Shown: piece after piece, positions 1 through 64,000 of the stretch
Position numbering within the stretch: the stretch's first letter is position 1
How the letters are laid out: each line of letters begins with the position of its first letter
Notes under the pieces: generated by a model
Told to the model about the DNA's origin: nothing
Database searches by the model: none
The model's input: only the letters and a program-made list of their open reading frames with translations
Program-made: the position numbers and the translations under genes
Origin: Zunongwangia sp. HGR-M22
Lineage (GTDB): Bacteria > Bacteroidota > Bacteroidia > Flavobacteriales > Flavobacteriaceae
Direction: 5' to 3'
Assembly (NCBI RefSeq): GCF_027594425.1
Contig: NZ_CP115159.1
Location: 2,221,001-2,285,000, forward strand
Length of the DNA stretch: 64,000 bases

Positions 1-703
1 CTACCTCTTCGTGAAAACCAAGCAAATGACTTATATGCGTTAAATAAGACTTTTTAGGCTGGATTTTTTCAATAAATTCTAAAGCTTCAGCAAGATTAAA
101 ATGCGAATGATGTGGCTCCATTCGCAGCGCACTAACAACGACTACATCAAGGTTGTGCAGTTTTTCTGCTTCTTTGTCAGAAATAGACTTAATATCGGTT
201 AAATACGCAAATTTATCCATTCGATAACCGTAAACCTGCAATCGATTATGTAAATAGCTTACCGGAATAATTTCTTTTCCACCTATCTCAAAAATATCAT
301 TAGTAACTACATGCTGCTTAACGCCAGGTGCTCCCGGATATTTATTTTCAGTAACAAAAATATAATTAAAACGCTTTTTTAATGAATCCAACACGCGATT
401 GTGAGCATAAATTGGGATATCACCCTGTCTAAAGAAAAAAGGACGTATATCGTCTAAACCAGCAACATGATCATTATGTTCATGGGTAAAAAGAATGGCA
501 TCCAGCTTTGAAAAATTATTTGCCAGCATCTGCATTCTAAAATCTGGACCACAATCTATAAGTATGTTTAAATCGTTCCACTCTACCATTACCGAAACCC
601 TTAAGCGTTTATCCTTAGGATTTTCGCTTAAACAAACGGGGTGATTACTACCAATTATTGGGATTCCTTGTGATGTGCCTGTACCTAAAAATGTAACTTT
701 CAA
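1..703 (-). CDS. MBL-fold metal-dependent hydrolase (PhnP-like), C-terminus cut by window edge
   Basis: About 234 residues are visible, reading from a TTG start at 703; no in-frame ATG lies close upstream. The N-terminus VTFLGTGTSQGIP is typical of the PhnP/phosphoribosyl cyclic phosphodiesterase branch of metallo-beta-lactamase-fold enzymes. The zinc-binding signature THEHNDH lies near residue 73-79, and further His-rich segments (MEPHHSHFN) follow. These proteins hydrolyse phosphodiester bonds in the cytoplasm; the substrate of this one cannot be told. It is divergent from the gene at 806, with the intergenic promoter facing right. The family is clear, the exact reaction is not. Confidence 0.85.
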   Translation of the reverse strand, partial: MKVTFLGTGTSQGIPIIGSNHPVCLSENPKDKRLRVSVMVEWNDLNILIDCGPDFRMQMLANNFSKLDAILFTHEHNDHVAGLDDIRPFFFRQGDIPIYAHNRVLDSLKKRFNYIFVTENKYPGAPGVKQHVVTNDIFEIGGKEIIPVSYLHNRLQVYGYRMDKFAYLTDIKSISDKEAEKLHNLDVVVVSALRMEPHHSHFNLAEALEFIEKIQPKKSYLTHISHLLGFHEEV

Positions 704-738
704 GAATGTTATATTTGTGACAAAGTTAATTAATATTT

Positions 739-768
739 TTTGTTTACTTTGGTGTTTTAGTACCTTTG
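739..768 (+). promoter_or_regulatory. Bacteroidota-type sigma-A promoter
   Basis: TTTG at 739-742, an 18-base spacer, and TACCTTTG at 761-768 match the Bacteroidota -33/-7 pattern TTTG-N19-TAnnTTTG. Transcription would start near 775, giving a leader of about 30 bases before the ATG at 806. Confidence 0.7.
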
Positions 769-805
769 ACAGCGTAAAAAAAGGAATTCATCTAAAAGGA
801 AAAAT

Positions 806-2263
806 ATGCCAATCACCATAATGGGCGACAAGGAATTTGAGAATGTTCCTTCAATAAAAAGTAAAGCGCTACGTATAAATCTAAACGAAAATATTTATGG
901 TACTTTTTCTGAAATTGGCGCAGGACAGGAAACCGTAAGAAATTTTTTTAGAGCAGGGGGTGCATCGGGTACGATCGCAAAAGCAATGAGTGCTTACGAT
1001 AAAGATTTTAGTGATGCCATCTACGGTGTTGAAGATGACAGAAGGTACGTTACTGAAGCCCGACTAAAAAAAATGCTTTCTCATGAGATTAAATTAATAG
1101 AAGAAAGAATTTCCAGAGAAAAACACCCCAACAAACTCTTTTTTAGCTATGCAAATACTGTAGCTACAATCGATTTTGCAAAAAAATATAAAGGTCATGG
1201 TTGGGTTGGAATTCGTTATCAGGTAAGTCCAGAAGAAGATTATAACGAAATTAGTCTTCATATTCGATTTAAAGAAAATGATGCACGTCACCAACAAAAT
1301 ACGTTGGGAATTTTAGGAGTTAACTTAATTTATGGTGCTTATTATAAGTATGATAATCCTAAAAAATTACTTCGATATTTATACGATCACATCGATAAAG
1401 ATCAATTAGAGATTGATACCATCAACTTTTCGGGACCAAGATTCGATAAAGTTGATAATAGATTGATGAGCTTACAGTTGGTAAAAAACGGAATGACCGA
1501 TGCGGTAATGTTTAGCCCGAACGGAAATAATGTTTTACCAGCAAAAATTCTTTACAAGAAAAATATCCTTGCCCTTCGTGGTAGCTTTAGACCAGTAACT
1601 AAGGTGAACATGGATATGTTTGAAAAATCTAGAGAATTATTCTTTAGTGAAAATAGAGTTTCTGAAGAAGATACTGAGGTTATTTTTGAAATTACGCTAT
1701 CCAACCTAAGAGCAGAAGGTGAGATCGATGAAAGAGATTTTATGGATCGCGCCGAGCTTCTTTGCTCTTTGGGACAAACGGTAATGATTTCTAATTTCCA
1801 GGAATATTATAAAGTAGTAGAATACTTTAGTAAATATTCTAAGATGAGAATGGGTCTTGCGATGGGTGTAAACAACCTAGTAGATGTATTTGATGAGAAA
1901 TACTACCGTCATTTAAGCGGTGGAATATTAGAAGCTTTCGGTAAATTATTTTTTAAAGATTTAAAAGTTTATCTGTACCCACTTAAAGATTCTGAAACCG
2001 GAGAAATTACTACCAGTGAAAACTTAATGGTACATCCAAGAATGAAAGAATTATATAAATTCTTTAAATACAATGGTCGTGTAGAAGATATTGAAAATTA
2101 TAACCCAGAAATTCTGGACATTTACTCTAGAGAAGTCTTACAAATGATAACCGACGGTAAAGAAGGCTGGGAAGATATGCTACCTGAAAAGACGACTGGC
2201 ATGATTAAAGAACAAAATTTATTTCATTATAAAGAAAATAAAGAAAAGGCTCAGAAAGTCTAA
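806..2263 (+). CDS. Conserved soluble protein of unknown function (485 aa)
   Basis: A 485-residue protein with no signal peptide and no membrane segment, so probably cytosolic. I recognise the overall sequence style as a conserved Flavobacteriaceae protein (segments such as GGASGTIAKAMSAYDKDFSDAIYG near residues 51-74) but cannot assign a function. It has none of the plug or barrel features of a TonB-dependent receptor. The ATG at 806 follows a good promoter. A strong terminator directly downstream shows that it is a single-gene transcription unit. Codon use matches the neighbouring core genes. Confidence 0.8.
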   Translation: MPITIMGDKEFENVPSIKSKALRINLNENIYGTFSEIGAGQETVRNFFRAGGASGTIAKAMSAYDKDFSDAIYGVEDDRRYVTEARLKKMLSHEIKLIEERISREKHPNKLFFSYANTVATIDFAKKYKGHGWVGIRYQVSPEEDYNEISLHIRFKENDARHQQNTLGILGVNLIYGAYYKYDNPKKLLRYLYDHIDKDQLEIDTINFSGPRFDKVDNRLMSLQLVKNGMTDAVMFSPNGNNVLPAKILYKKNILALRGSFRPVTKVNMDMFEKSRELFFSENRVSEEDTEVIFEITLSNLRAEGEIDERDFMDRAELLCSLGQTVMISNFQEYYKVVEYFSKYSKMRMGLAMGVNNLVDVFDEKYYRHLSGGILEAFGKLFFKDLKVYLYPLKDSETGEITTSENLMVHPRMKELYKFFKYNGRVEDIENYNPEILDIYSREVLQMITDGKEGWEDMLPEKTTGMIKEQNLFHYKENKEKAQKV

Positions 2264-2285
2264 AATTTGAAATTATAATTTAATA

Positions 2286-2316
2286 AAAAAGCGATCAAAT
2301 TATTGATCGCTTTTTT
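2286..2316 (+). terminator. Rho-independent terminator
   Basis: The stem GCGATCAA/TTGATCGC with a four-base loop is followed by eight T. An A-run on the left side extends the stem. It closes the transcript of the 806-2263 gene. Confidence 0.85.
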
Positions 2317-2477
2317 TTATGTTTTGGAATATACATTTACACTTCTTTATTTAATTTTGAATAATTAAATTTTCTTACCAAAATTAAAATTACCTAATTC
2401 AGATGCTTAAAGCGTCTTATCGTATATTTCATTCAGAAGATATTATCTAGATTGATTAAAAATTACGTTATAATTTC

Positions 2478-2509
2478 TTGTGAATATCCGTTTCGGTTTA
2501 ATACATTTG
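2478..2509 (+). promoter_or_regulatory. Bacteroidota-type promoter of the TonB receptor
   Basis: TTG at 2478-2480, a 21-base spacer, and TACATTTG at 2502-2509 match the -33/-7 consensus. The start codon at 2545 lies 36 bases further on. I see no clear Fur box; a search with a flavobacterial Fur matrix would be needed. Confidence 0.6.
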
Positions 2510-2544
2510 CTACATTATTTATAACCAATCTAAATAAAAATTAA

Positions 2545-4866
2545 ATGAAAAAATCATTACTCATTCTTATTCTTGTTCTCAGTAGATTTTATGTCGGATT
2601 TTCACAAAATCAAGACATAGAACTTAAAGGATTTGTTTTGGATGAACAACAAAATCCAGTTAATAACGCCAATGTATATTTAAAAAATTCTACCTACGGA
2701 ACTTATACCGATCAAAATGGTTCTTTTAGTATTAATGGAATTGAAAAAGGGGAATATATCATCGTTATTTCTGAAATAGGGTTTATAAAAAAAGAACTGA
2801 AAATTAACCTGCAATCGAGTCAAAATATAAATATTGAACTGCGGACAGAAGTTAATACTCTTTCAGATGTTTGGCTTTCCGGAGAAAAAGACAAAGGCTA
2901 TACTAGTAGGAATGTTTCTTCTTCATTAAAATTGGATCAGGAATTAATCAATATCCCACAAAATATCCAGATTATTACCAACGATGTTTTACAAGACCAG
3001 GCAACCATATCAATGATGGAAAATATTACCCGAAATGTTAGTGGCGCTCAAATGATCGAACATTGGGGCAATTTTGCCAGGATTAATATGCGTGGTTTCA
3101 GGATTCCGCCTTTTAGAAATGGAATGAATGTGTTATCTACATGGGGACCAATGGCAGAAGATCTTGCACTAGTTGAAAGAATCGAAGTAGTAAAAGGCCC
3201 CTCGGCTTTTATGCTCTCCAGTGGCGAACCAGGTGGATTATATAATGTGGTCACAAAAAAGCCAACCGGAAGAGAGCGTGGTGAAATAAGTTTACTTACC
3301 GGAAGTTACAGTACGCTTAGAGCAACTTTAGATTTAGAAGGTAAATTATCTAATGATAATAAATTGCAATATCGATTTGTTGGCGCTGCATCTACAAAAG
3401 AATCACACAGGGATTACGAGCCTGAAAACCGTTATACCTTTGCCCCTTCCCTAAAATATCAGATTGACGAAAAAACTTCGGTAACAGCACAATATACTTA
3501 TCAGTATTACAAAACCAAACTTATAGGTTCGGCTTATGTTTTTGCCCCAAACAAATATGCCGATTTAGATAGGGATTTTACACTTTCAGATCCACGTCTA
3601 GGCCCATCGGTAATGAAAGAGCACTACGGTTTCATTAATTTTGAGCACCAGTTGGCTGATAACTGGAATTTAACTGCACAATTAAGTTATATTAATTATC
3701 AACATGAGGGACAAAGTTTATGGATAGACGGCAATTTTGGGGTTAAAGAAAATGGTGATCTATTAAGGGATATTAGTATTTGGGATGCCCATGAAGAGCA
3801 AAAGCTGGGACAGGTATTTATAAGCGGTAAAGAACAAACCGGTAGTATTTCTCACAATATTCTGGCTGGTTTAGATTATGGAAACAAAAAATATATTGCC
3901 GATTGGTCGCAGTCGGTTACTATAGATACCATAGGAAACCCTTTTAATATTTATAACCCTCAACCGGCTGCCATCCTACCTGATTTTGATAGAGAAACAA
4001 GCTTAGAGCAAAGAGCTGATGGAATAATTACCTCACAATATTTGTCTTATTATCTTCAAGATGAATTAGGATTTTTTGAAGATGCACTTCGCTTAACATT
4101 AGCAGGACGATATACTGAATTTGAAAGTAGTTACAATGCGACATCAGATGATAATGTTTTTACTCCACGCGTGGCATTAGCATATTCGATTTTGGATAAT
4201 CTTACCATTTATGGAATGTACGATCAATCATTTTTACCAGAACAGGGAACAAACAGATTAGGAGATCCTTTTGATCCTGTTACTGCTGAGGATATTGAAG
4301 GTGGCCTAAAATTCCAATTTATGGATGGAAGATGGAATGCTACCGCTACTTACTTCAATATTCATAAAGATAAATTTTTAGTTATCGATCCTGAAGATGC
4401 AAATTATTCCATTCAACAAGATACCGATATCACTTCTAAGGGATTTGAATTTGATACTCGTGGAGAAATTACAAGAGGTCTGAGCTTAATCCTTAACTAT
4501 GCTTACACCAATTTAGAAGACGAAGATGGTAATCCTATTGCCGGTTTTTCTAAACATGTTACCAATGGTTGGCTAAATTATAAATTCCAGGATGCAAAAT
4601 TAAAAGGATTTGGAGTTTCCCTTGGTTATCAATATCTGATTGACCGGTCGTCATGGGTTTGGGCTTCAGAAGGACAAACCGATTTACCTGATTACTTCAG
4701 GATGGATGGTGCATTAAGCTGGGAGAATGGAAAATTCCGTGTATCACTTAACCTTAATAACCTTCTTAACGAATATCTATACTCTGGTGCCGATTACGGA
4801 AGTTATGTATATTGGCAAAGTGAACCGGGTAGAAACTTTAGATTAAGCCTTAACTATAAATTTTAA
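2545..4866 (+). CDS. TonB-dependent siderophore receptor with carboxypeptidase-like N-terminal domain
   Basis: A 773-residue outer-membrane receptor. A signal peptide covers about residues 1-20 (ends VGFSQ). A CarboxypepD_reg-like beta-sandwich spans about 25-105 and is typical of Bacteroidota receptors. The plug domain (about 120-240) contains the phrase IERIEVVKGPSAF followed by GEPGGLYNVVTKKP, the pattern of ferric-siderophore receptors of the FhuE/FpvA type. A 22-strand barrel follows and ends in the aromatic tail LNYKF. It imports an iron chelate using TonB-ExbBD energy. The downstream DUF4198-like gene is probably co-transcribed. The substrate is not predictable from sequence alone. Confidence 0.93.
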   Translation: MKKSLLILILVLSRFYVGFSQNQDIELKGFVLDEQQNPVNNANVYLKNSTYGTYTDQNGSFSINGIEKGEYIIVISEIGFIKKELKINLQSSQNINIELRTEVNTLSDVWLSGEKDKGYTSRNVSSSLKLDQELINIPQNIQIITNDVLQDQATISMMENITRNVSGAQMIEHWGNFARINMRGFRIPPFRNGMNVLSTWGPMAEDLALVERIEVVKGPSAFMLSSGEPGGLYNVVTKKPTGRERGEISLLTGSYSTLRATLDLEGKLSNDNKLQYRFVGAASTKESHRDYEPENRYTFAPSLKYQIDEKTSVTAQYTYQYYKTKLIGSAYVFAPNKYADLDRDFTLSDPRLGPSVMKEHYGFINFEHQLADNWNLTAQLSYINYQHEGQSLWIDGNFGVKENGDLLRDISIWDAHEEQKLGQVFISGKEQTGSISHNILAGLDYGNKKYIADWSQSVTIDTIGNPFNIYNPQPAAILPDFDRETSLEQRADGIITSQYLSYYLQDELGFFEDALRLTLAGRYTEFESSYNATSDDNVFTPRVALAYSILDNLTIYGMYDQSFLPEQGTNRLGDPFDPVTAEDIEGGLKFQFMDGRWNATATYFNIHKDKFLVIDPEDANYSIQQDTDITSKGFEFDTRGEITRGLSLILNYAYTNLEDEDGNPIAGFSKHVTNGWLNYKFQDAKLKGFGVSLGYQYLIDRSSWVWASEGQTDLPDYFRMDGALSWENGKFRVSLNLNNLLNEYLYSGADYGSYVYWQSEPGRNFRLSLNYKF

Positions 4867-5018
4867 CCCTCGTGAGGATTCAAAACGGCACACCAAATAA
4901 CCTCCACCTCCTAGATAGCAAAACTATAGTGGAAGTAATCAGAAAACGCTAAACCCAAATGATCTTTTCAGAGATTTTAAAAAATGAAAATAAACACTTT
5001 AAACTAAATATTTTAAAT

Positions 5019-5735
5019 ATGAAAAAACTAAGTCTTATTTTACTATTCTTATTATGTTACACATCCTCTTTTGCCCATTATTTATGGATCGAGACCAATC
5101 CAACAGGTAAACTGAATAAAGAGCAGGAAATAAAAATTCATTATGGCGAATACACCTACGGAGTTCTTGAAAAAACCGATGGTGAGGCTTTTAAAAGCGT
5201 TTCGCAGTTTGAGGTTTGGGTAATTAATCCAGATGGAACTTCGACCAAACTAAATTTAGACAAAAAAGAAGATCATTATTTAGGTCATTTTACTCCTAAA
5301 AATGAAGGAATATTTACCATTCAGCTTAAAAATGATAATATCGACGTTGTTGATTATACTGAATATGACTTCGGAATTTTTAAAACCTATTATCAGTCTT
5401 TCGCAAAAGTAAAAGTGGGAAAAGGAGAAAAAGCTTCAGAAATAACCGAAAAAGGATTAAGCATCAGAGAATTACCGTCTGAGAATGAAGAAAAAAACCT
5501 GCAGGTGTTTTATAAAGGACAACCGATTAGCAAACAGGAAGTAAAAATCTATGTTTCAGATCTTTGGTCTAAAACATTAACTACCGATGCTGAGGGAAAA
5601 ATCTCATTTAAACTTCCGTGGAATACAAAATATACCGTAGAGACCACTAAAAATGAAAATGTGCCCGGCACTTATAATGGCGAAGACTACGAATTTATCT
5701 GGCATTGTGCTACATATTGCTTTCCGCAAAAATAA
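5019..5735 (+). CDS. DUF4198-like periplasmic protein, partner of TonB receptor
   Basis: The ATG at 5019 gives a clean signal peptide (MKKLSLILLFLLCYTSSFA) followed by a mature protein that would begin with His; an upstream in-frame ATG at 4959 would add 20 residues in front of the signal peptide and is rejected. The mature N-terminus HYLWIE and the beta-rich body resemble DUF4198 proteins, which often sit beside TonB receptors and metal-uptake genes. The C-terminus contains HCATYC. It is probably co-transcribed with the receptor 150 bases upstream and shares a bidirectional terminator with murA. A metal- or substrate-handling role in the periplasm is inference. Confidence 0.75.
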   Translation: MKKLSLILLFLLCYTSSFAHYLWIETNPTGKLNKEQEIKIHYGEYTYGVLEKTDGEAFKSVSQFEVWVINPDGTSTKLNLDKKEDHYLGHFTPKNEGIFTIQLKNDNIDVVDYTEYDFGIFKTYYQSFAKVKVGKGEKASEITEKGLSIRELPSENEEKNLQVFYKGQPISKQEVKIYVSDLWSKTLTTDAEGKISFKLPWNTKYTVETTKNENVPGTYNGEDYEFIWHCATYCFPQK

Positions 5736-5810
5736 ATAACCATTTATCGAAAACAATCTATTCGCTGACCATCCATATTTTTGATGATAAACATCAATCA
5801 GCAGCAATAA

Positions 5811-5842
5811 AAAAGCCTCGAAAAAAATCTCGAGGCTTTTGT
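5811..5842. terminator. Bidirectional terminator between DUF4198-like gene and murA
   Basis: The inverted repeat AAAGCCTCGA ... TCGAGGCTTT is flanked by A-rich sequence on the left and T-rich sequence on the right. It serves both convergent genes. Confidence 0.85.
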
Positions 5843-5865
5843 TTTATAAATGAAAATCTTTTATT

Positions 5866-7179
5866 CTATTCAACACGTTCAATTTTAGCTCCTATACTTT
5901 TTAGTCGGGCTTCAATATCTTCGTAACCTCTATCAATTTGCTCGATATTATGGATTGTAGATGTTCCTTTTGCAGAAAGCGCCGCAATTAGTAGGGAAAT
6001 TCCCGCTCTAATATCTGGCGATGTCATCGTCGTAGCCTTCAAGGTCGATTGAAAATCATGACCTATTACGGTAGCTCGATGGGGATCGCAAAGGATAATT
6101 TTCGCCCCCATGTCAATAAGCTTATCTACAAAGAAAAGTCGACTTTCAAACATTTTCTGATGGATAAGCACACTACCTTTAGCCTGAGTTGCCACTACCA
6201 AAATAATACTCAGCAAATCGGGTGTAAAACCAGGCCATGGCGCATCGCTAATATTCATTATAGAGCCATCTATAAAGCTTTGTACCTCGTAACCTTCAGC
6301 ATGTGAAGGAATAAAAATATCGTCACCTCGCCGCTCAATTCTAATTCCAAGTTTTTTGAAGGTAGTAGGAATCAAACCTAGCATCTCCCAGTTTACATTG
6401 GTAATAGTAATTTCACTTTTTGTCATTGCCGCAAGACCAATCCAAGATCCTATTTCTACCATATCTGGTAAAATAGTATGCTCGCAACCTCCTAATTCTG
6501 TTACTCCTTCAATAATTAATAAGTTGGATCCTACGCCACTAATATTAGCTCCCATAGAATTCAACATTTTACAAAGCTGTTGTAAATAAGGTTCACAGGC
6601 AGCATTATAAATTGTTGTAGTTCCTTGTGCCATTACCGCAGCCATCACGATATTAGCAGTACCCGTTACCGATGCTTCTTCCAAAAGCATGTACTTACCT
6701 TTAAGTCCGTTTGGAGCTTCCACTCCATAAAAACGATCTTCTTTATTGTATCGAAAAGTAGCTCCAAGATTTATAAAACCTTCAAAATGCGTATCTAAAC
6801 GACGGCGACCTATTTTATCACCACCCGGTTTTGGAATATACCCCTTACCAAATCGTGCTAAAAGAGGCCCTACAATCATAATAGAACCACGTAAACCACT
6901 ACCGTCTTTTTTAAATTGTTCGCTTTGTAAATAATCAAGATCTAATTGATCACTTTTAAAAGAATAACGCCCTTTTCCTAATTTTTGAATTTTAACACCT
7001 AGATTCTTCAGTAAGCTAATTAGCTTATTAACATCAATAATATCGGGTATATTATTAATAATTATTTCTTCTGAAGTTAATAAGACAGCACAAAGAATCT
7101 GTAAGGCTTCATTTTTCGCTCCCTGAGGCTGAATTTTCCCCTGAAGCTGATGCCCTCCTTCTATTTGAAAAGTTCCCAT
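5866..7179 (-). CDS. murA: UDP-N-acetylglucosamine 1-carboxyvinyltransferase (Asp-type active site)
   Basis: 437 residues, the usual MurA length. It transfers enolpyruvate from PEP to UDP-GlcNAc, the first committed step of peptidoglycan synthesis, in the cytoplasm. The conserved Lys-Asn pair is in GAKNEA (residues 20-25). The loop that in E. coli carries Cys115 reads PKPGGDKIGRRR here, with Asp121 (codon at 6817-6819) in place of Cys. Asp-type MurA enzymes, for example of Mycobacterium tuberculosis and Chlamydia, are known to resist fosfomycin because the drug alkylates the Cys. The ATG lies 16 bases after the DUF4290 gene, which suggests an operon. Confidence 0.96.
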   Translation of the reverse strand: MGTFQIEGGHQLQGKIQPQGAKNEALQILCAVLLTSEEIIINNIPDIIDVNKLISLLKNLGVKIQKLGKGRYSFKSDQLDLDYLQSEQFKKDGSGLRGSIMIVGPLLARFGKGYIPKPGGDKIGRRRLDTHFEGFINLGATFRYNKEDRFYGVEAPNGLKGKYMLLEEASVTGTANIVMAAVMAQGTTTIYNAACEPYLQQLCKMLNSMGANISGVGSNLLIIEGVTELGGCEHTILPDMVEIGSWIGLAAMTKSEITITNVNWEMLGLIPTTFKKLGIRIERRGDDIFIPSHAEGYEVQSFIDGSIMNISDAPWPGFTPDLLSIILVVATQAKGSVLIHQKMFESRLFFVDKLIDMGAKIILCDPHRATVIGHDFQSTLKATTMTSPDIRAGISLLIAALSAKGTSTIHNIEQIDRGYEDIEARLKSIGAKIERVE

Positions 7180-7195
7180 TAAAATTGGTTAAATT

Positions 7196-7831
7196 TTAGT
7201 AACGTTTACGGGGTTTGCGACCCGATCTTTTAGAATTATTATTTTTGGTAAATTTCTTTTTACCGCGCATAAGATTAGAAGAATCGCTTAAATCTTCGTC
7301 GGAATTTTTCAGATTTAATTCGCCACCGCTCAACTCTTTTAAATGCTCAAAAATCACATTATCATCTACAGTATCACGATTCCAATTAAGAAAAGATTTC
7401 TTCATATGGTTAGCAATCGCTAATACTAATGCATCCTTAAATTCACCATCCTCATATTTTTTAGCCTCATCAATCATCCTTTTAATATTGTTCCCGTAGA
7501 AACGATATTTCGGGAAATTTTGTGGGTAATCAAGAGTATCAGGGCGTTCCTCTAGCTTTTCACGACTAGGTTTAGGAAACGGAGATTCTACATCTAATTT
7601 AAAATCACTAATTATAAAAAGTTGATCCCATAATTTATGTTGAAAATCTGCAACATCACGAAGATGCGGATTCATATTTCCCATTACCGAGATAATAGAA
7701 TTAGCAACACGGTTTCTCTCTTCATCATCCTCAATACTTACAGCATGCTCTACCATTTTCTGTAGATGTCTTCCGTATTCAGGAATTATCAACGTACTCC
7801 TTTCAGAGTTATATTCTAATGCGTTTGTCAA
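7196..7831 (-). CDS. DUF4290 family protein
   Basis: A 211-residue soluble protein starting MTNALEYNSERSTLIIPEYGR, matching the DUF4290 family that is conserved in Bacteroidota and commonly sits immediately upstream of murA, as here. The body is helical. The last 40 residues are very basic (RGKKKF, KRSGRKPRKRY) and look disordered and able to bind nucleic acid. Function is not known. It forms a two-gene unit with murA (16-base gap). Confidence 0.85.
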   Translation of the reverse strand: MTNALEYNSERSTLIIPEYGRHLQKMVEHAVSIEDDEERNRVANSIISVMGNMNPHLRDVADFQHKLWDQLFIISDFKLDVESPFPKPSREKLEERPDTLDYPQNFPKYRFYGNNIKRMIDEAKKYEDGEFKDALVLAIANHMKKSFLNWNRDTVDDNVIFEHLKELSGGELNLKNSDEDLSDSSNLMRGKKKFTKNNNSKRSGRKPRKRY

Positions 7832-7942
7832 AAAAATAGATTTAAATTAGGTAATATTTAATTGCAGAAGTTTATTCTGCCTGCAAAATAAGAAATATTA
7901 ACTAAGTTGAATAATAATAACGGCTTTTTAGCAATAAAAGTG

Positions 7943-8236
7943 TTATAGCGAAATTACGCCTTCTACTTTTTGCCCTACTTCTTTATACTTGGCAATTACT
8001 TCATCAGGATTTTTCATCGTAACATTTACAGAAACGCTGGTGTATGTACCTTTTTTAGATTTTTTAGTAGTAATAACCGCCCCCATATTGTCAAAAACAT
8101 CCTCTACTCCTTTTATTTTCTCTTCGCTTGAAGGAACAATAAATTTATATAAATATTCTGAAGGCCAAATGGCTGTATCCTGAAGTTGAGCTTTTAGTTT
8201 TGCGTAAAATTCATCAGGATTTTTAGATTCACTCAT
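7943..8236 (-). CDS. DUF493 (YbeD-like) family protein
   Basis: 97 residues with the ACT-like ferredoxin fold pattern of DUF493: FKVIVP-type strand (YKFIVPSSEEKIKGVEDVF), then a KSKKGTYTSVSV strand and a C-terminal VIAKYKEVGQ helix. YbeD-like proteins are small cytosolic proteins with a proposed regulatory role; the ligand is unknown. It is separated by about 110 bases from the DUF4290 gene and divergent from the ATPase gene at 8322. Confidence 0.85.
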   Translation of the reverse strand: MSESKNPDEFYAKLKAQLQDTAIWPSEYLYKFIVPSSEEKIKGVEDVFDNMGAVITTKKSKKGTYTSVSVNVTMKNPDEVIAKYKEVGQKVEGVISL

Positions 8237-8321
8237 AATTCTTTGTTCAAAAATTTAAGGTAACAAAGATACAAGCTTTATACCATTTTTATAATCAAAA
8301 TCAAATGTCGAAATTTGCAGA

Positions 8322-8861
8322 GTGAAAGCAAAAAAAATTGTAATAACCGGGGGACCGGGAACGGGAAAATCTTCGATAATTTTCGAATTGGAAAAAAGAG
8401 GCTACACCTGCCTGCATGAGATTTCTAGACAGGTTACTTTAGAAGCTCAAAAAGAAGGGATAGATCAATTATTTTTAGAGCAACCTCTCTTATTTAGTGA
8501 GAAACTTTTGGAAGGAAGAGATGCGCAATATCAAGAAGCAGAAGCTTTTGAAGAGGATCTTATATTTATAGATCGTGGCGTACATGACGTAGTGGCATAT
8601 ATGGATTATTTTAATACAAAATACGACGAGCCTTTTATTTCTATCTGCAAGAAAAGGAAATACGAACAGGTTTTTATGTTACCACCTTGGGAAGAAATTT
8701 ATAAGAGCGATAATGAACGATATGAAACATTCGCTGAAGCTGAAAAAATATCTCAGTTTTTATCGAATACTTATATTAACTACGGATATAAACCCTTAAT
8801 TGTCCCTATTGGGACAGTAAAAGAACGAGCTGATTTTATTTTAAAGAACATCGAGCCCTAA
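8322..8861 (+). CDS. AAA_28-type ATPase / P-loop NTPase
   Basis: 179 residues starting at GTG 8322; no ATG in this frame lies nearby. The Walker A motif GGPGTGKSS is at residues 9-17 and a Walker B-like IFIDRGVHDV near residue 85. This arrangement matches the AAA_28 family (NadR kinase/TTD14-like), whose members include nucleotide or metabolite kinases. It is followed after two bases by recQ, so translation of the two is probably coupled. The substrate is unknown. Confidence 0.8.
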   Translation: MKAKKIVITGGPGTGKSSIIFELEKRGYTCLHEISRQVTLEAQKEGIDQLFLEQPLLFSEKLLEGRDAQYQEAEAFEEDLIFIDRGVHDVVAYMDYFNTKYDEPFISICKKRKYEQVFMLPPWEEIYKSDNERYETFAEAEKISQFLSNTYINYGYKPLIVPIGTVKERADFILKNIEP

Positions 8862-8863
8862 TA

Positions 8864-10765
8864 GTGCAGGAAGCTTTAAATATATTAAATAAATATTGGG
8901 GGCATAAAGCGTTTAGATCGCTGCAATGGCCTATTATCTCTTCAGTTCTTGAAGGGGAAAATGTACTTGCTCTAATGCCTACGGGGGGTGGAAAATCTAT
9001 ATGTTTTCAAGTACCTGCTCTTTTACAAGATGGAATTTGTATTGTAGTTTCTCCACTAATTGCTTTAATGGAAGATCAGGTAAGCAGTCTACAATCCAAA
9101 GGGATAAAGGCTATGGCGATTACCGGAGGAATTTCCTTTAACGATTTAGATAAAAAACTGGATAATTGTATTTATGGAAATTATAAATTTCTATATCTCT
9201 CACCAGAAAGATTACAAATGGAGCTTGTACAGGAGCGCATCCGATTAATGAATGTAAACCTAGTCGCAATAGACGAAGCACATTGCATCTCGCAATGGGG
9301 ACATGATTTTAGACCAGCATATAGAAATATTTCAATTTTTAAGGAGTTAAAGCCTGAAATTCCATTAATTGCGTTAACAGCAACCGCGACTTTGGATGTT
9401 ATCGAGGACATAAAGGATCAATTAGAGTTACCTGACTTAAAGCTGCACAAAAAGTCCTTTTATCGGCCTAATATTGCCTATAATGTTAAGGTTGCTGAAG
9501 ATAAATTCTATGAAATTTCTAAGCTCTTAACATCTGCTGAAGAAACCGCTATCATTTACGTAAGAAGTAGAAATGCAACTACAGACATTGCAAACTATCT
9601 AAAAACCCAGGGATATCAGGCTGAAGCCTTTCATGGCGGAATGAAACAGCAAGAAAAAAAGCGAAAACTGGAAGATTGGTTAAACAATAAATTCAGGATA
9701 ATGGTCGCAACAACCGCCTTTGGTATGGGAATCGATAAACCCGATGTGCGCCAAGTGATTCATTTAAATTTACCAGAAAATCTAGAAAGTTATTTTCAGG
9801 AAGCCGGGCGTGCCGGTAGAGATGGAAAGTTCGCAACGGCCACAGTCATTACCAATAAAAGCGATATTCCTGTTTTAGAGAATCAATTTTTGGCAAAATT
9901 ACCTTCAGTTTCCGAAATTAAAGAAATCTATAAGAAGTTATTTAGCTATTTTAGAATAGCCTACGGCGAAGGTGAACAAGAGATATTTAACTTCAACTTC
10001 AACTCTTTTTGCAAGCAATACTCGTTCAATATTCATAAAGCCTATTCAGCTTTGCAAATATTAGAACGCTGCTCTATACTGAAACTAAGTGAAGAATTTC
10101 ACAAAAAGACACTTGTAAAATTTGAAGTATCGCCAGGAAGTTTAAACCATTATTTGCAATCACGCCCTGAAATTTCTGAATTTGCCAGAGCTATTTTACG
10201 CACCTATGGTGGTGTTTTTGAAAATCTCACTGCTATCAATATTTCTTCCTTATCGCAAAAGACAAATCTAACTGAAGATAAAGCCCTGCACTTACTTCAG
10301 AAACTAGAGAAAGATGAAATTATTGAGTTTGATTATGCTCAGCATGATGCTTCTGTTACGTTTTTAGTACCAAGGGAAGACGAGCGAACCTTGATACCGC
10401 ATACTAAATTCATTCAGCAATATCTTCAGAATAAAAAAGAAAAAATAGAGCAGGTTTTAAACTACATCGATAATAACAAAAACTGTAGAAGTAAACAACT
10501 TTTAGGTTATTTTGGAGAGAAAGAAATAGATGACTGCGGTATTTGCTCGGTTTGTACACAACAACAAACCGGAAAATTAACTCGGGATTTAATGAATATG
10601 ATTTATTTGGAAATCATTAAAAAATTGAGACATTCTGAAAAATCATCGCGCGAATTGGTAGCTGAATTAGCTTTTTCTGAATCTCATATTTTACAAGTTT
10701 TACGCCTTTTAGTTGAAAAAAATAGAATTATAAGAACACCGACAAATACCTACAAAGCCAATTAA
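8864..10765 (+). CDS. recQ: ATP-dependent DNA helicase RecQ
   Basis: 633 residues starting at GTG 8864, two bases after the stop of the preceding ATPase gene. Superfamily 2 motifs are in order: MPTGGGKSICFQ (Walker A, about residue 40), DEAHCISQWGHDF (motif II with the RecQ aromatic loop), TATAT, and QEAGRAGRDG (motif VI). A zinc-binding four-Cys region (CRSKQLL...CGICSVC) and a winged-helix region follow. There is no typical HRDC domain; the C-terminus is a short helical or winged-helix extension. It unwinds recombination and replication intermediates 3'-5'. The next gene, fmt, starts one base after its stop. Confidence 0.95.
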   Translation: MQEALNILNKYWGHKAFRSLQWPIISSVLEGENVLALMPTGGGKSICFQVPALLQDGICIVVSPLIALMEDQVSSLQSKGIKAMAITGGISFNDLDKKLDNCIYGNYKFLYLSPERLQMELVQERIRLMNVNLVAIDEAHCISQWGHDFRPAYRNISIFKELKPEIPLIALTATATLDVIEDIKDQLELPDLKLHKKSFYRPNIAYNVKVAEDKFYEISKLLTSAEETAIIYVRSRNATTDIANYLKTQGYQAEAFHGGMKQQEKKRKLEDWLNNKFRIMVATTAFGMGIDKPDVRQVIHLNLPENLESYFQEAGRAGRDGKFATATVITNKSDIPVLENQFLAKLPSVSEIKEIYKKLFSYFRIAYGEGEQEIFNFNFNSFCKQYSFNIHKAYSALQILERCSILKLSEEFHKKTLVKFEVSPGSLNHYLQSRPEISEFARAILRTYGGVFENLTAINISSLSQKTNLTEDKALHLLQKLEKDEIIEFDYAQHDASVTFLVPREDERTLIPHTKFIQQYLQNKKEKIEQVLNYIDNNKNCRSKQLLGYFGEKEIDDCGICSVCTQQQTGKLTRDLMNMIYLEIIKKLRHSEKSSRELVAELAFSESHILQVLRLLVEKNRIIRTPTNTYKAN

Positions 10766-10766
10766 A

Positions 10767-11711
10767 ATGAAAGATTTACGAATATTATTTATGGGAACAC
10801 CAGATTTTGCAGTAGAAGGTCTTGCAAAAATTCTCGAAGCTGGCTACAACGTCGTTGGTGTGGTAACTGCACCCGATCGACCAGCAGGACGTGGCAGAAA
10901 ACTAAACCAGAGCGCCGTTAAAAAATTTGCACTCGTTAAAGGTTTACCTGTTTTACAACCCACTAATTTAAAATCTGAAGAATTTGAAAATCAGCTTAAA
11001 GAATTAAAACCCAATCTACAGGTTGTAGTAGCATTTAGAATGTTACCAGAAAAAGTATGGAAGTTCCCAGAATATGGCACTTTTAATTTACATGCTTCTC
11101 TCCTACCCGAATATCGTGGCGCTGCACCCATCAACTGGGCTGTAATTAATGGCGAAAAGACTACTGGTGTAACTACATTCTTTATTGACGAAAAGATAGA
11201 CACTGGCGCCATTATTAAATCTAAAGAAGTAGATATAAAAGTAACAGAAAACGTTGGTGCGGTACATGATCGATTAATGCATTTGGGAGCAGACCTTATT
11301 GTAGACACCTTAGCGCTAATCGAAAATGGTGAAGTAGAAACAATTTCACAAAACAAAGAAGTGGAGTTAAAACCCGCTCCAAAATTGACCCGGGAAAATA
11401 CCAAAATCGATTGGACACAAAATACTACTGCTATTTACAATCTTATTCGCGGCCTCAACCCCTACCCTGCAGCTTGGTGTTATTTTATGAATGGAAAAAA
11501 GATGAATGTAAAGATTTTTGATTGTGAAATGCTTTTAAAAGAACATCAAGAGTCTTTAGGAAAAGTAAGTGTTGAAGATAATCAAATTAAAATAGCAACA
11601 TCAGACGGATTTATTTTGGTGAACGAAATTCAGTTACCTGGGAAACGCAAAATGAGAATAAAAGATTTGCTAAACGGTTTAACCTTAGAGAAGGATGCCT
11701 ATATGCTCTGA
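10767..11711 (+). CDS. fmt: Methionyl-tRNA formyltransferase
   Basis: 314 residues, the normal length. It formylates Met-tRNA(fMet) with 10-formyl-THF. The N-terminal formyltransferase domain shows IVFMGTPDFAV-type start (LFMGTPDFAVEGL), the catalytic HASLLPEYRGAAPINWA segment (His-x-Ser-LLP with RGAAP) and later DTG. The C-terminal tRNA-binding domain begins near residue 205. It is the last gene of the ATPase-recQ-fmt operon. Confidence 0.97.
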   Translation: MKDLRILFMGTPDFAVEGLAKILEAGYNVVGVVTAPDRPAGRGRKLNQSAVKKFALVKGLPVLQPTNLKSEEFENQLKELKPNLQVVVAFRMLPEKVWKFPEYGTFNLHASLLPEYRGAAPINWAVINGEKTTGVTTFFIDEKIDTGAIIKSKEVDIKVTENVGAVHDRLMHLGADLIVDTLALIENGEVETISQNKEVELKPAPKLTRENTKIDWTQNTTAIYNLIRGLNPYPAAWCYFMNGKKMNVKIFDCEMLLKEHQESLGKVSVEDNQIKIATSDGFILVNEIQLPGKRKMRIKDLLNGLTLEKDAYML

Positions 11712-11815
11712 ACCCTGATGAATACTGAAATCATAAAAAATCAATATTTTTCTTAATCAATTATTAACATTTTGCCAAAGTTATCAACAAAGCATCCGTT
11801 TTCCCTTGCTATTAC

Positions 11816-11845
11816 TTGCACGGCTGAGAAATCCATATAAATTTG
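11816..11845 (+). promoter_or_regulatory. Bacteroidota-type promoter of HU gene
   Basis: TTG at 11816-11818, a 19-base spacer, and TAAATTTG at 11838-11845. It lies 51 bases before the ATG at 11896, with an AT-rich leader fitting a highly expressed gene. Confidence 0.7.
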
Positions 11846-11895
11846 TAAGAGCAATTGAACAAAGTGTTTAACCAACAATTATTTAAATTTAAATT

Positions 11896-12168
11896 ATGAA
11901 CAAAACAGATTTAATCGACGCAATGGCTGAGGACGCAGGGATTTCTAAAGCGGCAGCTAAAAAAGCATTAGAATCATTTTTAGGAGGAATTGAAAATTCT
12001 CTTAAAAAAGGAGATAGAGTTTCATTAGTAGGTTTCGGATCATGGTCTGTATCTAAAAGAGCAGCACGTGAAGGTAGAAATCCACAAACTGGAAAAACAA
12101 TTAAGATTGCTGCTAAAAATGTAGTAAAATTTAAAGCGGGTGCAGATTTACAAAAAGCAGTAAACTAA
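11896..12168 (+). CDS. hup: HU-family DNA-binding protein
   Basis: 90 residues, the standard length of HU/IHF subunits. The helical half [18 protein letters not shown], the VSLVGFGSW hinge and the arm signature [12 protein letters not shown] are all present. It forms dimers that bend and compact DNA. It has its own promoter and a strong terminator, as expected for an abundant nucleoid protein. It is clearly HU and not IHF-specific; whether other HU paralogues exist cannot be seen here. Confidence 0.96.
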
Positions 12169-12196
12169 TAATTTTCAGCTTTTAAGTTAAAGTATT

Positions 12197-12225
12197 AAGG
12201 CTTTCCTATTGGAAAGCTTTTTTTT
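12197..12225 (+). terminator. Rho-independent terminator of HU gene
   Basis: Stem AAGGCTTTCC/GGAAAGCTTT with a TATT loop (one G-T pair), followed by a run of T. Confidence 0.85.
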
Positions 12226-12287
12226 ATTATTTTTTTCAATATTTTTTTTGTAAGGCTAATAATTATTAGTTAGATTAGTTAAAAAGT

Positions 12288-12854
12288 ATGCCTATGATTG
12301 CACTAAAACCCTCTAAAGGCCACCTTTTAATAGCAGAGCCTTCCATAATAGGAGATGTCTCTTTTAACAGATCGGTCGTTTTATTAGCTGAACATTCTAA
12401 TAATGGCTCTGTTGGATTTATCTTAAATAAGGTACTGGATTTCACACTTAAAGATCTTCTGCCCGATTTGAATGTAGACTTTCAAATTTATAATGGAGGT
12501 CCCGTAGAGCAGGACAACCTTTATTTTATACATCGCATACCAGATTTGATTCCCGATAGTGTAGAAATTGCAGATGGCATTTATTGGGGTGGAAATTTTG
12601 ATGCCGTAACCACTTTGATCTCTCAAAATTTGATTGATGAGAAGCAAATTCGATTTTTTCTTGGGTATTCAGGTTGGGATGCAGAGCAATTAAATGTTGA
12701 GCTAGATGCAAATTCGTGGATCGTGGTAACCAACGAAGATCAGAAAAATGTTATCGAAAGACCATACGATTCTTTCTGGAAAGACCAAATGATGCAATTG
12801 GGTGGTGAATATGTTTTATGGTCTAACGCACCAGAAAATCCTAGTTACAATTAG
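12288..12854 (+). CDS. YqgE/AlgH family protein
   Basis: 188 residues. The family hallmarks are present: KGHLLIAEPSI near the start, FNRSVVLLAEH, GSVGFILNKVL, the NGGPV segment and the GYSGWDAEQL motif near the C-terminus. YqgE/AlgH proteins are cytosolic and of unsettled function. The ATG at 12288 is followed by a second in-frame ATG two codons later (12294), either of which could be used. The upstream terminator shows independent transcription. Confidence 0.92.
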   Translation: MPMIALKPSKGHLLIAEPSIIGDVSFNRSVVLLAEHSNNGSVGFILNKVLDFTLKDLLPDLNVDFQIYNGGPVEQDNLYFIHRIPDLIPDSVEIADGIYWGGNFDAVTTLISQNLIDEKQIRFFLGYSGWDAEQLNVELDANSWIVVTNEDQKNVIERPYDSFWKDQMMQLGGEYVLWSNAPENPSYN

Positions 12855-12880
12855 GAATTTCCGCAATTGACGATTTTTCC

Positions 12881-13726
12881 CTAGCCTAATCTTGCTTTTG
12901 CATTTAACTTGGCAAGCAGATCTCTGGCTATTGAATTTTTGTATTCTTTTTTACGGTATTTTGAAATGGGCTGAATACCTACAATTACATTGCTTATAAA
13001 AAGCTCATCTGCTTTTTGCAATTCGAATGGAGAAATAGATTTCTCTTCAAATTTATATTCCTGCAACTTCTTTATAATACTTATTAATTGTTTTCTTGTA
13101 ATACCGTTTAGAGCTCCATCTGTTAATGGTGGCGTTTTAATTGTATTTCCCTTTACAAGAAAAAGATTTCCATTTAAAGCCTCTACTATAGATTTATTCT
13201 CGTTTATCAATAAACAATTGTCGTAATCATTTTCATTAGCGAATATACCACCCAAAACGTTAACTGCTTTGTTATTTGATTTGATGGTCGACAACAATCC
13301 TTTAGTCACATAATGATCTTTAAAAAGTTCCACTTCATAAAAATCATCATTCAGCACATAAAAGGAATTTTTAATTTCTGAAGTAAGAATAAAATATTCA
13401 ATATCTCGAACTTCTGGAGTATATAAGCCTCCTTCTTTTCTGAAAACTGAAAATTTAACGCGAACAGATTTCGTCTCAAGGTTATTCTCTTTTATTAAAC
13501 TCAGAATTTCTTCTTCTAGGAACTCAGGTGAAAATTGGTTTGGAATTTCCATACGCATTATACGCATAGATGCCATCAATCTAAAGTAATGATCTTCCCA
13601 AAACATTACTTTTCCGTTAATAACTCGTATTGTTTCGAAAACCGAATCACCGTAGGCGTAACCACGATTGGTAATTGATAATTTAGCTTTATCTTCTTCT
13701 ATTAGAGTTCCGTTGAAATTGATCAT
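12881..13726 (-). CDS. Aminotransferase class IV (PabC-like aminodeoxychorismate lyase / BCAT family)
   Basis: 281 residues of the PLP fold-type IV family. The N-terminal NRGYAYGDSVFETIR and the Schiff-base Lys segment LLSTIKSNN (residue about 154) are present, as are the C-terminal SNVIVGIQPIS and the NGITR phosphate-binding region. The family covers D-amino acid and branched-chain aminotransferases and PabC, which releases p-aminobenzoate for folate. Length and the FETIR signature favour a PabC-like role, but I cannot separate these. The start codon directly abuts the U-tract of a terminator hairpin (13727-13753), so its leader is unusual. Confidence 0.8.
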   Translation of the reverse strand: MINFNGTLIEEDKAKLSITNRGYAYGDSVFETIRVINGKVMFWEDHYFRLMASMRIMRMEIPNQFSPEFLEEEILSLIKENNLETKSVRVKFSVFRKEGGLYTPEVRDIEYFILTSEIKNSFYVLNDDFYEVELFKDHYVTKGLLSTIKSNNKAVNVLGGIFANENDYDNCLLINENKSIVEALNGNLFLVKGNTIKTPPLTDGALNGITRKQLISIIKKLQEYKFEEKSISPFELQKADELFISNVIVGIQPISKYRKKEYKNSIARDLLAKLNAKARLG

Positions 13727-13753
13727 AAAAAAAGCCCCGTTTTATAGCGGGGC
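13727..13753 (-). terminator. Terminator hairpin directly abutting the PabC-like start codon
   Basis: On the minus strand the stem GCCCCGC/CGGGGC with a short AT loop is followed by seven T and then immediately ATG of the downstream gene. It terminates the START-like gene, and any read-through transcript would carry the hairpin right before the start codon. Confidence 0.8.
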
Positions 13754-13778
13754 AAAGGTAAGTTTTAAATATTGAATA

Positions 13779-14168
13779 TTAAACCGATCCCAAAACCTGT
13801 TTAAGATCTGAAATCATATTTTCCCAAAGCATTTTTCCTTCTTCCACTTCGTCTTCATCTTCAGCAAAGTCAGTAATCATTATAGATACATCTTTGGTGA
13901 TATCATCTACTTGTATACGAATTTCAAAGTAAAATGGGGTGTCTTCTTCTTCCATCCATCTAAATTTCACACGCTCATCACTTTTTTTACTAACAAGCTT
14001 AGCTTGCTCTTCACTACCTTCCCATATAAAGGTAAATAATTCGCCTCGCGAATTTACATTGTCGGCATACCATTCACTTAATCCTGAAGGAGTTGAAATA
14101 TATTGATATAGCAATGAAGGAGAAGCATGTATTGGAAATTCCATTTCGTACTTTATCTTATCTTCCAT
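13779..14168 (-). CDS. START-like (AHSA1/SRPBCC) domain protein
   Basis: 129 residues with the helix-grip pattern of START-like proteins: an opening strand YEMEFPIHASPSLLYQYIS, GLSEWYADNV, and a C-terminal long helix. The very acidic segment FAEDEDEVEEGK precedes the last helix, typical of the small Bacteroidota START-like family. It probably binds a hydrophobic ligand or acts as a chaperone cofactor, but the ligand is unknown. It is divergent from tRNA-Met. Confidence 0.85.
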   Translation of the reverse strand: MEDKIKYEMEFPIHASPSLLYQYISTPSGLSEWYADNVNSRGELFTFIWEGSEEQAKLVSKKSDERVKFRWMEEEDTPFYFEIRIQVDDITKDVSIMITDFAEDEDEVEEGKMLWENMISDLKQVLGSV

Positions 14169-14251
14169 TTTTCGATTTATTAGTTTCGAGCAATATATAT
14201 ATTAATTAGTAACATTAAAAGAAAACAATTTAAATATTTTTGAAAATAATG

Positions 14252-14282
14252 TTTGCAGCATTTGAAATTGTTTCTATATTTG
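14252..14282 (+). promoter_or_regulatory. Promoter of tRNA-Met
   Basis: TTTG at 14252-14255, N19, TATATTTG at 14275-14282: a near-perfect Bacteroidota promoter. Transcription would start about 50 bases before the tRNA. Confidence 0.75.
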
Positions 14283-14339
14283 CACCCGCATTTGCAGATC
14301 ATCGCAAATGTCTTGTATAGCAGTAATACTGCAAGATAC

Positions 14340-14413
14340 GGCGAGGTAGCTCAGTTGGTTAGAGCGTCGGATTCATAACCCGGAGGTCCCGAGTTCAAAT
14401 CTCGGTCTCGCTA
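14340..14413 (+). tRNA. tRNA-Met (CAT anticodon, elongator type)
   Basis: A 74-base cloverleaf. The acceptor arm GGCGAGG pairs with TCTCGCT, with G-T at both ends of the stem. The D-arm is GCTC/GAGC, the T-arm CCGAG/CTCGG with loop TTCAAAT, and the anticodon loop TTCATAA carries CAT. The first pair is G-T, not the C-A mismatch of initiator tRNA, so it is an elongator tRNA-Met (a tRNA-Ile2 with modified C34 is the alternative). The anticodon stem has an A-C mismatch at its loop end (A31-C39). A terminator follows, and accessory DNA begins right after it. Confidence 0.93.
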
Positions 14414-14423
14414 CAGTAATAAT

Positions 14424-14455
14424 AAGGCTTTCGAGAAATCGAAAGCCTTTTTTTA
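14424..14455 (+). terminator. Terminator after tRNA-Met
   Basis: Perfect stem AAGGCTTTCGA/TCGAAAGCCTT with loop GAAA and a following T-run. Confidence 0.9.
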
Positions 14456-15106
14456 TTTTATGGGTACAGAATAGGTACAGAATTTCACCTATTTCAAATA
14501 AATTAAAAAGAGCAACTTCGAATAATCTCATTTGATGGCAATTGAAACCAAATTCTAAGTTTTTATCCGAGAATTTAATGGAGAAAATACATGTTACTTC
14601 ATTTTCTAACGTTGGTCTCTAGCATCATTTTTAATTATTTTTCCAGTAAGTGGTGGCAGATTTCTGAATTTCTGCTAAAATTTAAAATATCGTGTATTTT
14701 AAAGTACAGTACTAATGACTTCGGAAATAGAAAAATCAGTATCTAATTAATTGTGCAGATAATAAAAGAATTTATTCGCTATTGAAGTTTTCAAGCTATT
14801 TTTGTTCAAATCATGACAGGATTTAAAATTTAAAACCAAATCTCTCTAAGCCAGTATTTTATATCTTAATTTTAAAAATAGGACATCAATTAAGACATCA
14901 ACGAGAGCGCTTTACGCTTTCTATGTAACAAATGTAACCAAATGATTTTAAATTATGTTAGAAGCTCGCCATGAAGGCTTCACCATCAGTAAGTGGTGCG
15001 GATCTCTGAATTTCTTCCAAATTTTAAAACCCAAATTAATCTTATAGGACTATATTTACAACTACGTAAATAGAAAATCAGGATTTGCAAACCTGAACTT
15101 TCGAAG
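14456..15106. repeat. Gene-free stretch after tRNA: tandem GGTACAGAA sites and a diverged direct repeat
   Basis: No credible gene. GGTACAGAA occurs at 14463-14471 and 14474-14482, eleven bases apart (one helical turn), a layout typical of binding sites near an integration point. A second structure is a diverged direct repeat of about 90 bases: it starts with CAGTAAGTGGTG at 14644 and again at 14987. Both copies share TCTGAATTTCT and an AAATAGAAAA(A)TCAG segment further on. The rest is AT-rich and looks like decayed sequence. Confidence 0.55.
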
Positions 15107-15361
15107 CTAGCCCTTTTTACAAGTGACCATCCAAAGAGTTTGATGAGTGTTGCTTTTTGATTTTTTTATCGGTTCAAGGATTTCTTTAGCTCCTATTAAT
15201 CCAAATTCACCAAATTCTTCATCAATAGTGGTAGTATTATGAAAATACAATTCTACGTTGTGCTTTGATAAAAACCGATTTTGTGAAATTTCTTTTCCTT
15301 TACCATATTGATAATCATTTGCGGAAAGCGTAACAAAAACCATTGTCCCACCTTTAGTCAA
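15107..15361 (-). pseudogene. C-terminal fragment of a SAM-dependent methyltransferase
   Basis: An 84-residue reading frame that begins mid-domain. The string GGTMVFVTLSANDYQYGKG followed by a strand and FGLIGAKEILEP matches the C-terminal third of small class I methyltransferases of the tellurite-resistance/UbiE-like kind. The SAM-binding N-terminal part is absent: upstream sequence (15362-15480) has no matching frame. Probably a remnant in accessory DNA beside the tRNA. Confidence 0.5.
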
Positions 15362-15608
15362 CTGAGAGTATCATTTGTTTATCAAATTTAATCTTTCTTC
15401 TAAATCCAAAAGAGGAAGTCAACCGATTTTATTTGATGATTATTTGTTAAAGAGACTCTTTTACCCCTAAATCTTACTTAAAACAGTAATAATATATGTA
15501 TAAAGATAGAGTATTGAGATTTTAAACATTACCTTCACTTACGCTTTTTGATGTTTTGGACTTTAAAACTGTAATATTCTTATAGTGAATAATTTTAATT
15601 CTTTAGTT

Positions 15609-16169
15609 ATGGTTTTTTATATCAAATACATGGTAAGCTCAAGATGTAAGCTGATTGTTAAACAGACTCTTAAATCTTTAAATCTTCACTCTATTTTGGT
15701 AGAATTAGGTAAAATAGAAATTATTGAAAGCATAAATGCTTTTCAGCAGGAAGAATTAAAAAAAGCACTCAAAAAATTTGGATTAGAATTATTAGAGGAT
15801 AAAAAAATAATCATAATTGAAAAGATTAAAAATCTAATCATAAATATGATTCATTACAAAGATGAATTACCAGAAGAAAATTATTCAGACTTTATAAGTA
15901 AGAATTTAAATTATGATTATACATATCTTTCCAACATGTTTTCAGAGGTAAAAGGCATTACTATCCAGCATTATATTATTCTTCATAAAATAGAAAGAGT
16001 TAAAGAATTACTTCTTTATAAGGAGCTTAATTTAACTGAAATAGCTTATAAACTTCATTACAGCAGTGTGGCTCATCTTTCCAATCAGTTTAAAAAAACA
16101 ACTGGTATTTCACCTTCTTTTTACATGAAATTAAAGCTAAAAAGAACTCAGAATTTAGAAGATATTTAA
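15609..16169 (+). CDS. AraC-type regulator with an HMA-like N-terminus
   Basis: 186 residues from ATG 15609; a GTG eight codons upstream is possible but less likely. The C-terminal half (about 95-180) is a two-helix-turn-helix AraC domain (LNLTEIAYKLHYSSVAHLS ... FKKTTGISPSFY). The N-terminal 60 residues (YIKYMVSSRCKLIVKQTLK ... VELGKIEI) resemble a heavy-metal-associated fold in which the first Cys of MxCxxC is Ser. This architecture is known from small Bacteroidota regulators in accessory regions. No effector or target is visible. Confidence 0.8.
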   Translation: MVFYIKYMVSSRCKLIVKQTLKSLNLHSILVELGKIEIIESINAFQQEELKKALKKFGLELLEDKKIIIIEKIKNLIINMIHYKDELPEENYSDFISKNLNYDYTYLSNMFSEVKGITIQHYIILHKIERVKELLLYKELNLTEIAYKLHYSSVAHLSNQFKKTTGISPSFYMKLKLKRTQNLEDI

Positions 16170-16186
16170 TCCTATACGCCATTCGA

Positions 16187-16362
16187 TTATTTAGTTATAA
16201 GCATAAAACCTGTAAGTTTTGTAAGATTATTTTTAATATCTATAACAAACTGTTTTGTAATTGCAATACTTTCATTATCTCCGTAAGAGTAACTTCTATA
16301 TGCATTTTCAGGTATAAGGCCTTTACACTGAAATAGCTGGTAATCTATAGAAAATAGTTTTT
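16187..16362 (-). pseudogene. Unidentified C-terminal coding fragment
   Basis: On the minus strand a frame of about 58 codons ends at TAA 16187-16189 and is closed upstream by a stop near 16362. It has no start codon before its last residues. The composition (YRSYSYGDNESIAITK, then FVIDIKNNLTKL) looks coding. I do not recognise the family. It is most likely the remnant of a gene truncated when the neighbouring glycan genes arrived. Confidence 0.35.
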
Positions 16363-16409
16363 TTTATCGGAGGCTCATTTAATGAATTTAAATCTAATCT
16401 CAATATGCT

Positions 16410-17552
16410 ATGAAAGTTTTAATACTTTACGATTATCCTCCTTCCCCCGGAGGTTTAGCCACTCAAGGAGATTTATTATATAGAGGACTGTTAGAATTGG
16501 GAATAGATGCACATGCTGTACATTTGGAATCTGAACAGGAAAAAGAGTGGTACTATCGATGGTTTAAACCAGATGTGGTCGTTGGGATAGGGTATTGGGG
16601 ACACACACCGCAATTGATTTTACATCCTCAACGTTACGAATTTTTAGCGGTACCATGGTTAGTAGCTGATGGTTACATCGCTAATTATCAGGAAATATTA
16701 AATAAATTACCTCTTATTTTGGTTACTTCAAATTGGGTGAAAGAAATGTACGTGCGTGATGGAATAAACCCTGAAAATATAGAAGTACTCCCTGTGGGAT
16801 GCGATACCGATATCTTTATTCCTTTTGAAAAAAATGATCCCAAAATTCTAGCGGTGAGAGCATCCTTAGGTATATCCCCAGAGCAGTTGATGATTCTTAC
16901 TGTAGGAGGAGATGCCGCCTCTAAAGGTGCTCAGGAAGTAATGCAAGCCTTAGCTATTATCAATAAAGAAGCTCCTGATTGGAGATATATTTGTAAAGTA
17001 TGGCCACAACCCAGAACAAAAGCTCAGAATTTGTTAGATATAGAAATGGCTATGCATTTAGGAATTGAAAAGCATATTACCTACGCCACCAATACTGTTT
17101 CAAGAAATTTTATGCCGTACTTAATTGGAGCTTGTGATATTTATGCTGCACCTTCTAGGTTAGAAGGTTTTGGCATGCCTCAAGTAGAAGCCGGCGCTTG
17201 TGAGAAACCTGTAATTGGAATTCGAGCCATGGGTATGTTGGACACATTAGTGCATAACGAGACAGCTTTTTTGGCTGAAGTCGCCCAGAAAATTGTTGTT
17301 AATGAAGTTATTTTAGGAGATGAATCCGGATTTGAACCTTTCCATAAAGTGCAATTCAAAACTCCTAGAACGGTAGACTATCGAGCCAATATACAAGATA
17401 TAGCTCAAGATTTATTAACCTTGATGAATGATGAAAATCTCCGTAAAGAAATGGGAGAAAAAGCGAGAAAAAGAGTTGTCGCTAAATTTGACTACCGAAT
17501 TGTTGCAAAACGTTTTGTTCAACTTGTATCTGATAAATTAGGAATTATTTAG
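16410..17552 (+). CDS. GT4-family glycosyltransferase
   Basis: 380 residues with a GT-B fold. The N-terminal part has the glycine loop PPSPGGLATQGD (residues 10-21). The C-terminal donor-binding part shows VGGDAASKG near 165 and the EX7E motif in SRLEGFGMPQVEAG (Glu252 and Glu260). There is no signal peptide or membrane helix, so it acts in the cytosol using a nucleotide-sugar donor. The (alpha/alpha)6 hydrolase gene starts five bases after its stop, so the two are co-transcribed. Donor and acceptor are unknown; the nearby GH130 gene hints at mannose chemistry. Confidence 0.9.
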   Translation: MKVLILYDYPPSPGGLATQGDLLYRGLLELGIDAHAVHLESEQEKEWYYRWFKPDVVVGIGYWGHTPQLILHPQRYEFLAVPWLVADGYIANYQEILNKLPLILVTSNWVKEMYVRDGINPENIEVLPVGCDTDIFIPFEKNDPKILAVRASLGISPEQLMILTVGGDAASKGAQEVMQALAIINKEAPDWRYICKVWPQPRTKAQNLLDIEMAMHLGIEKHITYATNTVSRNFMPYLIGACDIYAAPSRLEGFGMPQVEAGACEKPVIGIRAMGMLDTLVHNETAFLAEVAQKIVVNEVILGDESGFEPFHKVQFKTPRTVDYRANIQDIAQDLLTLMNDENLRKEMGEKARKRVVAKFDYRIVAKRFVQLVSDKLGII

Positions 17553-17557
17553 TTGTA

Positions 17558-18712
17558 ATGAAAATAGAAGAAAACGCAATTCTTAACCACACTAAAAAGA
17601 CTGCCCTGGAAATCCTACTGAATAATAGTAGAAAGTCAACAGAAGGATTGTCCCGTACTGCGGCTTGGGGATATCCAGAACCTTATACACGTGACTTGAT
17701 GTTAGCTATACTTGGCGTAGCAGTTTCCAAAAACGAAGAGTTAATTGCAAATTATAAGCATATTTTAGAAGTCTTAGCAAGTAATCAAACCCGCAGAGGT
17801 CATATCCCTTCCTTAATCAATGATAAGGAAAATCGTGGAGCTAGTGATACTACACCTCTATTTCTTTTTGGAGTTTCTATTTTCAGAAAAATTAATAATC
17901 AACCTGCTTTTCAAAAGAAAGCAGTAAAGAAAGCACTAAAATGGATGAAATATCAAAGTCCAACAGATCGTTATCTAATCGCTCAACAACCTACCAGCGA
18001 TTGGCGCGATGAACAATGGATCCTTGGCTATGGCCTTTTTGTTAATACCATTTTATATGCTGCATTGAAAGGCTTAGGTAAGAATAAAAGAGCCACTCAT
18101 TTGGCTGGGGAAATTCAATATTTAGCCATTAATAATCAATTAACAGATGATATTTTAGATGAAGATGTGCTCATTACATTAAAGCCCTATTATAATAGTT
18201 GGTCTTACAAAATTTATCATAATGATAGATTTGATTTACTTGGTAATAGTATAGCTATTCTTACTGGACTTGCTTCCCCTAAACGAGCAAAAGCTATTAT
18301 TAAATGGGTAGAGCAAGAATGCAATATAATGAAAGAAAAAAATATGCTTCGAGGAGATTTGCCTCCTAACTTTTTTCCTTTTATTCAACCCAATGATCGA
18401 GATTGGTTCGACAGATATGCACATTTTAATTTACCCGGAAATTATCATAACGGTGGTATTTGGCCTTTTATTACAGCTTTATACATAGCCGCTTTGGTAA
18501 ATATTAAAGAATATGAATTGGCAGAAAATAAGTTAATAGCGTTAGCACATCTTTTGAAATTAGCAAATCAAAAAAATAGAGATTATGGTTTTAATGAGTG
18601 GTACAAAGCTCAAGATAATACGGCAATGGGGGAAGATTGGCAAACCTGGAGTGCAGCTTTATATTTGTATGCATCCCATTGTGTAGAACAAAGAGACACC
18701 CCTTTTTTCTAA
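17558..18712 (+). CDS. (alpha/alpha)6-barrel glycoside hydrolase, GH100/GDE-like
   Basis: 384 residues without signal peptide. Motifs fit the six-hairpin glycosidases of the neutral-invertase (GH100) and glycogen-debranching (GDE C-domain) group: GYPEPYTRDLML near residue 40 (candidate acid in the RD pair), SDWRDEQW near 147, HNGGIWPF near 295 and EDWQTWSAALYLYA at the end. It is shorter than a full debranching enzyme and lacks the N-terminal domain. It is coupled to the GT4 gene upstream. A role in trimming a cytosolic glycan is inference; the exact specificity is open. Confidence 0.8.
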   Translation: MKIEENAILNHTKKTALEILLNNSRKSTEGLSRTAAWGYPEPYTRDLMLAILGVAVSKNEELIANYKHILEVLASNQTRRGHIPSLINDKENRGASDTTPLFLFGVSIFRKINNQPAFQKKAVKKALKWMKYQSPTDRYLIAQQPTSDWRDEQWILGYGLFVNTILYAALKGLGKNKRATHLAGEIQYLAINNQLTDDILDEDVLITLKPYYNSWSYKIYHNDRFDLLGNSIAILTGLASPKRAKAIIKWVEQECNIMKEKNMLRGDLPPNFFPFIQPNDRDWFDRYAHFNLPGNYHNGGIWPFITALYIAALVNIKEYELAENKLIALAHLLKLANQKNRDYGFNEWYKAQDNTAMGEDWQTWSAALYLYASHCVEQRDTPFF

Positions 18713-18763
18713 AAATAATTTTATTTACATAATTAATATTCTTTCATACATAGGTTTAAAAAA

Positions 18764-19426
18764 TTATTGTTTAAGCTTTTGTTTTTTTATCCAATTGTAT
18801 CCCTCAATTGGTTTAGTGAACTTCCAGAAAGCTTCTTCTTTTGGCGTAGTCTTCGCCTCAAAACTGGTCTTCGCAAAACCATATACTTGGGTGATGATAT
18901 CATATTTTGCATTCCACACTTTTATGGAAAGTGTCTCATGGTGTGTAGCAGATTTTATGGGTTTAGGAAAGTATTTTTTATTATTATCCTCATAAGCGAA
19001 AATCCATAATTCTTTAGTTGAAATTTTATGGTTTTCCCATAATTTTTGCACCGCTATTCCAACTTCTTCATGCCGTCGGTGACGTGTATATTCTCCTAGA
19101 GGATTATGAGTTAGAATGATATCAAAATGAACGTTAGGTAAAATATTTAAAATTTCATTTTCAACAATTTTCTCTGGTAAAGGAATTTGATCCGGGTCAT
19201 CATTTAAATTTCCCATTATTCCTTGTGCTTTGAGTTTAATAAGAACTTGCTGAAATTTTGGGGCTCTATCTATATCGTATCTTCTTGATAAGCAAGCAAT
19301 AAACCAATGGTGCTGTGGATTTTTTAGAATGAGACCTCCACACCAAAGTGTTTCGTCATCAGGGTGTGCCACTACTACAGCTATATTTTTGGGTTTATTC
19401 TCTATTTTTTCTGGTGCCATTAGCAT
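18764..19426 (-). CDS. PIG-L / LmbE family deacetylase
   Basis: 220 residues. The zinc motif AHPDDETLWCGG lies near residue 20, and the second metal-site segment THNPLGEYTRHRRHEEVG near 105 carries the typical H-x3-H pair. PIG-L enzymes remove N-acetyl groups from GlcNAc-type substrates such as GlcNAc-inositol or GlcNAc-malate. No signal peptide, so cytosolic. It stands convergent to the GH gene, inside a block of glycosyltransferases and glycosidases, which suggests that the glycan or glycoconjugate made here contains an amino sugar. Confidence 0.88.
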   Translation of the reverse strand: MLMAPEKIENKPKNIAVVVAHPDDETLWCGGLILKNPQHHWFIACLSRRYDIDRAPKFQQVLIKLKAQGIMGNLNDDPDQIPLPEKIVENEILNILPNVHFDIILTHNPLGEYTRHRRHEEVGIAVQKLWENHKISTKELWIFAYEDNNKKYFPKPIKSATHHETLSIKVWNAKYDIITQVYGFAKTSFEAKTTPKEEAFWKFTKPIEGYNWIKKQKLKQ

Positions 19427-19793
19427 TGTATTATATTTTATTATTCAAAAATCGAATTTATCCTTTATAGCCTGTTGAGTAGGAAAACCAAATTGCTAAC
19501 CGAAATTATATTTTTTTGATAGTAATTTTCAATTATTTTAAAATCTGAAACGCAATATAGGTTTGAGCTCATCTTAATTTGGGATTGGCGTAACGGTAAA
19601 TATTATTAATTTGAATAGCTACTTTATTACATTAATCATAAGATTTTTTACATAGATAACAGATACGAATATGGATATGTAATATTTAATATTAAGGGCT
19701 TAATCGTACTGTAAAATATATAAGGTTTAGTAAAATAGATGTAATATTATATCTACTATAGTTATCCATCTTTGTAAGTCTAAAATATTACAA
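19427..19793. other. Intergenic stretch, nothing recognised
   Basis: About 370 AT-rich bases between divergent genes. It must contain the promoters of the PIG-L gene and of the lipoprotein gene. I see no perfect -33/-7 pair, hairpin or repeat. CATCTTTG at about 19768 is a one-mismatch -7 element for the lipoprotein gene. Confidence 0.4.
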
Positions 19794-20222
19794 ATGATAA
19801 GTAAAGGAAAATCTTGGATGTTAGTAAGTATGCTTGCTCTACTTCTATTAACTATAATATCCTGCACCAGGAAAATTGTTTTTCAACAATCTACTATTGT
19901 ACCTGCGGCGGAAGGTTATGTGAAAATCCACACTGATGATAATAATAATTTTGTACTTGAAATAAAAATTGTGAATTTAGCCGAAGTTAGCAGATTACAA
20001 CCTCCAAAAGAAAGTTACGTCTCCTGGATGATCACCGATAAAAATGAAACTGTTAAATTAGGACAGTTAAACAGCTCAACCGGTTTTATGTCAAAACAGA
20101 TGAAAGCTTCCTTAGAAACTGTATCCTCCTATAATCCAACAAAAATATTTATTACAGCAGAGGATAACAGTAACGTCCTCTACCCCAACAAGCTTATTAT
20201 ATTAACAACTAATAAATTTTAG
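19794..20222 (+). CDS. Small lipoprotein of unknown function
   Basis: 142 residues. A basic start and hydrophobic stretch ([10 protein letters not shown]) lead to a lipobox Cys at residue 25, so it is a lipoprotein. The rest is a single beta-rich domain ([40 protein letters not shown]) reminiscent of the beta-sandwich of anti-sigma-K (RskA) C-terminal domains. It has no membrane-spanning or anti-sigma part. It is placed between the PIG-L and GH130 genes. Function not known. Confidence 0.75.
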
Positions 20223-20508
20223 ATCATTTATTATTTTCCTTTTAAATTATTTTTTAAGGAAACCAAAATCCATCTCTCCTGGTTGATTTTACTTAAAATC
20301 TAAAGACAACCTCTGCACTACTTTTCAGGAAATTTTTAAAATGTAGTATGGTAAGCAAATTACTCTTAGTCATTCTTGTTTTAAGATTCTGGCATAAGTC
20401 ATTTTAAAATGATACCACTAAAGGTAATAATTTGCAGTTATTCTAGAGGTAACACAAAAATATATAAAACTAAAATACAGTTAATTACCTTATTCACACC
20501 TTATATAC

Positions 20509-21969
20509 ATGAGAGTTTCGATTGAGCGTAAACAGATTAATTTTTCACCAGACTCTAGTCGGGTGATCGCCCGTTATTTTATGAACGGCGAATCTCGCAC
20601 CCAAAATTTAGTCAAGCGTATTCTTAAAATGAATACGATCGAAGTAAGCCAGGCATTAGAACAAACGTTAAGGGCATTCGCCAACAGACACCGTAATATT
20701 TCCCAGCTTTTTTTTAAGCATTGCGAAAACATTCGTGAGATTATTGAAAAAATGGATATTCCATTTAATACACTTTCTGAGGAGCAAAAAATGTTAATTG
20801 GATCGTACTGTACCATGGAATATTCAATCGAATCCGCAGCATTTTTTAATCCTTCGATAGTTGAAGATTTAGATCAATCCTATTTAGAAAAAGGTGAAAA
20901 ACGAGTAATTATTTCCTTTAGAGCCACCGGAGAAGGCCATATTTCTTCCCTGGTTTTCAGAAGGGGAATCATTGACGCTAATAATGATCTATTCCTTACA
21001 AAACTTGGAGATTATATAGATATGGCTGCAATGTCACGTAAAACTTCCTTTTATAAAAGTCGGTTTATAAAAAGACTTAAAGAAATGCAGGTAGAAGAGC
21101 AATACTTTAAAATAATTATGGACAAGTTACCAGACCGATTTGAACATTCTGCCTTAAAAGAATTAGTTAATAGTTTCCTTCAAAAAGAAAATGTAAATAG
21201 CGAGGCACACCGGTCTTTTGAAGAAATTAAATGGTTATTGGAATCATTTTATGACTTGCATTTTCATAAAGATTCCGATATTACAGAACGTGTGATCTTT
21301 CCTATATCAGAATCTGAAAGTAAAGGCATTGAGGATGCACGCTTTGTGCGCTTTATAGAAGATGATCAATCTATTGTATTTTATGCTACTTATACAGCCT
21401 ATAATGGGCATACTATTTTACCAAAATTAATAGCTACAAAAGATTTTTATACTTTTAGAATAATGCCATTAAGAGGTGATGGCGCAAAAGGAAAGAATCT
21501 GGCACTTTTTCCTAAAAAAATTAAAGGTCAATATGCTATGTTATCCAGGATTGATGGAGTTAATAATTATTTAATGTACTCTAAAAATACTAATTTTTGG
21601 AATAAACCAGAACGTATTCAAGAGCCTAAATTCGCATGGGAATTTACTCAAATAGGAAATTGTGGATCTCCTTTATGGACAGAAAAAGGTTGGCTAATTA
21701 TTACTCATGGTGTAGGTCCAATGAGACGCTATTGTATAGGTGCATCACTTTTTGATCTTGAAGATCCTTCCATAGAAATTGGACGACTGGAAGAGCCTTT
21801 ACTTATTCCTCTAGAAGAAGAGCGCAACGGATATGTCCCCAACGTGGTATATTCCTGTGGTTCTATAATTCATAATAATAGCTTAATTTTACCTTATGCA
21901 GTGTCTGATTACTCCTCTACTTATGCAGTGGTAGATATGACAGAATTGTTTACTGCATTAATCAACTAA
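20509..21969 (+). CDS. GH130-family mannoside phosphorylase/hydrolase
   Basis: 486 residues; the C-terminal 300 form a five-bladed propeller of GH130 type, with the catalytic-acid segment KGIEDARFVRF near residue 275 and later GNCGSPLWTE. An N-terminal helical part (1-200) makes it longer than the classic 300-residue enzymes. GH130 enzymes mostly phosphorolyse, or in reverse build, beta-mannosides such as beta-1,2- or beta-1,4-mannan. No signal peptide, so it acts in the cytosol. Its stop overlaps by four bases the stop of the convergent GT4 gene. Exact linkage unknown. Confidence 0.88.
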   Translation: MRVSIERKQINFSPDSSRVIARYFMNGESRTQNLVKRILKMNTIEVSQALEQTLRAFANRHRNISQLFFKHCENIREIIEKMDIPFNTLSEEQKMLIGSYCTMEYSIESAAFFNPSIVEDLDQSYLEKGEKRVIISFRATGEGHISSLVFRRGIIDANNDLFLTKLGDYIDMAAMSRKTSFYKSRFIKRLKEMQVEEQYFKIIMDKLPDRFEHSALKELVNSFLQKENVNSEAHRSFEEIKWLLESFYDLHFHKDSDITERVIFPISESESKGIEDARFVRFIEDDQSIVFYATYTAYNGHTILPKLIATKDFYTFRIMPLRGDGAKGKNLALFPKKIKGQYAMLSRIDGVNNYLMYSKNTNFWNKPERIQEPKFAWEFTQIGNCGSPLWTEKGWLIITHGVGPMRRYCIGASLFDLEDPSIEIGRLEEPLLIPLEEERNGYVPNVVYSCGSIIHNNSLILPYAVSDYSSTYAVVDMTELFTALIN

Positions 21970-22985
21970 TTTTGAAAATTTAGAAGCACGTTTTTATAAG
22001 CTTCTTCATAAGAAGAAATCATATTTTCCATATTAAAATTGGTTTCTGCGTGCCATCTACACTGTATAGGAGATAGTAATTCTAGTTTTTTTACGGCGTC
22101 AACAGCTTCTTGTATGGTATGCACTAAAAATCCAGAAACACCATCAGCAATTAACTCGGGCATACTACCTCGACAAAATGCAATTACTGGTGTACCGCAC
22201 ATCATTGCTTCTAGAACACTAAGTCCAAAAGGCTCTTCAAAAGAAATAGGATGTAATAGGGCTTTGGCACTACCAAGAATAAGATCACGTTCATTTTTAC
22301 CCAAATTCCCTAAATACTGAATGAAATTCCCATCGATATTAGGTTTTATTTTCGAATTAAAATAATCTTGATCCTGTATAAGGCCAGCAATTTTAAGAGG
22401 TAAATTTGCCTTTTTTGCAATGGCAATTGCTTTATCTAAGCCTTTTTCAGGATGGATTCTGCCAAAATAAAGCAAGTAGTTTTCTTTTATACTCTGAAAA
22501 GTAAAATGACTCGGATTTACACCGTGATAAATGGTATCCAGGTAAGTTAGCTCTTCATGTCTGTTTGCATTCGAAATTGAAATGTAAGCTGCTGTAGCAT
22601 TATATTTTTTATATACCGGAATAATTTTAGGCGAAGAGAAACCATGAATAGTGGTGATGATGGGAGTTGAGATAAGCCGGGAATAAGTAAGTGGAAGAAA
22701 ATCGAAATGATTATGGATGATGTCAAAATTTCCTGCTTTTTCCATCAGATTACTGATGTGTAAGCATTCCAAAACTTTAGGGTCGCTGGTTTTGTCGGTT
22801 TCGTATGGTAAAGCACAAACCGCATCTAATTTTGCTGAGGTTATAGAATTTCCACTGGCAAAAAGGCACACCTCATGACCTCGACTTACTAAAGCTTCTG
22901 TTAAAGTGGATGCAACCTGCTCCCATGGTCCGTAACTTTCGGGAGGTGTTCTCCATGCAATAGGTGCTAGTATGGCTATTTTCAT
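21966..22985 (-). CDS. GT4-family glycosyltransferase
   Basis: 339 residues, GT-B fold. The start KIAILAPIAWRTPPESYGPWE and the segment LLYFGRIHPEKG (about residue 170) are typical. The EX7E motif is in FEEPFGLSVLEAM. Closely related sequences are often annotated as sugar transferases for small cytosolic glycosides. It lies five bases downstream of the large fusion gene, in one operon with it and the 43-residue protein. Donor and acceptor are unknown. Confidence 0.9.
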   Translation of the reverse strand: MKIAILAPIAWRTPPESYGPWEQVASTLTEALVSRGHEVCLFASGNSITSAKLDAVCALPYETDKTSDPKVLECLHISNLMEKAGNFDIIHNHFDFLPLTYSRLISTPIITTIHGFSSPKIIPVYKKYNATAAYISISNANRHEELTYLDTIYHGVNPSHFTFQSIKENYLLYFGRIHPEKGLDKAIAIAKKANLPLKIAGLIQDQDYFNSKIKPNIDGNFIQYLGNLGKNERDLILGSAKALLHPISFEEPFGLSVLEAMMCGTPVIAFCRGSMPELIADGVSGFLVHTIQEAVDAVKKLELLSPIQCRWHAETNFNMENMISSYEEAYKNVLLNFQN

Positions 22986-22990
22986 GCTTT

Positions 22991-25258
22991 TTATAAAGCT
23001 TTGTCCTTTGTTATAGTTGTTAAATCATCATACTGGTAAAATTCTTCATAAGCTTTTAATACCGTTAAATGGGAAATAAGGTAGGCCAAAGAACTTTCTG
23101 CACCTTGATTCCGGTTAACTCCGTAATTTTCAAACCCATCGCAACAACCTTTCGTTTCAAAATCATATAGGCTCATCCGCAAATCGTTTTCTCCTAAGAA
23201 CCACATAAATGAATCAAAAAGTTTAGTCAAGTATTCTTTATTCCCCGTAAGAATAAAGGCCTGATGAAACATTAAGACCATAGCCATTGCATCTATAGGT
23301 TGTTGTGCGAAAAAAGAACGTTCACCATCTTTGGTATACCACTTATCGTTACCTATAACAGATAGTGTACCGTCTTTTAAAGTATGTTCTTCTAAAAACT
23401 CCATAGTAATCATCGCTATATCAATAACTTTTTTATCTGGTATTATTTGTGCTGAATGCAATAAAGCCAATGGTAGTACTCCATTATCATAGGCAAGAAG
23501 CAACTCAAACCATTTCCAGTCTTCAGAATGACTTATCTCATATTGATGAACAAGCTTAGCACTAAGACTTTTGAGAATAGCGAGCATATTTTCGTCCGTA
23601 CTATTCGTTTTTAAATAATAGCAGATACCAATAATAGTGTTGGCAATACTGCGTATCGATTGCAATTTTTCAAAATTCGGTACAGCATCAAAGAATACCA
23701 GTTTACCGGTTTGATAATATGCATCATTTGGGGCATTTCCTATAAGATAACCCAGCGCCCAAATTGTTCTACCAAAAGAATCTTCAGAACCGACTTCATC
23801 TAAAAAATTCCGATTAAAACTCAAGAAATTTCTAAAGGAACCATCCTTATTCTGCATGTAATGAATATAGCTTAGGTAAATAGGCATGAATTCTAAAGCC
23901 GTTTCATCTTTTTTCTGTTTATACGTCATCAAAACCATAAGTAATGCACGTGCATTATCATCTAAACAATAACCCTCTTTTAAATTAGGTATGCCAAATT
24001 TGGCATGTTGGATGATTCCAGTATCATCTGTTAGCCTTTTGATGTGGTTCAAGGAAAAAGGTGGTAATAAAAGTAAGTCGATGATAGTTTCCTTTTTATC
24101 TACTTTCTGTTTAGGAAACGAAAGTAAACTATTAGAAAGATGTAAGTACTTTTTACCAATTTTTGGCCAGGTAACATTTTTACCATAAGCATAAGCATTG
24201 GCCTGAATTTGTTTTAAAATTTTTGGTTGCCCCAGTAATTGATTTAATATTGCTGCTAGTTCTTCAGAATTGTTGAAATCGAACAGTTTGCCACGCTCTT
24301 CCGTTAGTAGTTCTGCAGCATGCCAGTAAGGTGTAGAAACAATTGCACATCCAGCGCCCATGGCATAAGAAAGCGTGCCACTGGTGATCTGAGCTTCATT
24401 AAGGTAAGGGGTTATATAAATATCGCAGGCACTTAGATATTTAAATAATTCTGTCTCATCAATAAATTCATTTAACATCAAAACATGACTCTGAAGGTTT
24501 AGGTTTTTAATCAGTAATTTTAAAAAATTTCTATACTCCTCGCCTTCATGACGGAAAACATTAGGATGCGTTTTTCCTAAAATAATATAAAGTGTTTCAG
24601 GGTGTTTTTCAATTATTTTTGGTAGTGCCCTAATTACGGTTTCAATACCCTTATTACGTCCTATAAAACCAAAAGTAAGTATTAGCTTTTTTTTAGTGAA
24701 TTTAAATTCAGTTTTGGCGGCCAGACGATTAAAATGAATATCGGGGACACCATGCTCTATTAATACAATTTTAGCTTGAGGAATATCATAAATAGTGGTT
24801 AGAAAAGAAATGGCTTTATGACTCATCACCACAATCTTATCCGCCATCTTGCAGATTTCTTTAAGAATAGCCTTCTCATTATAAGAAGGTGAATCAAGAA
24901 TAGTGTGTAGCGTTACTATACACGGGATTTCCAAACGATGTAAAAGAGGAAGTATATAAATACCACCAAGTCCACCATAAATTCCAAATTCATGTTCGAG
25001 AATACAAATATCTGCCCCGCTTAGATTTATAAAATTTGCAGCTTCCAGATAATCGGTTTGTTGTTCTTGGCTAATTTGTAGCTTTACTTCTGGAGGATAG
25101 TCATATTTTTGATTACCATCGTTCATCGCTACCACTAATATCTCATTACGATGCAAACCTTTGTCATCGATATCCAGCATCGATTTAGTTAAATTTTGAG
25201 TAAAAGTACCAATGCCACATTCTCGTGGTGGATATGTTCCTATATAGGCTATTTTCAT
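22991..25258 (-). CDS. Fusion protein: GT4 glycosyltransferase plus C-terminal (alpha/alpha)6 domain
   Basis: 755 residues. The first 370 or so form a GT-B glycosyltransferase: YPPRECGIGTFTQNL at the N-terminus, LTFGFIGRNKGIE near 190 and TSGTLSYAMGAG near 290, where the second Glu of EX7E is not obvious. From about 395 to 745 comes an all-helical domain (CLDDNARALL, GSEDSFGRTIWALGY, FAQQPIDAMAM, NRNQGAESSLAYL) of the six-hairpin glycosidase type. There is no secretion signal. Its start lies one base after the stop of the 43-residue gene. The fusion suggests that one polypeptide both transfers and cleaves or senses the same glycan. Confidence 0.85.
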   Translation of the reverse strand: MKIAYIGTYPPRECGIGTFTQNLTKSMLDIDDKGLHRNEILVVAMNDGNQKYDYPPEVKLQISQEQQTDYLEAANFINLSGADICILEHEFGIYGGLGGIYILPLLHRLEIPCIVTLHTILDSPSYNEKAILKEICKMADKIVVMSHKAISFLTTIYDIPQAKIVLIEHGVPDIHFNRLAAKTEFKFTKKKLILTFGFIGRNKGIETVIRALPKIIEKHPETLYIILGKTHPNVFRHEGEEYRNFLKLLIKNLNLQSHVLMLNEFIDETELFKYLSACDIYITPYLNEAQITSGTLSYAMGAGCAIVSTPYWHAAELLTEERGKLFDFNNSEELAAILNQLLGQPKILKQIQANAYAYGKNVTWPKIGKKYLHLSNSLLSFPKQKVDKKETIIDLLLLPPFSLNHIKRLTDDTGIIQHAKFGIPNLKEGYCLDDNARALLMVLMTYKQKKDETALEFMPIYLSYIHYMQNKDGSFRNFLSFNRNFLDEVGSEDSFGRTIWALGYLIGNAPNDAYYQTGKLVFFDAVPNFEKLQSIRSIANTIIGICYYLKTNSTDENMLAILKSLSAKLVHQYEISHSEDWKWFELLLAYDNGVLPLALLHSAQIIPDKKVIDIAMITMEFLEEHTLKDGTLSVIGNDKWYTKDGERSFFAQQPIDAMAMVLMFHQAFILTGNKEYLTKLFDSFMWFLGENDLRMSLYDFETKGCCDGFENYGVNRNQGAESSLAYLISHLTVLKAYEEFYQYDDLTTITKDKAL

Positions 25259-25259
25259 T

Positions 25260-25391
25260 TTATAAGGCTCTTCCGCGATTGTTTTTATTCTCTTCGCGCT
25301 TTGCTGCTTTTGCCTTGCGTTTTTCTTTTAAGCTTAATAGCGGTTTTGTCTTATCTGTTTTTCTAGTTGTATTTTTATTTTCTTTTGCCAT
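25260..25391 (-). CDS. Small basic protein (43 aa)
   Basis: An ATG at 25391 opens a 43-codon frame ending in TAA at 25260-25262, one base before the start of the large fusion gene. The protein is lysine/arginine-rich throughout (MAKENKNTTRK ... KEKRKAKAAKREENKNN) with no hydrophobic stretch. Spacing and strand place it as first gene of the fusion-GT4 operon. I recall similar tiny basic proteins in Flavobacteriaceae but no known function; RNA binding is a guess. Coding is likely but not certain at this size. Confidence 0.6.
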   Translation of the reverse strand: MAKENKNTTRKTDKTKPLLSLKEKRKAKAAKREENKNNRGRAL

Positions 25392-25686
25392 AATAGGAAT
25401 ATTCATTATTAAAGCTAAAGGTATTGATAAGAGTGATTTGTAGAATTACAAAAAGCTAGAAGAAACTTACATATTTCACGCTTTTTAATTTGTTTAAAGT
25501 ACTACCCCTATAATAATTATAGGAAATAAAAAGAGATTCTTTAAAATCATCAAAACCACATAACTGCGTCAGTAAAAAATAATGGTTTTAGTTAAGGCAG
25601 AACGCTTATAACATTCCGAAACACTTAGATATGAATAAGAGTTTACATAGATTCTAATTTTGGAACTCACAATTAAACATCTGGAT

Positions 25687-26130
25687 TTATAATTTCTCTT
25701 TCAACTTTTCCATATCGTTAGAAATTTTGGAATAAATTACTCTTGCATAAATTTGAGTTTTGGCAAGCTTTGTATATCCCGGAAGCTTAGATACTGTCTC
25801 AATAGGTATTCCTTTAGATAATGTAACCGTCGTTGCAAAGGTATGACGGGCGACATGAAAAGTAAGCTTCTTGGATATCTTGGCAAGCTTTGCCAAATCC
25901 TTTAAATACTGGTTGGTTTTCTGATTGGAATATACCGGAAGCAACAAACCACTTATTGCAGCTTCCCTTTCATTTTTTTTCAGAATAGCTTTTACTTTTG
26001 GAAGCATAGGCACTTTAAAAAGCTTTCCCGTTTTTTCCCGTTCCTTTACAATCCATTTGTTGTCGTCGATACCGATAACGATATGTTTTGCTTCTAATGA
26101 TTTTGCATCACCATAGGATAAGTAAAAAAA
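25687..26130 (-). pseudogene. Decayed tyrosine-recombinase (integrase) C-terminal part
   Basis: The recognisable part starts around LSYGDAKSLEAKHI (about 26120, where intact relatives have a TGLAY/TGLRY segment) and runs through WIVKEREKTGK, VPMLPKV, HVARHTFATTV to TQIYARV. The conserved GHT motif before the last helix reads PGYT, the upstream core-binding domain is missing, and no start codon is present. The family is that of Bacteroidota transposon and island integrases. Its place at the far end of the glycan block that begins after tRNA-Met suggests a dead island boundary. Confidence 0.75.
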
Positions 26131-26296
26131 CAGGTTTTTTTAAAAGAAAAGTTATAGGATTTTACTTGTTTTTAAGCTCAGTTCTTCCTAAAGCGGGTAA
26201 TATGCCTTGCAAACCACTATCCCCCTTATTAATTATACTGCTTGTTGTATTGCGTTTTTTACGGTTGCAATAATAAAATAAAGATTAACAATTACT

Positions 26297-28312
26297 TCAT
26301 AAGAAACTTACTTCTATTTTTTCGCCACTTCTAATGTTTCTATCTATAATTTTTATTCCGTTGAGAGAAATACTTGATTTAATATTGTTATCTATTTGTT
26401 CCAGATTAATTGAAATACTATTATCCCCGAGATGCAAATTTTTTATACTTAATCGGGGTAATTTATCTGAAAGTTGTGGTTCAATGCTAAATGAATTAAA
26501 TCCGGTCTGTTCAAATGATAAAATTCCTTCAATAATAAGTCTACAATACAATGCACTTTCTGCTGAAAGATGCTTCATATTATTTTCGGGGTATGCTTCA
26601 ACAGCATAAGGTACATGATCTCCTAATAATCTTTTATTGGAATATTCTTCTAATTTCTCAAGCGATTGATCAAAAAAACCTGCTTTAAACGTGCCTCTTA
26701 AGGCGTATAGAGTTCCTCTGTCCCAAAAAACTTTTGGTTCATTTATATTCGGATTAAGTTCAACTAAAACTCCGTTTGAAGTCCATAGTTTATCAAGTAG
26801 TGCTGTCGCAGTTGTCTCGGCTCTGTTTTCAATGCCCATTACCAGTGGCAAACAAATCCAGTGACGAAGGTGCGTATTTCCTTTAAAATAACGATAGGTG
26901 TTTAGTCCTTCAAGCTCAGAACCAAAATAATCTTCAATATTCTTAGATAACTCAATGCTACGGTCAGAGTAAAGTGCCGACAAGCTATCGTGTCCTAGTT
27001 CTTTTGCCAAATATGAAGCATTTATTAGTCCTCCGTAATAAAGAGAACTGGTGGAAAGGTTCGCTTCACCTGTTGAAATTCTTCCTTCCATTTCGTCTGT
27101 TTCTGACAACACAACTCCTTCTGCATTAGTCTTTTTATGGCAGTAATTAATGCACCACTCAATCAATGGCCATATCTTTTGGGCAAAATCTTTATCGGCA
27201 TATCGTAATGCGAATTGCGATGCTCCATAAGCAATCATGGCGGCATCCCCTCTATCTTTTCCACAGTTTGGCAGCTCTCCGTCTATTTCAAATGCATAGC
27301 AAATAGGCGAGAAATCTTCAGGAATGTTTTTTAAAAACATTAAGTAGGCATTTTTTGCAGCTTCAATACCCGTATCGTACCCTAAAAACGGGAAAAAAGG
27401 TCCGCTATATTCTACCTGATCGTTTGCCCAAATACCAATATAATAATTTCCTCCACCGGGTGAATGTACCAATCCCATCTTCGATTCGAAAATACTTTCA
27501 GAAGCCCTGATTTTTGAAAAATAAAAAAGTTGATCGATTACAGGATCGGAAGTTTCAAGAACAAGGTTTTCTTTAACTTTACTAATAAAAGCATCCCTTT
27601 CCGCTTCAATTTGTTGAAAACGGAACCCATTTATAGGTTCATTATCGATGGCGGCTGAAAAATAGAGCGTAAAATTATAAGATGTTTTAGGGTTAAGCGT
27701 TACCTGCTTCATAGCATCATTATACACATGGGTTGTATATTTCCCCTTATAGCCAGTTATTTTTGCACTAACATTTGTTTCGCCAATTTTAAGCTCTTTT
27801 GCTTTATCCCCGATATTTGTCAATTCCCAGTTTTCAACAAACAAACGTTCGTTCATTGACGGGAATAATGTACGCTTAAGTATTATCCCTTCAACAGGAG
27901 TATGGTAAAAAGTCAGCTTCCCATCAATTTTTACTGAATCAATTTGGTTAAATATTAAATTGAAACGATCCATGGTTATTGTAGGTTCAATTTCATCAGC
28001 GTAGTTAAGCCGATGATATGCCCGGTATTTTTTCCAACCTTCTTCAATTGTTCTTAACTGTGGATATATAATTTCACGATTTATTTCAACTTCTTTATGT
28101 TCATTTGTTTTATAATAAATAATGGCAGATACTTTTTTGCCCGACATCTCAATGTTGTCTTCATGCGGATAACTATGATCCTTATCCAGTTTCCAAACAA
28201 TGCTTTGCGAAGAGCTAATTTCCCAATATTTGTCAATAGATTGATTTTGTCCCAATAAGGAGTAGGAAAGCAATAAAATGGTCTTTATTAAAAAAAAATT
28301 CTTACACTTCAT
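26297..28312 (-). CDS. Secreted six-hairpin glycosidase (rhamnosidase-like fold)
   Basis: 671 residues with an N-terminal signal peptide (ends SYSLLGQ). An N-terminal beta-sandwich covers about 25-260. An (alpha/alpha)6 catalytic domain follows from about 260 to 590 (SPGGGNYYIGIWANDQVEYSG, GKDRGDAAMIAYG, VLSETDEMEGR, FWDRGTLYALRG) and a short C-terminal beta domain closes it. This layout is that of six-hairpin glycosidases such as GH78 alpha-L-rhamnosidases and relatives. It acts in the periplasm or outside. No SusCD pair lies next to it, so it is not in an obvious polysaccharide locus. Substrate uncertain. Confidence 0.75.
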   Translation of the reverse strand: MKCKNFFLIKTILLLSYSLLGQNQSIDKYWEISSSQSIVWKLDKDHSYPHEDNIEMSGKKVSAIIYYKTNEHKEVEINREIIYPQLRTIEEGWKKYRAYHRLNYADEIEPTITMDRFNLIFNQIDSVKIDGKLTFYHTPVEGIILKRTLFPSMNERLFVENWELTNIGDKAKELKIGETNVSAKITGYKGKYTTHVYNDAMKQVTLNPKTSYNFTLYFSAAIDNEPINGFRFQQIEAERDAFISKVKENLVLETSDPVIDQLFYFSKIRASESIFESKMGLVHSPGGGNYYIGIWANDQVEYSGPFFPFLGYDTGIEAAKNAYLMFLKNIPEDFSPICYAFEIDGELPNCGKDRGDAAMIAYGASQFALRYADKDFAQKIWPLIEWCINYCHKKTNAEGVVLSETDEMEGRISTGEANLSTSSLYYGGLINASYLAKELGHDSLSALYSDRSIELSKNIEDYFGSELEGLNTYRYFKGNTHLRHWICLPLVMGIENRAETTATALLDKLWTSNGVLVELNPNINEPKVFWDRGTLYALRGTFKAGFFDQSLEKLEEYSNKRLLGDHVPYAVEAYPENNMKHLSAESALYCRLIIEGILSFEQTGFNSFSIEPQLSDKLPRLSIKNLHLGDNSISINLEQIDNNIKSSISLNGIKIIDRNIRSGEKIEVSFL

Positions 28313-28420
28313 TCTAGAATTTATATAATTTCAATTTACTATTTAATTATGTGCGATTATATTTTTTGTTATAACCCGAAATTCTGATTAATTGTAAATT
28401 TCTCTCCTTAAAAATAATGA

Positions 28421-28551
28421 CAGATAACGGTTTGTATAAGGTTTGTTGCGTGAAAATCCGCCAGGATTTTCACATTACGAAACCAAGATATCAAATTGCG
28501 CGTATTTTCCGAAGGAAAATCCGAAGCAATGAAATTTATATGGTGTTGAAC
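28421..28551 (+). repeat. Large attC-like imperfect palindrome (copy 1)
   Basis: The left arm GATAACGGTTTGTATAAGG pairs imperfectly with the right arm around TTTATATGGTGTTG. Two inner hairpins are perfect (GAAAATCC/GGATTTTC and ATTTTCC/GGAAAAT). The right half shares an AGCAATG/AGCATTG-N8-TATATG-TGTTG pattern with the copy at 33355. The IS91-like element begins at its right end. Confidence 0.55.
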
Positions 28552-28650
28552 GAATCCTCCCTACCGGTCGGAAGCTTACTAAGCCAAAATACAACAATTC
28601 TTATATTTAAGATAAACTAAAATTTACCGTTATGTATAAAAAAAAGTAAA

Positions 28651-29535
28651 ATGATAGTAGAGACCGCTATCGCAGAAGTTCCTGGCTTTGAAAACCTATG
28701 CTTACAACTTGGTAAGAGCTTTTCGATCAATGGGAAAGCCGCAAGTACCCTGAACAACTACAAGCGATGCCTGGCTCACCTGGGCCTGCACTACAAGCAA
28801 AGCCCGGAGACCCTCTCTACTGAAATGATCAATGATTATCTTTTTCATTGCCAAAACCTGCACAAAACCCCATCCGAAAGTTTTTTCAAGCACACTATTT
28901 TCGGCCTGCGGGCCATCTACAAGATCCTGGGCTTGAATGATAAGCAGGTCAAGCTTCCCCAAATAAAGCGACAGAACCAACTCCCTGTAGTGCTTAGCAA
29001 AGCTGAAGTACGTACCTTGCTCAAAGCACCCAAATATCTCAAACACCGATTGATCCTGGGGATGCTGTATGGGTGTGGACTAAGGAGCTATGAACTCTGT
29101 GCCCTACGGCTCTGCGATGTAGACTTTGACCGACAGACTGTTTTTGTAAAAAAGCAGAAGGGCAAAGTAGACCGTTATGTGCCACTTAGCGAGCACTTGG
29201 CACGTGGACTTAAAAAATACATTGCAACGGAATCTCCAAAAACCTTCCTCTTCAACAGCCAGGTAACCGATGATGGCGCCCCCCGGCCCATAACCCCCAC
29301 CGCAATACAATGGGTCATCAAAGAGAACCGAAGTAAAGTAAATACCCACAAGACTATTACCGCCCATTGCCTGCGTCACACTTACGCCACGCACTTGCTG
29401 GAGGCAGGACTCAATATTATGAGCCTGAAAGAACTTTTAGGACATGCCTTTATCGAGACAACGCTGGTATATTTACACGTTGCCAACACTGGGAGTTCAC
29501 GCAAGTTTAGCCCCCTGGATACCCTTTTTCAATAA
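28651..29535 (+). CDS. Tyrosine recombinase (Xer-like) of the IS91-like element
   Basis: 294 residues. A SAM-like core-binding N-terminal domain (STLNNYKRCLAHLGLHY) is followed by a catalytic domain with all expected residues: Arg in GCGLRSYEL, HCLRHTYATHLLEAG (His-x-x-Arg), LGHAFIETTLVYLHV (His and the nucleophile Tyr). Such recombinases commonly travel with IS91-family transposases in Bacteroidota. The start ATG at 28651 is preserved here but is ACG in the solitary copy at 33.5 kb. It is complete and probably functional. Confidence 0.88.
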   Translation: MIVETAIAEVPGFENLCLQLGKSFSINGKAASTLNNYKRCLAHLGLHYKQSPETLSTEMINDYLFHCQNLHKTPSESFFKHTIFGLRAIYKILGLNDKQVKLPQIKRQNQLPVVLSKAEVRTLLKAPKYLKHRLILGMLYGCGLRSYELCALRLCDVDFDRQTVFVKKQKGKVDRYVPLSEHLARGLKKYIATESPKTFLFNSQVTDDGAPRPITPTAIQWVIKENRSKVNTHKTITAHCLRHTYATHLLEAGLNIMSLKELLGHAFIETTLVYLHVANTGSSRKFSPLDTLFQ

Positions 29536-30664
29536 TGCGCAGTCACCTTAAGGTGGCCGATGTGCTGGAGATGGAGCAGGATTATATCTCCTCACGGGCA
29601 TTTACGAGCTGGCACAGGCGTACCCTTCATGCCATCCGTAAATGCCGCACCCCTGCTATGGGCGGACATATCGATAAGTGCGATTGCTGTGATAAACTCC
29701 ACATCAGTTACAACAGTTGCAGGAACCGGCATTGCCCTACCTGTCAAGGCCATAAACGCGAACAGTGGATACAGGCACGGGAAAGTGAACTGCTCAATGT
29801 TCCTTATTTTCATGTAGTCTTCACACTCCCTTCGGAACTGAATGCGTTTGCTTTATCCCATCCCAAAATAATTTATGGGAGCTTGTTCAAAGCGGCCTGG
29901 TCCACCCTTAGACAGTTCGGGGAGAACCCCAAGCACCTGGGCGGGCAAATGGGCATGATAGCCATACTGCACACCTGGGGCCAAAACCTGAGCCTGCACC
30001 CGCACTTGCATTGTATTGTTCCTGGAGGTGCGGTAAAGAGGTCAGGCAAATGGAACCTGCAAGGAACAAGGGAAAATACCTGTTCAACGTGAAATCCATG
30101 GGGAAGGTATTCCGCGCAAAATATAGTGCACTGCTTCGAGAGCAAAAGATAGCCATACCACAGGAAATCTATGATAAGCTCTTTGCTAAAAACTGGGTAG
30201 TCTATGCAAAGCAGCAATTCCACACCCCAAAATATGTAGTAGAATATCTGGGCCGTTACACCCATAAGATCGCAATAAGCAATCACCGGATAAAACAAAT
30301 AAACAACTCCCAAAGGAGGGTAACCTTCCAGATTAAGGACTACAGGAAAGCGGGCCAAAAAGGACAACTAATACTGGATACCCGTGAGTTCGTGCGCCGA
30401 TTTGCACTGCACGTACTGCCCAAAGGTTTTACAAGGATAAGGCATTACGGCATCCTAAGCAGCAGTTGGAAAAAGCATAAACTACCGGCCCTACAAAATA
30501 TCCTTGCAGGGGTGCCAGTAAAACCTGTCGAAAAAAAGCCTCCATTGCTCTTGGGCAAATGTCCAAGTTGCAAAAAGGGAAAACTAGTCACCGCTCTAAC
30601 TTTCGATAAGCGTGGACCGCCAGATAAATGGAGAAAACTACTTTTATCCATTAATAGCTTTTAA
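29535..30664 (+). pseudogene. IS91/IS801-family HUH transposase, single frameshift
   Basis: The first frame (29535-30092, 185 codons) has the N-terminal zinc-binding region (CDCCDKLH, CRNRHCPTCQG) and the HUH motif LHPHLHC. The second frame continues from about 30050 with GKYLFNVKSMGKVFRAKY, the catalytic Tyr segment EYLGRYTHKIA, and a C-terminal Cys pair (CPSCKKG). Joined by a -1 shift between about 30045 and 30080, the two give a normal length of about 375 residues. No canonical slippery heptamer is in phase at the shift, so an indel is more likely than programmed frameshifting. Confidence 0.8.
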
Positions 30665-30968
30665 AAACTGGCCTGCACCATGCGGGGCGGGAGAGTTATG
30701 TCCTAAAGCCAAGGATTTATTCAAAAAGGGACCGGAAAAGGAGGCTAATCGATACGTAACTAGATTTAAGTAACTAGAAAAATGTTGGAGCCTAAAAAAC
30801 TCAACAAAAATTGTGGCTCATCTGCCCCAATAAAATTCCAGAATAATACAGGGTAAAAAGGTATTCCCCATAAAGGAGGAAACGGATCCGTCAACAAAAT
30901 ATTCAGCCCTGGCCTATCGGCGGGCCGAATACTTAGTTATTACCTGCTGGCTTTTCTTGCCTTAATGC

Positions 30969-31013
30969 AAAATGCACAAGAAAAGATTTATCAATCTGTT
31001 ACTTGTGCATTTT
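30969..31013. terminator. Long inverted repeat, probable terminator downstream of SDR gene
   Basis: Perfect 12-base arms AAAATGCACAAG/CTTGTGCATTTT with a 21-base loop, between the IS91-like element and the stop of the SDR gene on the minus strand. The T-run is short, so termination is plausible but not sure. The flanking 30,665-30,960 has no gene and is the GC-rich tail of the element. Confidence 0.45.
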
Positions 31014-31046
31014 AATTAATTTTTTTTGCTAGTATTTATTGCTTAT

Positions 31047-31793
31047 TTATTTCCTAGCATAATTAGTGTAGCCACCGTCAACTAATAATTCTGTTCCAAC
31101 AACAAAACTTGCTTCCTCCGAAGCTAAGAACAATACCGCTTTTGCAATTTCATCAGGATTCCCTACTCTTTTCAAAGCTGTTGCCGAAGCTACATAGTCT
31201 TTTGCTTCTTTAGTAGGAACCGCACTATCAAGAATTTTTGTTTGAACAGGGCCTGGACTCACGATATTTACCCTAATATTTCTGTCAGCCAATTCGTTAG
31301 CAGCAATTTGAGCAATCTTGCTCAGTGCACCTTTAGTGGCAGAATATACACTTGCTCCCAAATTGGCAGCTGTTGCCGAAGTTGAGGATGTAAATAGTAT
31401 TGCTCCTCCATTTTTGATATTAGGAAGTAATTTTTGTAATGTAAAGAAGCTTCCTTTCACATTAGTGTTGAATTGGGCATCAAAATCAGCTTCCGTAACC
31501 TGTTCAATTGAGTTGAATACTGCTGTTCCAGCATTCAAAAAAAGGACGTCAATTTTAATTCCACTTTCAGTAACTACTTTTTCTAATACTGCGATACCTG
31601 CTAAACTTGAAGTATCTGAAACTACCGTATTCAATCGTTCGCTGTCTATTTTTACAGCTGCATTTTGGAGATTTTCAGCACTTCTTCCGGTGATCCATAC
31701 ATTTGCGCCTTTTTGTACAAAGGCTTTTGCTGTTGCGAAACCAATACCTGTACTTCCACCAGTAATTACTACGTTTTTATTTTCGAAATTCAT
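31047..31793 (-). CDS. SDR-family NAD(P)-dependent oxidoreductase
   Basis: 248 residues of classical short-chain dehydrogenase type. The cofactor motif TGGSTGIG is at residues 11-18, NAGT near 87, the catalytic set is Ser (SSTSATAA), YSATKGAL (Tyr-x-x-x-Lys), and the C-terminus GTELLVDGGYTN is typical. It reduces or oxidises a small carbonyl compound in the cytosol; the substrate is unknown. It is divergent from the HxlR regulator, which very likely controls it. Confidence 0.93.
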   Translation of the reverse strand: MNFENKNVVITGGSTGIGFATAKAFVQKGANVWITGRSAENLQNAAVKIDSERLNTVVSDTSSLAGIAVLEKVVTESGIKIDVLFLNAGTAVFNSIEQVTEADFDAQFNTNVKGSFFTLQKLLPNIKNGGAILFTSSTSATAANLGASVYSATKGALSKIAQIAANELADRNIRVNIVSPGPVQTKILDSAVPTKEAKDYVASATALKRVGNPDEIAKAVLFLASEEASFVVGTELLVDGGYTNYARK

Positions 31794-31818
31794 TTTATAA
31801 TTATTTATAATTTGGAGG

Positions 31819-31894
31819 CAAACTTAAAACAGTTTTATTTATTTTTGATATCAAGTAACAAAAAGTAACAGTAACCTTGGAGTAACATAGTAAC
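31819..31894. promoter_or_regulatory. Divergent SDR/HxlR control region with five AGTAAC boxes
   Basis: For the SDR gene, TAAGTTTG (minus strand, 31826-31819) is a -7 element 25 bases before its ATG. For the regulator, TATTTTTG (31840-31847) is a -7 element. The hexamer AGTAAC occurs five times at about 31854, 31864, 31870, 31881 and 31889, all between the regulator's -7 element and its start codon. This looks like an operator for the HxlR protein. Confidence 0.6.
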
Positions 31895-31899
31895 TTATT

Positions 31900-32253
31900 A
31901 TGGAGTGCGAAGAATTCAACCCATACGAATACAAAGAAGAAATGATGGCCGTTCAAGATACTATGGATGTGCTGCAGGGAAAGTGGAAAATAAAGGTTTT
32001 ATCATCCATTTGCTTTTACGATAAAAGAAGATTTTCAGATATTCTGAATGATGTATATGGCATATCCAACAAAATGTTGAGTAAGGAATTAAAGGATCTT
32101 GAGGTAAATCAATTGATTACCCGTACAGTTTTAGATACGCATCCTGTAACCATACATTATCAACTTACAGAACACGGAAAGACATTAGGAACAATTATAG
32201 ATAATTTGACAGAATGGGGTAAAAGGCACAGAAAAAAAATTATAGGAGGATAA
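31900..32253 (+). CDS. HxlR-family winged-helix transcriptional regulator
   Basis: 117 residues with the HxlR hallmarks: an early Cys (MECEEF), DVLQGKWKIKVLSSI, RRFSDILNDVYGISNKMLSKELKDLE (recognition helix) and the wing YQLTEHGKTLG. These proteins bind as dimers and often sense electrophiles or redox state through the N-terminal Cys. It is divergent from the SDR gene, a common pairing, and its leader carries repeated AGTAAC boxes, suggesting autoregulation. Confidence 0.93.
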   Translation: MECEEFNPYEYKEEMMAVQDTMDVLQGKWKIKVLSSICFYDKRRFSDILNDVYGISNKMLSKELKDLEVNQLITRTVLDTHPVTIHYQLTEHGKTLGTIIDNLTEWGKRHRKKIIGG

Positions 32254-32368
32254 ACGCTCTTTACTTGTAGTTCTCACTCTTTTCTATCTGCCATTAGTTT
32301 ACTTAACAATCTAAGCTTATGGCAAACTTTATTTTGGTCAAACTATTTCTGGCAAAAATTTTTTTTTC

Positions 32369-32575
32369 AGCTTGCAGGTAACGTCTCATTTGAAAAGTCG
32401 CGCTGAAAATAAGCTGTTACTTTTCGGGTTAAACACAAGCCTAATTTTTAAATTTTACTATTTCTTTTATTTATAGGCAATCGTCAAATTTAAAAATTTG
32501 GCGACTTGCCAAAAATGCCCAAGTTATCGTTTTAGCAATGACTTGCGCTATTTTTTATATACATTGTTACCTTCT
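32369..32575. repeat. Large attC-like imperfect palindrome (copy 2)
   Basis: Begins AGCTTGCAGGTAACGT, identical over 16 bases to the start of copy 3 at 33355, and ends ACATTGTTACC, so AGGTAAC and GTTACCT face each other at the ends. Inner inverted segments are visible (CAAATTT/AAATTTG around 32490). Most of the 340-base stretch between HxlR and the FRG gene is this element; no gene is seen in it. Confidence 0.5.
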
Positions 32576-32591
32576 GGCTTTTTACAAAACG

Positions 32592-33348
32592 TTAAAAGAA
32601 AAATACTTTATCCGTAGATGGTCGTTGCAGGTTATCAAAAATCATTTCCGTTTTGATGTCATTTGCAATTCCATCTAAATCAGGGAATAAGATGCTTTCA
32701 CGAATCTCTAATTTATATAACTTTCTCTGAATTTCTATAGCCAATTCTTGATTAAAGGTGATTACCTGTAGACTTTCTTTAAATCCAGGATAATCGAATT
32801 CATCTTTTGGTCCAGGATGCGTAGAAAAAAGACCTGCTTGTCCAGAAATTCTATTAGTTAAAAAAGGTGTATAAAATACTCCTGCTCCGTATTCAAATGG
32901 ACCTTTTCCTTCTGATTCAAATGTCGATGTATTCTTTTGTATTGTAAACATAAATTGCTCCTCCATTCTCATTAGGAAGTTTTAATTTTCCTCCAAAATT
33001 TATTTCTGGTTTTGTGGCAAAGTAAGCTGCAATTAACGGATTTGATGTCCAATCCAAAAGCCTTGTTGGTAATCCGTGATGTTGAGCAAGAGCTAGCCAT
33101 TCCCATTCATTTTTAGGTTCAAATTTTAACTGACTTGTTGCTCTTAATTTAAATTTTCGAAGAATTTCTTTTTCGTATAAATTGAAATCTCCCTCAATGT
33201 TTTTGAGTCTTCCAATTGATGGAATTAATTTATGATTTAATCTGTCTTTTATTCCTCTGTAAACTGTATTTCCAATTGGAAAATTTCGATTAGATAATAA
33301 ATTAACTAATTCTTCGAATGATTCTATTTTTTTAGTGTGATGAGTCAT
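32592..33348 (-). pseudogene. FRG-domain protein gene with one-base frameshift
   Basis: From ATG 33348 the frame gives the FRG hallmark ([19 protein letters not shown], then [19 protein letters not shown]) for 138 codons and stops at TGA after EYIDI. Removing one T from the TTT at 32929-32931 restores a continuous protein of about 251 residues (SEGKGPFEYGAGVFYTP to DKVFFF). FRG proteins are found in phage-defence and toxin-like settings, but the activity is not established. The gene lies exactly between two attC-like palindromes, like a cassette. Confidence 0.8.
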
Positions 33349-33354
33349 TTTTTT

Positions 33355-33482
33355 AGCTTGCAGGTAACGTATCGTATAAAAACAGGAGCTGGCGAGCTTG
33401 ATTGTCCGTAAGACAATCCGCAAGTGAGCACCAAGTTTCGTTTCGAGACGGAATTAAGCATTGTTTTTATATGTTGTTGAAC
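33355..33482. repeat. Large attC-like imperfect palindrome (copy 3)
   Basis: AGCTTGCAGGTAACGT and GTATAAAAACA on the left pair with TGTTTTTATATG-TGTTG on the right. A perfect inner hairpin GATTGTC-CGTAA-GACAATC lies between. The right end (GTTGAAC) is the point where the truncated IS91-like end begins. Confidence 0.6.
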
Positions 33483-33639
33483 GAATCCTCCCTACCGGTC
33501 GGAAGCTTACTAAGCCAAAATACAACAATTCTTATATTTAAGATAAACTAAAATTTACCGTTATGTATAAAAAAAAGTAAAACGATAGTAGAGACCGCTA
33601 TCGCAGAAGTTCCTGGCTTTGAAAACCTATGCTTACAAC
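33475..33639 (+). mobile_element. Solitary left end of the IS91-like element
   Basis: 165 bases identical at 164 positions to 28544-28708, that is the left end and the first 19 codons of the recombinase gene. The single difference converts the recombinase ATG to ACG. Sequence after 33639 is unrelated. The near identity means the duplication is recent. Confidence 0.9.
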
Positions 33640-33697
33640 CTATGGATTATCTCCTAAAGAAGTCTTGCAGGGATTTAAAAATAAAGAGAAAGATTGA
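33640..33697 (+). pseudogene. Short C-terminal coding fragment, possibly of a DDE transposase
   Basis: Directly after the solitary IS end, 18 codons read YGLSPKEVLQGFKNKEKD and stop at TGA. The pattern GLSPKEVLxG resembles the very end of rve-type (IS3/IS481-like) transposases. Too short to be certain. The following 33,698-33,874 holds nothing recognisable. Confidence 0.3.
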
Positions 33698-33874
33698 CGT
33701 TATAATCTATATTTTTACAGTTCACGATTACTTAAACAAACCTATTCATGAAGGATTATAATGAATGAGCAATTAATACATTAGCCTAGAGACAAAAAAA
33801 TAATTAGGCTATATTCACAACGATCCGTATTACCAAACTCACTCATTTAGCTATATCCATTTTGTTGTTAAATA

Positions 33875-34558
33875 TTATATTGGATTTCTGGGAAATATTT
33901 CGACTTGCGTATTTTCTTCTTTTAGTATCTCCAACCTGCTTGGTCGTTTTGAACGGGCCATAGCTAATGAATTTTTATAAGCCGAATCATACTCCTTCCA
34001 TTCCTCTAATTGCTTCTCTCCTTCGGAGGAAAGTACCCACTTCTTTTGCTTCTCATTATATTGGAGTTGGAATAGATGTTGCCTTATTAATTTGTCTCGA
34101 TCCTTGATCAAGTGATAAATAATTTTACCGTCACTATAATTTCCATCAGGATAACTCATAGGAAATAAAGCAAAAAAAATATAATATAACGAAAAGTATA
34201 AAAATTGATATGTAAAAATACTAGAAGTAAGCATTTCATTTTTTATAGCATACATCAACAATAGAGCTATCATTATATTACAAATAGCCCCTCCAGAATA
34301 AATAAATAGGTTTCGCCATTTGCTTTTATCATCTATGTTTTCAAAATAACAATATCCATAATAAAAATAGTATTTTCGAAATTCGATATACTTAGAATTG
34401 AAAATTATATTTCCAGATCCTATAATAATCTTGATATTCTTGGCACCAAGAATTTTAGCTGCAATTACATGTCCGAATTCATGAAACACTGAAATTGCCG
34501 GCATAATTACAAAGAAAGCCAGACAGAGTTTCAATAAATCCAAAAATTCAATCATCAC
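33875..34558 (-). CDS. M50-type (site-2 protease-like) zinc metallopeptidase
   Basis: 227 residues. The zinc motif HEFGH is at residues 26-30 within the first membrane helix (IMPAISVFHEFGHVIAAKILG), and a second motif PDGNYSDGK near residue 137 fits the conserved Asp-Gly segment of intramembrane M50 proteases. Hydrophobic segments lie near 8-35, 83-105 and 112-132. The last 70 residues are soluble and charged. No PDZ domain and no obvious substrate gene nearby. It is a membrane protease or a derived relative in a region of mobile elements. Confidence 0.75.
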   Translation of the reverse strand: MMIEFLDLLKLCLAFFVIMPAISVFHEFGHVIAAKILGAKNIKIIIGSGNIIFNSKYIEFRKYYFYYGYCYFENIDDKSKWRNLFIYSGGAICNIMIALLLMYAIKNEMLTSSIFTYQFLYFSLYYIFFALFPMSYPDGNYSDGKIIYHLIKDRDKLIRQHLFQLQYNEKQKKWVLSSEGEKQLEEWKEYDSAYKNSLAMARSKRPSRLEILKEENTQVEIFPRNPI

Positions 34559-34742
34559 CTTTCATTTTTTCTTAGGTAAATCTATGATTCTAAAAATTTG
34601 ATATAATCACAATTACACTATTGAACATGCAAATTTATTATCTAGAACATTCCGACTTTGATACAAAAAACAGAGAATGAACGAAATTGCTAATTTTGAT
34701 TTTTTTTCACAATGATATAAGTCGCTATGATTAAGCTTCGTT

Positions 34743-35392
34743 TTATAAAAAAGTATTTTTATTAAAAATTGATTTTCTGGCGATTACTGGGCCAATGCCT
34801 TTGATGCTGGTAATGAGCTTATAATTATCCTTTAAATCAGAATCCTTCTGATCGATTTTTTCGATTTCCTTCTCTATCGCATCAATTTCCTTTTCCATAT
34901 TCGTAATCGCTCTCTGACAAATTCTCTGGGCTACAATACTCTGGGAAGCACTGTGCTTTCTTGTTTTCTGTCCCAACAAAAGCGATGTTCTATTTTTTGA
35001 CAACTGTTCCCGCAAACTATAAAGTTCTTTGAGTTCCTTGACCTACTCTGACTTTGGCTCTATCAAAGCGTAACTCTTCAGAAAACCTCTCACTGTATTT
35101 CTTAATAGGATATGCATCCTTAGAATCGCTCTTGCCTCTTTGCAACCCCAAACTATGGTTAATGTTGTATCCAGAGACCAATGCTATTTTGACTTGGAAC
35201 GCATAGGTGAGACCAATAGGTCACCGCAGCCTCCTGCATGTTCAGCTACCAGGATGCAGTTATCTTCTACCTGTTTCAAAAAATAGCAGATACCTTTAAA
35301 GTCATTTTTAACAATTCTCTCTTTCTGTTCCCCTGCAAGAACATAGCTTACGTCAATTTTTCTTTGGAAAGGTCAATACCATATGCTTTCAT
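34743..35392 (-). pseudogene. IS110-family transposase remnant
   Basis: On the minus strand from an ATG at 35392: MKAYGIDLSKEK..., the IS110 N-terminal DEDD start, is broken by several frameshifts and stops. An open part (35015-34743) then reads SKNRTSLLLGQKTRKHSAS, a helical linker and ITSIKGIGPVIA, where the transposase_20 domain begins. Homology breaks off at about 34,775, so the C-terminal catalytic Ser domain is gone. It differs from the complete IS110 at 48.8 kb. The following 35,393-35,688 is gene-free. Confidence 0.75.
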
Positions 35393-35688
35393 AATAAGTG
35401 TTTTTAATGTTCCCTTTGAGCGGCTTAAATCGTTAGTGGGTTGTGCCCTTAATACTCTCTGGCTTAGGCTCAAATAACTTACCGTACTGAATATAAATAG
35501 TAGATTTATTCTATTCCGTTTCTAAAGCTAATGCAGTAAGTGGAACTGTTGATTTCAAGTTAGAACAGTATCTGTTCCAACAATATTATTTCATTCGGTA
35601 AGTAACGATGCCGTTTCCTTTCCGCTCCAAAATTTTGACTTCCGTTTGAGCCAGACTCAAATATTGCTTAATATAAAATTTCATTATC

Positions 35689-36078
35689 ATGGAAACAAAA
35701 ACAAAAAAAGCACCGCTAAATAAGGAGGTTCAAAAGAAATTAACCCAGGAAGCTATGGAAAAACAAAGAACTTCTGAGGCCAAAGCTAGCGGTATGTCGC
35801 AAGAAAAAGAAATAAGTTTCGATGAACGGATTCAAAAATTTGAAAGATTAAAAGGTTTAGCCACGCAACGTGAGCGCTTAACACAAACCTTAACCGAACT
35901 TACTAAATTCAACTACAATCAGGATGGTTCAAGCAGCTTTTTGATTAGAGATGCTCATCATTTAGAATTTAAAACCACTAATTCCAATTTGATCAAGTTA
36001 GTGACCTCGCATTTACAATCCACCCTGGAAAAGCGTAAGGTCGAAATCGAACAACAAATTGTTCAATTCGAACTCTAA
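35689..36078 (+). CDS. Conserved protein of a Bacteroidota mobilizable element (129 aa)
   Basis: A soluble helical protein: a charged, Lys/Gln-rich first 40 residues (METKTKKAPLNKEVQKKLTQ), a helical repeat (RIQKFERLKGLATQRERLTQTLTEL) and a small C-terminal domain. No known domain recognised. It is upstream of ssb and radC-like genes, and similar small proteins accompany Bacteroidota conjugative elements; a role in element maintenance is inference. It has its own terminator downstream. Confidence 0.65.
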   Translation: METKTKKAPLNKEVQKKLTQEAMEKQRTSEAKASGMSQEKEISFDERIQKFERLKGLATQRERLTQTLTELTKFNYNQDGSSSFLIRDAHHLEFKTTNSNLIKLVTSHLQSTLEKRKVEIEQQIVQFEL

Positions 36079-36101
36079 TATCAAAAGTAGTATAGCATCA
36101 G

Positions 36102-36135
36102 AAAGCCTGCTCGTGAGAGCGGGTTTTCTTTTTTA
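36102..36135 (+). terminator. Rho-independent terminator
   Basis: The hairpin AAAGCCTGCTC-GTGA-GAGCGGGTTTTC, with G-T pairs, is followed by a T-run, 24 bases after the 129-residue gene. Confidence 0.75.
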
Positions 36136-36692
36136 ACCTGCTGTATTTTAGGAAAAAAGTTCACTGTAGAAAATCTTGGACAGAAAACTTTTATAGTATA
36201 GAATAATCATATATAAGTAAGAGATGGCATATCTACATAACATACTTGGCTTATCTCTGCTTCATCAAATTTCCATTCTTGCATTTAGTTTCCCTTCCTG
36301 AAGCTTACCGATTCTTCATTTTAGGTTTTTGATTCCCTACCACCCCGTACACTTATTCTTTTTTTGGTCGCAAAACACCAACATTTTGGAATTGAACCGC
36401 ACTGCATAAGCCGCTCCCCTACTCGCTTTTATAAGTCCTTATCAATCCAAAATATTGAAATCGTGTAAGCATCAAAAAAAGATAACAGCTATACGGCGCT
36501 ATGGGAAGTAAATCAAAACAGTTTAATATGAAATCATCAATAACATATCGATCCGGAAGGGAAACTAAAAAAATCAAAAAAAGCTTGCCTGCCGCGGCAG
36601 GAAAAACGCTACCGGATATAATAAGTAAATCAATTTTGTTAATCAATGTGTAACCGTCTGTCTTTAAAGGCAGACCTCTAAAACTTTTAATT
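36136..36692. other. Gene-free stretch with a 14-base GC-rich perfect palindrome
   Basis: About 560 bases without a credible gene upstream of ssb. At 36588-36601 lies CCTGCCGCGGCAGG, a perfect palindrome of a type seen repeated in flavobacterial intergenic regions; here only one full copy is present. No clear promoter for ssb was identified. Confidence 0.5.
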
Positions 36693-37031
36693 ATGAGTAA
36701 TCTAAGAAACAAAGTACAGTTAATCGGAAACGTAGGTCAAGAACCTAGCACCACCAACCTTGATAACGGCAAAAAAGTAGCCCGCTTATCATTGGCGACC
36801 AATGAGAACTACAAAAACAATAAAGGCGAAAAGGTACAGGCGACCTCCTGGCATACCGTGGTGGCTTGGGGAAAGACTGCTGAAATCATTGAAAATTATG
36901 TAAGCAAAGGCAAAGAAATTGCCGTAGAGGGAAAATTAACTTCTCGTTCCTATGAGGATAAAGAAGGGGTAAAAAGATATGTTACCGAAGTGCTAGCTTC
37001 TGAAATCCTACTATTAGGTGGTAACGATTAA
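36693..37031 (+). CDS. ssb: Single-stranded DNA-binding protein
   Basis: 112 residues. The OB-fold start LRNKVQLIGNVGQEP, ARLSLATNENYKN, TSWHTVVAWGKTAEI and KEIAVEGKLTSRSYED follow the SSB pattern exactly. It lacks the acidic C-terminal tail that binds partner proteins in chromosomal SSB (it ends LLLGGND), as often in SSBs of mobile elements. It protects single strands during transfer or replication of the element. Confidence 0.93.
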   Translation: MSNLRNKVQLIGNVGQEPSTTNLDNGKKVARLSLATNENYKNNKGEKVQATSWHTVVAWGKTAEIIENYVSKGKEIAVEGKLTSRSYEDKEGVKRYVTEVLASEILLLGGND

Positions 37032-37041
37032 AAATGGTAAA

Positions 37042-37079
37042 CAAGGAGCGAAAATCCTTTCGCTTCCTTGTTTTTTTTT
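37042..37079 (+). terminator. Rho-independent terminator of ssb
   Basis: CAAGGAGCGAAA/TTTCGCTTCCTTG with one bulged T, followed by nine T. Confidence 0.85.
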
Positions 37080-37186
37080 GAGATGATCTTAGCCTAAAGT
37101 TTAGGCCTTATAAATCTAGTGAAAATTGAATTAAAAAGGGGCGTAACCGAATAGAATTAACACCCCCTAATTTAAACCTTATTATT

Positions 37187-37630
37187 ATGAAAGTTAATCA
37201 AATAAAATTATGCTACAAAGAACGCATCAATATTTCTAAATGTCCAAAAATCTGTTGTTCTCAGGATGCTGCCAACCTGTATTATCAAAATTGGGATAAA
37301 AACGAAATTCAGTTACAGGAATGTTTTAAAGTAATGTTACTGAATAATTCCAATATCGTAAAAGGGATTTGTCAGATTTCTTCTGGAGGAATTACCACGA
37401 CCTTAGTAGATTTACGAATTATGTTCGCGCTAATCCTTAAAAGCTTATCCACGGCCATCATTGTTTGCCACAATCATCCCTCTGGGAAATTAGAGGCCAG
37501 TCATCATGATAAAAACCTGACCTCAAAGATTCAGAAAGCCTGTGATTTTCTAGATATTAAATTACTCGATCATATCATTATGACTGGAGAAGGTAATTAT
37601 CTGAGTTTTGCCGATGAAGGTCTCCTTTAA
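37187..37630 (+). CDS. JAB-domain RadC-like protein
   Basis: 147 residues corresponding to the MPN/JAB part of RadC without the N-terminal UPF0758 helix-hairpin-helix. The JAMM zinc motif is seen as HNHPSGKLEASHHD, with Glu upstream. Such short RadC proteins are standard cargo of Bacteroidota mobile elements and prophages. A metalloprotease-like or DNA-related role is proposed for the family but not settled. Confidence 0.88.
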   Translation: MKVNQIKLCYKERINISKCPKICCSQDAANLYYQNWDKNEIQLQECFKVMLLNNSNIVKGICQISSGGITTTLVDLRIMFALILKSLSTAIIVCHNHPSGKLEASHHDKNLTSKIQKACDFLDIKLLDHIIMTGEGNYLSFADEGLL

Positions 37631-37640
37631 GATTGGCATC

Positions 37641-37838
37641 ATGATCTATTTGAATTATACCAACCTTGATAAGCAAACACAGGAACGTTTGCTTTCGATG
37701 TCTAAAAAAGAAGTTGAAAATCTCTTCGGAAACCAATTAAAGAACTATGCCCAACAACAGGATGTCAATTACGATACCTTGTTGGAAGAGGAAGCCATAC
37801 GAAATCTATACAATTATGATTTTGTATTCAATATGTGA
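37641..37838 (+). CDS. Small conserved mobile-element protein (65 aa)
   Basis: Starts at ATG 37641, ten bases after the radC-like stop; an alternative start overlapping that gene (37608) would add residues with no support. The sequence MIYLNYTNLDKQTQERLLSMSKK is acidic-helical and ends YNYDFVFNM. No domain recognised. The spacing implies co-transcription with the radC-like gene; a terminator follows. Confidence 0.65.
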   Translation: MIYLNYTNLDKQTQERLLSMSKKEVENLFGNQLKNYAQQQDVNYDTLLEEEAIRNLYNYDFVFNM

Positions 37839-37857
37839 CCACTAAACAACACCAAAC

Positions 37858-37886
37858 AAGCCCTTATTAAATGAGGGCTTTTTCTT
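37858..37886 (+). terminator. Rho-independent terminator
   Basis: AAGCCCTTAT/ATGAGGGCTT with a short loop (one mismatch), then a T-rich tail. It separates the ssb/radC-type genes from the mobilization operon. Confidence 0.8.
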
Positions 37887-37996
37887 TTGCCTATTTCGTT
37901 TAAATCGTATCTTTAGATTATTGATTAATAACACTTTGGTCATTACTTTTTTTGATTTGACTTTCCTTAAATGACCAATCCATAAACTAATAAAGG

Positions 37997-38064
37997 CATT
38001 CTCACCAATCCCTATAGCTATCGGGATTGGTGAGAATGTCTGGAAATTTGGGTCCCTGCGGGAC
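37997..38064 (+). other. Candidate oriT: 16-base inverted repeat upstream of MobA
   Basis: CATTCTCACCAATCCC (37997-38012) and its exact complement GGGATTGGTGAGAATG (38023-38038) enclose ATAGCTAT. A second hairpin GTCCC-TGC-GGGAC follows at 38052-38064. The block lies about 200 bases before the relaxosome gene MobA, where oriT of Bacteroidota mobilizable elements is normally found. No T-run follows, so it is not a simple terminator. The nick site is not identified. Confidence 0.5.
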
Positions 38065-38234
38065 GGAAATTGGAAGAGCAAGAGGGTGACACGCAAAGCG
38101 GTGTCTCGGCTGTCAATTTCTATGTAAACCACTAAAAATCAGATATTTAAATATATTTTATTTATACTGATTTTCAGGACTTTGCAGCAAAACCTCTGGA
38201 ACCCATTGTAAACAGGCATTTTTTTGCAGCAAAA

Positions 38235-38810
38235 ATGAAGAAATTTTCAACATACGGCTTTTCAGGGATCAATATCAAGAAAGATATTGCCGAGCGTTTT
38301 AGGGCATTTTCCAAGGACATTTCCAAATCGCATTCGGAAACCCTCGAGGCAATGTTGAACTTCTTCAAATGGAATAATCTTGACCCTAATGATAATCTTG
38401 GCGTACAAACGGATGCAACAAAAAAAAGGATTAATGCCCTGATTGCTATTGTACGGAATATTGAAAAGCAACAGACCCTGCCGACCAAGGCGATGCTGGA
38501 CACGCTATTTCAGGAAATAAACAAGGTAGACCAGGAAGAAAAAGAAGCGGAACAGTTTGATTTTGGAACACCGGAACCTCTTTCGAGGGATAGCGAATTG
38601 GAGCATTACAAAAAACGCTATGACCAGATGCAACAAGAACTGAGCACCTACCGAAATAACACGAAAAACCTACTGGAACATTTAACCTATGTGAAGGGAA
38701 CTTTTGGGAAGGGATATTATAAGCTGAATATGAATACAGAAGAATTAGAAGAACTTCAAGAAGAACTCGACAATGTACATCACCATCACCGCTCAGAAAG
38801 TGCAGGGTAA
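38235..38810 (+). CDS. mobA: MobA-type relaxosome accessory protein (BfmA/BtgA family)
   Basis: 191 residues. The N-terminus KFSTYGFSGINIKKDIAERFRAFSK is the ribbon-helix-helix-like DNA-binding part of the BfmA/BtgA mobilization proteins. A coiled-coil follows (about 115-180). It would bind oriT and recruit the relaxase. Its last 38 bases overlap the relaxase gene, which is read in another frame, showing translational coupling. Base composition is higher in GC than that of the core genes. Confidence 0.82.
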   Translation: MKKFSTYGFSGINIKKDIAERFRAFSKDISKSHSETLEAMLNFFKWNNLDPNDNLGVQTDATKKRINALIAIVRNIEKQQTLPTKAMLDTLFQEINKVDQEEKEAEQFDFGTPEPLSRDSELEHYKKRYDQMQQELSTYRNNTKNLLEHLTYVKGTFGKGYYKLNMNTEELEELQEELDNVHHHHRSESAG

Positions 38811-39807
38811 TTATGCGCAAAGTGCTGCCGATTTTGTAGATTACCTGGAAAAGGAAAATGAAGGCAAACCGCTTCCCGAACTGGAGCATTTTTTTGATCA
38901 GCAGCACGATGAAATAACTGCCGAAGAAGTCATCCGGGAAATTGATGACAATACGGCCAAACTTAAAAATAAAGAACCCAAGTTCTATTCGATTACCCTA
39001 AATCCAAGCGGTCGGGAACTTAAAAGTATTCAGGATTCCCCGGAAGCCCTCAAACGCTATACCCGGGAAGCAATGAAGGAATACGCCAGGTCTTTTCACC
39101 GGGAAATCGATGGTCGCCCAGTGGCTATTACGGATATTAAATATTACGCCAAGGTAGAACGCCAGCGCACCTTTAAGGGGACCGATAAGCAGGTTCGGGA
39201 AAATCAGCCCTATGCAACGAGGATTTTGGCATTGAAAAATGATATCCGAAGTATCAACCGGGGGGAGCGTGTTGGGAATATTAAGACACTTCAAAGGGAA
39301 ATCCAACGGCTGGAAGCAGCAGCCCCCCATCAATTGAACGGAAAACGGATCGTGCAGGGAATGGCCAAGCCGGGACCGCAAAGCCACATCCATATCATTG
39401 TGAGCCGAAAGGATGCGTCCAACCGCTACAGCCTTTCCCCGGGAAGTAAGCACAAAGCCTCGGAAGTAGAAATGCACGGCAAGATGGTTAGACGAGGTTT
39501 TGACCGTAATGCTTTTATCAAAAATTCAGAGAAAACCTTTGATCAACTATTCCGTTATAAACGAAATTATGTGGAAAGCTATACTGCCCGAAAAACGTTT
39601 CTTAAAGATCCGAAATTGTATTTTGCTAACATCACCAAGCTCCCGGCCAATGAAAAGGCAATGGCGTTTAAATTATTACAACAATCAGGAGTGAATACAG
39701 CGGTATTAAATATCCCTACAAATAAATTTCAGCTGGCTACAAAAGCCCTGAATCAATTGAAAAAAGGGGTAGGCAAGGCTATTGAATCAGGATCGATCGG
39801 GATATGA
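38773..39807 (+). CDS. mobB: MobB-type relaxase (DUF5712/BtgB-like)
   Basis: 344 residues. The start MYITITAQKVQGNYAQSAADFVDYLEKEN fits the Bacteroidota MobB/BtgB relaxases. The metal-binding region is visible in PGPQSHIHIIVSRKD (His-x-His, residue about 205), followed by NRYSLSPGS. It would nick oriT and pilot the strand during transfer. It is in one operon with MobA and the coupling protein, overlapping each (38 and 4 bases). It appears intact. Confidence 0.85.
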   Translation: MYITITAQKVQGNYAQSAADFVDYLEKENEGKPLPELEHFFDQQHDEITAEEVIREIDDNTAKLKNKEPKFYSITLNPSGRELKSIQDSPEALKRYTREAMKEYARSFHREIDGRPVAITDIKYYAKVERQRTFKGTDKQVRENQPYATRILALKNDIRSINRGERVGNIKTLQREIQRLEAAAPHQLNGKRIVQGMAKPGPQSHIHIIVSRKDASNRYSLSPGSKHKASEVEMHGKMVRRGFDRNAFIKNSEKTFDQLFRYKRNYVESYTARKTFLKDPKLYFANITKLPANEKAMAFKLLQQSGVNTAVLNIPTNKFQLATKALNQLKKGVGKAIESGSIGI

Positions 39808-41240
39808 ACTGGCAATGGGAACATATTACCCTCTATATCATCGTCCCGGCTTTGTTCCTGGGTGCGGTGGTATACGGACTGTTTTTCGCGGAACGCAAAG
39901 CGCCAGGGGATAAAAAATACCATGTGCGTTTTCAGTTGAGTAATGGACATTTTAAAGCGGATAATATCCGCCGGGGTGCCTCAATCATAGGATCAGCGGG
40001 AAGTGGAAAAACCGAAAGTGTGATCTATAACTTCTTGCAGCATTTTAGCCAAAATGATTTTTGTGGGGTGATCCACGATTATAAAGATTTTGAACTCACA
40101 GAAATGGCCTATCCCCTATTCAAAAATAAAAACTTGAACTTCTATACCATCGCTTTTGATCAGATCCATTACCGGGTCAATCCCATTGCCCCAAAATACC
40201 TGCCCAATGAGGAAAGTGTGAATGAGGTTTCCCGGGTATTGATGGAAAACCTGTTGGAACAAAACCTATCGGCAAATACCGGTAGTAATAAGTTTTTTTC
40301 GGATGCCGTGGAAGGATTATTGAGTGGGATGATCTGGAAGATGAAAACCGCTTATCCTGATTGCTGCACCCTGCCCCACATTATTGCCCTGTTTCAAGTG
40401 GTCAGTACTAAAAAGCTGGTCGCCTTTTTACAATCAGATCTTACGGCGCGCAGTATGGCCAGCGCGTTTATCAATGGGATCGAATCAGAAAAACAGACCG
40501 CCGGAGTGAAAAGTACCCTCGCCAATGCCTTTAAAAAGATCAGCTCACAAAAACTGTTCTATGTCCTTTGCAAAGATGAAGTGCCACTGGATATCAACCA
40601 CCCGGAACATCCGGCGATAGTCGCTTTGGTCAACCATCCAAAATACGATGGGGCTTATTCCCCCGTCATTGCAATGATAATTCATACCATTATCAAACAG
40701 ATGAGTATCCGGGAACGTAAAGCTTCTTTTTTACTCCTGGAAGAAGCACCGACCCTAAAACTTCCCAATATGCACCGGATCCCGGCTACGCTGCGCAGTT
40801 ATGATATCAGTACCGTTTACGTGATGCAGGACAAGGTTCAGAACGATCTGCTATACGGGGATAAAGCGAGTAAGGCGATTTTGAGCAACCTGTCCTACCA
40901 ATTTTTTGGAAAGGTGAATGATCCCGATACGGCCAAATATCATGAACGCTTTTTTGAGATCATCAAAACCCCTACCAAGAGCGTCAGTAAAAGCAGTGGT
41001 TTTAGTTACGAAAGCAGGATTACCAAAGGGGAAAAAGAAGTATCCAAACGGAGGGCTGATGCGTTTTTTCGATTGAAACAAGGGGAATTTGTGGCCTTTG
41101 CCGATGGGAAGGATAAAAAGGTACGGTTTAAACTTCAAGATATTCAAAGGGAAATGCCCATTTCTAAGGCGAACATTACCCAAGAAGATTTACTGTTCCA
41201 TCAACAACAGGTTTATACAGATATCTACAAAATTATATAA
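39804..41240 (+). CDS. VirD4/TraG-type conjugative coupling protein
   Basis: 478 residues. Two N-terminal membrane segments are suggested by LYIIVPALFLGAVVYGLFF (8-27). Walker A is GSAGSGKTES near residue 68 and a Walker B-like LLLEEAPTLKLP near 313. The protein is a short TraD/TraG-like DNA translocase that hands the relaxase-DNA complex to a type IV secretion channel. No channel genes are present here, so the element is mobilizable, not self-transmissible. The last 110 residues are duplicated in truncated form at 50374-50709. Confidence 0.9.
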   Translation: MNWQWEHITLYIIVPALFLGAVVYGLFFAERKAPGDKKYHVRFQLSNGHFKADNIRRGASIIGSAGSGKTESVIYNFLQHFSQNDFCGVIHDYKDFELTEMAYPLFKNKNLNFYTIAFDQIHYRVNPIAPKYLPNEESVNEVSRVLMENLLEQNLSANTGSNKFFSDAVEGLLSGMIWKMKTAYPDCCTLPHIIALFQVVSTKKLVAFLQSDLTARSMASAFINGIESEKQTAGVKSTLANAFKKISSQKLFYVLCKDEVPLDINHPEHPAIVALVNHPKYDGAYSPVIAMIIHTIIKQMSIRERKASFLLLEEAPTLKLPNMHRIPATLRSYDISTVYVMQDKVQNDLLYGDKASKAILSNLSYQFFGKVNDPDTAKYHERFFEIIKTPTKSVSKSSGFSYESRITKGEKEVSKRRADAFFRLKQGEFVAFADGKDKKVRFKLQDIQREMPISKANITQEDLLFHQQQVYTDIYKII

Positions 41241-41493
41241 GGAATCAAATGAAAGAATATTCTTGTGAGTATAGATCTTTTTAATCATAAATTGCTATCA
41301 AAAAACGCTAAAACTATGAGTTATTTTATTGTTGGTCATTCAACCCTATTATTCGTTATCAATTGCCTGTTTATAAAAAATTGTTTTTCATACATTTATA
41401 TGCACAAAAGGATATAAACTAAAAATTCCTTAAACTTATTCATGTCACTATATTTATAGATATTCATGGAGGTGAGTAAAGTATGCAATGATT

Positions 41494-42507
41494 CTATTTC
41501 ATTCCTAATAACTTAAAAAGTTCTCTCCTGAACAATAACTGGTTAGCAAAAAATTGATTGAAACAAAAACTTTTTTGAAGCTCCCATAACCAATGGATCA
41601 GAGCATTTGAAGAAGAATTATCTGGTGGAGAAACTGTAGTTTCTTTTTGTTCTTTATGATACTTTTCAGCCATAAATATATCTTCCCTACCTTCTACATT
41701 ATGAAAGCATAATCCCCCTTTTTTGCTATAAAATTCGGCTTTAATTAACGCTTCTTCACCTATGGGCATATTCCAACAGGCCATCAATTTTATAAGACAT
41801 CCTTCAATTGTCAGTATTTCAATACTTGCAAGATCTTCAGCACGTTCCTCTCCATTTTTTAAAAAACTACCCTGAGAAAAATTTTTAAAATCAATAGTAT
41901 CAATAGCGGGATATCCTACAGCATATAATCCTACTTCCAATAAATCGATGCACATATGAGAGATAACCCCAGTGCCTCGAACTTTATTTTTATAGAACCA
42001 CTGATCGTCAGGCCCATCGCTTTTATAGCACTTCAGATCGATAAACCTTACCTTTCCTACTTCCTCATTCTTTAAACGTTCGTATATATCCTGAAAAGCT
42101 CGACTATATCGATAGGGAGAATTGCAAAAAATCAATCGATTTTTTAACCTTGCCATTTCAATAATTTGATTAGCTAATTCACTATCTCTTAAAATGGGCC
42201 TGAACTGGAAGATAGGCAAATGATGTTCAAGAGCTTTTTTGGTATACGCGGCCAACTCTGTTTCTCTAGGAAAATATCCCATAATAATACCGTCCAGATT
42301 TTCTTTCCATAGTTTCTTATCTGTGGCTAGAGATCTAGTAGTGCAAAACAGCGTGGCCAATTCAGCATTCCAGTAAGATTTTGTATGTACAAAAATAGCT
42401 CGAATTGGTCTTCCTATAGCTTCTTGTAGATCAAGAAAATACTTGGAATTTATGGTATTATAGGGGTCTATTATCCCCAAGGATATTTCACGGGAATTTT
42501 TACACAA
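41494..42507 (-). CDS. Gfo/Idh/MocA-family oxidoreductase
   Basis: 337 residues. The N-terminal Rossmann part is somewhat degenerate (ISLGIIDPYNTINSKYF); the typical EKP motif reads EHHLPIFQFRP (about 93-103). The second-domain strand GKVRFIDLKCYK, then RGTGVISHMCIDLLE (Gly-x-x-x-x-x-His-x-x-Asp), is characteristic. It probably oxidises or reduces a sugar or inositol derivative with NAD(P). It lies outside the mobilization operon, in cargo between the two coupling-protein copies. Confidence 0.82.
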   Translation of the reverse strand: MCKNSREISLGIIDPYNTINSKYFLDLQEAIGRPIRAIFVHTKSYWNAELATLFCTTRSLATDKKLWKENLDGIIMGYFPRETELAAYTKKALEHHLPIFQFRPILRDSELANQIIEMARLKNRLIFCNSPYRYSRAFQDIYERLKNEEVGKVRFIDLKCYKSDGPDDQWFYKNKVRGTGVISHMCIDLLEVGLYAVGYPAIDTIDFKNFSQGSFLKNGEERAEDLASIEILTIEGCLIKLMACWNMPIGEEALIKAEFYSKKGGLCFHNVEGREDIFMAEKYHKEQKETTVSPPDNSSSNALIHWLWELQKSFCFNQFFANQLLFRRELFKLLGMK

Positions 42508-42630
42508 AATACAATTAAATTTAAAACAGTGTTTTTTATAAATTCAAAAGTAAATGGTGAAGAGAGGATCTAGAACTTACTGCGCCATTGTATGCCAATA
42601 TTATTAGAAATATAAGGGATTTTATTATTT

Positions 42631-43086
42631 TCATTCTGAGAAAAAGAAATATTCAAAACATAAAGCAATATTTGTCCCATATACTAAATGGGCTAATATT
42701 AAATGAAAGAAAAAACCTTTAAAATAAATATTGGGAATAGGAAAATCCTTAAATAATAAACATGCCCAACCGGCGACACCCGCTACCGATAAAATAAAAC
42801 CGTAAAAAACCCCATTCGCCAATACATGGTTGAAATCGCAATATTGAATCCCCTGGTAAAATAGATAACTAAAGACTAATCCTATGAGATAATGCAGAAT
42901 CCATCCTATTAATTTTTGCTCGCCCAATGTTCTCAAGAATGAAAATCTGGAAGTAACTAATATGTGGTTCAGAAGATCAGGTTCCTTGAATTGGTAATTT
43001 GTTATAAAGGCATATATATAACTAAAAATAGTCATCAGTGTTGTCCCAATGATACCAAATAATACTATATATATTGTTATGATCAT
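42631..43086 (-). CDS. Integral membrane protein, four predicted helices
   Basis: 151 residues with hydrophobic segments at about 4-28, 62-82, 90-112 and 122-142. Conserved-looking polar points are GWILHYLIGLVFS and LILAHLVYG, with a His in each of two helices. I do not recognise a named family. It is on the same strand as the oxidoreductase gene, 120 bases upstream of it. Function unknown. Confidence 0.7.
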   Translation of the reverse strand: MIITIYIVLFGIIGTTLMTIFSYIYAFITNYQFKEPDLLNHILVTSRFSFLRTLGEQKLIGWILHYLIGLVFSYLFYQGIQYCDFNHVLANGVFYGFILSVAGVAGWACLLFKDFPIPNIYFKGFFFHLILAHLVYGTNIALCFEYFFFSE

Positions 43087-43138
43087 AAGAACATAATTTT
43101 TTATTTCTCAGATAGACTTTTAAATTATATTGAAGAAA

Positions 43139-43185
43139 CCACCTCCCTAAACTGTTTATTGTGAACTCAAAATAAAGGGAGGTGG
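43139..43185. terminator. Inverted repeat, possible terminator
   Basis: Perfect arms CCACCTCCCT/AGGGAGGTGG with a 27-base loop, upstream of the membrane protein and downstream of the 126-residue frame on the minus strand. No long T-run on either side. Confidence 0.4.
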
Positions 43186-43287
43186 CTATAATTCCGGTTT
43201 CAAGACCGTAATCCCAACTTTCTAAAATGACGCTAGCCCAATATCTAACGCTAAAGATTATTATTACTAATAATAACCTCCCAAAAA

Positions 43288-43668
43288 CTACAATTCAGAC
43301 AAGATTGATTTCAATTCAAACTGATGCCTAAGCAGTACATTTCTGAACGATGGTTCTGAAATTTTACGGAGCATATCATTTACAAAAGTAAGATTTGAAT
43401 TTTCCTTCTCTATAAAATTAAAATCAATGTTTAGACTATTTTCCTTAGCTTTTATAACGGTTAAGTTTCGAAAAACTTCTTTTTTGAGTCTTATAAAATA
43501 CTTTTCAATTTTCCATAATCGTATTAAACTATAATACTCCTGAAAGATTTCAAAAACCAATAATATAAATTTACTCTTGGATTCAAGAAACCGTAATAAA
43601 AGTCGCTTACGGTACCTATCCATACTCTTCCTGTAACAAAACAAATAGGTATTATATTGCAAAGACAT
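43288..43668 (-). CDS. Hypothetical protein (126 aa or 111 aa)
   Basis: A highly basic, helical protein with Phe/Leu-rich segments (LLRFLESKSKFILLVFEIFQEY). The start could be ATG 43668 or ATG 43623 (MDRYRKRLLLR). It has no recognised domain. Coding is supported only by length and the absence of a better frame. Confidence 0.45.
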   Translation of the reverse strand: MSLQYNTYLFCYRKSMDRYRKRLLLRFLESKSKFILLVFEIFQEYYSLIRLWKIEKYFIRLKKEVFRNLTVIKAKENSLNIDFNFIEKENSNLTFVNDMLRKISEPSFRNVLLRHQFELKSILSEL

Positions 43669-44043
43669 TTTTTACTTCTTGTAGTAAAAGAAGAAAAATA
43701 TTCTTTTTGCTGGCCGAATTTTGATACATACTCTGAATGGAAATTTGATTACTTACGAATTTATAAGGACAGGATGAATCATGTGGCGCATTCATCATTT
43801 TTAGAACGTTCTTAACATTTCATAATTTTTCATTAACAATTCCTCTGTATTGTAGATGAAAAGCAAATCTTATCGTTTTTAGAGGTTAAGAATAATATAG
43901 ACTTTCATTCTAAGAAAATATCCAATGCAAAAAAACACCTACTTTTAACCCATCTAATAAAACTTTTAAAAAAGATTTTTTAGTATTTAATTAAGATTTG
44001 TTCGCGAAAGATGATGTATAAAAGATAAATCCCTAATAGTGTA
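43669..44043. other. Intergenic stretch, nothing recognised
   Basis: About 375 AT-rich bases downstream of the AraC pair. One short inverted repeat, GATGAAT/ATTCATC near 43775-43798, is present. No gene, no promoter of the consensus type. Confidence 0.4.
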
Positions 44044-45063
44044 TCAGGACAAACGATTCAGCTTACGGAATTCCATCGGGGACAACTCATATTTCTCTTT
44101 AAAAATTCTGGAAAAATAGCTATAGCTCTTTATGCCTATTCTATTTGAAATTTCACTAATGCTAAGATCGGTATTAAGCAATAACGTTTTCATCATTTTC
44201 AATCTTGTCTGCTTCAAATAAGTATGAACACTTGTATCAAATAAAACCTGGAAACCATATTGAAGCTTATTTTTATTTAAGCCTGCATAGCGACTTAATT
44301 CTTCCAGATCAGGTCCCTTTGATATATGATCTTCGATATAATTAGCCGCCTTTCTAATAGACCTCACTTCATAATGCGTCAAAATTCGTTGCTCCGTTTC
44401 TGTTTTCAGTTCATCTTCATATTTCTCTAATTCATAAGTAAGCATTTTCATTGTTAAGGCTTCAAGAAAAATCCTACGGATAAAATTATTTCGCTTAAAT
44501 TCCTGGATCTCCCGAAATAAATCTGCTATTTTAAGAGAATAAAAACCCTTATGATAAAATTCTTTCTGGGCTTTCACATCCAAAAAAACCTCCTTCAATT
44601 TATATCCTATACCTTCTAACTCACAATTAATCTTATCAATAAAATTTTCCCGGTCAATTTCAATACTGATCATAGAAAGTTGTTCTTCTTCTGAAAATTG
44701 TAAAATATGCCCTTTATCTTGGACATTTGCCACAATTCCATGTTGATACTGCTCTATAGAGTGTTTTTCTTTATTGCCTTCAAATCGATGCACCATATTT
44801 CCTTTTAACATATAAAGAAATTTAAGCGGATGAATCTTATCTACTACAAATTGTATTTCTGTTTTCGCTTTGAAAACACAATCATAATGAATAAATCCAA
44901 AACCATTCTTAAAATTAATCCCAGAAATACTTCCTTCCCCCAAGGCTTCTGGAATATCTAAACGAACCTGCTTACAATTCTCTGAAACCGGCTGTGAAAT
45001 GGCTCTTCCTATATCCTTTATTACTTCGTCTATTGGTATGGAATTAACTTCAATTATATTCAT
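44044..45063 (-). CDS. AraC-family transcriptional regulator (second of tandem pair)
   Basis: 339 residues. The C-terminal 100 contain the double HTH (LEELSRYAGLNKNKLQYGF and LSISEISNRIGIKSYSYFSRIFKEKYELSP). The N-terminal 220 residues are a cupin-like sensor of the type seen in FlavobacteriaceaeAraC proteins (HGIVANVQDKGHILQF). Its start overlaps the stop of the upstream paralogue (ATGA, 45060-45063). The two share layout and many motifs, so they arose by tandem duplication and may form heterodimers. Target genes unknown. Confidence 0.88.
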   Translation of the reverse strand: MNIIEVNSIPIDEVIKDIGRAISQPVSENCKQVRLDIPEALGEGSISGINFKNGFGFIHYDCVFKAKTEIQFVVDKIHPLKFLYMLKGNMVHRFEGNKEKHSIEQYQHGIVANVQDKGHILQFSEEEQLSMISIEIDRENFIDKINCELEGIGYKLKEVFLDVKAQKEFYHKGFYSLKIADLFREIQEFKRNNFIRRIFLEALTMKMLTYELEKYEDELKTETEQRILTHYEVRSIRKAANYIEDHISKGPDLEELSRYAGLNKNKLQYGFQVLFDTSVHTYLKQTRLKMMKTLLLNTDLSISEISNRIGIKSYSYFSRIFKEKYELSPMEFRKLNRLS

Positions 45064-46106
45064 GCCAGTGTTGTTTTTTCTATAATCTTTTTCTCTCTTT
45101 GTTTTCGATATTCTGATGGTGTTATCTGATAAAACTCTTTAAACAATCTACTAAAATAACTTGGACTGGCAATTCCTATTTCATGAGAAATCTGGGATAA
45201 ACTCAAGTGATTTTCACCAAGTAACACCCTGGCCTTATTCATCTTAGCAGACCTTATATATCCATTCACACTTTGACCGTACAATTCTTGAAATCCTTGT
45301 TGCAACTTATTCCTATTCAAGCCAACCTCACGGCTAATCCAATCAATTCTACTAACTTTTTCAATATTTTTATGGATATATTCAGCAGCCTTTTTCACCT
45401 GTTTCACATCGGTGGGATGAATAAGCTTTAATCGATAATTAAAATCTTTATTATACTGTTGCAGATGAAGAAAAATTAGTTCATGGATATTCAACTCCAA
45501 TTTTAAATAATCCAGAAAATTAAGAGTACTTAAATCATTTATTTCTTTGAAAATATCGGCTATCTTAAGATTATAATGTCCTAAATGAAGTTTTTGTTGG
45601 GAAGGAATTTCCTTAAAAATTAATTGTAAGCTATCTTCTAAGCTCGTGACGTTATAGGTTCTATTTTCCAAAAATTGCTTTTTTGGAATGTTTATCAAAT
45701 AAAAATTGTAAAGAATACCGCTTTTTAGGGAAATTTTCGAGATAAGACGTGAGGACGTCATTGTAATTGCATGCTGAAATTGTTCAAAAATAACCCATTC
45801 CGAGTCATTAGAAAATTGGTACAGAAAGGGATGTCCCAAATTATAAACAAATTGAAGGGAATTTTGATGGTTAAATTCTAATTCTAAGGTAATAGTACGG
45901 GACAATTCTCCTTCTAAAAAGACGAAAGAAATATCTCTATCCAATGCTACCCCAATGATTTTTCCTTTTCCTTCTTCTGCAGGGAGATTCTTTTTAAAAA
46001 CACGCCGGTTATTTCCAGCGTAATTTTCTATTGGTGAATGAAAATTCTTTAAAATATGCCTAATCGGAAATGGTCGAATTCTTATTGCCTTCAAATGTTC
46101 TTTCAA
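45060..46106 (-). CDS. AraC-family transcriptional regulator (first of tandem pair)
   Basis: 348 residues, paralogous to the next gene: QFQHAITMTSSRL in place of QYQHGIVANVQDK, IDWISREVGLNRNKLQQGFQ and LSLSQISHEIGIASPSYFSRLFKEFYQITP for the DNA-binding half. The sensor domains have diverged more than the HTH domains, which suggests different ligands and similar DNA sites. It is the first gene of a two-gene operon with 4-base overlap. Confidence 0.88.
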   Translation of the reverse strand: MKEHLKAIRIRPFPIRHILKNFHSPIENYAGNNRRVFKKNLPAEEGKGKIIGVALDRDISFVFLEGELSRTITLELEFNHQNSLQFVYNLGHPFLYQFSNDSEWVIFEQFQHAITMTSSRLISKISLKSGILYNFYLINIPKKQFLENRTYNVTSLEDSLQLIFKEIPSQQKLHLGHYNLKIADIFKEINDLSTLNFLDYLKLELNIHELIFLHLQQYNKDFNYRLKLIHPTDVKQVKKAAEYIHKNIEKVSRIDWISREVGLNRNKLQQGFQELYGQSVNGYIRSAKMNKARVLLGENHLSLSQISHEIGIASPSYFSRLFKEFYQITPSEYRKQREKKIIEKTTLA

Positions 46107-46491
46107 TTTTAAAGACCGAAAATATTGTATTACATATCGGTATGAACGGTAGAAAGCAAATTTTAATCAGTTTTACTATTATTTATGTCATTTTTATTAA
46201 TTCAATCATACTGCGTTGTTTTTTACTATTTTGAACGTTGCCGAAACTACATTCTTTCTAACAGCTCCCTAATGAACTTAATTATACCCTTAATAACCCT
46301 CGGGGTTATCAAAACATATAAATAGTGATGAAGAAATAAGGAATAAGATCCGACACAGAATCTTAAATGCCATTAATTAAGAAACTTCCTAATGATTAAC
46401 AACCAATTTGCCCCAATAATCACATTGATTTGATCAACATGGTGAACGAGATATATCAATTTCAATAGAAATAAAAAATCAAAATAATAGT
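46107..46491. other. Intergenic stretch with one small hairpin
   Basis: About 385 bases between the YqaE-like gene and the AraC pair. It must hold the promoter of the AraC operon (minus strand). A hairpin ATAACCC-TC-GGGGTTAT at 46293-46309 is visible. Nothing else recognised. Confidence 0.4.
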
Positions 46492-46671
46492 CTAGGACTT
46501 TCGGAATAGCTTAATATATTTATCATTTATTATAAATGCATGGATTACTCCAGGTATCCAGCCTAAACAGGTGAGTAATAAATTAACTAAAAAAAATTTC
46601 TTAGCTCCATATTTAATATACACTGCAACCGGTGGCAAAATTAGATTTAAGATTACTATACTTAGTTTCAT
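46492..46671 (-). CDS. YqaE/Pmp3-family small membrane protein (59 aa)
   Basis: From ATG 46671 to TAG 46492-46494. The sequence has the two-helix hairpin of Pmp3/YqaE stress peptides: LNLILPPVAVYIKYG, then LVNLLLTCLGWIPGVIHAFII with the conserved LGW.PG.IHA pattern. Pmp3 proteins stabilise the cytoplasmic membrane under salt and cold stress. Its start overlaps the stop of the upstream 79-residue gene (ATGA), so the two are co-translated. It sits in a stress-type gene group with DUF892. Confidence 0.9.
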   Translation of the reverse strand: MKLSIVILNLILPPVAVYIKYGAKKFFLVNLLLTCLGWIPGVIHAFIINDKYIKLFRKS

Positions 46672-46907
46672 TGGTCATTTTTAATTATTAAATCTATTAT
46701 ATCTTCTTTGTTCTTTTTCTCTAAAAGGGTAATTCCCCTCTGTCGACAAACCACAATTAACTCTTTATAAGTGTAATCATGATAAACATTTCTTTGTACT
46801 TGTTCCTTGTTCTCTGAAACCTCAGAAGCTTTCTCTTCACTCATACCATTTCTTTTTAAAATAGCATATTGCTCATCATCCTGGATTCCTTTATTTTTCT
46901 TTTTCAT
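46668..46907 (-). CDS. Small protein with Rho-N/SAP-like C-terminus (79 aa)
   Basis: A charged protein. Residues 1-40 are disordered and rich in Lys/Glu (MKKKNKGIQDDEQY, EKASEVSENKE). The last 30 (YTYKELIVVCRQRGITLLEKKNKEDIIDLI) look like a SAP/Rho N-terminal-type helix-extended loop-helix. Such proteins accompany stress genes in Bacteroidota. It overlaps the YqaE-like gene by four bases. A nucleic-acid-binding role is inferred from the fold pattern only. Confidence 0.7.
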   Translation of the reverse strand: MKKKNKGIQDDEQYAILKRNGMSEEKASEVSENKEQVQRNVYHDYTYKELIVVCRQRGITLLEKKNKEDIIDLIIKNDQ

Positions 46908-46921
46908 TTCTCAATTGGATT

Positions 46922-46957
46922 AAAAAAGGCCATTCAGTACCCTAATACTGAATGGCC
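46922..46957 (-). terminator. Terminator after DUF892 gene
   Basis: On the minus strand, perfect 12-base stem GGCCATTCAGTA/TACTGAATGGCC with a six-base loop followed by six T. It lies between the DUF892 stop and the 79-residue gene, so the latter is transcribed separately or by read-through. Confidence 0.88.
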
Positions 46958-46979
46958 TGCCCCACCAGGCAGTTGTGAA

Positions 46980-47465
46980 TTATTCAGCCTTCTTATTGAT
47001 TTGGTTGGTCGCTAGAGTGTTCAATTTTTCATCGGCTACATACTCTTCCCGGAGGGTTTTATTTAATTTTTCAGCTATACCTGTATAACCTAATTCCTGC
47101 GCAAATTTTACTAACGTTTCATAGCCAGCAATTTCGTAATGTTCAATACGCTGTGCATCAGCTATAATTCCCGCATCTCGAACAAATTCATTTTCCACTT
47201 CTTCTTTTAAAAAATCGTTAGCTTCCGTTATAAGTCCTTTCATAGCATTGCACACTTCTCCAGTTGGTGAAATTCCCATATCTTCGCAAACATCCTTTTA
47301 CCGCAGTTGGTGCTCTTTTGTCTCCTCTAAATGCATTTTAAATGCCTTTTTCAAATTAGGCGTATTTGACTGCTCGACCATATCCGGTAATGCTGCGATT
47401 AGTTGAGTTTCGGCACTGTATAAGTCTTTTAGCTGATGGACAAATAAATCTTTTAAATTTTTCAT
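46980..47465 (-). pseudogene. DUF892 (YciF-like, ferritin-like) gene with in-frame stop
   Basis: From ATG 47465 the frame reads MKNLKDLFVHQLKDLYSAET, the YciF/DUF892 start, for 55 codons. A TAA (47298-47300) then follows EHQLR, and the same frame continues with KDVCEDMGISPTGEVCNAMKGL and the second helix pair (IEHYEIAGYETLVKFAQELG) to 46980. The total of 161 codons is the normal family length and no indel is present. One base change (probably TTA to TAA) explains it. The family is a stress-induced dimetal four-helix bundle. Restart at ATG 47279 would give only the C-terminal half. Confidence 0.85.
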
Positions 47466-47838
47466 GGCTTATCTAATTTGGTTTTTAAAATAGTTTTTCA
47501 AAAGATTAGCACTTTATAAAATAGAATCTAACTCAAAGTTAACCATCAGATTACAGGGGTTAACAAAACAAAAAGAAATAACAAAGTATTAAGCCTTATT
47601 AAGAAATCATTTATTTCCTAGTTTATGTCGTAGGCATTTGTAAGCAAGATTATGCAATAGCTATCTGGAATCATTTTATAAGACTTGTATCATCGTAAAA
47701 TAAAAGTTGACAAATAATTGAGAAGTAATTTCTAACATTTTATTAAGAAAAGTTCAATGTTCCTCAGTTATTTTAATGTAACCATAGACCTAAAATTTGT
47801 CAGGAATTGGAGCATTCTGATATTGATATTCCTTGACA
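47466..47838. other. Intergenic stretch, nothing firm
   Basis: About 370 bases holding the presumed DUF892 promoter (minus strand). An imperfect inverted repeat GTCAGGAAT/ATTCCTTGAC at 47799-47837 lies just after the small gene at 47839 and may act as its terminator, though no T-run is seen. Confidence 0.35.
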
Positions 47839-48054
47839 TTAATGCCGATCAAATTCAAATTCATCCCAGGCTTTGCATTTCTTAGGATTTACTTCGAAAT
47901 CACGCAGCAATCCACGAATAAAAACCGGAGATATATCAAGATGACGCATAAAATTTTTTAGTCGCTCCTCAATATGCGATGTTACCATACTTCTCAATAA
48001 CCTGCACTTCTCTTTTCTGGTATATTTTCGATCCTGATGATCTAAAATTTCCAT
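47839..48054 (-). CDS. Small hypothetical protein (71 aa)
   Basis: MEILDHQDRKYTRKEKCRLL followed by a helical region and FVNPKK-like tail (FEVNPKKCKAWDEFEFDRH). Soluble, two Cys, no known domain. It is placed 36 bases after the 43-residue gene on the same strand and is probably co-transcribed with it. Confidence 0.5.
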   Translation of the reverse strand: MEILDHQDRKYTRKEKCRLLRSMVTSHIEERLKNFMRHLDISPVFIRGLLRDFEVNPKKCKAWDEFEFDRH

Positions 48055-48090
48055 ACATAGTAAAAGATCTGAGAATTGCGACTTGGGTTG

Positions 48091-48222
48091 CTATTGTAAA
48101 TTTTGAATCTGCCCGGGGATCACTTCCCTCCCCATAAAAAAATAATCATACTTCACGCCATAATGATCGTCCTCAATTCGACCATTTTGCGGTATGTCCT
48201 CCAATTCTATATAAAATTTCAT
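48091..48222 (-). CDS. Microprotein (43 aa)
   Basis: ATG 48222 to TAG 48091-48093. The sequence starts MKFYIELEDIPQNGRIEDDHY and ends GREVIPGQIQNLQ; it is acidic, beta-prone and unlike random translation of AT-rich DNA. No family recognised. It lies upstream of the 71-residue gene on the same strand. Confidence 0.5.
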   Translation of the reverse strand: MKFYIELEDIPQNGRIEDDHYGVKYDYFFMGREVIPGQIQNLQ

Positions 48223-48502
48223 TAAATAGTATTTTATCCAAATTAATGGAATTTTTCCTAATTAAAAAAATTAGAGTGGAATTACTACATTAGAATGGAC
48301 ATAAAGTTGAATGAATATTATTGCAAGTTGCTAACTTAGCAATTATAAAATGTAAAGCCACCATTACACTTTAGAGTTTAAGTAAAAAGCAGTAGAAGGA
48401 AGTTATGCTAAAGGCAGTGTAGCATGAATTAGAACGTGATACCATAAAAAAGATTTGGCATCCCAGACTGCCGGCTGGCAGACTTTCCATGAACGACAAG
48501 AA

Positions 48503-48828
48503 AAATACAGATTTATAAAAGAGAACCGTATAAAATTTGCTATTGAGAAGATGTGCACTATGTTAGCAATAAGTACAAATTGATATTATCACTGGCTAAA
48601 ATCTGGCCCCCTCCCCCTGGAAAGAAAATCTAAAGTTTCCTTAATTAAAGATATATTTCAAGATAGTCTCCAGAGCTATGGATCTCCGAGAAAAGATGAA
48701 TTGAAAGCTATAGGCTATACCATATCTAGCCCATATAATGAAGGCAAATCATTTATACGTAAACAGGAAGCAAAAGTTTAAGGCAACCACTAATAGTAAC
48801 CAGAACTATCCCACAGTATTCTATGACT
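48503..48828 (+). pseudogene. IS3-family transposase (OrfB), 5' part, interrupted by IS110
   Basis: Decayed reading frames give KYRFIKENRIKFAIEKMC, YYHWLKSGP, then SYGSPRKDELKAIGYTISSP and, after a frameshift, KFKATTNSNQNYPTVFYD: the HTH_21 region of IS3-type OrfB. It stops exactly at 48827/48828, where the IS110 element begins. The continuation lies at 50139. The upstream 48,230-48,500 contains weak OrfA-like remnants (HELERDTIKK). Confidence 0.75.
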
Positions 48829-48857
48829 AAACCAAATTATATTTCACATTTTCAATG

Positions 48858-49856
48858 TTAATTTGCTGCATATTTTATTAAATCTACATAAGGAGATTTC
48901 CTATTAATAACAGCAAAGATCCTAGCTAATATTTTGTTTCTGATAATGTTTATTGTTGACATTTTATTTTTTCCCAAATCGATTCTTTTGTGATAATACA
49001 ATTTCATTTCTTCATTGTATTGGATAGAAGACTTAGCGCATAAGTCCAATAAACTTTTTAGTTTTTTATTGGCTAAATGGCTTACTTTGGTCCTTCCCCT
49101 AATACTTGAACCAGAAGTATTGGGGAAAGGAGCTATTCCGCAATAAGAGGCGAATTTCCTCCAACTGTCAAATTTTTTAAAGCCCTCTGTAACTACAATC
49201 ATATAGAGCGCAGTTTGTTTTCCTACTCCTTTTATTGAAATTATTAGCTCGTACTGGTTTTTAAGGTTCTCATCTTCAGCAACAATGGTTTCTATTTCCT
49301 TTTCAATGATATCTATTTCTTTTGTCAAATATTTGATAAGGTCTTTTTGAACTTTTAATAGTAATTTATTTTCAGTTCTTGAAAGTATTTCTGATTGCTC
49401 CTTTAAGCTCATTTTATAGCCGGCTCTTTGTTTTACCATGCGCTCCCGTAGTGAGAATAATCGCTTTAATTTAACGGTATTCTCAGAACTTTGGACATGA
49501 GGTTTTAATCGATCACGTTTTTCATAAGCGTAGAGAGCTATTCTTTTAGCATCTGCTTTGTCATTTTTTCCTCTGGTCATTCCCATGGATTGTTTAATTT
49601 CCAATCCAGGTAAAATCACATAATTAAAGTTTTCTTCAAACAAAAATAGAGATAATCTATAACCGTAGATTCCTGTATGCTCCATTGCAAACAGCAAGTT
49701 TTCTGTAGGAATATCATTATTCTTTTCCAACCACTTAAGCATTTGTTTGAACCCTATCTTATTGTTTTCAAATTGCTGGTAAAGATCTCTTTTGTGAAGG
49801 TGTGTATCGATCACTTTTTTACTAATATCGATACCTACAGTTTCTAAAATTTCCAT
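48858..49856 (-). CDS. IS110-family transposase (DEDD/serine bridge recombinase)
   Basis: 332 residues, complete. The RuvC-like DEDD part has GIDISKK (Asp9), FAMEHTGIYG (Glu), and RGKNDKADAKRIA (Asp pair). After a helical linker, the transposase_20 domain follows: IISIKGVGKQTA, FASYCGIAPFPNTSGSSIRGRTKVS with the candidate catalytic Ser in SGSS. It recombines DNA guided by a bridge RNA encoded in the element's non-coding end. Different from the remnant at 34.7 kb. Confidence 0.95.
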   Translation of the reverse strand: MEILETVGIDISKKVIDTHLHKRDLYQQFENNKIGFKQMLKWLEKNNDIPTENLLFAMEHTGIYGYRLSLFLFEENFNYVILPGLEIKQSMGMTRGKNDKADAKRIALYAYEKRDRLKPHVQSSENTVKLKRLFSLRERMVKQRAGYKMSLKEQSEILSRTENKLLLKVQKDLIKYLTKEIDIIEKEIETIVAEDENLKNQYELIISIKGVGKQTALYMIVVTEGFKKFDSWRKFASYCGIAPFPNTSGSSIRGRTKVSHLANKKLKSLLDLCAKSSIQYNEEMKLYYHKRIDLGKNKMSTINIIRNKILARIFAVINRKSPYVDLIKYAAN

Positions 49857-50138
49857 ACTTTTAATTATTAAATTAATGGTTACTTTGACTAAAACCTTTA
49901 GTAACTTATTACTAATTAGTATTCTATTTGGTCCTTTGTAACCGGTTATAAAAGAGCGGGGACTAATACTGTGAATAGAGATGTAGCTCTAGAACCAAAC
50001 CAAGTTCACCCCGTTCTTTTTTAATAAAAATATGAACAATTTAATTAGTTATGAGTCTCCCCCAGACCCCCTCTTTTCAACAACATAATTATTGAATAAT
50101 TGTATATTGTTTATAGGTTCAAATCTAAAGGTACCAAA
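49857..50138 (-). ncRNA. Candidate IS110 bridge-RNA region
   Basis: The 282-base non-coding end upstream of the transposase gene, where IS110-group elements encode their bridge RNA. It contains several palindromes (TACTAATTAGTA, TAACCGGTTA, GTTACT/AGTAAC) able to form stem-loops. The heptamer CTATTTG, identical to the right half of the target site, occurs at 49924-49930, and GACTAAAACC near 49876 resembles the element's own end. Precise RNA ends are not known. Confidence 0.5.
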
Positions 50139-50373
50139 CTATTTGAATCAACGCTTCAGTATGGGCAGAGCAAGTATGGGTAAGCGATATTGCCAATGTT
50201 CAGACGAATCAGGTTTGAGTTACCTAACATGGGGCATTGATCTATTTAATAGAAAAATTATAGATGGGCTTTAAGTGATATCCTAAATACCGAGTACTGC
50301 TATAAAAGCTTGGCAGATGGCTATTAAAAATGCCACACTCCACCAACCTTGGATATTCCATTCAGACTAAGGT
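50139..50373 (+). pseudogene. IS3-family transposase, 3' part (continuation), truncated
   Basis: Continues the gene interrupted at 48828: YLNQRFSMGRASMGK, then YLTWGIDLFNRKIIDGL (first catalytic Asp), a stop, and after a frameshift KSLADGY-like and WIFHSD (second Asp). It ends abruptly at about 50373, where a fragment of a coupling-protein gene begins; the catalytic Glu region is lost. Confidence 0.75.
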
Positions 50374-50709
50374 GGAAAGGTGAATGATCCCGATACGGCT
50401 AAATATTATGAACGCTTTTTTGAGATCATCAAAACCCCGACCAAAAGCGTCAGTAAAAGTAGTGGTTTTAGTTACGAAAGCCGGATTACCAAAGGCGAAA
50501 AAGAAGTATCCAAACGAAGGGCTGATGCGTTTTTTCGATTGAAACAAGGGGAATTTGTGGCCTTTGCTGATGGGAAGGATAAAAAGGTACGGTTTAAACT
50601 TCAACATATTCAAAGGGAAATTCCTATTTCTAAGGCGAACATCACCCAAGAAGATTTACTGTTCCATCAGCAGCAAATTTATAGAGACCTGGAGAAGATT
50701 ATCAGGTGA
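50374..50709 (+). pseudogene. Truncated second copy of coupling-protein C-terminus
   Basis: From 50374 the sequence matches 40908 onward with only scattered substitutions: GKVNDPDTAKYYERFFEI, KSVSKSSGFSYESR, and so on, for 111 codons to TGA. The last residues differ (IYRDLEKIIR versus VYTDIYKII), so it comes from a close relative of the element and not a simple copy. No start codon of its own gene is present. The junction with the IS3 remnant is at 50373/50374. Confidence 0.88.
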
Positions 50710-50805
50710 AGTAATTTTTTAAGGCCCCATTGAAATAGAAACGAATAGTAAACATTTTATTGCTGTAAGGAAATGTTGTGGTGATTATCTATTGTTCAAA
50801 ATTGA

Positions 50806-51055
50806 TCACAAATTCAAATTTCGTTCTTTCATTAATTTTTCTAATTCATCATTCTTCTTTGATTTCTTCAAAAGTTGATAAATTAAAAATAGTGGAACAA
50901 GTGTTACTAATCCCCAAGTGTTCTGTACGACAGAATAAATGATTATTCCTATAAGGATACCTATAAAAGTAGCATTAATTAGGGCTTGGTTTATTGCTTT
51001 TTGCTTCTTTTAGTAATTCCTCATTAGTGAATTCCGATAACTTTTTCTCACTCAT
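50806..51055 (-). pseudogene. Small membrane protein gene, one-base frameshift in an A-run
   Basis: ATG 51055 gives MSEKKLSEFTNEELLKEAK, then a run of five A (50998-51002 on the plus strand as T) shifts the frame into an early TAA. Ignoring one A restores AINQALINATFIGILIGII and LVPLFLIYQLLKKSKK to TGA at 50806, a protein of about 82 residues with two membrane helices. Similar two-helix proteins occur in Flavobacteriaceae. True frameshift or homopolymer sequencing error cannot be told apart. Confidence 0.6.
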
Positions 51056-51398
51056 AATGATTATTTAGCTAGTTTTTATACATAAAAGTTTCTACCAAAA
51101 ATTGAAAAAATCCAGTACGTTTAGCTTTACCTCAAAACTAATCAAAAAAACAATAATTTCATTTCGGCTCTACTTCAAAACACGATAAAAATTCTTATTT
51201 ACTAAAATCAGTATATCAAATTCAAATAAATCGAATATCCTATCTCAATAAGTGGAATGGATTATAATAGCTGCTAAAATTTTCTGACTATATATAAATC
51301 TAAAGTAGAATTTTAACCTAACAATTACGAATAACAATCAATTGAAAGATTTCTTACTTCTTATTTTGGGAAAAAAATATTATTTTACGATAAAAACT
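51056..51398. other. Intergenic stretch, nothing recognised
   Basis: About 340 AT-rich bases between the small membrane-protein gene and the histidine kinase gene (divergent). No consensus promoter, hairpin or repeat noticed. Confidence 0.4.
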
Positions 51399-53411
51399 AT
51401 GAAAACTCCACCTGTTCCTTCCAACGATGACGAGCGATCTGAAGAATCTTCCAAGTATACCAAATATACTATAGAAGATGAAGATTTAAATTTTTTAGGT
51501 GCAATGGTAGCCGAGATTTGTAACACTGATAGCGCCCTCATATCCCTCATTGATAAAGAAAAGCAGTATATTCAATCTACCTTTGGAATGGAACTGGAGG
51601 TTCGGGAATTCCCCAGGGAGTTTACCTTTTGTGCCCATACTATTAATAAATTAGATAGTCCTACTATCGTACCCGATGCCAGAAAAGATGAACGATTTAA
51701 AGATAACCCATTTGTCACAGGGGAAAATCCGGTGATATTTTATTCTGGGTATCCATTAATTGATAAGAATGGTTATGCTTTAGGAACTGTCTGTGCTATA
51801 GACGGAGAGCCGAAAGACTTAAGTGAAGATCAGAAAAATAAATTGGTTTTACTCTCTAAACAGGTAATGAATATACTGGAACTTAGAAAACAATCGGAAG
51901 TTCTTACCCAAACAAATAAAGAACTTTCTAAGTTGAACAAAAGATTTCAATATATTACTAAAAGTACGAATACCGGGACTTTTGAATATAATTTAAATGA
52001 TTATTCCCTTGAATTTAATGAGGCTTGGTGGACGATTACCGGCTATTCCAGTAAGCAAAACCTATCCTTAAAAAAATGGGAAGAGTTGGTTCATCCGGAA
52101 GACCTTCCTGGCTTAAAGGAGAAAATTAAAAAACATTCTAATGCTGAAGATCGTTTTAATTATCATTTCCGTCTATTACATAGAAATGAAAATTATATCT
52201 GGATAAGTATTAAAGCCCAATTTAATTTTGGTTTAGCTAAGGAAGAACCCACCCACGTCTATGGCACATTTAGAGACATTACAGAACAGAAAACCAAAGA
52301 GTCCGAAATTCTTTATAGACAAAAACTTTTGCAATCATTATATGAGCTCTCCCCTATAGGTATTGCCCTTAATGATTTTGAGACAGGGGCATTTTTAGAA
52401 GTAAATCAAAAACTGGTAGATCCTACCGGTTACACCAGAGAAGAATTCCTACAACTGAATTATTGGGAGCTCACCCCTAAAGCGTATGAACCGCAAGAAG
52501 CACAACAGATAGAATCGATGAACGAAAAAGGTTCATATGGCCCTTATGAAAAAGAATACATCAAAAAGAATGGGGAAAAATACCCAGTTGTGCTAAGAGG
52601 TATTTTGGTAGAAGATATCGACGGGCAAAAAAAGATATGGAGTTTTATTGAAGATATCTCTGAACACAAAAAAGATGAACTTGAAAAGGCACAGCACTTA
52701 GAAAAGATTCAAAATTTATTACATATAAAAAACGATCAAAACGAGCGGTTAGAAAACTTTGCCCATATTGTTTCCCATAATTTACGTTCCCATTCTAGTG
52801 CTATTAATACGCTAATTCATTTTATACAAGAAGAAAATACTACGTTAAATGAAACGGAAACATTTAAGTATTTAATTCAGGCATCGTCCAATCTTGAGAC
52901 CACCATTGCAGATTTAAATGAAATTGTGGAAGTAAATCTATCTAATGCTAAAGATTTTAAACCAATTGATATTTATCCATTGATTAAAAAGAATGTGGAA
53001 AGTGTATTTCCCTTGGCCAAAGAAAACAAGGTAGCGATCTTTATAGATATTGAACCAGAAACCTATATGATAGGGGTACGCTCATACCTAGAGAGTATTT
53101 TCCTTAATTTTATCACCAATAGTATTAAATACAATGCTGTAGACCGGGACAGCTATCTCAAGATTTCTGCGCAATCGGAAGGAAATTTTACCACGGTAAT
53201 TTTTGAAGATAATGGTCTGGGAATAGATATGGACACCTATGGCAAAAAACTGTTTAAAATGTATCAAACTTTTCACAACCATAAAGATGCCCGTGGCATC
53301 GGACTGTTTATTACCAAAAACCAGATAGAAACAATGAAGGGAACTATCGAAGTAAGCAGTAAAGTCAATATAGGTACCACTTTTACAATTAAAATCCCTA
53401 ATAAAAAATAA
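51399..53411 (+). CDS. GAF-PAS-PAS sensor histidine kinase
   Basis: 670 residues from ATG 51399 (an in-frame TTG at 51342 would add 19 unsupported residues). Order: a GAF domain at about 15-165 (ALISLIDKEKQYIQSTFG, FCAHTI), PAS with PAC at about 180-300, second PAS/PAC at about 305-425, a dimerisation helix with the phospho-His in IVSHNLRSHSS (about 455), then HATPase with NSIKYN, DNGLGID and GIGLFITK. No transmembrane helix, so it senses a cytosolic signal. It has no receiver domain. The sigma-54 response regulator downstream is a possible partner, though separated by DUF3124. Confidence 0.92.
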   Translation: MKTPPVPSNDDERSEESSKYTKYTIEDEDLNFLGAMVAEICNTDSALISLIDKEKQYIQSTFGMELEVREFPREFTFCAHTINKLDSPTIVPDARKDERFKDNPFVTGENPVIFYSGYPLIDKNGYALGTVCAIDGEPKDLSEDQKNKLVLLSKQVMNILELRKQSEVLTQTNKELSKLNKRFQYITKSTNTGTFEYNLNDYSLEFNEAWWTITGYSSKQNLSLKKWEELVHPEDLPGLKEKIKKHSNAEDRFNYHFRLLHRNENYIWISIKAQFNFGLAKEEPTHVYGTFRDITEQKTKESEILYRQKLLQSLYELSPIGIALNDFETGAFLEVNQKLVDPTGYTREEFLQLNYWELTPKAYEPQEAQQIESMNEKGSYGPYEKEYIKKNGEKYPVVLRGILVEDIDGQKKIWSFIEDISEHKKDELEKAQHLEKIQNLLHIKNDQNERLENFAHIVSHNLRSHSSAINTLIHFIQEENTTLNETETFKYLIQASSNLETTIADLNEIVEVNLSNAKDFKPIDIYPLIKKNVESVFPLAKENKVAIFIDIEPETYMIGVRSYLESIFLNFITNSIKYNAVDRDSYLKISAQSEGNFTTVIFEDNGLGIDMDTYGKKLFKMYQTFHNHKDARGIGLFITKNQIETMKGTIEVSSKVNIGTTFTIKIPNKK

Positions 53412-53547
53412 TCAGTATAAACCTAAAAAGAAGCGTTTTTAAATGACTATGTAATTATAGAATAAGACAAAGCTACATTTAAGCAAAAATAAGTTATAAG
53501 CCGAAGACGTATTAATTTGTGGATTTACATTTTAACATCATTCTATC

Positions 53548-54069
53548 CTATTTAACTTCCAGTCCCTCAGTTGTGAAAGCGAAAGATTTATTCCCGATAC
53601 CACCAATCATTACTGCCTGAAATATTGGGCTTAAATTTTTATTCCCATACCATTCCAAAATGAAATTGGCACCAGCTCCCCCAGATGTGTCATTTTCTTC
53701 AATAATGTAATCGATTGTTTCTAATGGAGTTAAATAAATACTTTCCTCCAGATAACTTTTTACTAAATCACCATTTGTATTAAAATAGTCAACTCTTTTT
53801 ATATATAAAGAATCTTTCTCACTTGTATTCCTAATACTTAAAGTTGCTGTTAATTGGGTTCTTTCGTTTCTTGATTTTTGATAAATATCTGAATATATAG
53901 GTACATAGATTTTATGTAAAGCCTTTTCGTTTTCGTTACTTATCTCATTCGAACCTACATTTCTTCTACTAATGGTATCATTGGTCAATTGATTTGGATT
54001 TCTATCTACACACGAACCGAGAATACACAATATCATCATTGTTTTGAAAAAGCTTTTAATTCTATACAT
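53548..54069 (-). CDS. DUF3124 lipoprotein
   Basis: 173 residues. A signal sequence with lipobox (MMILCILGSC, Cys at about 20) is followed by a low-complexity linker and the DUF3124 body: HKIYVPIYSDIYQKSR, LTATLSIRNTSEKDSLYI, VDYFNTNGDLVKSYL, and ENDTSGGAGANFILEW. It is an envelope-anchored protein of unknown function, frequently near stress or ion-transport genes. It is divergent from the sigma-54 regulator gene. Confidence 0.88.
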   Translation of the reverse strand: MYRIKSFFKTMMILCILGSCVDRNPNQLTNDTISRRNVGSNEISNENEKALHKIYVPIYSDIYQKSRNERTQLTATLSIRNTSEKDSLYIKRVDYFNTNGDLVKSYLEESIYLTPLETIDYIIEENDTSGGAGANFILEWYGNKNLSPIFQAVMIGGIGNKSFAFTTEGLEVK

Positions 54070-54145
54070 ATTTGAAAAATTAGATTATTAAATTTACAAT
54101 TACTTTTACCAGCATAACAATGGATTTTAAAAATTATAAATTTTA

Positions 54146-55492
54146 GTGTCTAAAATAAGCGGAAATATTTTAATCGTTGATGACGAACCAGAGCTACGTA
54201 AATTATTAGCAAGGATACTTGAACTTGAGGGCTATGAGGTTTTTACAGCAGATGATGCTGCCAATGCGCTCAAAAAAATACCTTCAATTCAAATCAATGT
54301 GGTTATTACCGATATACAGATGCCGGGTATGAACGGTATCGATTTAATTGAAAAAATTAAAAAAATTTCCCCCATCACTGAAGTAATCTGCCTTACAGCA
54401 TATGGAAAAATAACCGATGGGGTACAGGCCATTAAAAATGGTGCTTATGATTATTTGGAAAAAGATAATTACCGTACTAAAATCATCCCATTAGTAGCTA
54501 AAGCTGCGGAAAAATCAAAATTGCAATTTGAAGTACTATCCCTTCGAAAAAAAATTCAGGGAAAAGAGAATTTTAATACCATTATAGGCCGTTCAAAAGC
54601 TATTCAAAATGCTATCGCCATTGCTCAAAAAGTTGCCCCCACAGATGCTACGGTATTATTATCCGGACCGACCGGAACCGGGAAAGAAATTTTTGCCAAC
54701 GCTATTCACAATGAAAGTAAAAGAGCTACAGAAAATTTAGTCACTATAAATTGCGCAGCGCTAAGCAAAGAAATATTAGAAAGTGAACTTTTTGGCCATA
54801 AGCTGGGAGCCTTTACCGGTGCCATAAAGGATAAACAGGGTTTGTTTGAAGCTGCACATAAAGGCACTATTTTTCTAGATGAAATTGGTGAACTGGAACT
54901 GGGCTTACAGGCAAAAATATTGCGTGTATTGGAAAATGGAACTTTTATAAAGCTTGGCGATACCAAGCAGCAAAAAGTAGATGTGCGGATACTTTCAGCC
55001 ACAAATAGAAACCTCCAGGAAGCCGTTAAAAATGGAACTTTTAGGGAAGATCTATATTTTAGACTCTCGATGTTTGAAATTCGTCTTCCTTCTCTAAATG
55101 AACGCCAAGAAGATATCCTGCCCTTAGCAAATCATTTTTTACTGTCCACAAAAATAAGATTAAATAAAAACATCAATGGAATAACAGCTGCCTATGAGAA
55201 AGCATTGGAAAAACATTACTGGAGTGGCAATATCCGAGAGCTCAAAAACCTCATTGAACGTTCCGTTATTTTGGAAGATTCAGAACTCCTAACTGCTGAT
55301 ACCCTTCCCTTTAATTTTCAAGATCAACTCCCATTAAACGAAAAAAAACCTGTTACTTTAAAAGAAGTTGAGAAAAATCATATTCAAAAAATTTTGGAAC
55401 ATACCGGTGGTAACAAAACACAAACCGCAAAAATCCTGGAAATTGGGCTCACTACTCTCTACGCAAAAATTAAAGAATTTCAGTTAAGTTAA
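54146..55492 (+). CDS. Sigma-54-dependent response regulator (NtrC family)
   Basis: 448 residues from GTG 54146. The receiver domain (residues 6-125) has ILIVDDEPE and the phospho-Asp in VVITDIQMPG. The AAA+ domain has GPTGTGKEIFA (Walker A), LGAFTGAIKDK (the GAFTGA loop that contacts sigma-54) and TIFLDEIGEL. The C-terminus is a Fis-type HTH (GGNKTQTAKILEIGLTTLYAK). It activates sigma-54 promoters when phosphorylated. It directly precedes the kdp operon and takes the place of the usual OmpR-type KdpE. A terminator follows it. Confidence 0.93.
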   Translation: MSKISGNILIVDDEPELRKLLARILELEGYEVFTADDAANALKKIPSIQINVVITDIQMPGMNGIDLIEKIKKISPITEVICLTAYGKITDGVQAIKNGAYDYLEKDNYRTKIIPLVAKAAEKSKLQFEVLSLRKKIQGKENFNTIIGRSKAIQNAIAIAQKVAPTDATVLLSGPTGTGKEIFANAIHNESKRATENLVTINCAALSKEILESELFGHKLGAFTGAIKDKQGLFEAAHKGTIFLDEIGELELGLQAKILRVLENGTFIKLGDTKQQKVDVRILSATNRNLQEAVKNGTFREDLYFRLSMFEIRLPSLNERQEDILPLANHFLLSTKIRLNKNINGITAAYEKALEKHYWSGNIRELKNLIERSVILEDSELLTADTLPFNFQDQLPLNEKKPVTLKEVEKNHIQKILEHTGGNKTQTAKILEIGLTTLYAKIKEFQLS

Positions 55493-55520
55493 ACCCTACC
55501 CCTTCCATTTTGGAAATAAA

Positions 55521-55539
55521 CCCTTCGGAATCCGAAGGG
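55521..55539 (+). terminator. Hairpin terminator after sigma-54 regulator
   Basis: Perfect stem CCCTTCGG-AAT-CCGAAGGG followed by TTTATAATTT. Confidence 0.75.
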
Positions 55540-55635
55540 TTTATAATTTCCCTGCAATTTCCATTTACATTAAATTAAATTTTAATAAACTCCAAATCAA
55601 TACTTTAAAAAAGTATTTACCCTATAAATATTGTA

Positions 55636-55653
55636 TTGGCATTTCGTTTGGCA
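55636..55653 (+). promoter_or_regulatory. Possible sigma-54 promoter of the kdp operon
   Basis: TTGGCA at 55636-55641 and TTGGCA at 55648-55653, 29 bases before the first ORF. Compared with TGGCAC-N5-TTGCA, the -24 half matches well but the -12 half carries an additional G, so spacing to GC is one base long. The neighbouring GAFTGA regulator makes this a natural candidate. Confidence 0.4.
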
Positions 55654-55681
55654 TAAGCCCATTAGAAATTTAAAATATACG

Positions 55682-55777
55682 ATGATGTCAATTTTATTAT
55701 CCCTTGGGATGCTGCTATTGGGCTTGGCAGTTTTTGGTTTGCTCTACCGATCCATTAGATGGTTCGACAAACTTTAA
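55682..55777 (+). CDS. 31-residue membrane peptide upstream of kdpF
   Basis: ATG 55682 to TAA 55775-55777. One hydrophobic helix (ILLSLGMLLLGLAVFGLLY) is followed by a basic-aromatic tail RSIRWFDKL. It is first in the operon, five bases before kdpF. It is not KdpF itself, which is the next ORF and carries the KPEKF tail. It may be an additional small subunit or regulator of the Kdp complex; no experimental counterpart is known to me. Confidence 0.6.
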   Translation: MMSILLSLGMLLLGLAVFGLLYRSIRWFDKL

Positions 55778-55782
55778 GCCTT

Positions 55783-55860
55783 ATGATCTTTTTATTAATA
55801 ATTGCCGTGGTGGTATTTGCCTATTTGGTGTACGCCATTGCCAAACCCGAAAAATTTTAA
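55783..55860 (+). CDS. kdpF: K+-transporting ATPase subunit KdpF
   Basis: 25 residues: a single helix (IFLLIIAVVVFAYLVYAIA) ending KPEKF, the standard KdpF signature (ylvyAlxxPExF). It stabilises the KdpABC complex in the membrane. It lies three bases before kdpA. Confidence 0.9.
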   Translation: MIFLLIIAVVVFAYLVYAIAKPEKF

Positions 55861-55863
55861 GCA

Positions 55864-57558
55864 ATGAATACGGAACTAATGGGAATTATCCTTATTTTTT
55901 TATTAAGCGCGCTGCTTGCGTGGCCATTAGGAAAATATATGGTAAAAGTCTTTAAGGGCGAAAAAGTCTGGACTGATTTTTTAAGCCCTTTCGAAAGATT
56001 CATTTTTAAAATGGCAGGAGTAAACCCAGATAAGGAAATGGATTGGAAACAGAATTTAAAAGCCCTTTTAGGGATCAATATGCTGTTTTTTGTAGTCGCA
56101 ATCATTTTATTAATGATACAAGGATCTCATCCTTTTTGGAACCCAAACGGGTTTGGAAATTGGGATCCTACCCTTGCCTTTAATACGGCAGTGAGTTTTA
56201 CGACCAACACCAACCTGCAACATTATAGCGGTGAAAGCGGGGCTAGCTACTTCACACAACTTATCGTGTTTTGTTGGTTGCAATTTGTAAGTGCCGCTAC
56301 CGGTATTGCTGCCTGTGCCCTATTATTTAAAGGACTGTTGAACAAACAATCCAGTAACCTGGGGAATTTTTATAACCTGTTTTTAAAAACCTGTACCCGT
56401 ATATTGCTTCCACTAGCAATTGTACTGTCGTTGGCCTTAAGCTTTAACGGCACCGTAAGCAATTTTGAAGGCTTACAGCAAGTGACCACCTTAGAGGGGG
56501 ATACGCAACTGGTAGCCGGTGGTCCCGCAGCTCCGATGGTTTCCATTAAACAGTTAGGAACTAACGGCGGTGGTTTCTTTGGTCCAAACTCCACACATCC
56601 GTTTGAAAATCCCAACTATTCTACCAATATTCTAGAAAATATAGCCATTTTATTAATCCCGATGGCCCTGGTTTTCGCCTTTGGTTTTTACCTTAAACGC
56701 AAAAAAATCGCTGGACTGTTTTTTGGCGTAATGAGTTTATTGTTTGTCAGTTTTGTGGCTATTTCGGTTTATCAGGAAATGCACGGCAATCCCGCTATTC
56801 ATCAAATGGGCATTGCCAATGCGCAAGCTAATTTAGAAGGTAAAGAAGTTCGTTTTGGACCGGCTGCCTCCTCCCTATGGGGCGTTTCGACCACGGCAAC
56901 GTCCAATGGTTCTGTCAATTCAATGCACGATAGTCATACCGCGATATCCGGTGGAATTTTCTTGCTCGATATGTTTATCAACGCCGTATATGGAGGTGTA
57001 GGCGTTGGCTTTATCAATTTCTTTGTGTTTGTGATTATTGCAGTGTTTATAGCTGGGCAAATGATTGGCCGTACGCCCGATTTCCTCGGAAAGAAAATTG
57101 AAGCTAAAGAGATTAAAATTGCAGCGATTGTAGCCATTCTTCATCCGTTATTGATTTTAGCGGGAACAGGGTTAACTAGTTATCTAATCGTACAGAATTC
57201 CGATTTGGCCTGGCTCAATAATCCCTCGTTTCACGGATTTTCAGAAATGTTATACGAAAATACTTCGGCAGCGGCAAACAACGGCTCCGGCTTCGAAGGC
57301 TTGGGAGATAATACTTCCCTCTGGAATATTTTAACGGGGATTATTATGCTTTTGGGAAGATTTTTACCCATTCTCGGACCATTGGCCATCGTAGGCGCCT
57401 TAGCGGTTAAAAAACCGGTTCCCATTACCGCAGGCTCCCTTAAAGCCGAAAGTCCGGCTTTTGGAGCGGTATTGATTTCAGTTATTTTAATCATCGCCGC
57501 GCTGGCCTTCTTTCCCGCCCTTGCCCTTGGGCCTTTAGCCGAATATTTCACCTTATAA
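55864..57558 (+). CDS. kdpA: K+-transporting ATPase subunit KdpA
   Basis: 564 residues, normal length. It is the potassium channel-like subunit with four pore loops: [43 protein letters not shown] and [12 protein letters not shown]. Each has the Gly-rich selectivity filter of the superfamily. About ten membrane helices. Part of a high-affinity K+ uptake pump with KdpB and KdpC, used under low K+ or osmotic stress. Confidence 0.97.
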
Positions 57559-57568
57559 TTTAAAAACA

Positions 57569-59641
57569 ATGAGTACAAATAATCAAAAATTATTTTCGGG
57601 GGCTTTGGTCGGCGATGCTTTAAAAGAGTCGTTTACCAAACTCAACCCGAAAGCAATGATCAAAAACCCGGTGATGTTTTCGGTAGAAATCGGTACCGTT
57701 ATTATGCTGGGCGTAACCATTCTTTCTGCCTTTATGCAAAACGATTCGCTGGGTACAACTGGATATAACCTAATTATCACCTTTATTTTATTGCTGACCG
57801 TCATCTTTGCCAATTTTGCCGAGGCCATCGCCGAAGCACGTGGGAAAGCACAGGCCGATAGCTTGCGTAAAACAAGAAAAGACACCAAAGCCAAGAAGTT
57901 GCAAGAGGTAAAAAATGCAACACGCGATGCAAAATACACCGAGGTTTCTTCTTCAGAATTAAAAAAAGGGGATTTGTACCTTTGTGAACCGGGCGATATT
58001 ATCCCCGCAGATGGTGAGATTGTAGAAGGTTTGGCATCTATAGATGAAGCAGCCATTACCGGGGAAAGTGCGCCGGTTATTCGTGAAGCCGGCACCGATC
58101 GTGATAGTGTTATCGGCGGTACCAAAGTCCTATCAGATAGAATTATTGTAAAAGTTACGGCCGATCCCGGAAGTAGTTTTCTTGATAAAATGATTAGTTT
58201 GGTAGAAGGGGCTAATCGACAAAAAACACCCAATGAAATCGCTCTGACCATTTTACTGTCAAGCTTTACTTTAATCTTTTTAATCGTCACCGTTACGCTA
58301 CAACCTTTTGCCGATTATGCGAACACACCGATTAGTATCGCGGCATTGATTTCACTCTTTGTATGTTTAATTCCCACCACCATAGGCGGGTTGTTATCGG
58401 CCATTGGGATTGCGGGGATGGATCGAGCCCTACGTGCCAACATCATCGCAAAATCTGGTAAAGCGGTAGAAACAGCCGGGGATATAGATACTTTACTATT
58501 AGATAAAACCGGAACCATAACAATCGGAAACCGTGAGGCGACCGAATTAATTCCGCTAAACAAAGAGGAAGAAAGGGAATTTATGCAACTTTGTTTGATC
58601 AGTTCCCTCTCTGACAATACGCCGGAAGGAAAAAGTATTGTGGTACTGGCGCAAAAGAAAATGGGAGCCAACGTAAAAACCGGAAAAGAACACCCTATGC
58701 TGAAAGGAGCTGAATTTATTGGCTTTTCTGCAGAAAGCAGAATGAGCGGAGTCAATCTTTCTAATGGAAGTGAAATAAGAAAAGGAGCTTGGGATGCCAT
58801 TAAAAAGTGGGGGAAAAAATCTTCCGATAGTGATAAAAACTTTCTAGAGGAAAAAGTAAATAAAATTGCCAATAACGGAGGAACACCATTGGCCTTAGCG
58901 GTAGATCATAAAATTTTGGGAGTGATTCAATTAGAAGATATCATTAAACCAGGCATTAGCGAGCGTTTTTCACGCTTGCGAAAAATGGGCGTAAAAACAG
59001 TAATGGTTACCGGGGATAATCCGCTTACCGCAAAATTTATTGCTAAACAGGCCGGTGTGGACGATTTCATTGCTGAAGCCAAACCGGAAGATAAAATGCA
59101 ATACATTAAAAACGAACAGGCACAGGGAAAACTGGTAGCGATGATGGGAGATGGAACAAATGATGCACCCGGATTGGCTCAGGCCGATGTAGGTGTAGCG
59201 ATGAATAGCGGGACACAAGCGGCCAAAGAAGCAGCCAATATGGTTGACCTGGATAACGACCCTACCAAGCTGATTGAAGTGGTGGAAATCGGGAAACAAT
59301 TATTGATTACCCGTGGAAATGTGACCACTTTTTCCATCGCTAATGATGTTGCCAAATACTTTGCAATTGTTCCTGCATTATTTGTAATCGCTATCCCGGG
59401 AATGGAAGCATTAAACATTATGAAACTTGGGTCACCGCAAAGCGCGATTTTAAGTGCGGTTATTTTTAATGCTATCATTATCCCGTTCCTGATTCCGTTA
59501 GCTTTACGCGGTGTAAAATATCGTCCTGTCGGTGCTTCTACTTTATTAACCCGAAACTTGTTGATGTACGGGCTGGGCGGAATAATTGTTCCTTTTTTGG
59601 GAATTAAGATTATTGATCTTATCGTCAATTTATTTATGTAG
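57569..59641 (+). CDS. kdpB: K+-transporting P-type ATPase subunit KdpB
   Basis: 690 residues, normal length. The P-type ATPase signatures are all present: TGESAPV (A domain), [11 protein letters not shown] (phosphorylated Asp), [10 protein letters not shown], and [21 protein letters not shown] (hinge). It hydrolyses ATP to drive K+ through KdpA. It begins ten bases after kdpA. The gap to kdpC (about 200 bases) is unusually long for this operon and shows nothing recognisable. Confidence 0.97.
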
Positions 59642-59844
59642 TAGGTTATCTCTGGGGAATTGAAGTGAATCCTTAATCAATTATTGGTCATATCGCAAAA
59701 TGGCTCCAGATAATTTTTGGGATTATCTCCAAATTAATAATAGTGTGGTTTCTGGTATGAAAAATAGCATTCCTAATTAACCATTTCAATTAAGAACTTA
59801 CCTTTTTTCCCCGGTGAAAACCAAAATATTTTAAAACAAAAAAT

Positions 59845-60450
59845 ATGAAAAATTTTAAATCAAGTATCATACTGGCGCTTATTACTATAGTCATTTTTGG
59901 CGCATTATATCCATTGGCAATGACGGGGTTGGGAGGAATAATTGCTCCCAACGCTGCCGAAGGAAAACCGATTTATAAAAATGAAACTCTTATTGGTTAT
60001 GAAAATGTAGGACAGTCATTTTACAGCGACAAATACTTTTGGAGCCGTCCCTCGGCGGTTGATTATGACGCTTCCTCTACCGGAGGGAGCAATTACGGTA
60101 ACCAAAATCCAGAGTTATTAAAACAAATCGAAGAACGCAGTCAAAAATTACTGGTACACAATCCGGGGTTGTCCAAAGCGGATATCCCGGTAGAACTCAT
60201 AACCGCATCCGGTTCAGGGCTTGATCCACACATCAGCAAACAAGCCGCCCTGATACAGGTAAACCGCATCGCTGAAATTCGTGGAATCGTGAAAGAAGAT
60301 TTGGTCAACCTGATCAATAAATATAATGAAGATGCGTTTCTCGGACTTTTCGGCCCTAAAGACATTGTAAATGTTTTAAAATTAAATATCGCTTTAGATC
60401 AAATAAATGCTGAGGTAGCATTTACAAATCGAATAAAAAATTCAAAATAA
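59845..60450 (+). CDS. kdpC: K+-transporting ATPase subunit KdpC
   Basis: 201 residues. One N-terminal membrane helix (SIILALITIVIFGALYPLAM) is followed by the periplasmic domain with GQSFYSDKYFWSRPSA, STGGSNYG and ASGSGLDPHIS, the KdpC consensus. It is needed for assembly and high-affinity K+ binding. It is followed without any gap by the porin gene (TAA then ATG). Confidence 0.96.
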   Translation: MKNFKSSIILALITIVIFGALYPLAMTGLGGIIAPNAAEGKPIYKNETLIGYENVGQSFYSDKYFWSRPSAVDYDASSTGGSNYGNQNPELLKQIEERSQKLLVHNPGLSKADIPVELITASGSGLDPHISKQAALIQVNRIAEIRGIVKEDLVNLINKYNEDAFLGLFGPKDIVNVLKLNIALDQINAEVAFTNRIKNSK

Positions 60451-61563
60451 ATGAAAAAATTAATGACATTGGCCGTAGCTGCATTAGGTATTGCTGCTGC
60501 AAACGCCCAGGAAACTGAAGAGGAAAATAAACATTCTCTAAGACTAACAGGTTATGTAGACAGCTATTTTGCCGGTTATGATAACGACTTGGATCAGCAA
60601 GAATTTCAACCCTTTATCACAGTGGGCGCACGCGATAATAGTTTTGGGATCAATGTTGCCCAGTTTGGTCTGCATTACCAGCACGAGAAAGTCCGTGGAA
60701 ACGTGACCCTGCATTACGGGGATATTCCACAGGCCACCTGGAGTGGCGATTTCAATATGCTCCAAGAAGCTAATGTGGGGGTATTATTAACCAATGGTCT
60801 GTGGCTGGATGCTGGCTTTTTTAGAACCCATATCGGTACCGAAAGCTTTTTGCCTAAAAACAATATGCTCAGCAGTACCGCCTTTAAAACCTATAATGAG
60901 CCTTTTTACCAGGCAGGGGCAAAATTAAGCTATGATAATGTAGAAAATTGGTATTTTGAATTATGGGCCTTAAACGGTTACAACAATTTTGTAGATAACA
61001 ACGATACCAAATCGGTTGGGGCTCTGATTAGCCATAATTTTTCTAAAAATACATCGATTACCTACACCAACATCTACGGAAGGGAAAGTGAAGACGGGAT
61101 TTCCCCGGATCAGAACCGGTTTTACCAAAATATTTATCTGAACCAAAACTGGAACAATAAAGTGTTTTTGACGATAGGTTTTGACTATGGTATCCAGACC
61201 AATAGCGAGTTGAAAAATTCCAGTGAAACAGCAAATATGTATGCGGGTTTAGTCACTGCACGATATCAATTTATGCCTAAATGGAGTATAACCGGCCGCG
61301 CGGAACTCTTTAAAGATGAAAACGGATTCATCAGCGGTACCACCATAAACGCAAATGGTAGCATAAAAGGGGTGGAACTCACAGGGTATACCTTGGGTAC
61401 CGAGTACCGTCCCATCCCAAATGCCTATCTAAGGGCAGAAGCACGTTATACCCACGCCGCAGATGATCTGGAAATTTTTATAAATGATGGTCAACCTAGT
61501 AATCACCGAATTGAAGTGCTCCTAACTATGGGATTGGAAATCGATAAAATATTCAAATTTTAA
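60451..61563 (+). CDS. Outer-membrane beta-barrel porin-like protein in the kdp operon
   Basis: 370 residues with a signal peptide ending in NAQ (residues 1-20) and a long run of amphipathic strands (LRLTGYVDSYFAGYD, FGINVAQFGLHYQHEKVRGNVTLHYGD, and so on), ending LTMGLEIDKIFKF with C-terminal Phe. It belongs to the porin-like proteins (OmpL/DUF1597-type style) found next to kdp genes in Bacteroidota. A role in K+ passage through the outer membrane is suggested by its start immediately after kdpC, not proven. Confidence 0.85.
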   Translation: MKKLMTLAVAALGIAAANAQETEEENKHSLRLTGYVDSYFAGYDNDLDQQEFQPFITVGARDNSFGINVAQFGLHYQHEKVRGNVTLHYGDIPQATWSGDFNMLQEANVGVLLTNGLWLDAGFFRTHIGTESFLPKNNMLSSTAFKTYNEPFYQAGAKLSYDNVENWYFELWALNGYNNFVDNNDTKSVGALISHNFSKNTSITYTNIYGRESEDGISPDQNRFYQNIYLNQNWNNKVFLTIGFDYGIQTNSELKNSSETANMYAGLVTARYQFMPKWSITGRAELFKDENGFISGTTINANGSIKGVELTGYTLGTEYRPIPNAYLRAEARYTHAADDLEIFINDGQPSNHRIEVLLTMGLEIDKIFKF

Positions 61564-61719
61564 AAATAATGAAGCTGCCCAATTCAGCATCGAAAACTCA
61601 AATGAATTTTAATGTGATCATAAATCGACTACTAGTTTGAATACCATATCCAATATTTCCAAATATATGGATAAACAAGAAAACGATCTTTTTTGGGTAG
61701 CATTCCTAAAAATGGAATT

Positions 61720-62073
61720 ATGGAAAATATAGAACAAACCGCCAATAAATTAATTGATGCCCTGATCGACGGAGACACTAAAGCATTAAACTCGTTATTT
61801 AGTGAAGACTGCAAAGTTCACTTGCCTTTTAAACTAAATTATAGTATGGATCTGGAAGGAAAAAAAGAAGTACTCTCATATTTTCAGGAAAACTTTAATT
61901 GCCCCACAAAAGAAAAAATCAAACAACGTAAATCTGTAGTGAGCGATAAAAGCCACGTACTCATAAATTTTGAAGGACATTGTTACCGTAATCATCGCAA
62001 AAATACATTTGAATATAGTGTGTTCTGCGAAGTGTTCAACGGAAAAATAAAAGAAGTTTATGCAATCATATAA
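61720..62073 (+). CDS. NTF2-like (SnoaL-type) protein
   Basis: 117 residues from ATG 61720; an upstream in-frame TTG (61693) is less likely. MENIEQTANKLIDALIDGD, LFSEDCKVHLPF and YSVFCEVFNGKIKEVYAI show the alpha+beta cone fold of the NTF2 superfamily. It is cytosolic. It lies between the porin gene and kdpD and is followed by a second, broken paralogue. A ligand-sensing role for the Kdp system is a guess. Confidence 0.75.
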   Translation: MENIEQTANKLIDALIDGDTKALNSLFSEDCKVHLPFKLNYSMDLEGKKEVLSYFQENFNCPTKEKIKQRKSVVSDKSHVLINFEGHCYRNHRKNTFEYSVFCEVFNGKIKEVYAII

Positions 62074-62083
62074 ATCCTGAAAA

Positions 62084-62441
62084 ATGACTTTAGATAAAAT
62101 TGGGAATTTGTTACTTGATGCGATATTAAAAGGAAATCCTCAGGAAATGAACAATTTATTTACCGAAGATTGTAAGTTAATTATTCCCCTTTCCCAAAGA
62201 CAGGAAAATTAGTGGGGTTCACAAGACCATAACTTATTTTTATAAAAATCATAAATCCCAAAAGGACGAATTAACGAATGAACGTAAATTTATCGTCAGT
62301 AAAAATACCCGAATCTTGATCTACACCAAAGTTTTGGATAAAAACCAACAAATTGAAAGCGTTGTGGATTACTGTGCTTATTGTAAATTGGAAAACAAAA
62401 AAATAAAGGAACTCTCGCTGTTGATAAAATGTTATGAATGA
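62084..62441 (+). pseudogene. Second NTF2-like gene, frameshifted
   Basis: ATG 62084 opens MTLDKIGNLLLDAILKGNPQ and LFTEDCKLIIPLSQ, parallel to the upstream paralogue, then stops at TAG 62210-62212. Another frame continues KISGVHKTITYFYKNHK, KFIVSKNTRILIYTKV, ESVVDYCAYCKLENKKIKEL to TGA 62439-62441. A one-base indel around 62190-62205 separates the halves. The 3' end overlaps the kdpD start. Confidence 0.7.
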
Positions 62442-63540
62442 TTCCCAGAATAATTTTTACGACCAGATAAGCCGCCGTCGACAAGGGCGACTAAAAGTCT
62501 ATATTGGAATGATTGCGGGCGTGGGGAAAACCTACCGAATGCTACAGGAAGCCCACGAGTTGGTAAAAAAAGGGGTAGATGTACGTATTGGCGAGATTGT
62601 ACCCCACAATCGTAAAGAAACATTGGCCTTGGTCGCGGGAATTCCCGAGATCAAAAAAAAGGAAGTTTTTTATAAGTCAAAAAAATTGAGCGAACTTAAC
62701 CTGGAGGCCATTCTTGAGCTCCATCCTACTGTGGTTTTGGTAGATGAACTGGCGCACACCAACATTCCAGGGAGCCATAACGAAAAACGCTGGCAAGACG
62801 TGCTGGAAATCATTGATGCCGGAATTAATGTGATTACGGCTTTTAATGTGCAACATCTGGAAAGTTTAAGGGATCAGGTACATCGCATTACCGGAATAGA
62901 AATTACAGAAACGATACCCGACTATTTTCTTGAATACGCCGATGAAGTGGTAAATATCGACCTACCGGCACAAGATTTAATCCAGCGATTAAAGGATGGA
63001 AAAATCTATGCCCCAGAACGCGCTGAATATGCATTAAGAAATTTTTTTCAACCTGAAAAAATCCTGCATCTAAGGGATTTAGCGCTTCGAAAAGTAGCCG
63101 AAAAAGTAGAGCATAAAATTATAAACACCTCTACCCGCCTTCCGTTTGAAAAATTTTTAGCGTGTATTAGTACAAATGATACCGGTGCAAAAAAAATTTT
63201 GCGAAAGGCAGCTAGGATGAGTACACATTACCAGGCACAATGGTTGGTTTTATATGTGCAGACCTCCAGGGAAAGTACAAATAAAGTAAATTTGGCCAGC
63301 CAACGAAAATTATTAATGAACCTAAAATGGGCCGCAGAACAAGGTGCCAGAACTTTAAAACGCGAAAGCGACGATGTAGCGCAAGCGATCTATGAGGTGA
63401 TCTTAGAAGAAGATATTACTACAGTTATTATTGGGAAACCCCACAGTACCATAATAAAGAGCTTAATGGGAAAAAATTATTTTAAAAATTTGCTCAATAA
63501 ATTAGAAAATCAAGAAATAGATGTAGTAATTGTTGCCTAA
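62434..63540 (+). CDS. kdpD: KdpD sensor N-terminal module (KdpD-Usp, no kinase)
   Basis: 368 residues, against about 890 for full KdpD. Residues 15-225 are the KdpD domain: IGMIAGVGKTYRM (Walker A), VDELAHTN (Walker B), GSHNEKRWQDV, NVQHLESL. Residues 235-368 are a Usp-like domain ending VVIVA. No transmembrane, dimerisation or HATPase parts: the protein ends cleanly at 63540, and a separate membrane kinase gene starts 24 bases later. This split form of KdpD is seen in other Bacteroidota. Confidence 0.92.
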   Translation: MNDSQNNFYDQISRRRQGRLKVYIGMIAGVGKTYRMLQEAHELVKKGVDVRIGEIVPHNRKETLALVAGIPEIKKKEVFYKSKKLSELNLEAILELHPTVVLVDELAHTNIPGSHNEKRWQDVLEIIDAGINVITAFNVQHLESLRDQVHRITGIEITETIPDYFLEYADEVVNIDLPAQDLIQRLKDGKIYAPERAEYALRNFFQPEKILHLRDLALRKVAEKVEHKIINTSTRLPFEKFLACISTNDTGAKKILRKAARMSTHYQAQWLVLYVQTSRESTNKVNLASQRKLLMNLKWAAEQGARTLKRESDDVAQAIYEVILEEDITTVIIGKPHSTIIKSLMGKNYFKNLLNKLENQEIDVVIVA

Positions 63541-63564
63541 TTTGGAACTTAAGATGCTAATAGA

Positions 63565-64000
63565 ATGACCTTAAAAAAGAAATTAATACTGCTTTTGTCT
63601 GTGCTCTTTATGGTGATAATTACCAGTATTGGGCTAAGCGGGTATTTTGTAAATCGGCTGGCAGAAAATAGTCGCGAAATCGTGAACGATAATTACCGTA
63701 GTCTTGTGTATGTTCAGGAAATGCAACAAATACTCGATCAGGTATTAATGAAAATTAATAGTTCCGCTTCCTTCAATCAGGAAATAAACCATTTTAAAAC
63801 AGTTTTAGATCAACAATCTGCTAATATTACCGAAACCGGAGAAGCCACCCTTACCGATAAATTAAATTTGTATTATCAGGATATTAAGCAACATTCAAAT
63901 CCATCGTACGCTACAGCACCTCCCGCCAATAATACTGCTATTCGCCAATCCATTTTTGAGGCTAAAAATAGTTTGAATACTATTTTCAAGCTGAATGAAA
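63565..64000 (+). CDS. Membrane sensor kinase partner of KdpD (N-terminal part, cut by window edge)
   Basis: 145 codons visible from ATG 63565. An N-terminal membrane helix (LILLLSVLFMVIITSIGLSG) is followed by a periplasmic helical sensor (NRLAENSREIVNDNYRS, VQEMQQILDQVLMKIN), typical of the four-helix-bundle sensors of HAMP-containing histidine kinases. The kinase core lies beyond the window. Position directly after the KdpD module implies that it supplies the kinase function. Confidence 0.75.
   Translation, partial: MTLKKKLILLLSVLFMVIITSIGLSGYFVNRLAENSREIVNDNYRSLVYVQEMQQILDQVLMKINSSASFNQEINHFKTVLDQQSANITETGEATLTDKLNLYYQDIKQHSNPSYATAPPANNTAIRQSIFEAKNSLNTIFKLNE

Follow-up and report, generated by a model that had tools for sequence, protein, structure and literature searches.

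Does a block of seven genes coding for glycan-active enzymes and a lipoprotein in Zunongwangia sp. HGR-M22 form one cytosolic pathway, and which sugar does it handle? The block lies in a 64,000-nucleotide stretch of contig NZ_CP115159.1 (the window), and an initial annotation read it as a single unit that makes and recycles an intracellular, mannose-containing (and possibly amino-sugar-containing) glycan or glycoside, tentatively a reserve or an osmolyte.

Organization of the block and its island

All seven open reading frames (ORFs) are present in the window, and the GT4, GH100, PIG-L, and GH130 assignments all score above the curated Pfam cutoffs, so the gene content and placement first described stand. 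The leftmost gene, GT4a (16410-17552, + strand), codes for a glycosyltransferase (Glycos_transf_1, 1.3e-20), and 5 bp behind it starts a gene for a GH100-like cytosolic glycosidase related to alkaline invertases (17558-18712, +; Glyco_hydro_100, 6.1e-13). These are followed by a PIG-L family N-deacetylase gene (18764-19426, −; PIG-L, 5.1e-9) and by a gene for a small putative lipoprotein of 142 aa (19794-20222, +) with no Pfam or NCBIfam match. GH130L (20509-21969, +) codes for a long GH130 protein, a predicted beta-mannoside phosphorylase or synthase, and is tail to tail with GT4b (21966-22985, −), a relative of TeGSS, with a 4-bp overlap at the GH130L stop. GT4c (22991-25258, −) codes for a fusion of a GT4 and a glycosidase-like domain; GT4b and GT4c also match Glycos_transf_1 above cutoff (1.1e-23 and 1e-19, respectively). 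As proposed earlier, the enzymes lack secretion signals: inspected by eye, all six N-termini are free of signal peptides, and a lipoprotein-like start is confined to the 142-aa ORF. Matches to a Bacteroidota promoter consensus number 4 against 3.96 expected, none of them right before a block gene.

A tRNA-Met gene (14340-14414, +; ARAGORN) is upstream as reported, but not directly so, being separated from the block by 2.0 kb that include a gene for a small AraC-type regulator (15585-16169, +; HTH_18, 2.7e-17). This tRNA gene is the attachment site of an ICE-like island of ∼103 kb that carries the block; a perfect copy of its final 43 bases (14372-14414) lies 103.5 kb away, next to an integrase gene, and in five of five congeners the site lacks the block. 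Island genes code for the integrase, TraG, TraM, DUF4138, a coupling protein, and DUF5712, which we take to be of the mobilization type. With its tRNA-end repeat, integrase, and mobilization and transfer genes, the island has the predicted gene complement of an integrative conjugative element. Base composition does not mark the block as transferred: its GC content and that of the host side (positions 1-14339) are both 34.1%. By eye, the same island also has a kdp K+ uptake operon.

A widely shared core and a rare module

GH130L matches are present in 57 of 395 sampled Bacteroidota genomes (its own included), with the match spanning the C-terminal half or less in 11 of the other 56. GT4c and GH130L occur together in 46 of the 395, compared with ∼10 expected (Fisher odds ratio 55, p 1e-31, uncorrected for relatedness), and lie within 10 kb of each other in 28 of these 46. 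Their pairwise distances correlate (r 0.65 over 34 loci; 0 of 5,000 permutations). There are 26 genomes with GT4c only, and in 16 of 20 examined a short GH130 gene is directly beside it. GT4c is also present in 28 plasmid records, 17 of them predicted to be conjugative, and a long GH130 match is found within ∼150 bp in 22; the hosts are mostly Alphaproteobacteria but include one Ilyobacter and one Deinococcus. Parts of the block are thus found again, with the same partners, in other genomes, and the block is therefore not a chance assembly. GH130L and GT4c form a widely shared, apparently undescribed bacterial pair, and the gene group is not confined to this genome; confinement to it is what the initial annotation had named as evidence against its own reading.

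What is widely shared is the core of GH130L, GT4b, and GT4c rather than a seven-gene cassette. Of 344 other genomes searched, just 3 have GT4a, far below the frequency of the core, and GT4a relatives 80 to 82% identical are present in four other genomes. The PIG-L, GT4a, and GH100-like genes constitute a rare module, separate from the core and seen in four further genomes; two genomes that have it, G070 and G074, are not among the 57 with GH130L. No BLAST match to the lipoprotein turned up across 65 GH130L neighborhoods, and it is not conserved with the block. The idea that the seven genes form a single pathway was rejected for these reasons. The grouping of three GT4 genes with a lipoprotein gene could instead suggest envelope or exopolysaccharide synthesis, but the lipoprotein is not conserved, the ORFs and Pfam matches of the block include no initiating transferase, flippase, polymerase, or exporter, and such a scheme has no place for a cytosolic GH130, making it very improbable.

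On plasmids, GT4a has no match at E 1e-20, and the GH100-like protein has four, with no GT4 found in the two neighborhoods read. The GH100-like protein aligns with alkaline invertase over its C-terminal half only (1.6e-8), and E347, invariant in five of five sequences, lines up with the Glu within FPEYY of the invertase. The PIG-L protein has the deacetylase motifs AHPDDE and, later, RHEE, both invariant in five of five. GT4a weakly matches Tll1590 (5.6e-7), described in excerpts of PMC9909042 as the sucrose-phosphate synthase of Thermosynechococcus. This module probably has a small glycoside of its own to make, break down, and de-N-acetylate, or else it decorates the one handled by the core.

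Genes for Hsp20, Usp, DUF892, DJ-1, SDR, cation ATPase, and small AraC proteins are near some loci. The association of such stress genes with the loci is not significant (21 of 80 loci versus 5 of 40 control regions, the latter drawn from 20 of those genomes; p 0.10), the queries having been picked from the loci themselves, and we do not claim a stress role. Small AraC-type relatives are near GH130L or GT4c in 7 of the 80 loci and 0 of the 40 controls, and of the 12 plasmid loci read, 3 have flanking chaperone genes.

Predicted activities and sugar specificity of the core

GH130L is a clear family member (PF04041, 1.4e-25; 90.4 bits versus a cutoff of 26), with the match confined to residues 259 to 480 of 486; the extra N-terminal region is unusual for GH130. 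The closest curated models are mannobiose phosphorylases, at scores below their cutoffs, and PDB matches include a 1,2-beta-oligomannan phosphorylase (1.4e-26) and Uhgb_MS (1.8e-23). The catalytic Asp and the mannose-site Asn, Asp, and Asp are all in place, with N114 positioned by motif only, and each is at least 97% conserved in 65 sequences. By alignment with PDB entry 9fj8, which we take to be Teth514_1788 with the numbering shifted by one, D276 and D467 correspond to Asp92 and Asp281, the mannose-site residues given for Teth514_1788 (excerpts of PMC4264767). K329, K337, R347, and H400 are the same as in three solved phosphorylases and are candidates for the basic phosphate-binding residues that, in place of a Glu pair, set GH130 phosphorylases apart from hydrolases. 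Lys199 of BT3780 is given as a marker of beta-1,2-mannoside specificity (PMC4599007), and K329 and K337 are both candidates for its equivalent in GH130L. The AlphaFold model of GH130L is poor (mean pLDDT 46.3, pTM 0.30; 5 sequences), and its best-scored stretch near the N-terminus comprises parts of a helical region within residues 28 to 110. In four loci a receiver domain is fused to GH130L (1e-23 to 1e-28), which may place it under two-component control in some lineages.

The C-terminal domain fused in GT4c has only a GH88 match, below the Pfam cutoff, and its profile finds 7tem (YPO2471; 1.3e-22) as the sole PDB match at E 0.01; in one genome, G061, the two halves are adjoining genes. A regular expression for the GT4 motif matched 14 of 34 GT4c and 1 of 17 GT4b sequences and is too strict to be informative. 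GT4b aligns with PDB 7fg9 over residues 1 to 336 (1.1e-79), and its Y18 and R176 correspond to Tyr18 and Arg179, the catalytic residues of TeGSS, an alpha-1,2-glucosyltransferase that uses UDP-glucose on sucrose (excerpts of PMC9909042).

GT4b could thus be taken, as a close relative of a glucosylsucrose synthase with both catalytic residues kept, to belong to a pathway for a small compatible solute, in which a heteroside resembling sucrose or mannosylfructose is made by the GT4 enzymes and recycled by the GH100-like protein and GH130L. The match of GT4a to Tll1590, the fact that the solved GH100 relatives are invertases, and the kdp operon of the island agree with this, but GH130 enzymes act on beta-mannosides and not on such heterosides, GT4a is far rarer than the core, and no sucrose-phosphatase-type gene is seen among the ORFs and Pfam matches of the block, leaving the solute pathway a doubtful, if credible, alternative.

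Gene neighborhoods point to mannose, as initially proposed, at least for the core. Of the 12 plasmid loci read, 8 have mannose-metabolism genes on the flanks of the GT4c-GH130L pair and 4 have none; Sphingobium amiense has a row of GMP/PMI, manA, GT4c, GH130L, and phosphomannomutase genes, and the mannose link is well supported. No such genes were found in 65 Bacteroidota neighborhoods with Alphaproteobacterial queries; in the genome containing the window, one protein matches the Man-1-P guanylyltransferase type at 2e-86, a score below the model cutoff. On three Sphingomonad plasmids the pair has a guanylyltransferase gene as its immediate neighbor, which would suit a salvage role, with GH130L supplying Man-1-P for the GDP-mannose of ordinary envelope glycans, as the Teth514_1786-1789 cluster of Thermoanaerobacter has been read (excerpts of PMC4264767). 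Salvage needs a source of beta-mannosides, however, for which the block has no importer, and GT4c is too constant a partner for a general salvage enzyme; we regard this as quite improbable.

In 15 of 60 GH130L neighborhoods there are ABC sugar importer genes and a stand-alone homolog of the GT4c C-terminal domain, together with a GH2 gene of the beta-mannosidase type in 8 of the 15; beta-mannosidase Ig domains were seen in the single GH2 scanned. These loci are a catabolic setting and a counterpoint to a biosynthetic core, and they suit a reading in which imported beta-manno-oligosaccharides are simply the substrate that GH130L phosphorolyses and the GT4 genes lie nearby by chance. Such loci, however, lack GT4b in 15 of 15 cases and GT4c in 12 of 15, GT4c stays by a GH130 even where the GH130 type changes, and the ORFs and Pfam matches of the block include no importer, SusC/SusD, or secreted mannanase genes, so that catabolism is an unlikely explanation.

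The explanation we favor, with moderate confidence, is that the core (GH130L, GT4b, and GT4c) is a mobile, widely shared cytosolic mannose-glycoside unit. The genes, their surroundings, the conserved residues, and the architecture of the island are observed, and from them we infer what the unit makes, its role, the sugar donor, and the linkage formed. Nucleotide sugars would probably be assembled into an oligosaccharide or polymer by GT4c, together with GT4b in loci that have it. The donor for GT4c is likely to be GDP-mannose, and its fused glycosidase-like domain probably trims or cleaves that glycan. GT4 enzymes are retaining (excerpts of PMC9883506 and PMC9909042) and GH130 enzymes act on beta-mannosides, so GH130L itself must make or remove the beta-mannosyl part. 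It would add or remove these residues via Man-1-P and phosphate, such that mannose could be banked and returned as Man-1-P without ATP cost. Two counterpoints are that alpha-linkages from a retaining GT4 are not expected targets of GH130 cleavage and that the best-characterized relative of GT4b uses UDP-glucose as donor (PMC9909042, excerpts). A more specific form, which we put forward tentatively, is a bacterial mannogen, a cytosolic polymer of mixed alpha- and beta-linked mannose built and phosphorolytically recycled by the GT4-glycosidase fusion and the long GH130, mobile, widespread, and receiver controlled in some lineages.

Comparison with known mannose-storage and GT4 systems

In the openly licensed literature we found no system closer than those compared here, a weak negative given that scope. 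TeGSS aligns with GT4b over nearly its full length but acts on sucrose with UDP-glucose, and its cavity Trp10 is Ala10 in GT4b (with Trp at position 11). We know of no partner GT4 for the mixed-linkage mannoside synthase Uhgb_MS, a GH130 which GH130L matches but which is shorter and comes from an uncultured gut bacterium. It builds beta-1,2-mannosides from Man-1-P and also accepts alpha-1,2-mannobiose (excerpts of PMC8950772).

The Thermoanaerobacter cluster codes for a GT4, a Man-1-P guanylyltransferase, and two GH130 beta-1,2-mannoside phosphorylases (PMC4264767). It is similar in having GT4 and GH130 genes together, and the nearest solved relatives of GH130L are of this type, so the idea is not wholly without bacterial precedent; the cluster differs in its short GH130s and its ABC importer and GH5 genes, and the excerpts mention no GT4-glycosidase fusion. 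Mycobacterial methylmannose polysaccharides (MMPs) are intracellular mannose polymers, cytoplasmic according to one abstract, built by the GDP-mannose-dependent GT4 ManT and recycled by the (alpha/alpha)6 hydrolase MmpH (PMC9883506). In GT4c a single protein holds both a GT4 domain and a glycosidase-like one, but the C-terminal profile matched 7tem alone, and the MMP genes form a four-gene cluster with methyltransferases, none of which are present here, and with no GH130 mentioned in the excerpts.

In Leishmania, GH130-fold GT108 dual transferase-phosphorylases act on an intracellular beta-1,2-mannan (mannogen), with Man-1-P involved (excerpts of PMC8950772). The GH130-fold enzyme and Man-1-P chemistry resemble those proposed for GH130L, but GT108 is a separate CAZy family, and here a GH130 is paired with GT4 enzymes and the polymer is only a prediction. 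Thus far, a cytosolic mannose reserve recycled by GH130-fold enzymes is known from Leishmania, and the mycobacterial MMPs have different chemistry. If the core has this role, a substantial fraction of Bacteroidota would have such a reserve or solute, as would bacteria of other phyla through their plasmids, many GH130 genes annotated as diet related would need rereading, and the receiver domain on a glycoside phosphorylase would be a direct signaling link to carbon storage. By this analogy, the core is possibly a bacterial counterpart of the Leishmania mannose reserve.

A glycan-enzyme block carried by an island at tRNA-Met

Window ORFs confirm all seven block genes where the initial annotation had placed them, but not directly behind tRNA-Met, as it also claimed: 2.0 kb, including an AraC-type gene, separate them from the tRNA gene upstream. 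The block splits into several transcription-unit-like groups by strand and spacing. GT4a and the GH100-like gene are rightward-transcribed with a 5-bp gap, PIG-L stands alone and is leftward-transcribed, and the lipoprotein gene and GH130L (a long, 486-aa GH130) each stand alone and are rightward-transcribed. GT4c, a GT4 domain fused to a C-terminal glycosidase-like domain, and GT4b are leftward-transcribed with a 5-bp gap and converge on GH130L, the facing 3' ends overlapping by 4 bp.

The block is cargo of an ICE-like island of ∼103 kb at tRNA-Met, spanning window 14340-64000 and extending to genome C1:2338942. The terminal 43 bases of tRNA-Met recur 103.5 kb downstream without mismatch (84% over 140 bp overall), a tyrosine-integrase gene adjoins this second copy, and genes for TraG, TraM, DUF4138, DUF5712, and a coupling protein lie between the two copies. 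The genes up to tRNA-Met are kept in all five congeners (82 to 87% DNA identity), one of which (G004) has the same mobilisation genes behind it; none of the five has block genes there by tblastn of the ∼10 to 38 kb fetched per genome, and GH130L is absent from all five genomes at E 1e-20. The island also carries a number of IS elements, along with a kdp operon recognized by eye. A DUF892 (YciF-type) gene at 46980-47279 retains its C-terminal part only, and a 671-aa protein at 26297-28312, with a signal-like N-terminus and alpha/alpha-barrel glycosidase-like by eye, has no matches in Pfam or NCBIfam.

GH130L and its association with GT4c

Pfam GH130 covers just residues 259 to 480 of GH130L. 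If 9fj8 is Teth514_1788 with its numbering shifted by one, as we assume, D276 and D467 align with Asp92 and Asp281 of that enzyme. Both are mannose-site residues (PMC4264767). N114, placed by motif, is likely the mannose-site Asn, and all three are at least 97% conserved among 65 GH130L sequences; K329, K337, R347, and H400, candidate phosphate ligands, are aligned with the same residues in three phosphorylases. At four loci selected by GH130L length (L062:9068-10924, L069:9013-10869, L071:9100-10953, and L092:9009-10868), GH130L runs on into a receiver domain (PF00072 at E 1e-23 to 1e-28), a fusion not named in the titles and abstract openings of matching literature. A record titled Klebsiella pneumoniae MAG (L014) codes for a GH130L 68% identical to that of the window, and the title is thus probably that of a mislabelled bin.

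GH130L has matches in 57 of 395 Bacteroidota genomes (E 1e-40) and 18 of 299 genomes of the family, and GT4c in 73 of the 395 (1e-60), own genome included throughout; in 11 of the 56 other Bacteroidota genomes the GH130L match is limited to about the C-terminal half of the query or less. Excluding the own genome, 56 have GH130L, 72 have GT4c, and 46 have both versus ∼10 expected (raw counts, kinship ignored), with the two genes on one contig and <10 kb apart in 28 of the 46. There are 26 genomes with GT4c only, and among the 20 fetched, a short GH130 directly adjoins GT4c in 16 and is not adjoining in four, three of which are one genus. The tail-to-tail GH130L/GT4c layout of the window recurs in 19 of 43 loci, with or without GT4b and once with a short GH130. 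Pair distances of GH130L correlate with those of GT4c (r 0.65, 34 loci) and GT4b (r 0.64, 17 loci), each with 0/5,000 permutations. At L093:6546-8888, GT4c is split into two separate genes, one per domain.

The association extends to plasmids. GT4c is present in 28 plasmid records, with a long GH130 match within ∼150 bp in 22 and at 3.8 to 4.4 kb in three; of the others, one has a short GH130 at 1.5 kb, one a match 23 kb off, and one none among the matches listed. Twelve loci (10 Alphaproteobacteria, one Ilyobacter, and one Deinococcus) were hand-picked for annotated reading. In the Sphingomonas paeninsulae record, GT4c is broken and is described only. Beside the GT4c-GH130L pair, six of the 12 have a Man-6-P isomerase, Man-1-P guanylyltransferase, or phosphomannomutase gene, as in Sphingobium amiense (groES-groEL-GMP/PMI-manA-GT4c-GH130L-phosphomannomutase), two have an adjoining AGE epimerase, and four have no mannose-metabolism gene. 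BLAST with Alphaproteobacterial queries finds none of these mannose genes in 65 Bacteroidota GH130L neighbourhoods; a guanylyltransferase-type protein is coded elsewhere in the window's genome. Sphingomonad plasmids L158, L126, and L162 also have groESL or dnaK/grpE near the pair, joined on two of the three plasmids by a universal stress protein gene.

Two settings of GH130L and a second module

Lineages differ in where the GH130L family is put to use, some having it in uptake-type loci and others in GT4 loci. Among 60 GH130L neighbourhoods, GT4c is present in 37, GT4b in 17, a short GH130 in 23, and either two or all three ABC sugar importer genes in 15; 11 have neither importer nor GT4c. Importer loci have GT4c in three of 15 and GT4b in none, and all 15 have a stand-alone homologue of the GT4c C-terminal domain (17 loci overall; 15 matched by BLAST, mostly inside GT4c residues 424 to 743), of which six N-termini appear secreted- or lipoprotein-like by eye. 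GH2 genes are present in 10 of the 60, eight of them with importers, and the single GH2 scanned has mannosidase Ig domains. By homology the GT4c C-terminal domain is a cousin of an uptake-locus protein, and because of this kinship we infer that it may be a glycosidase acting on the same glycan as GH130L.

PIG-L, GT4a, and the GH100-like gene form a second module; G070, G074, G036, and G228 have all three on the same strand and in that sequence, and the window differs in that PIG-L is inverted and behind GT4a/GH100-like. The module is next to GH130L in G036 and G228 but not in G070 and G074. GT4a is 80 to 82% identical to its relatives in these four genomes and is present in four of 345 sampled genomes, own included, plus G036; this high identity and scattered presence suggest horizontal transfer of the module. 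An ORF at L130:2435-3406, ∼9 kb from the module in G036, is Man-6-P isomerase-like by eye.

Proposed chemistry and known systems

GT4 enzymes are retaining (PMC9883506, PMC9909042) and GH130 enzymes are inverting, acting between alpha-Man-1-P and beta-mannosides (PMC8950772), so a GT4 product cannot simply be reversed by GH130L. In the simplest scheme, the GT4 enzymes would lay down an alpha-linked backbone or primer, on which GH130L would add or take off beta-mannosyl units; the product may be a polymer, an oligosaccharide, or a solute. The GH130 enzyme Uhgb_MS, which acts on alpha-1,2-mannobiose according to a table in PMC8950772, is a likeness for such beta-mannosyl placement on an alpha-mannoside. 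The GT4 plus glycosidase-like pairing also resembles ManT and MmpH, the GT4 and hydrolase of the mycobacterial methylmannose polysaccharide (PMC9883506).
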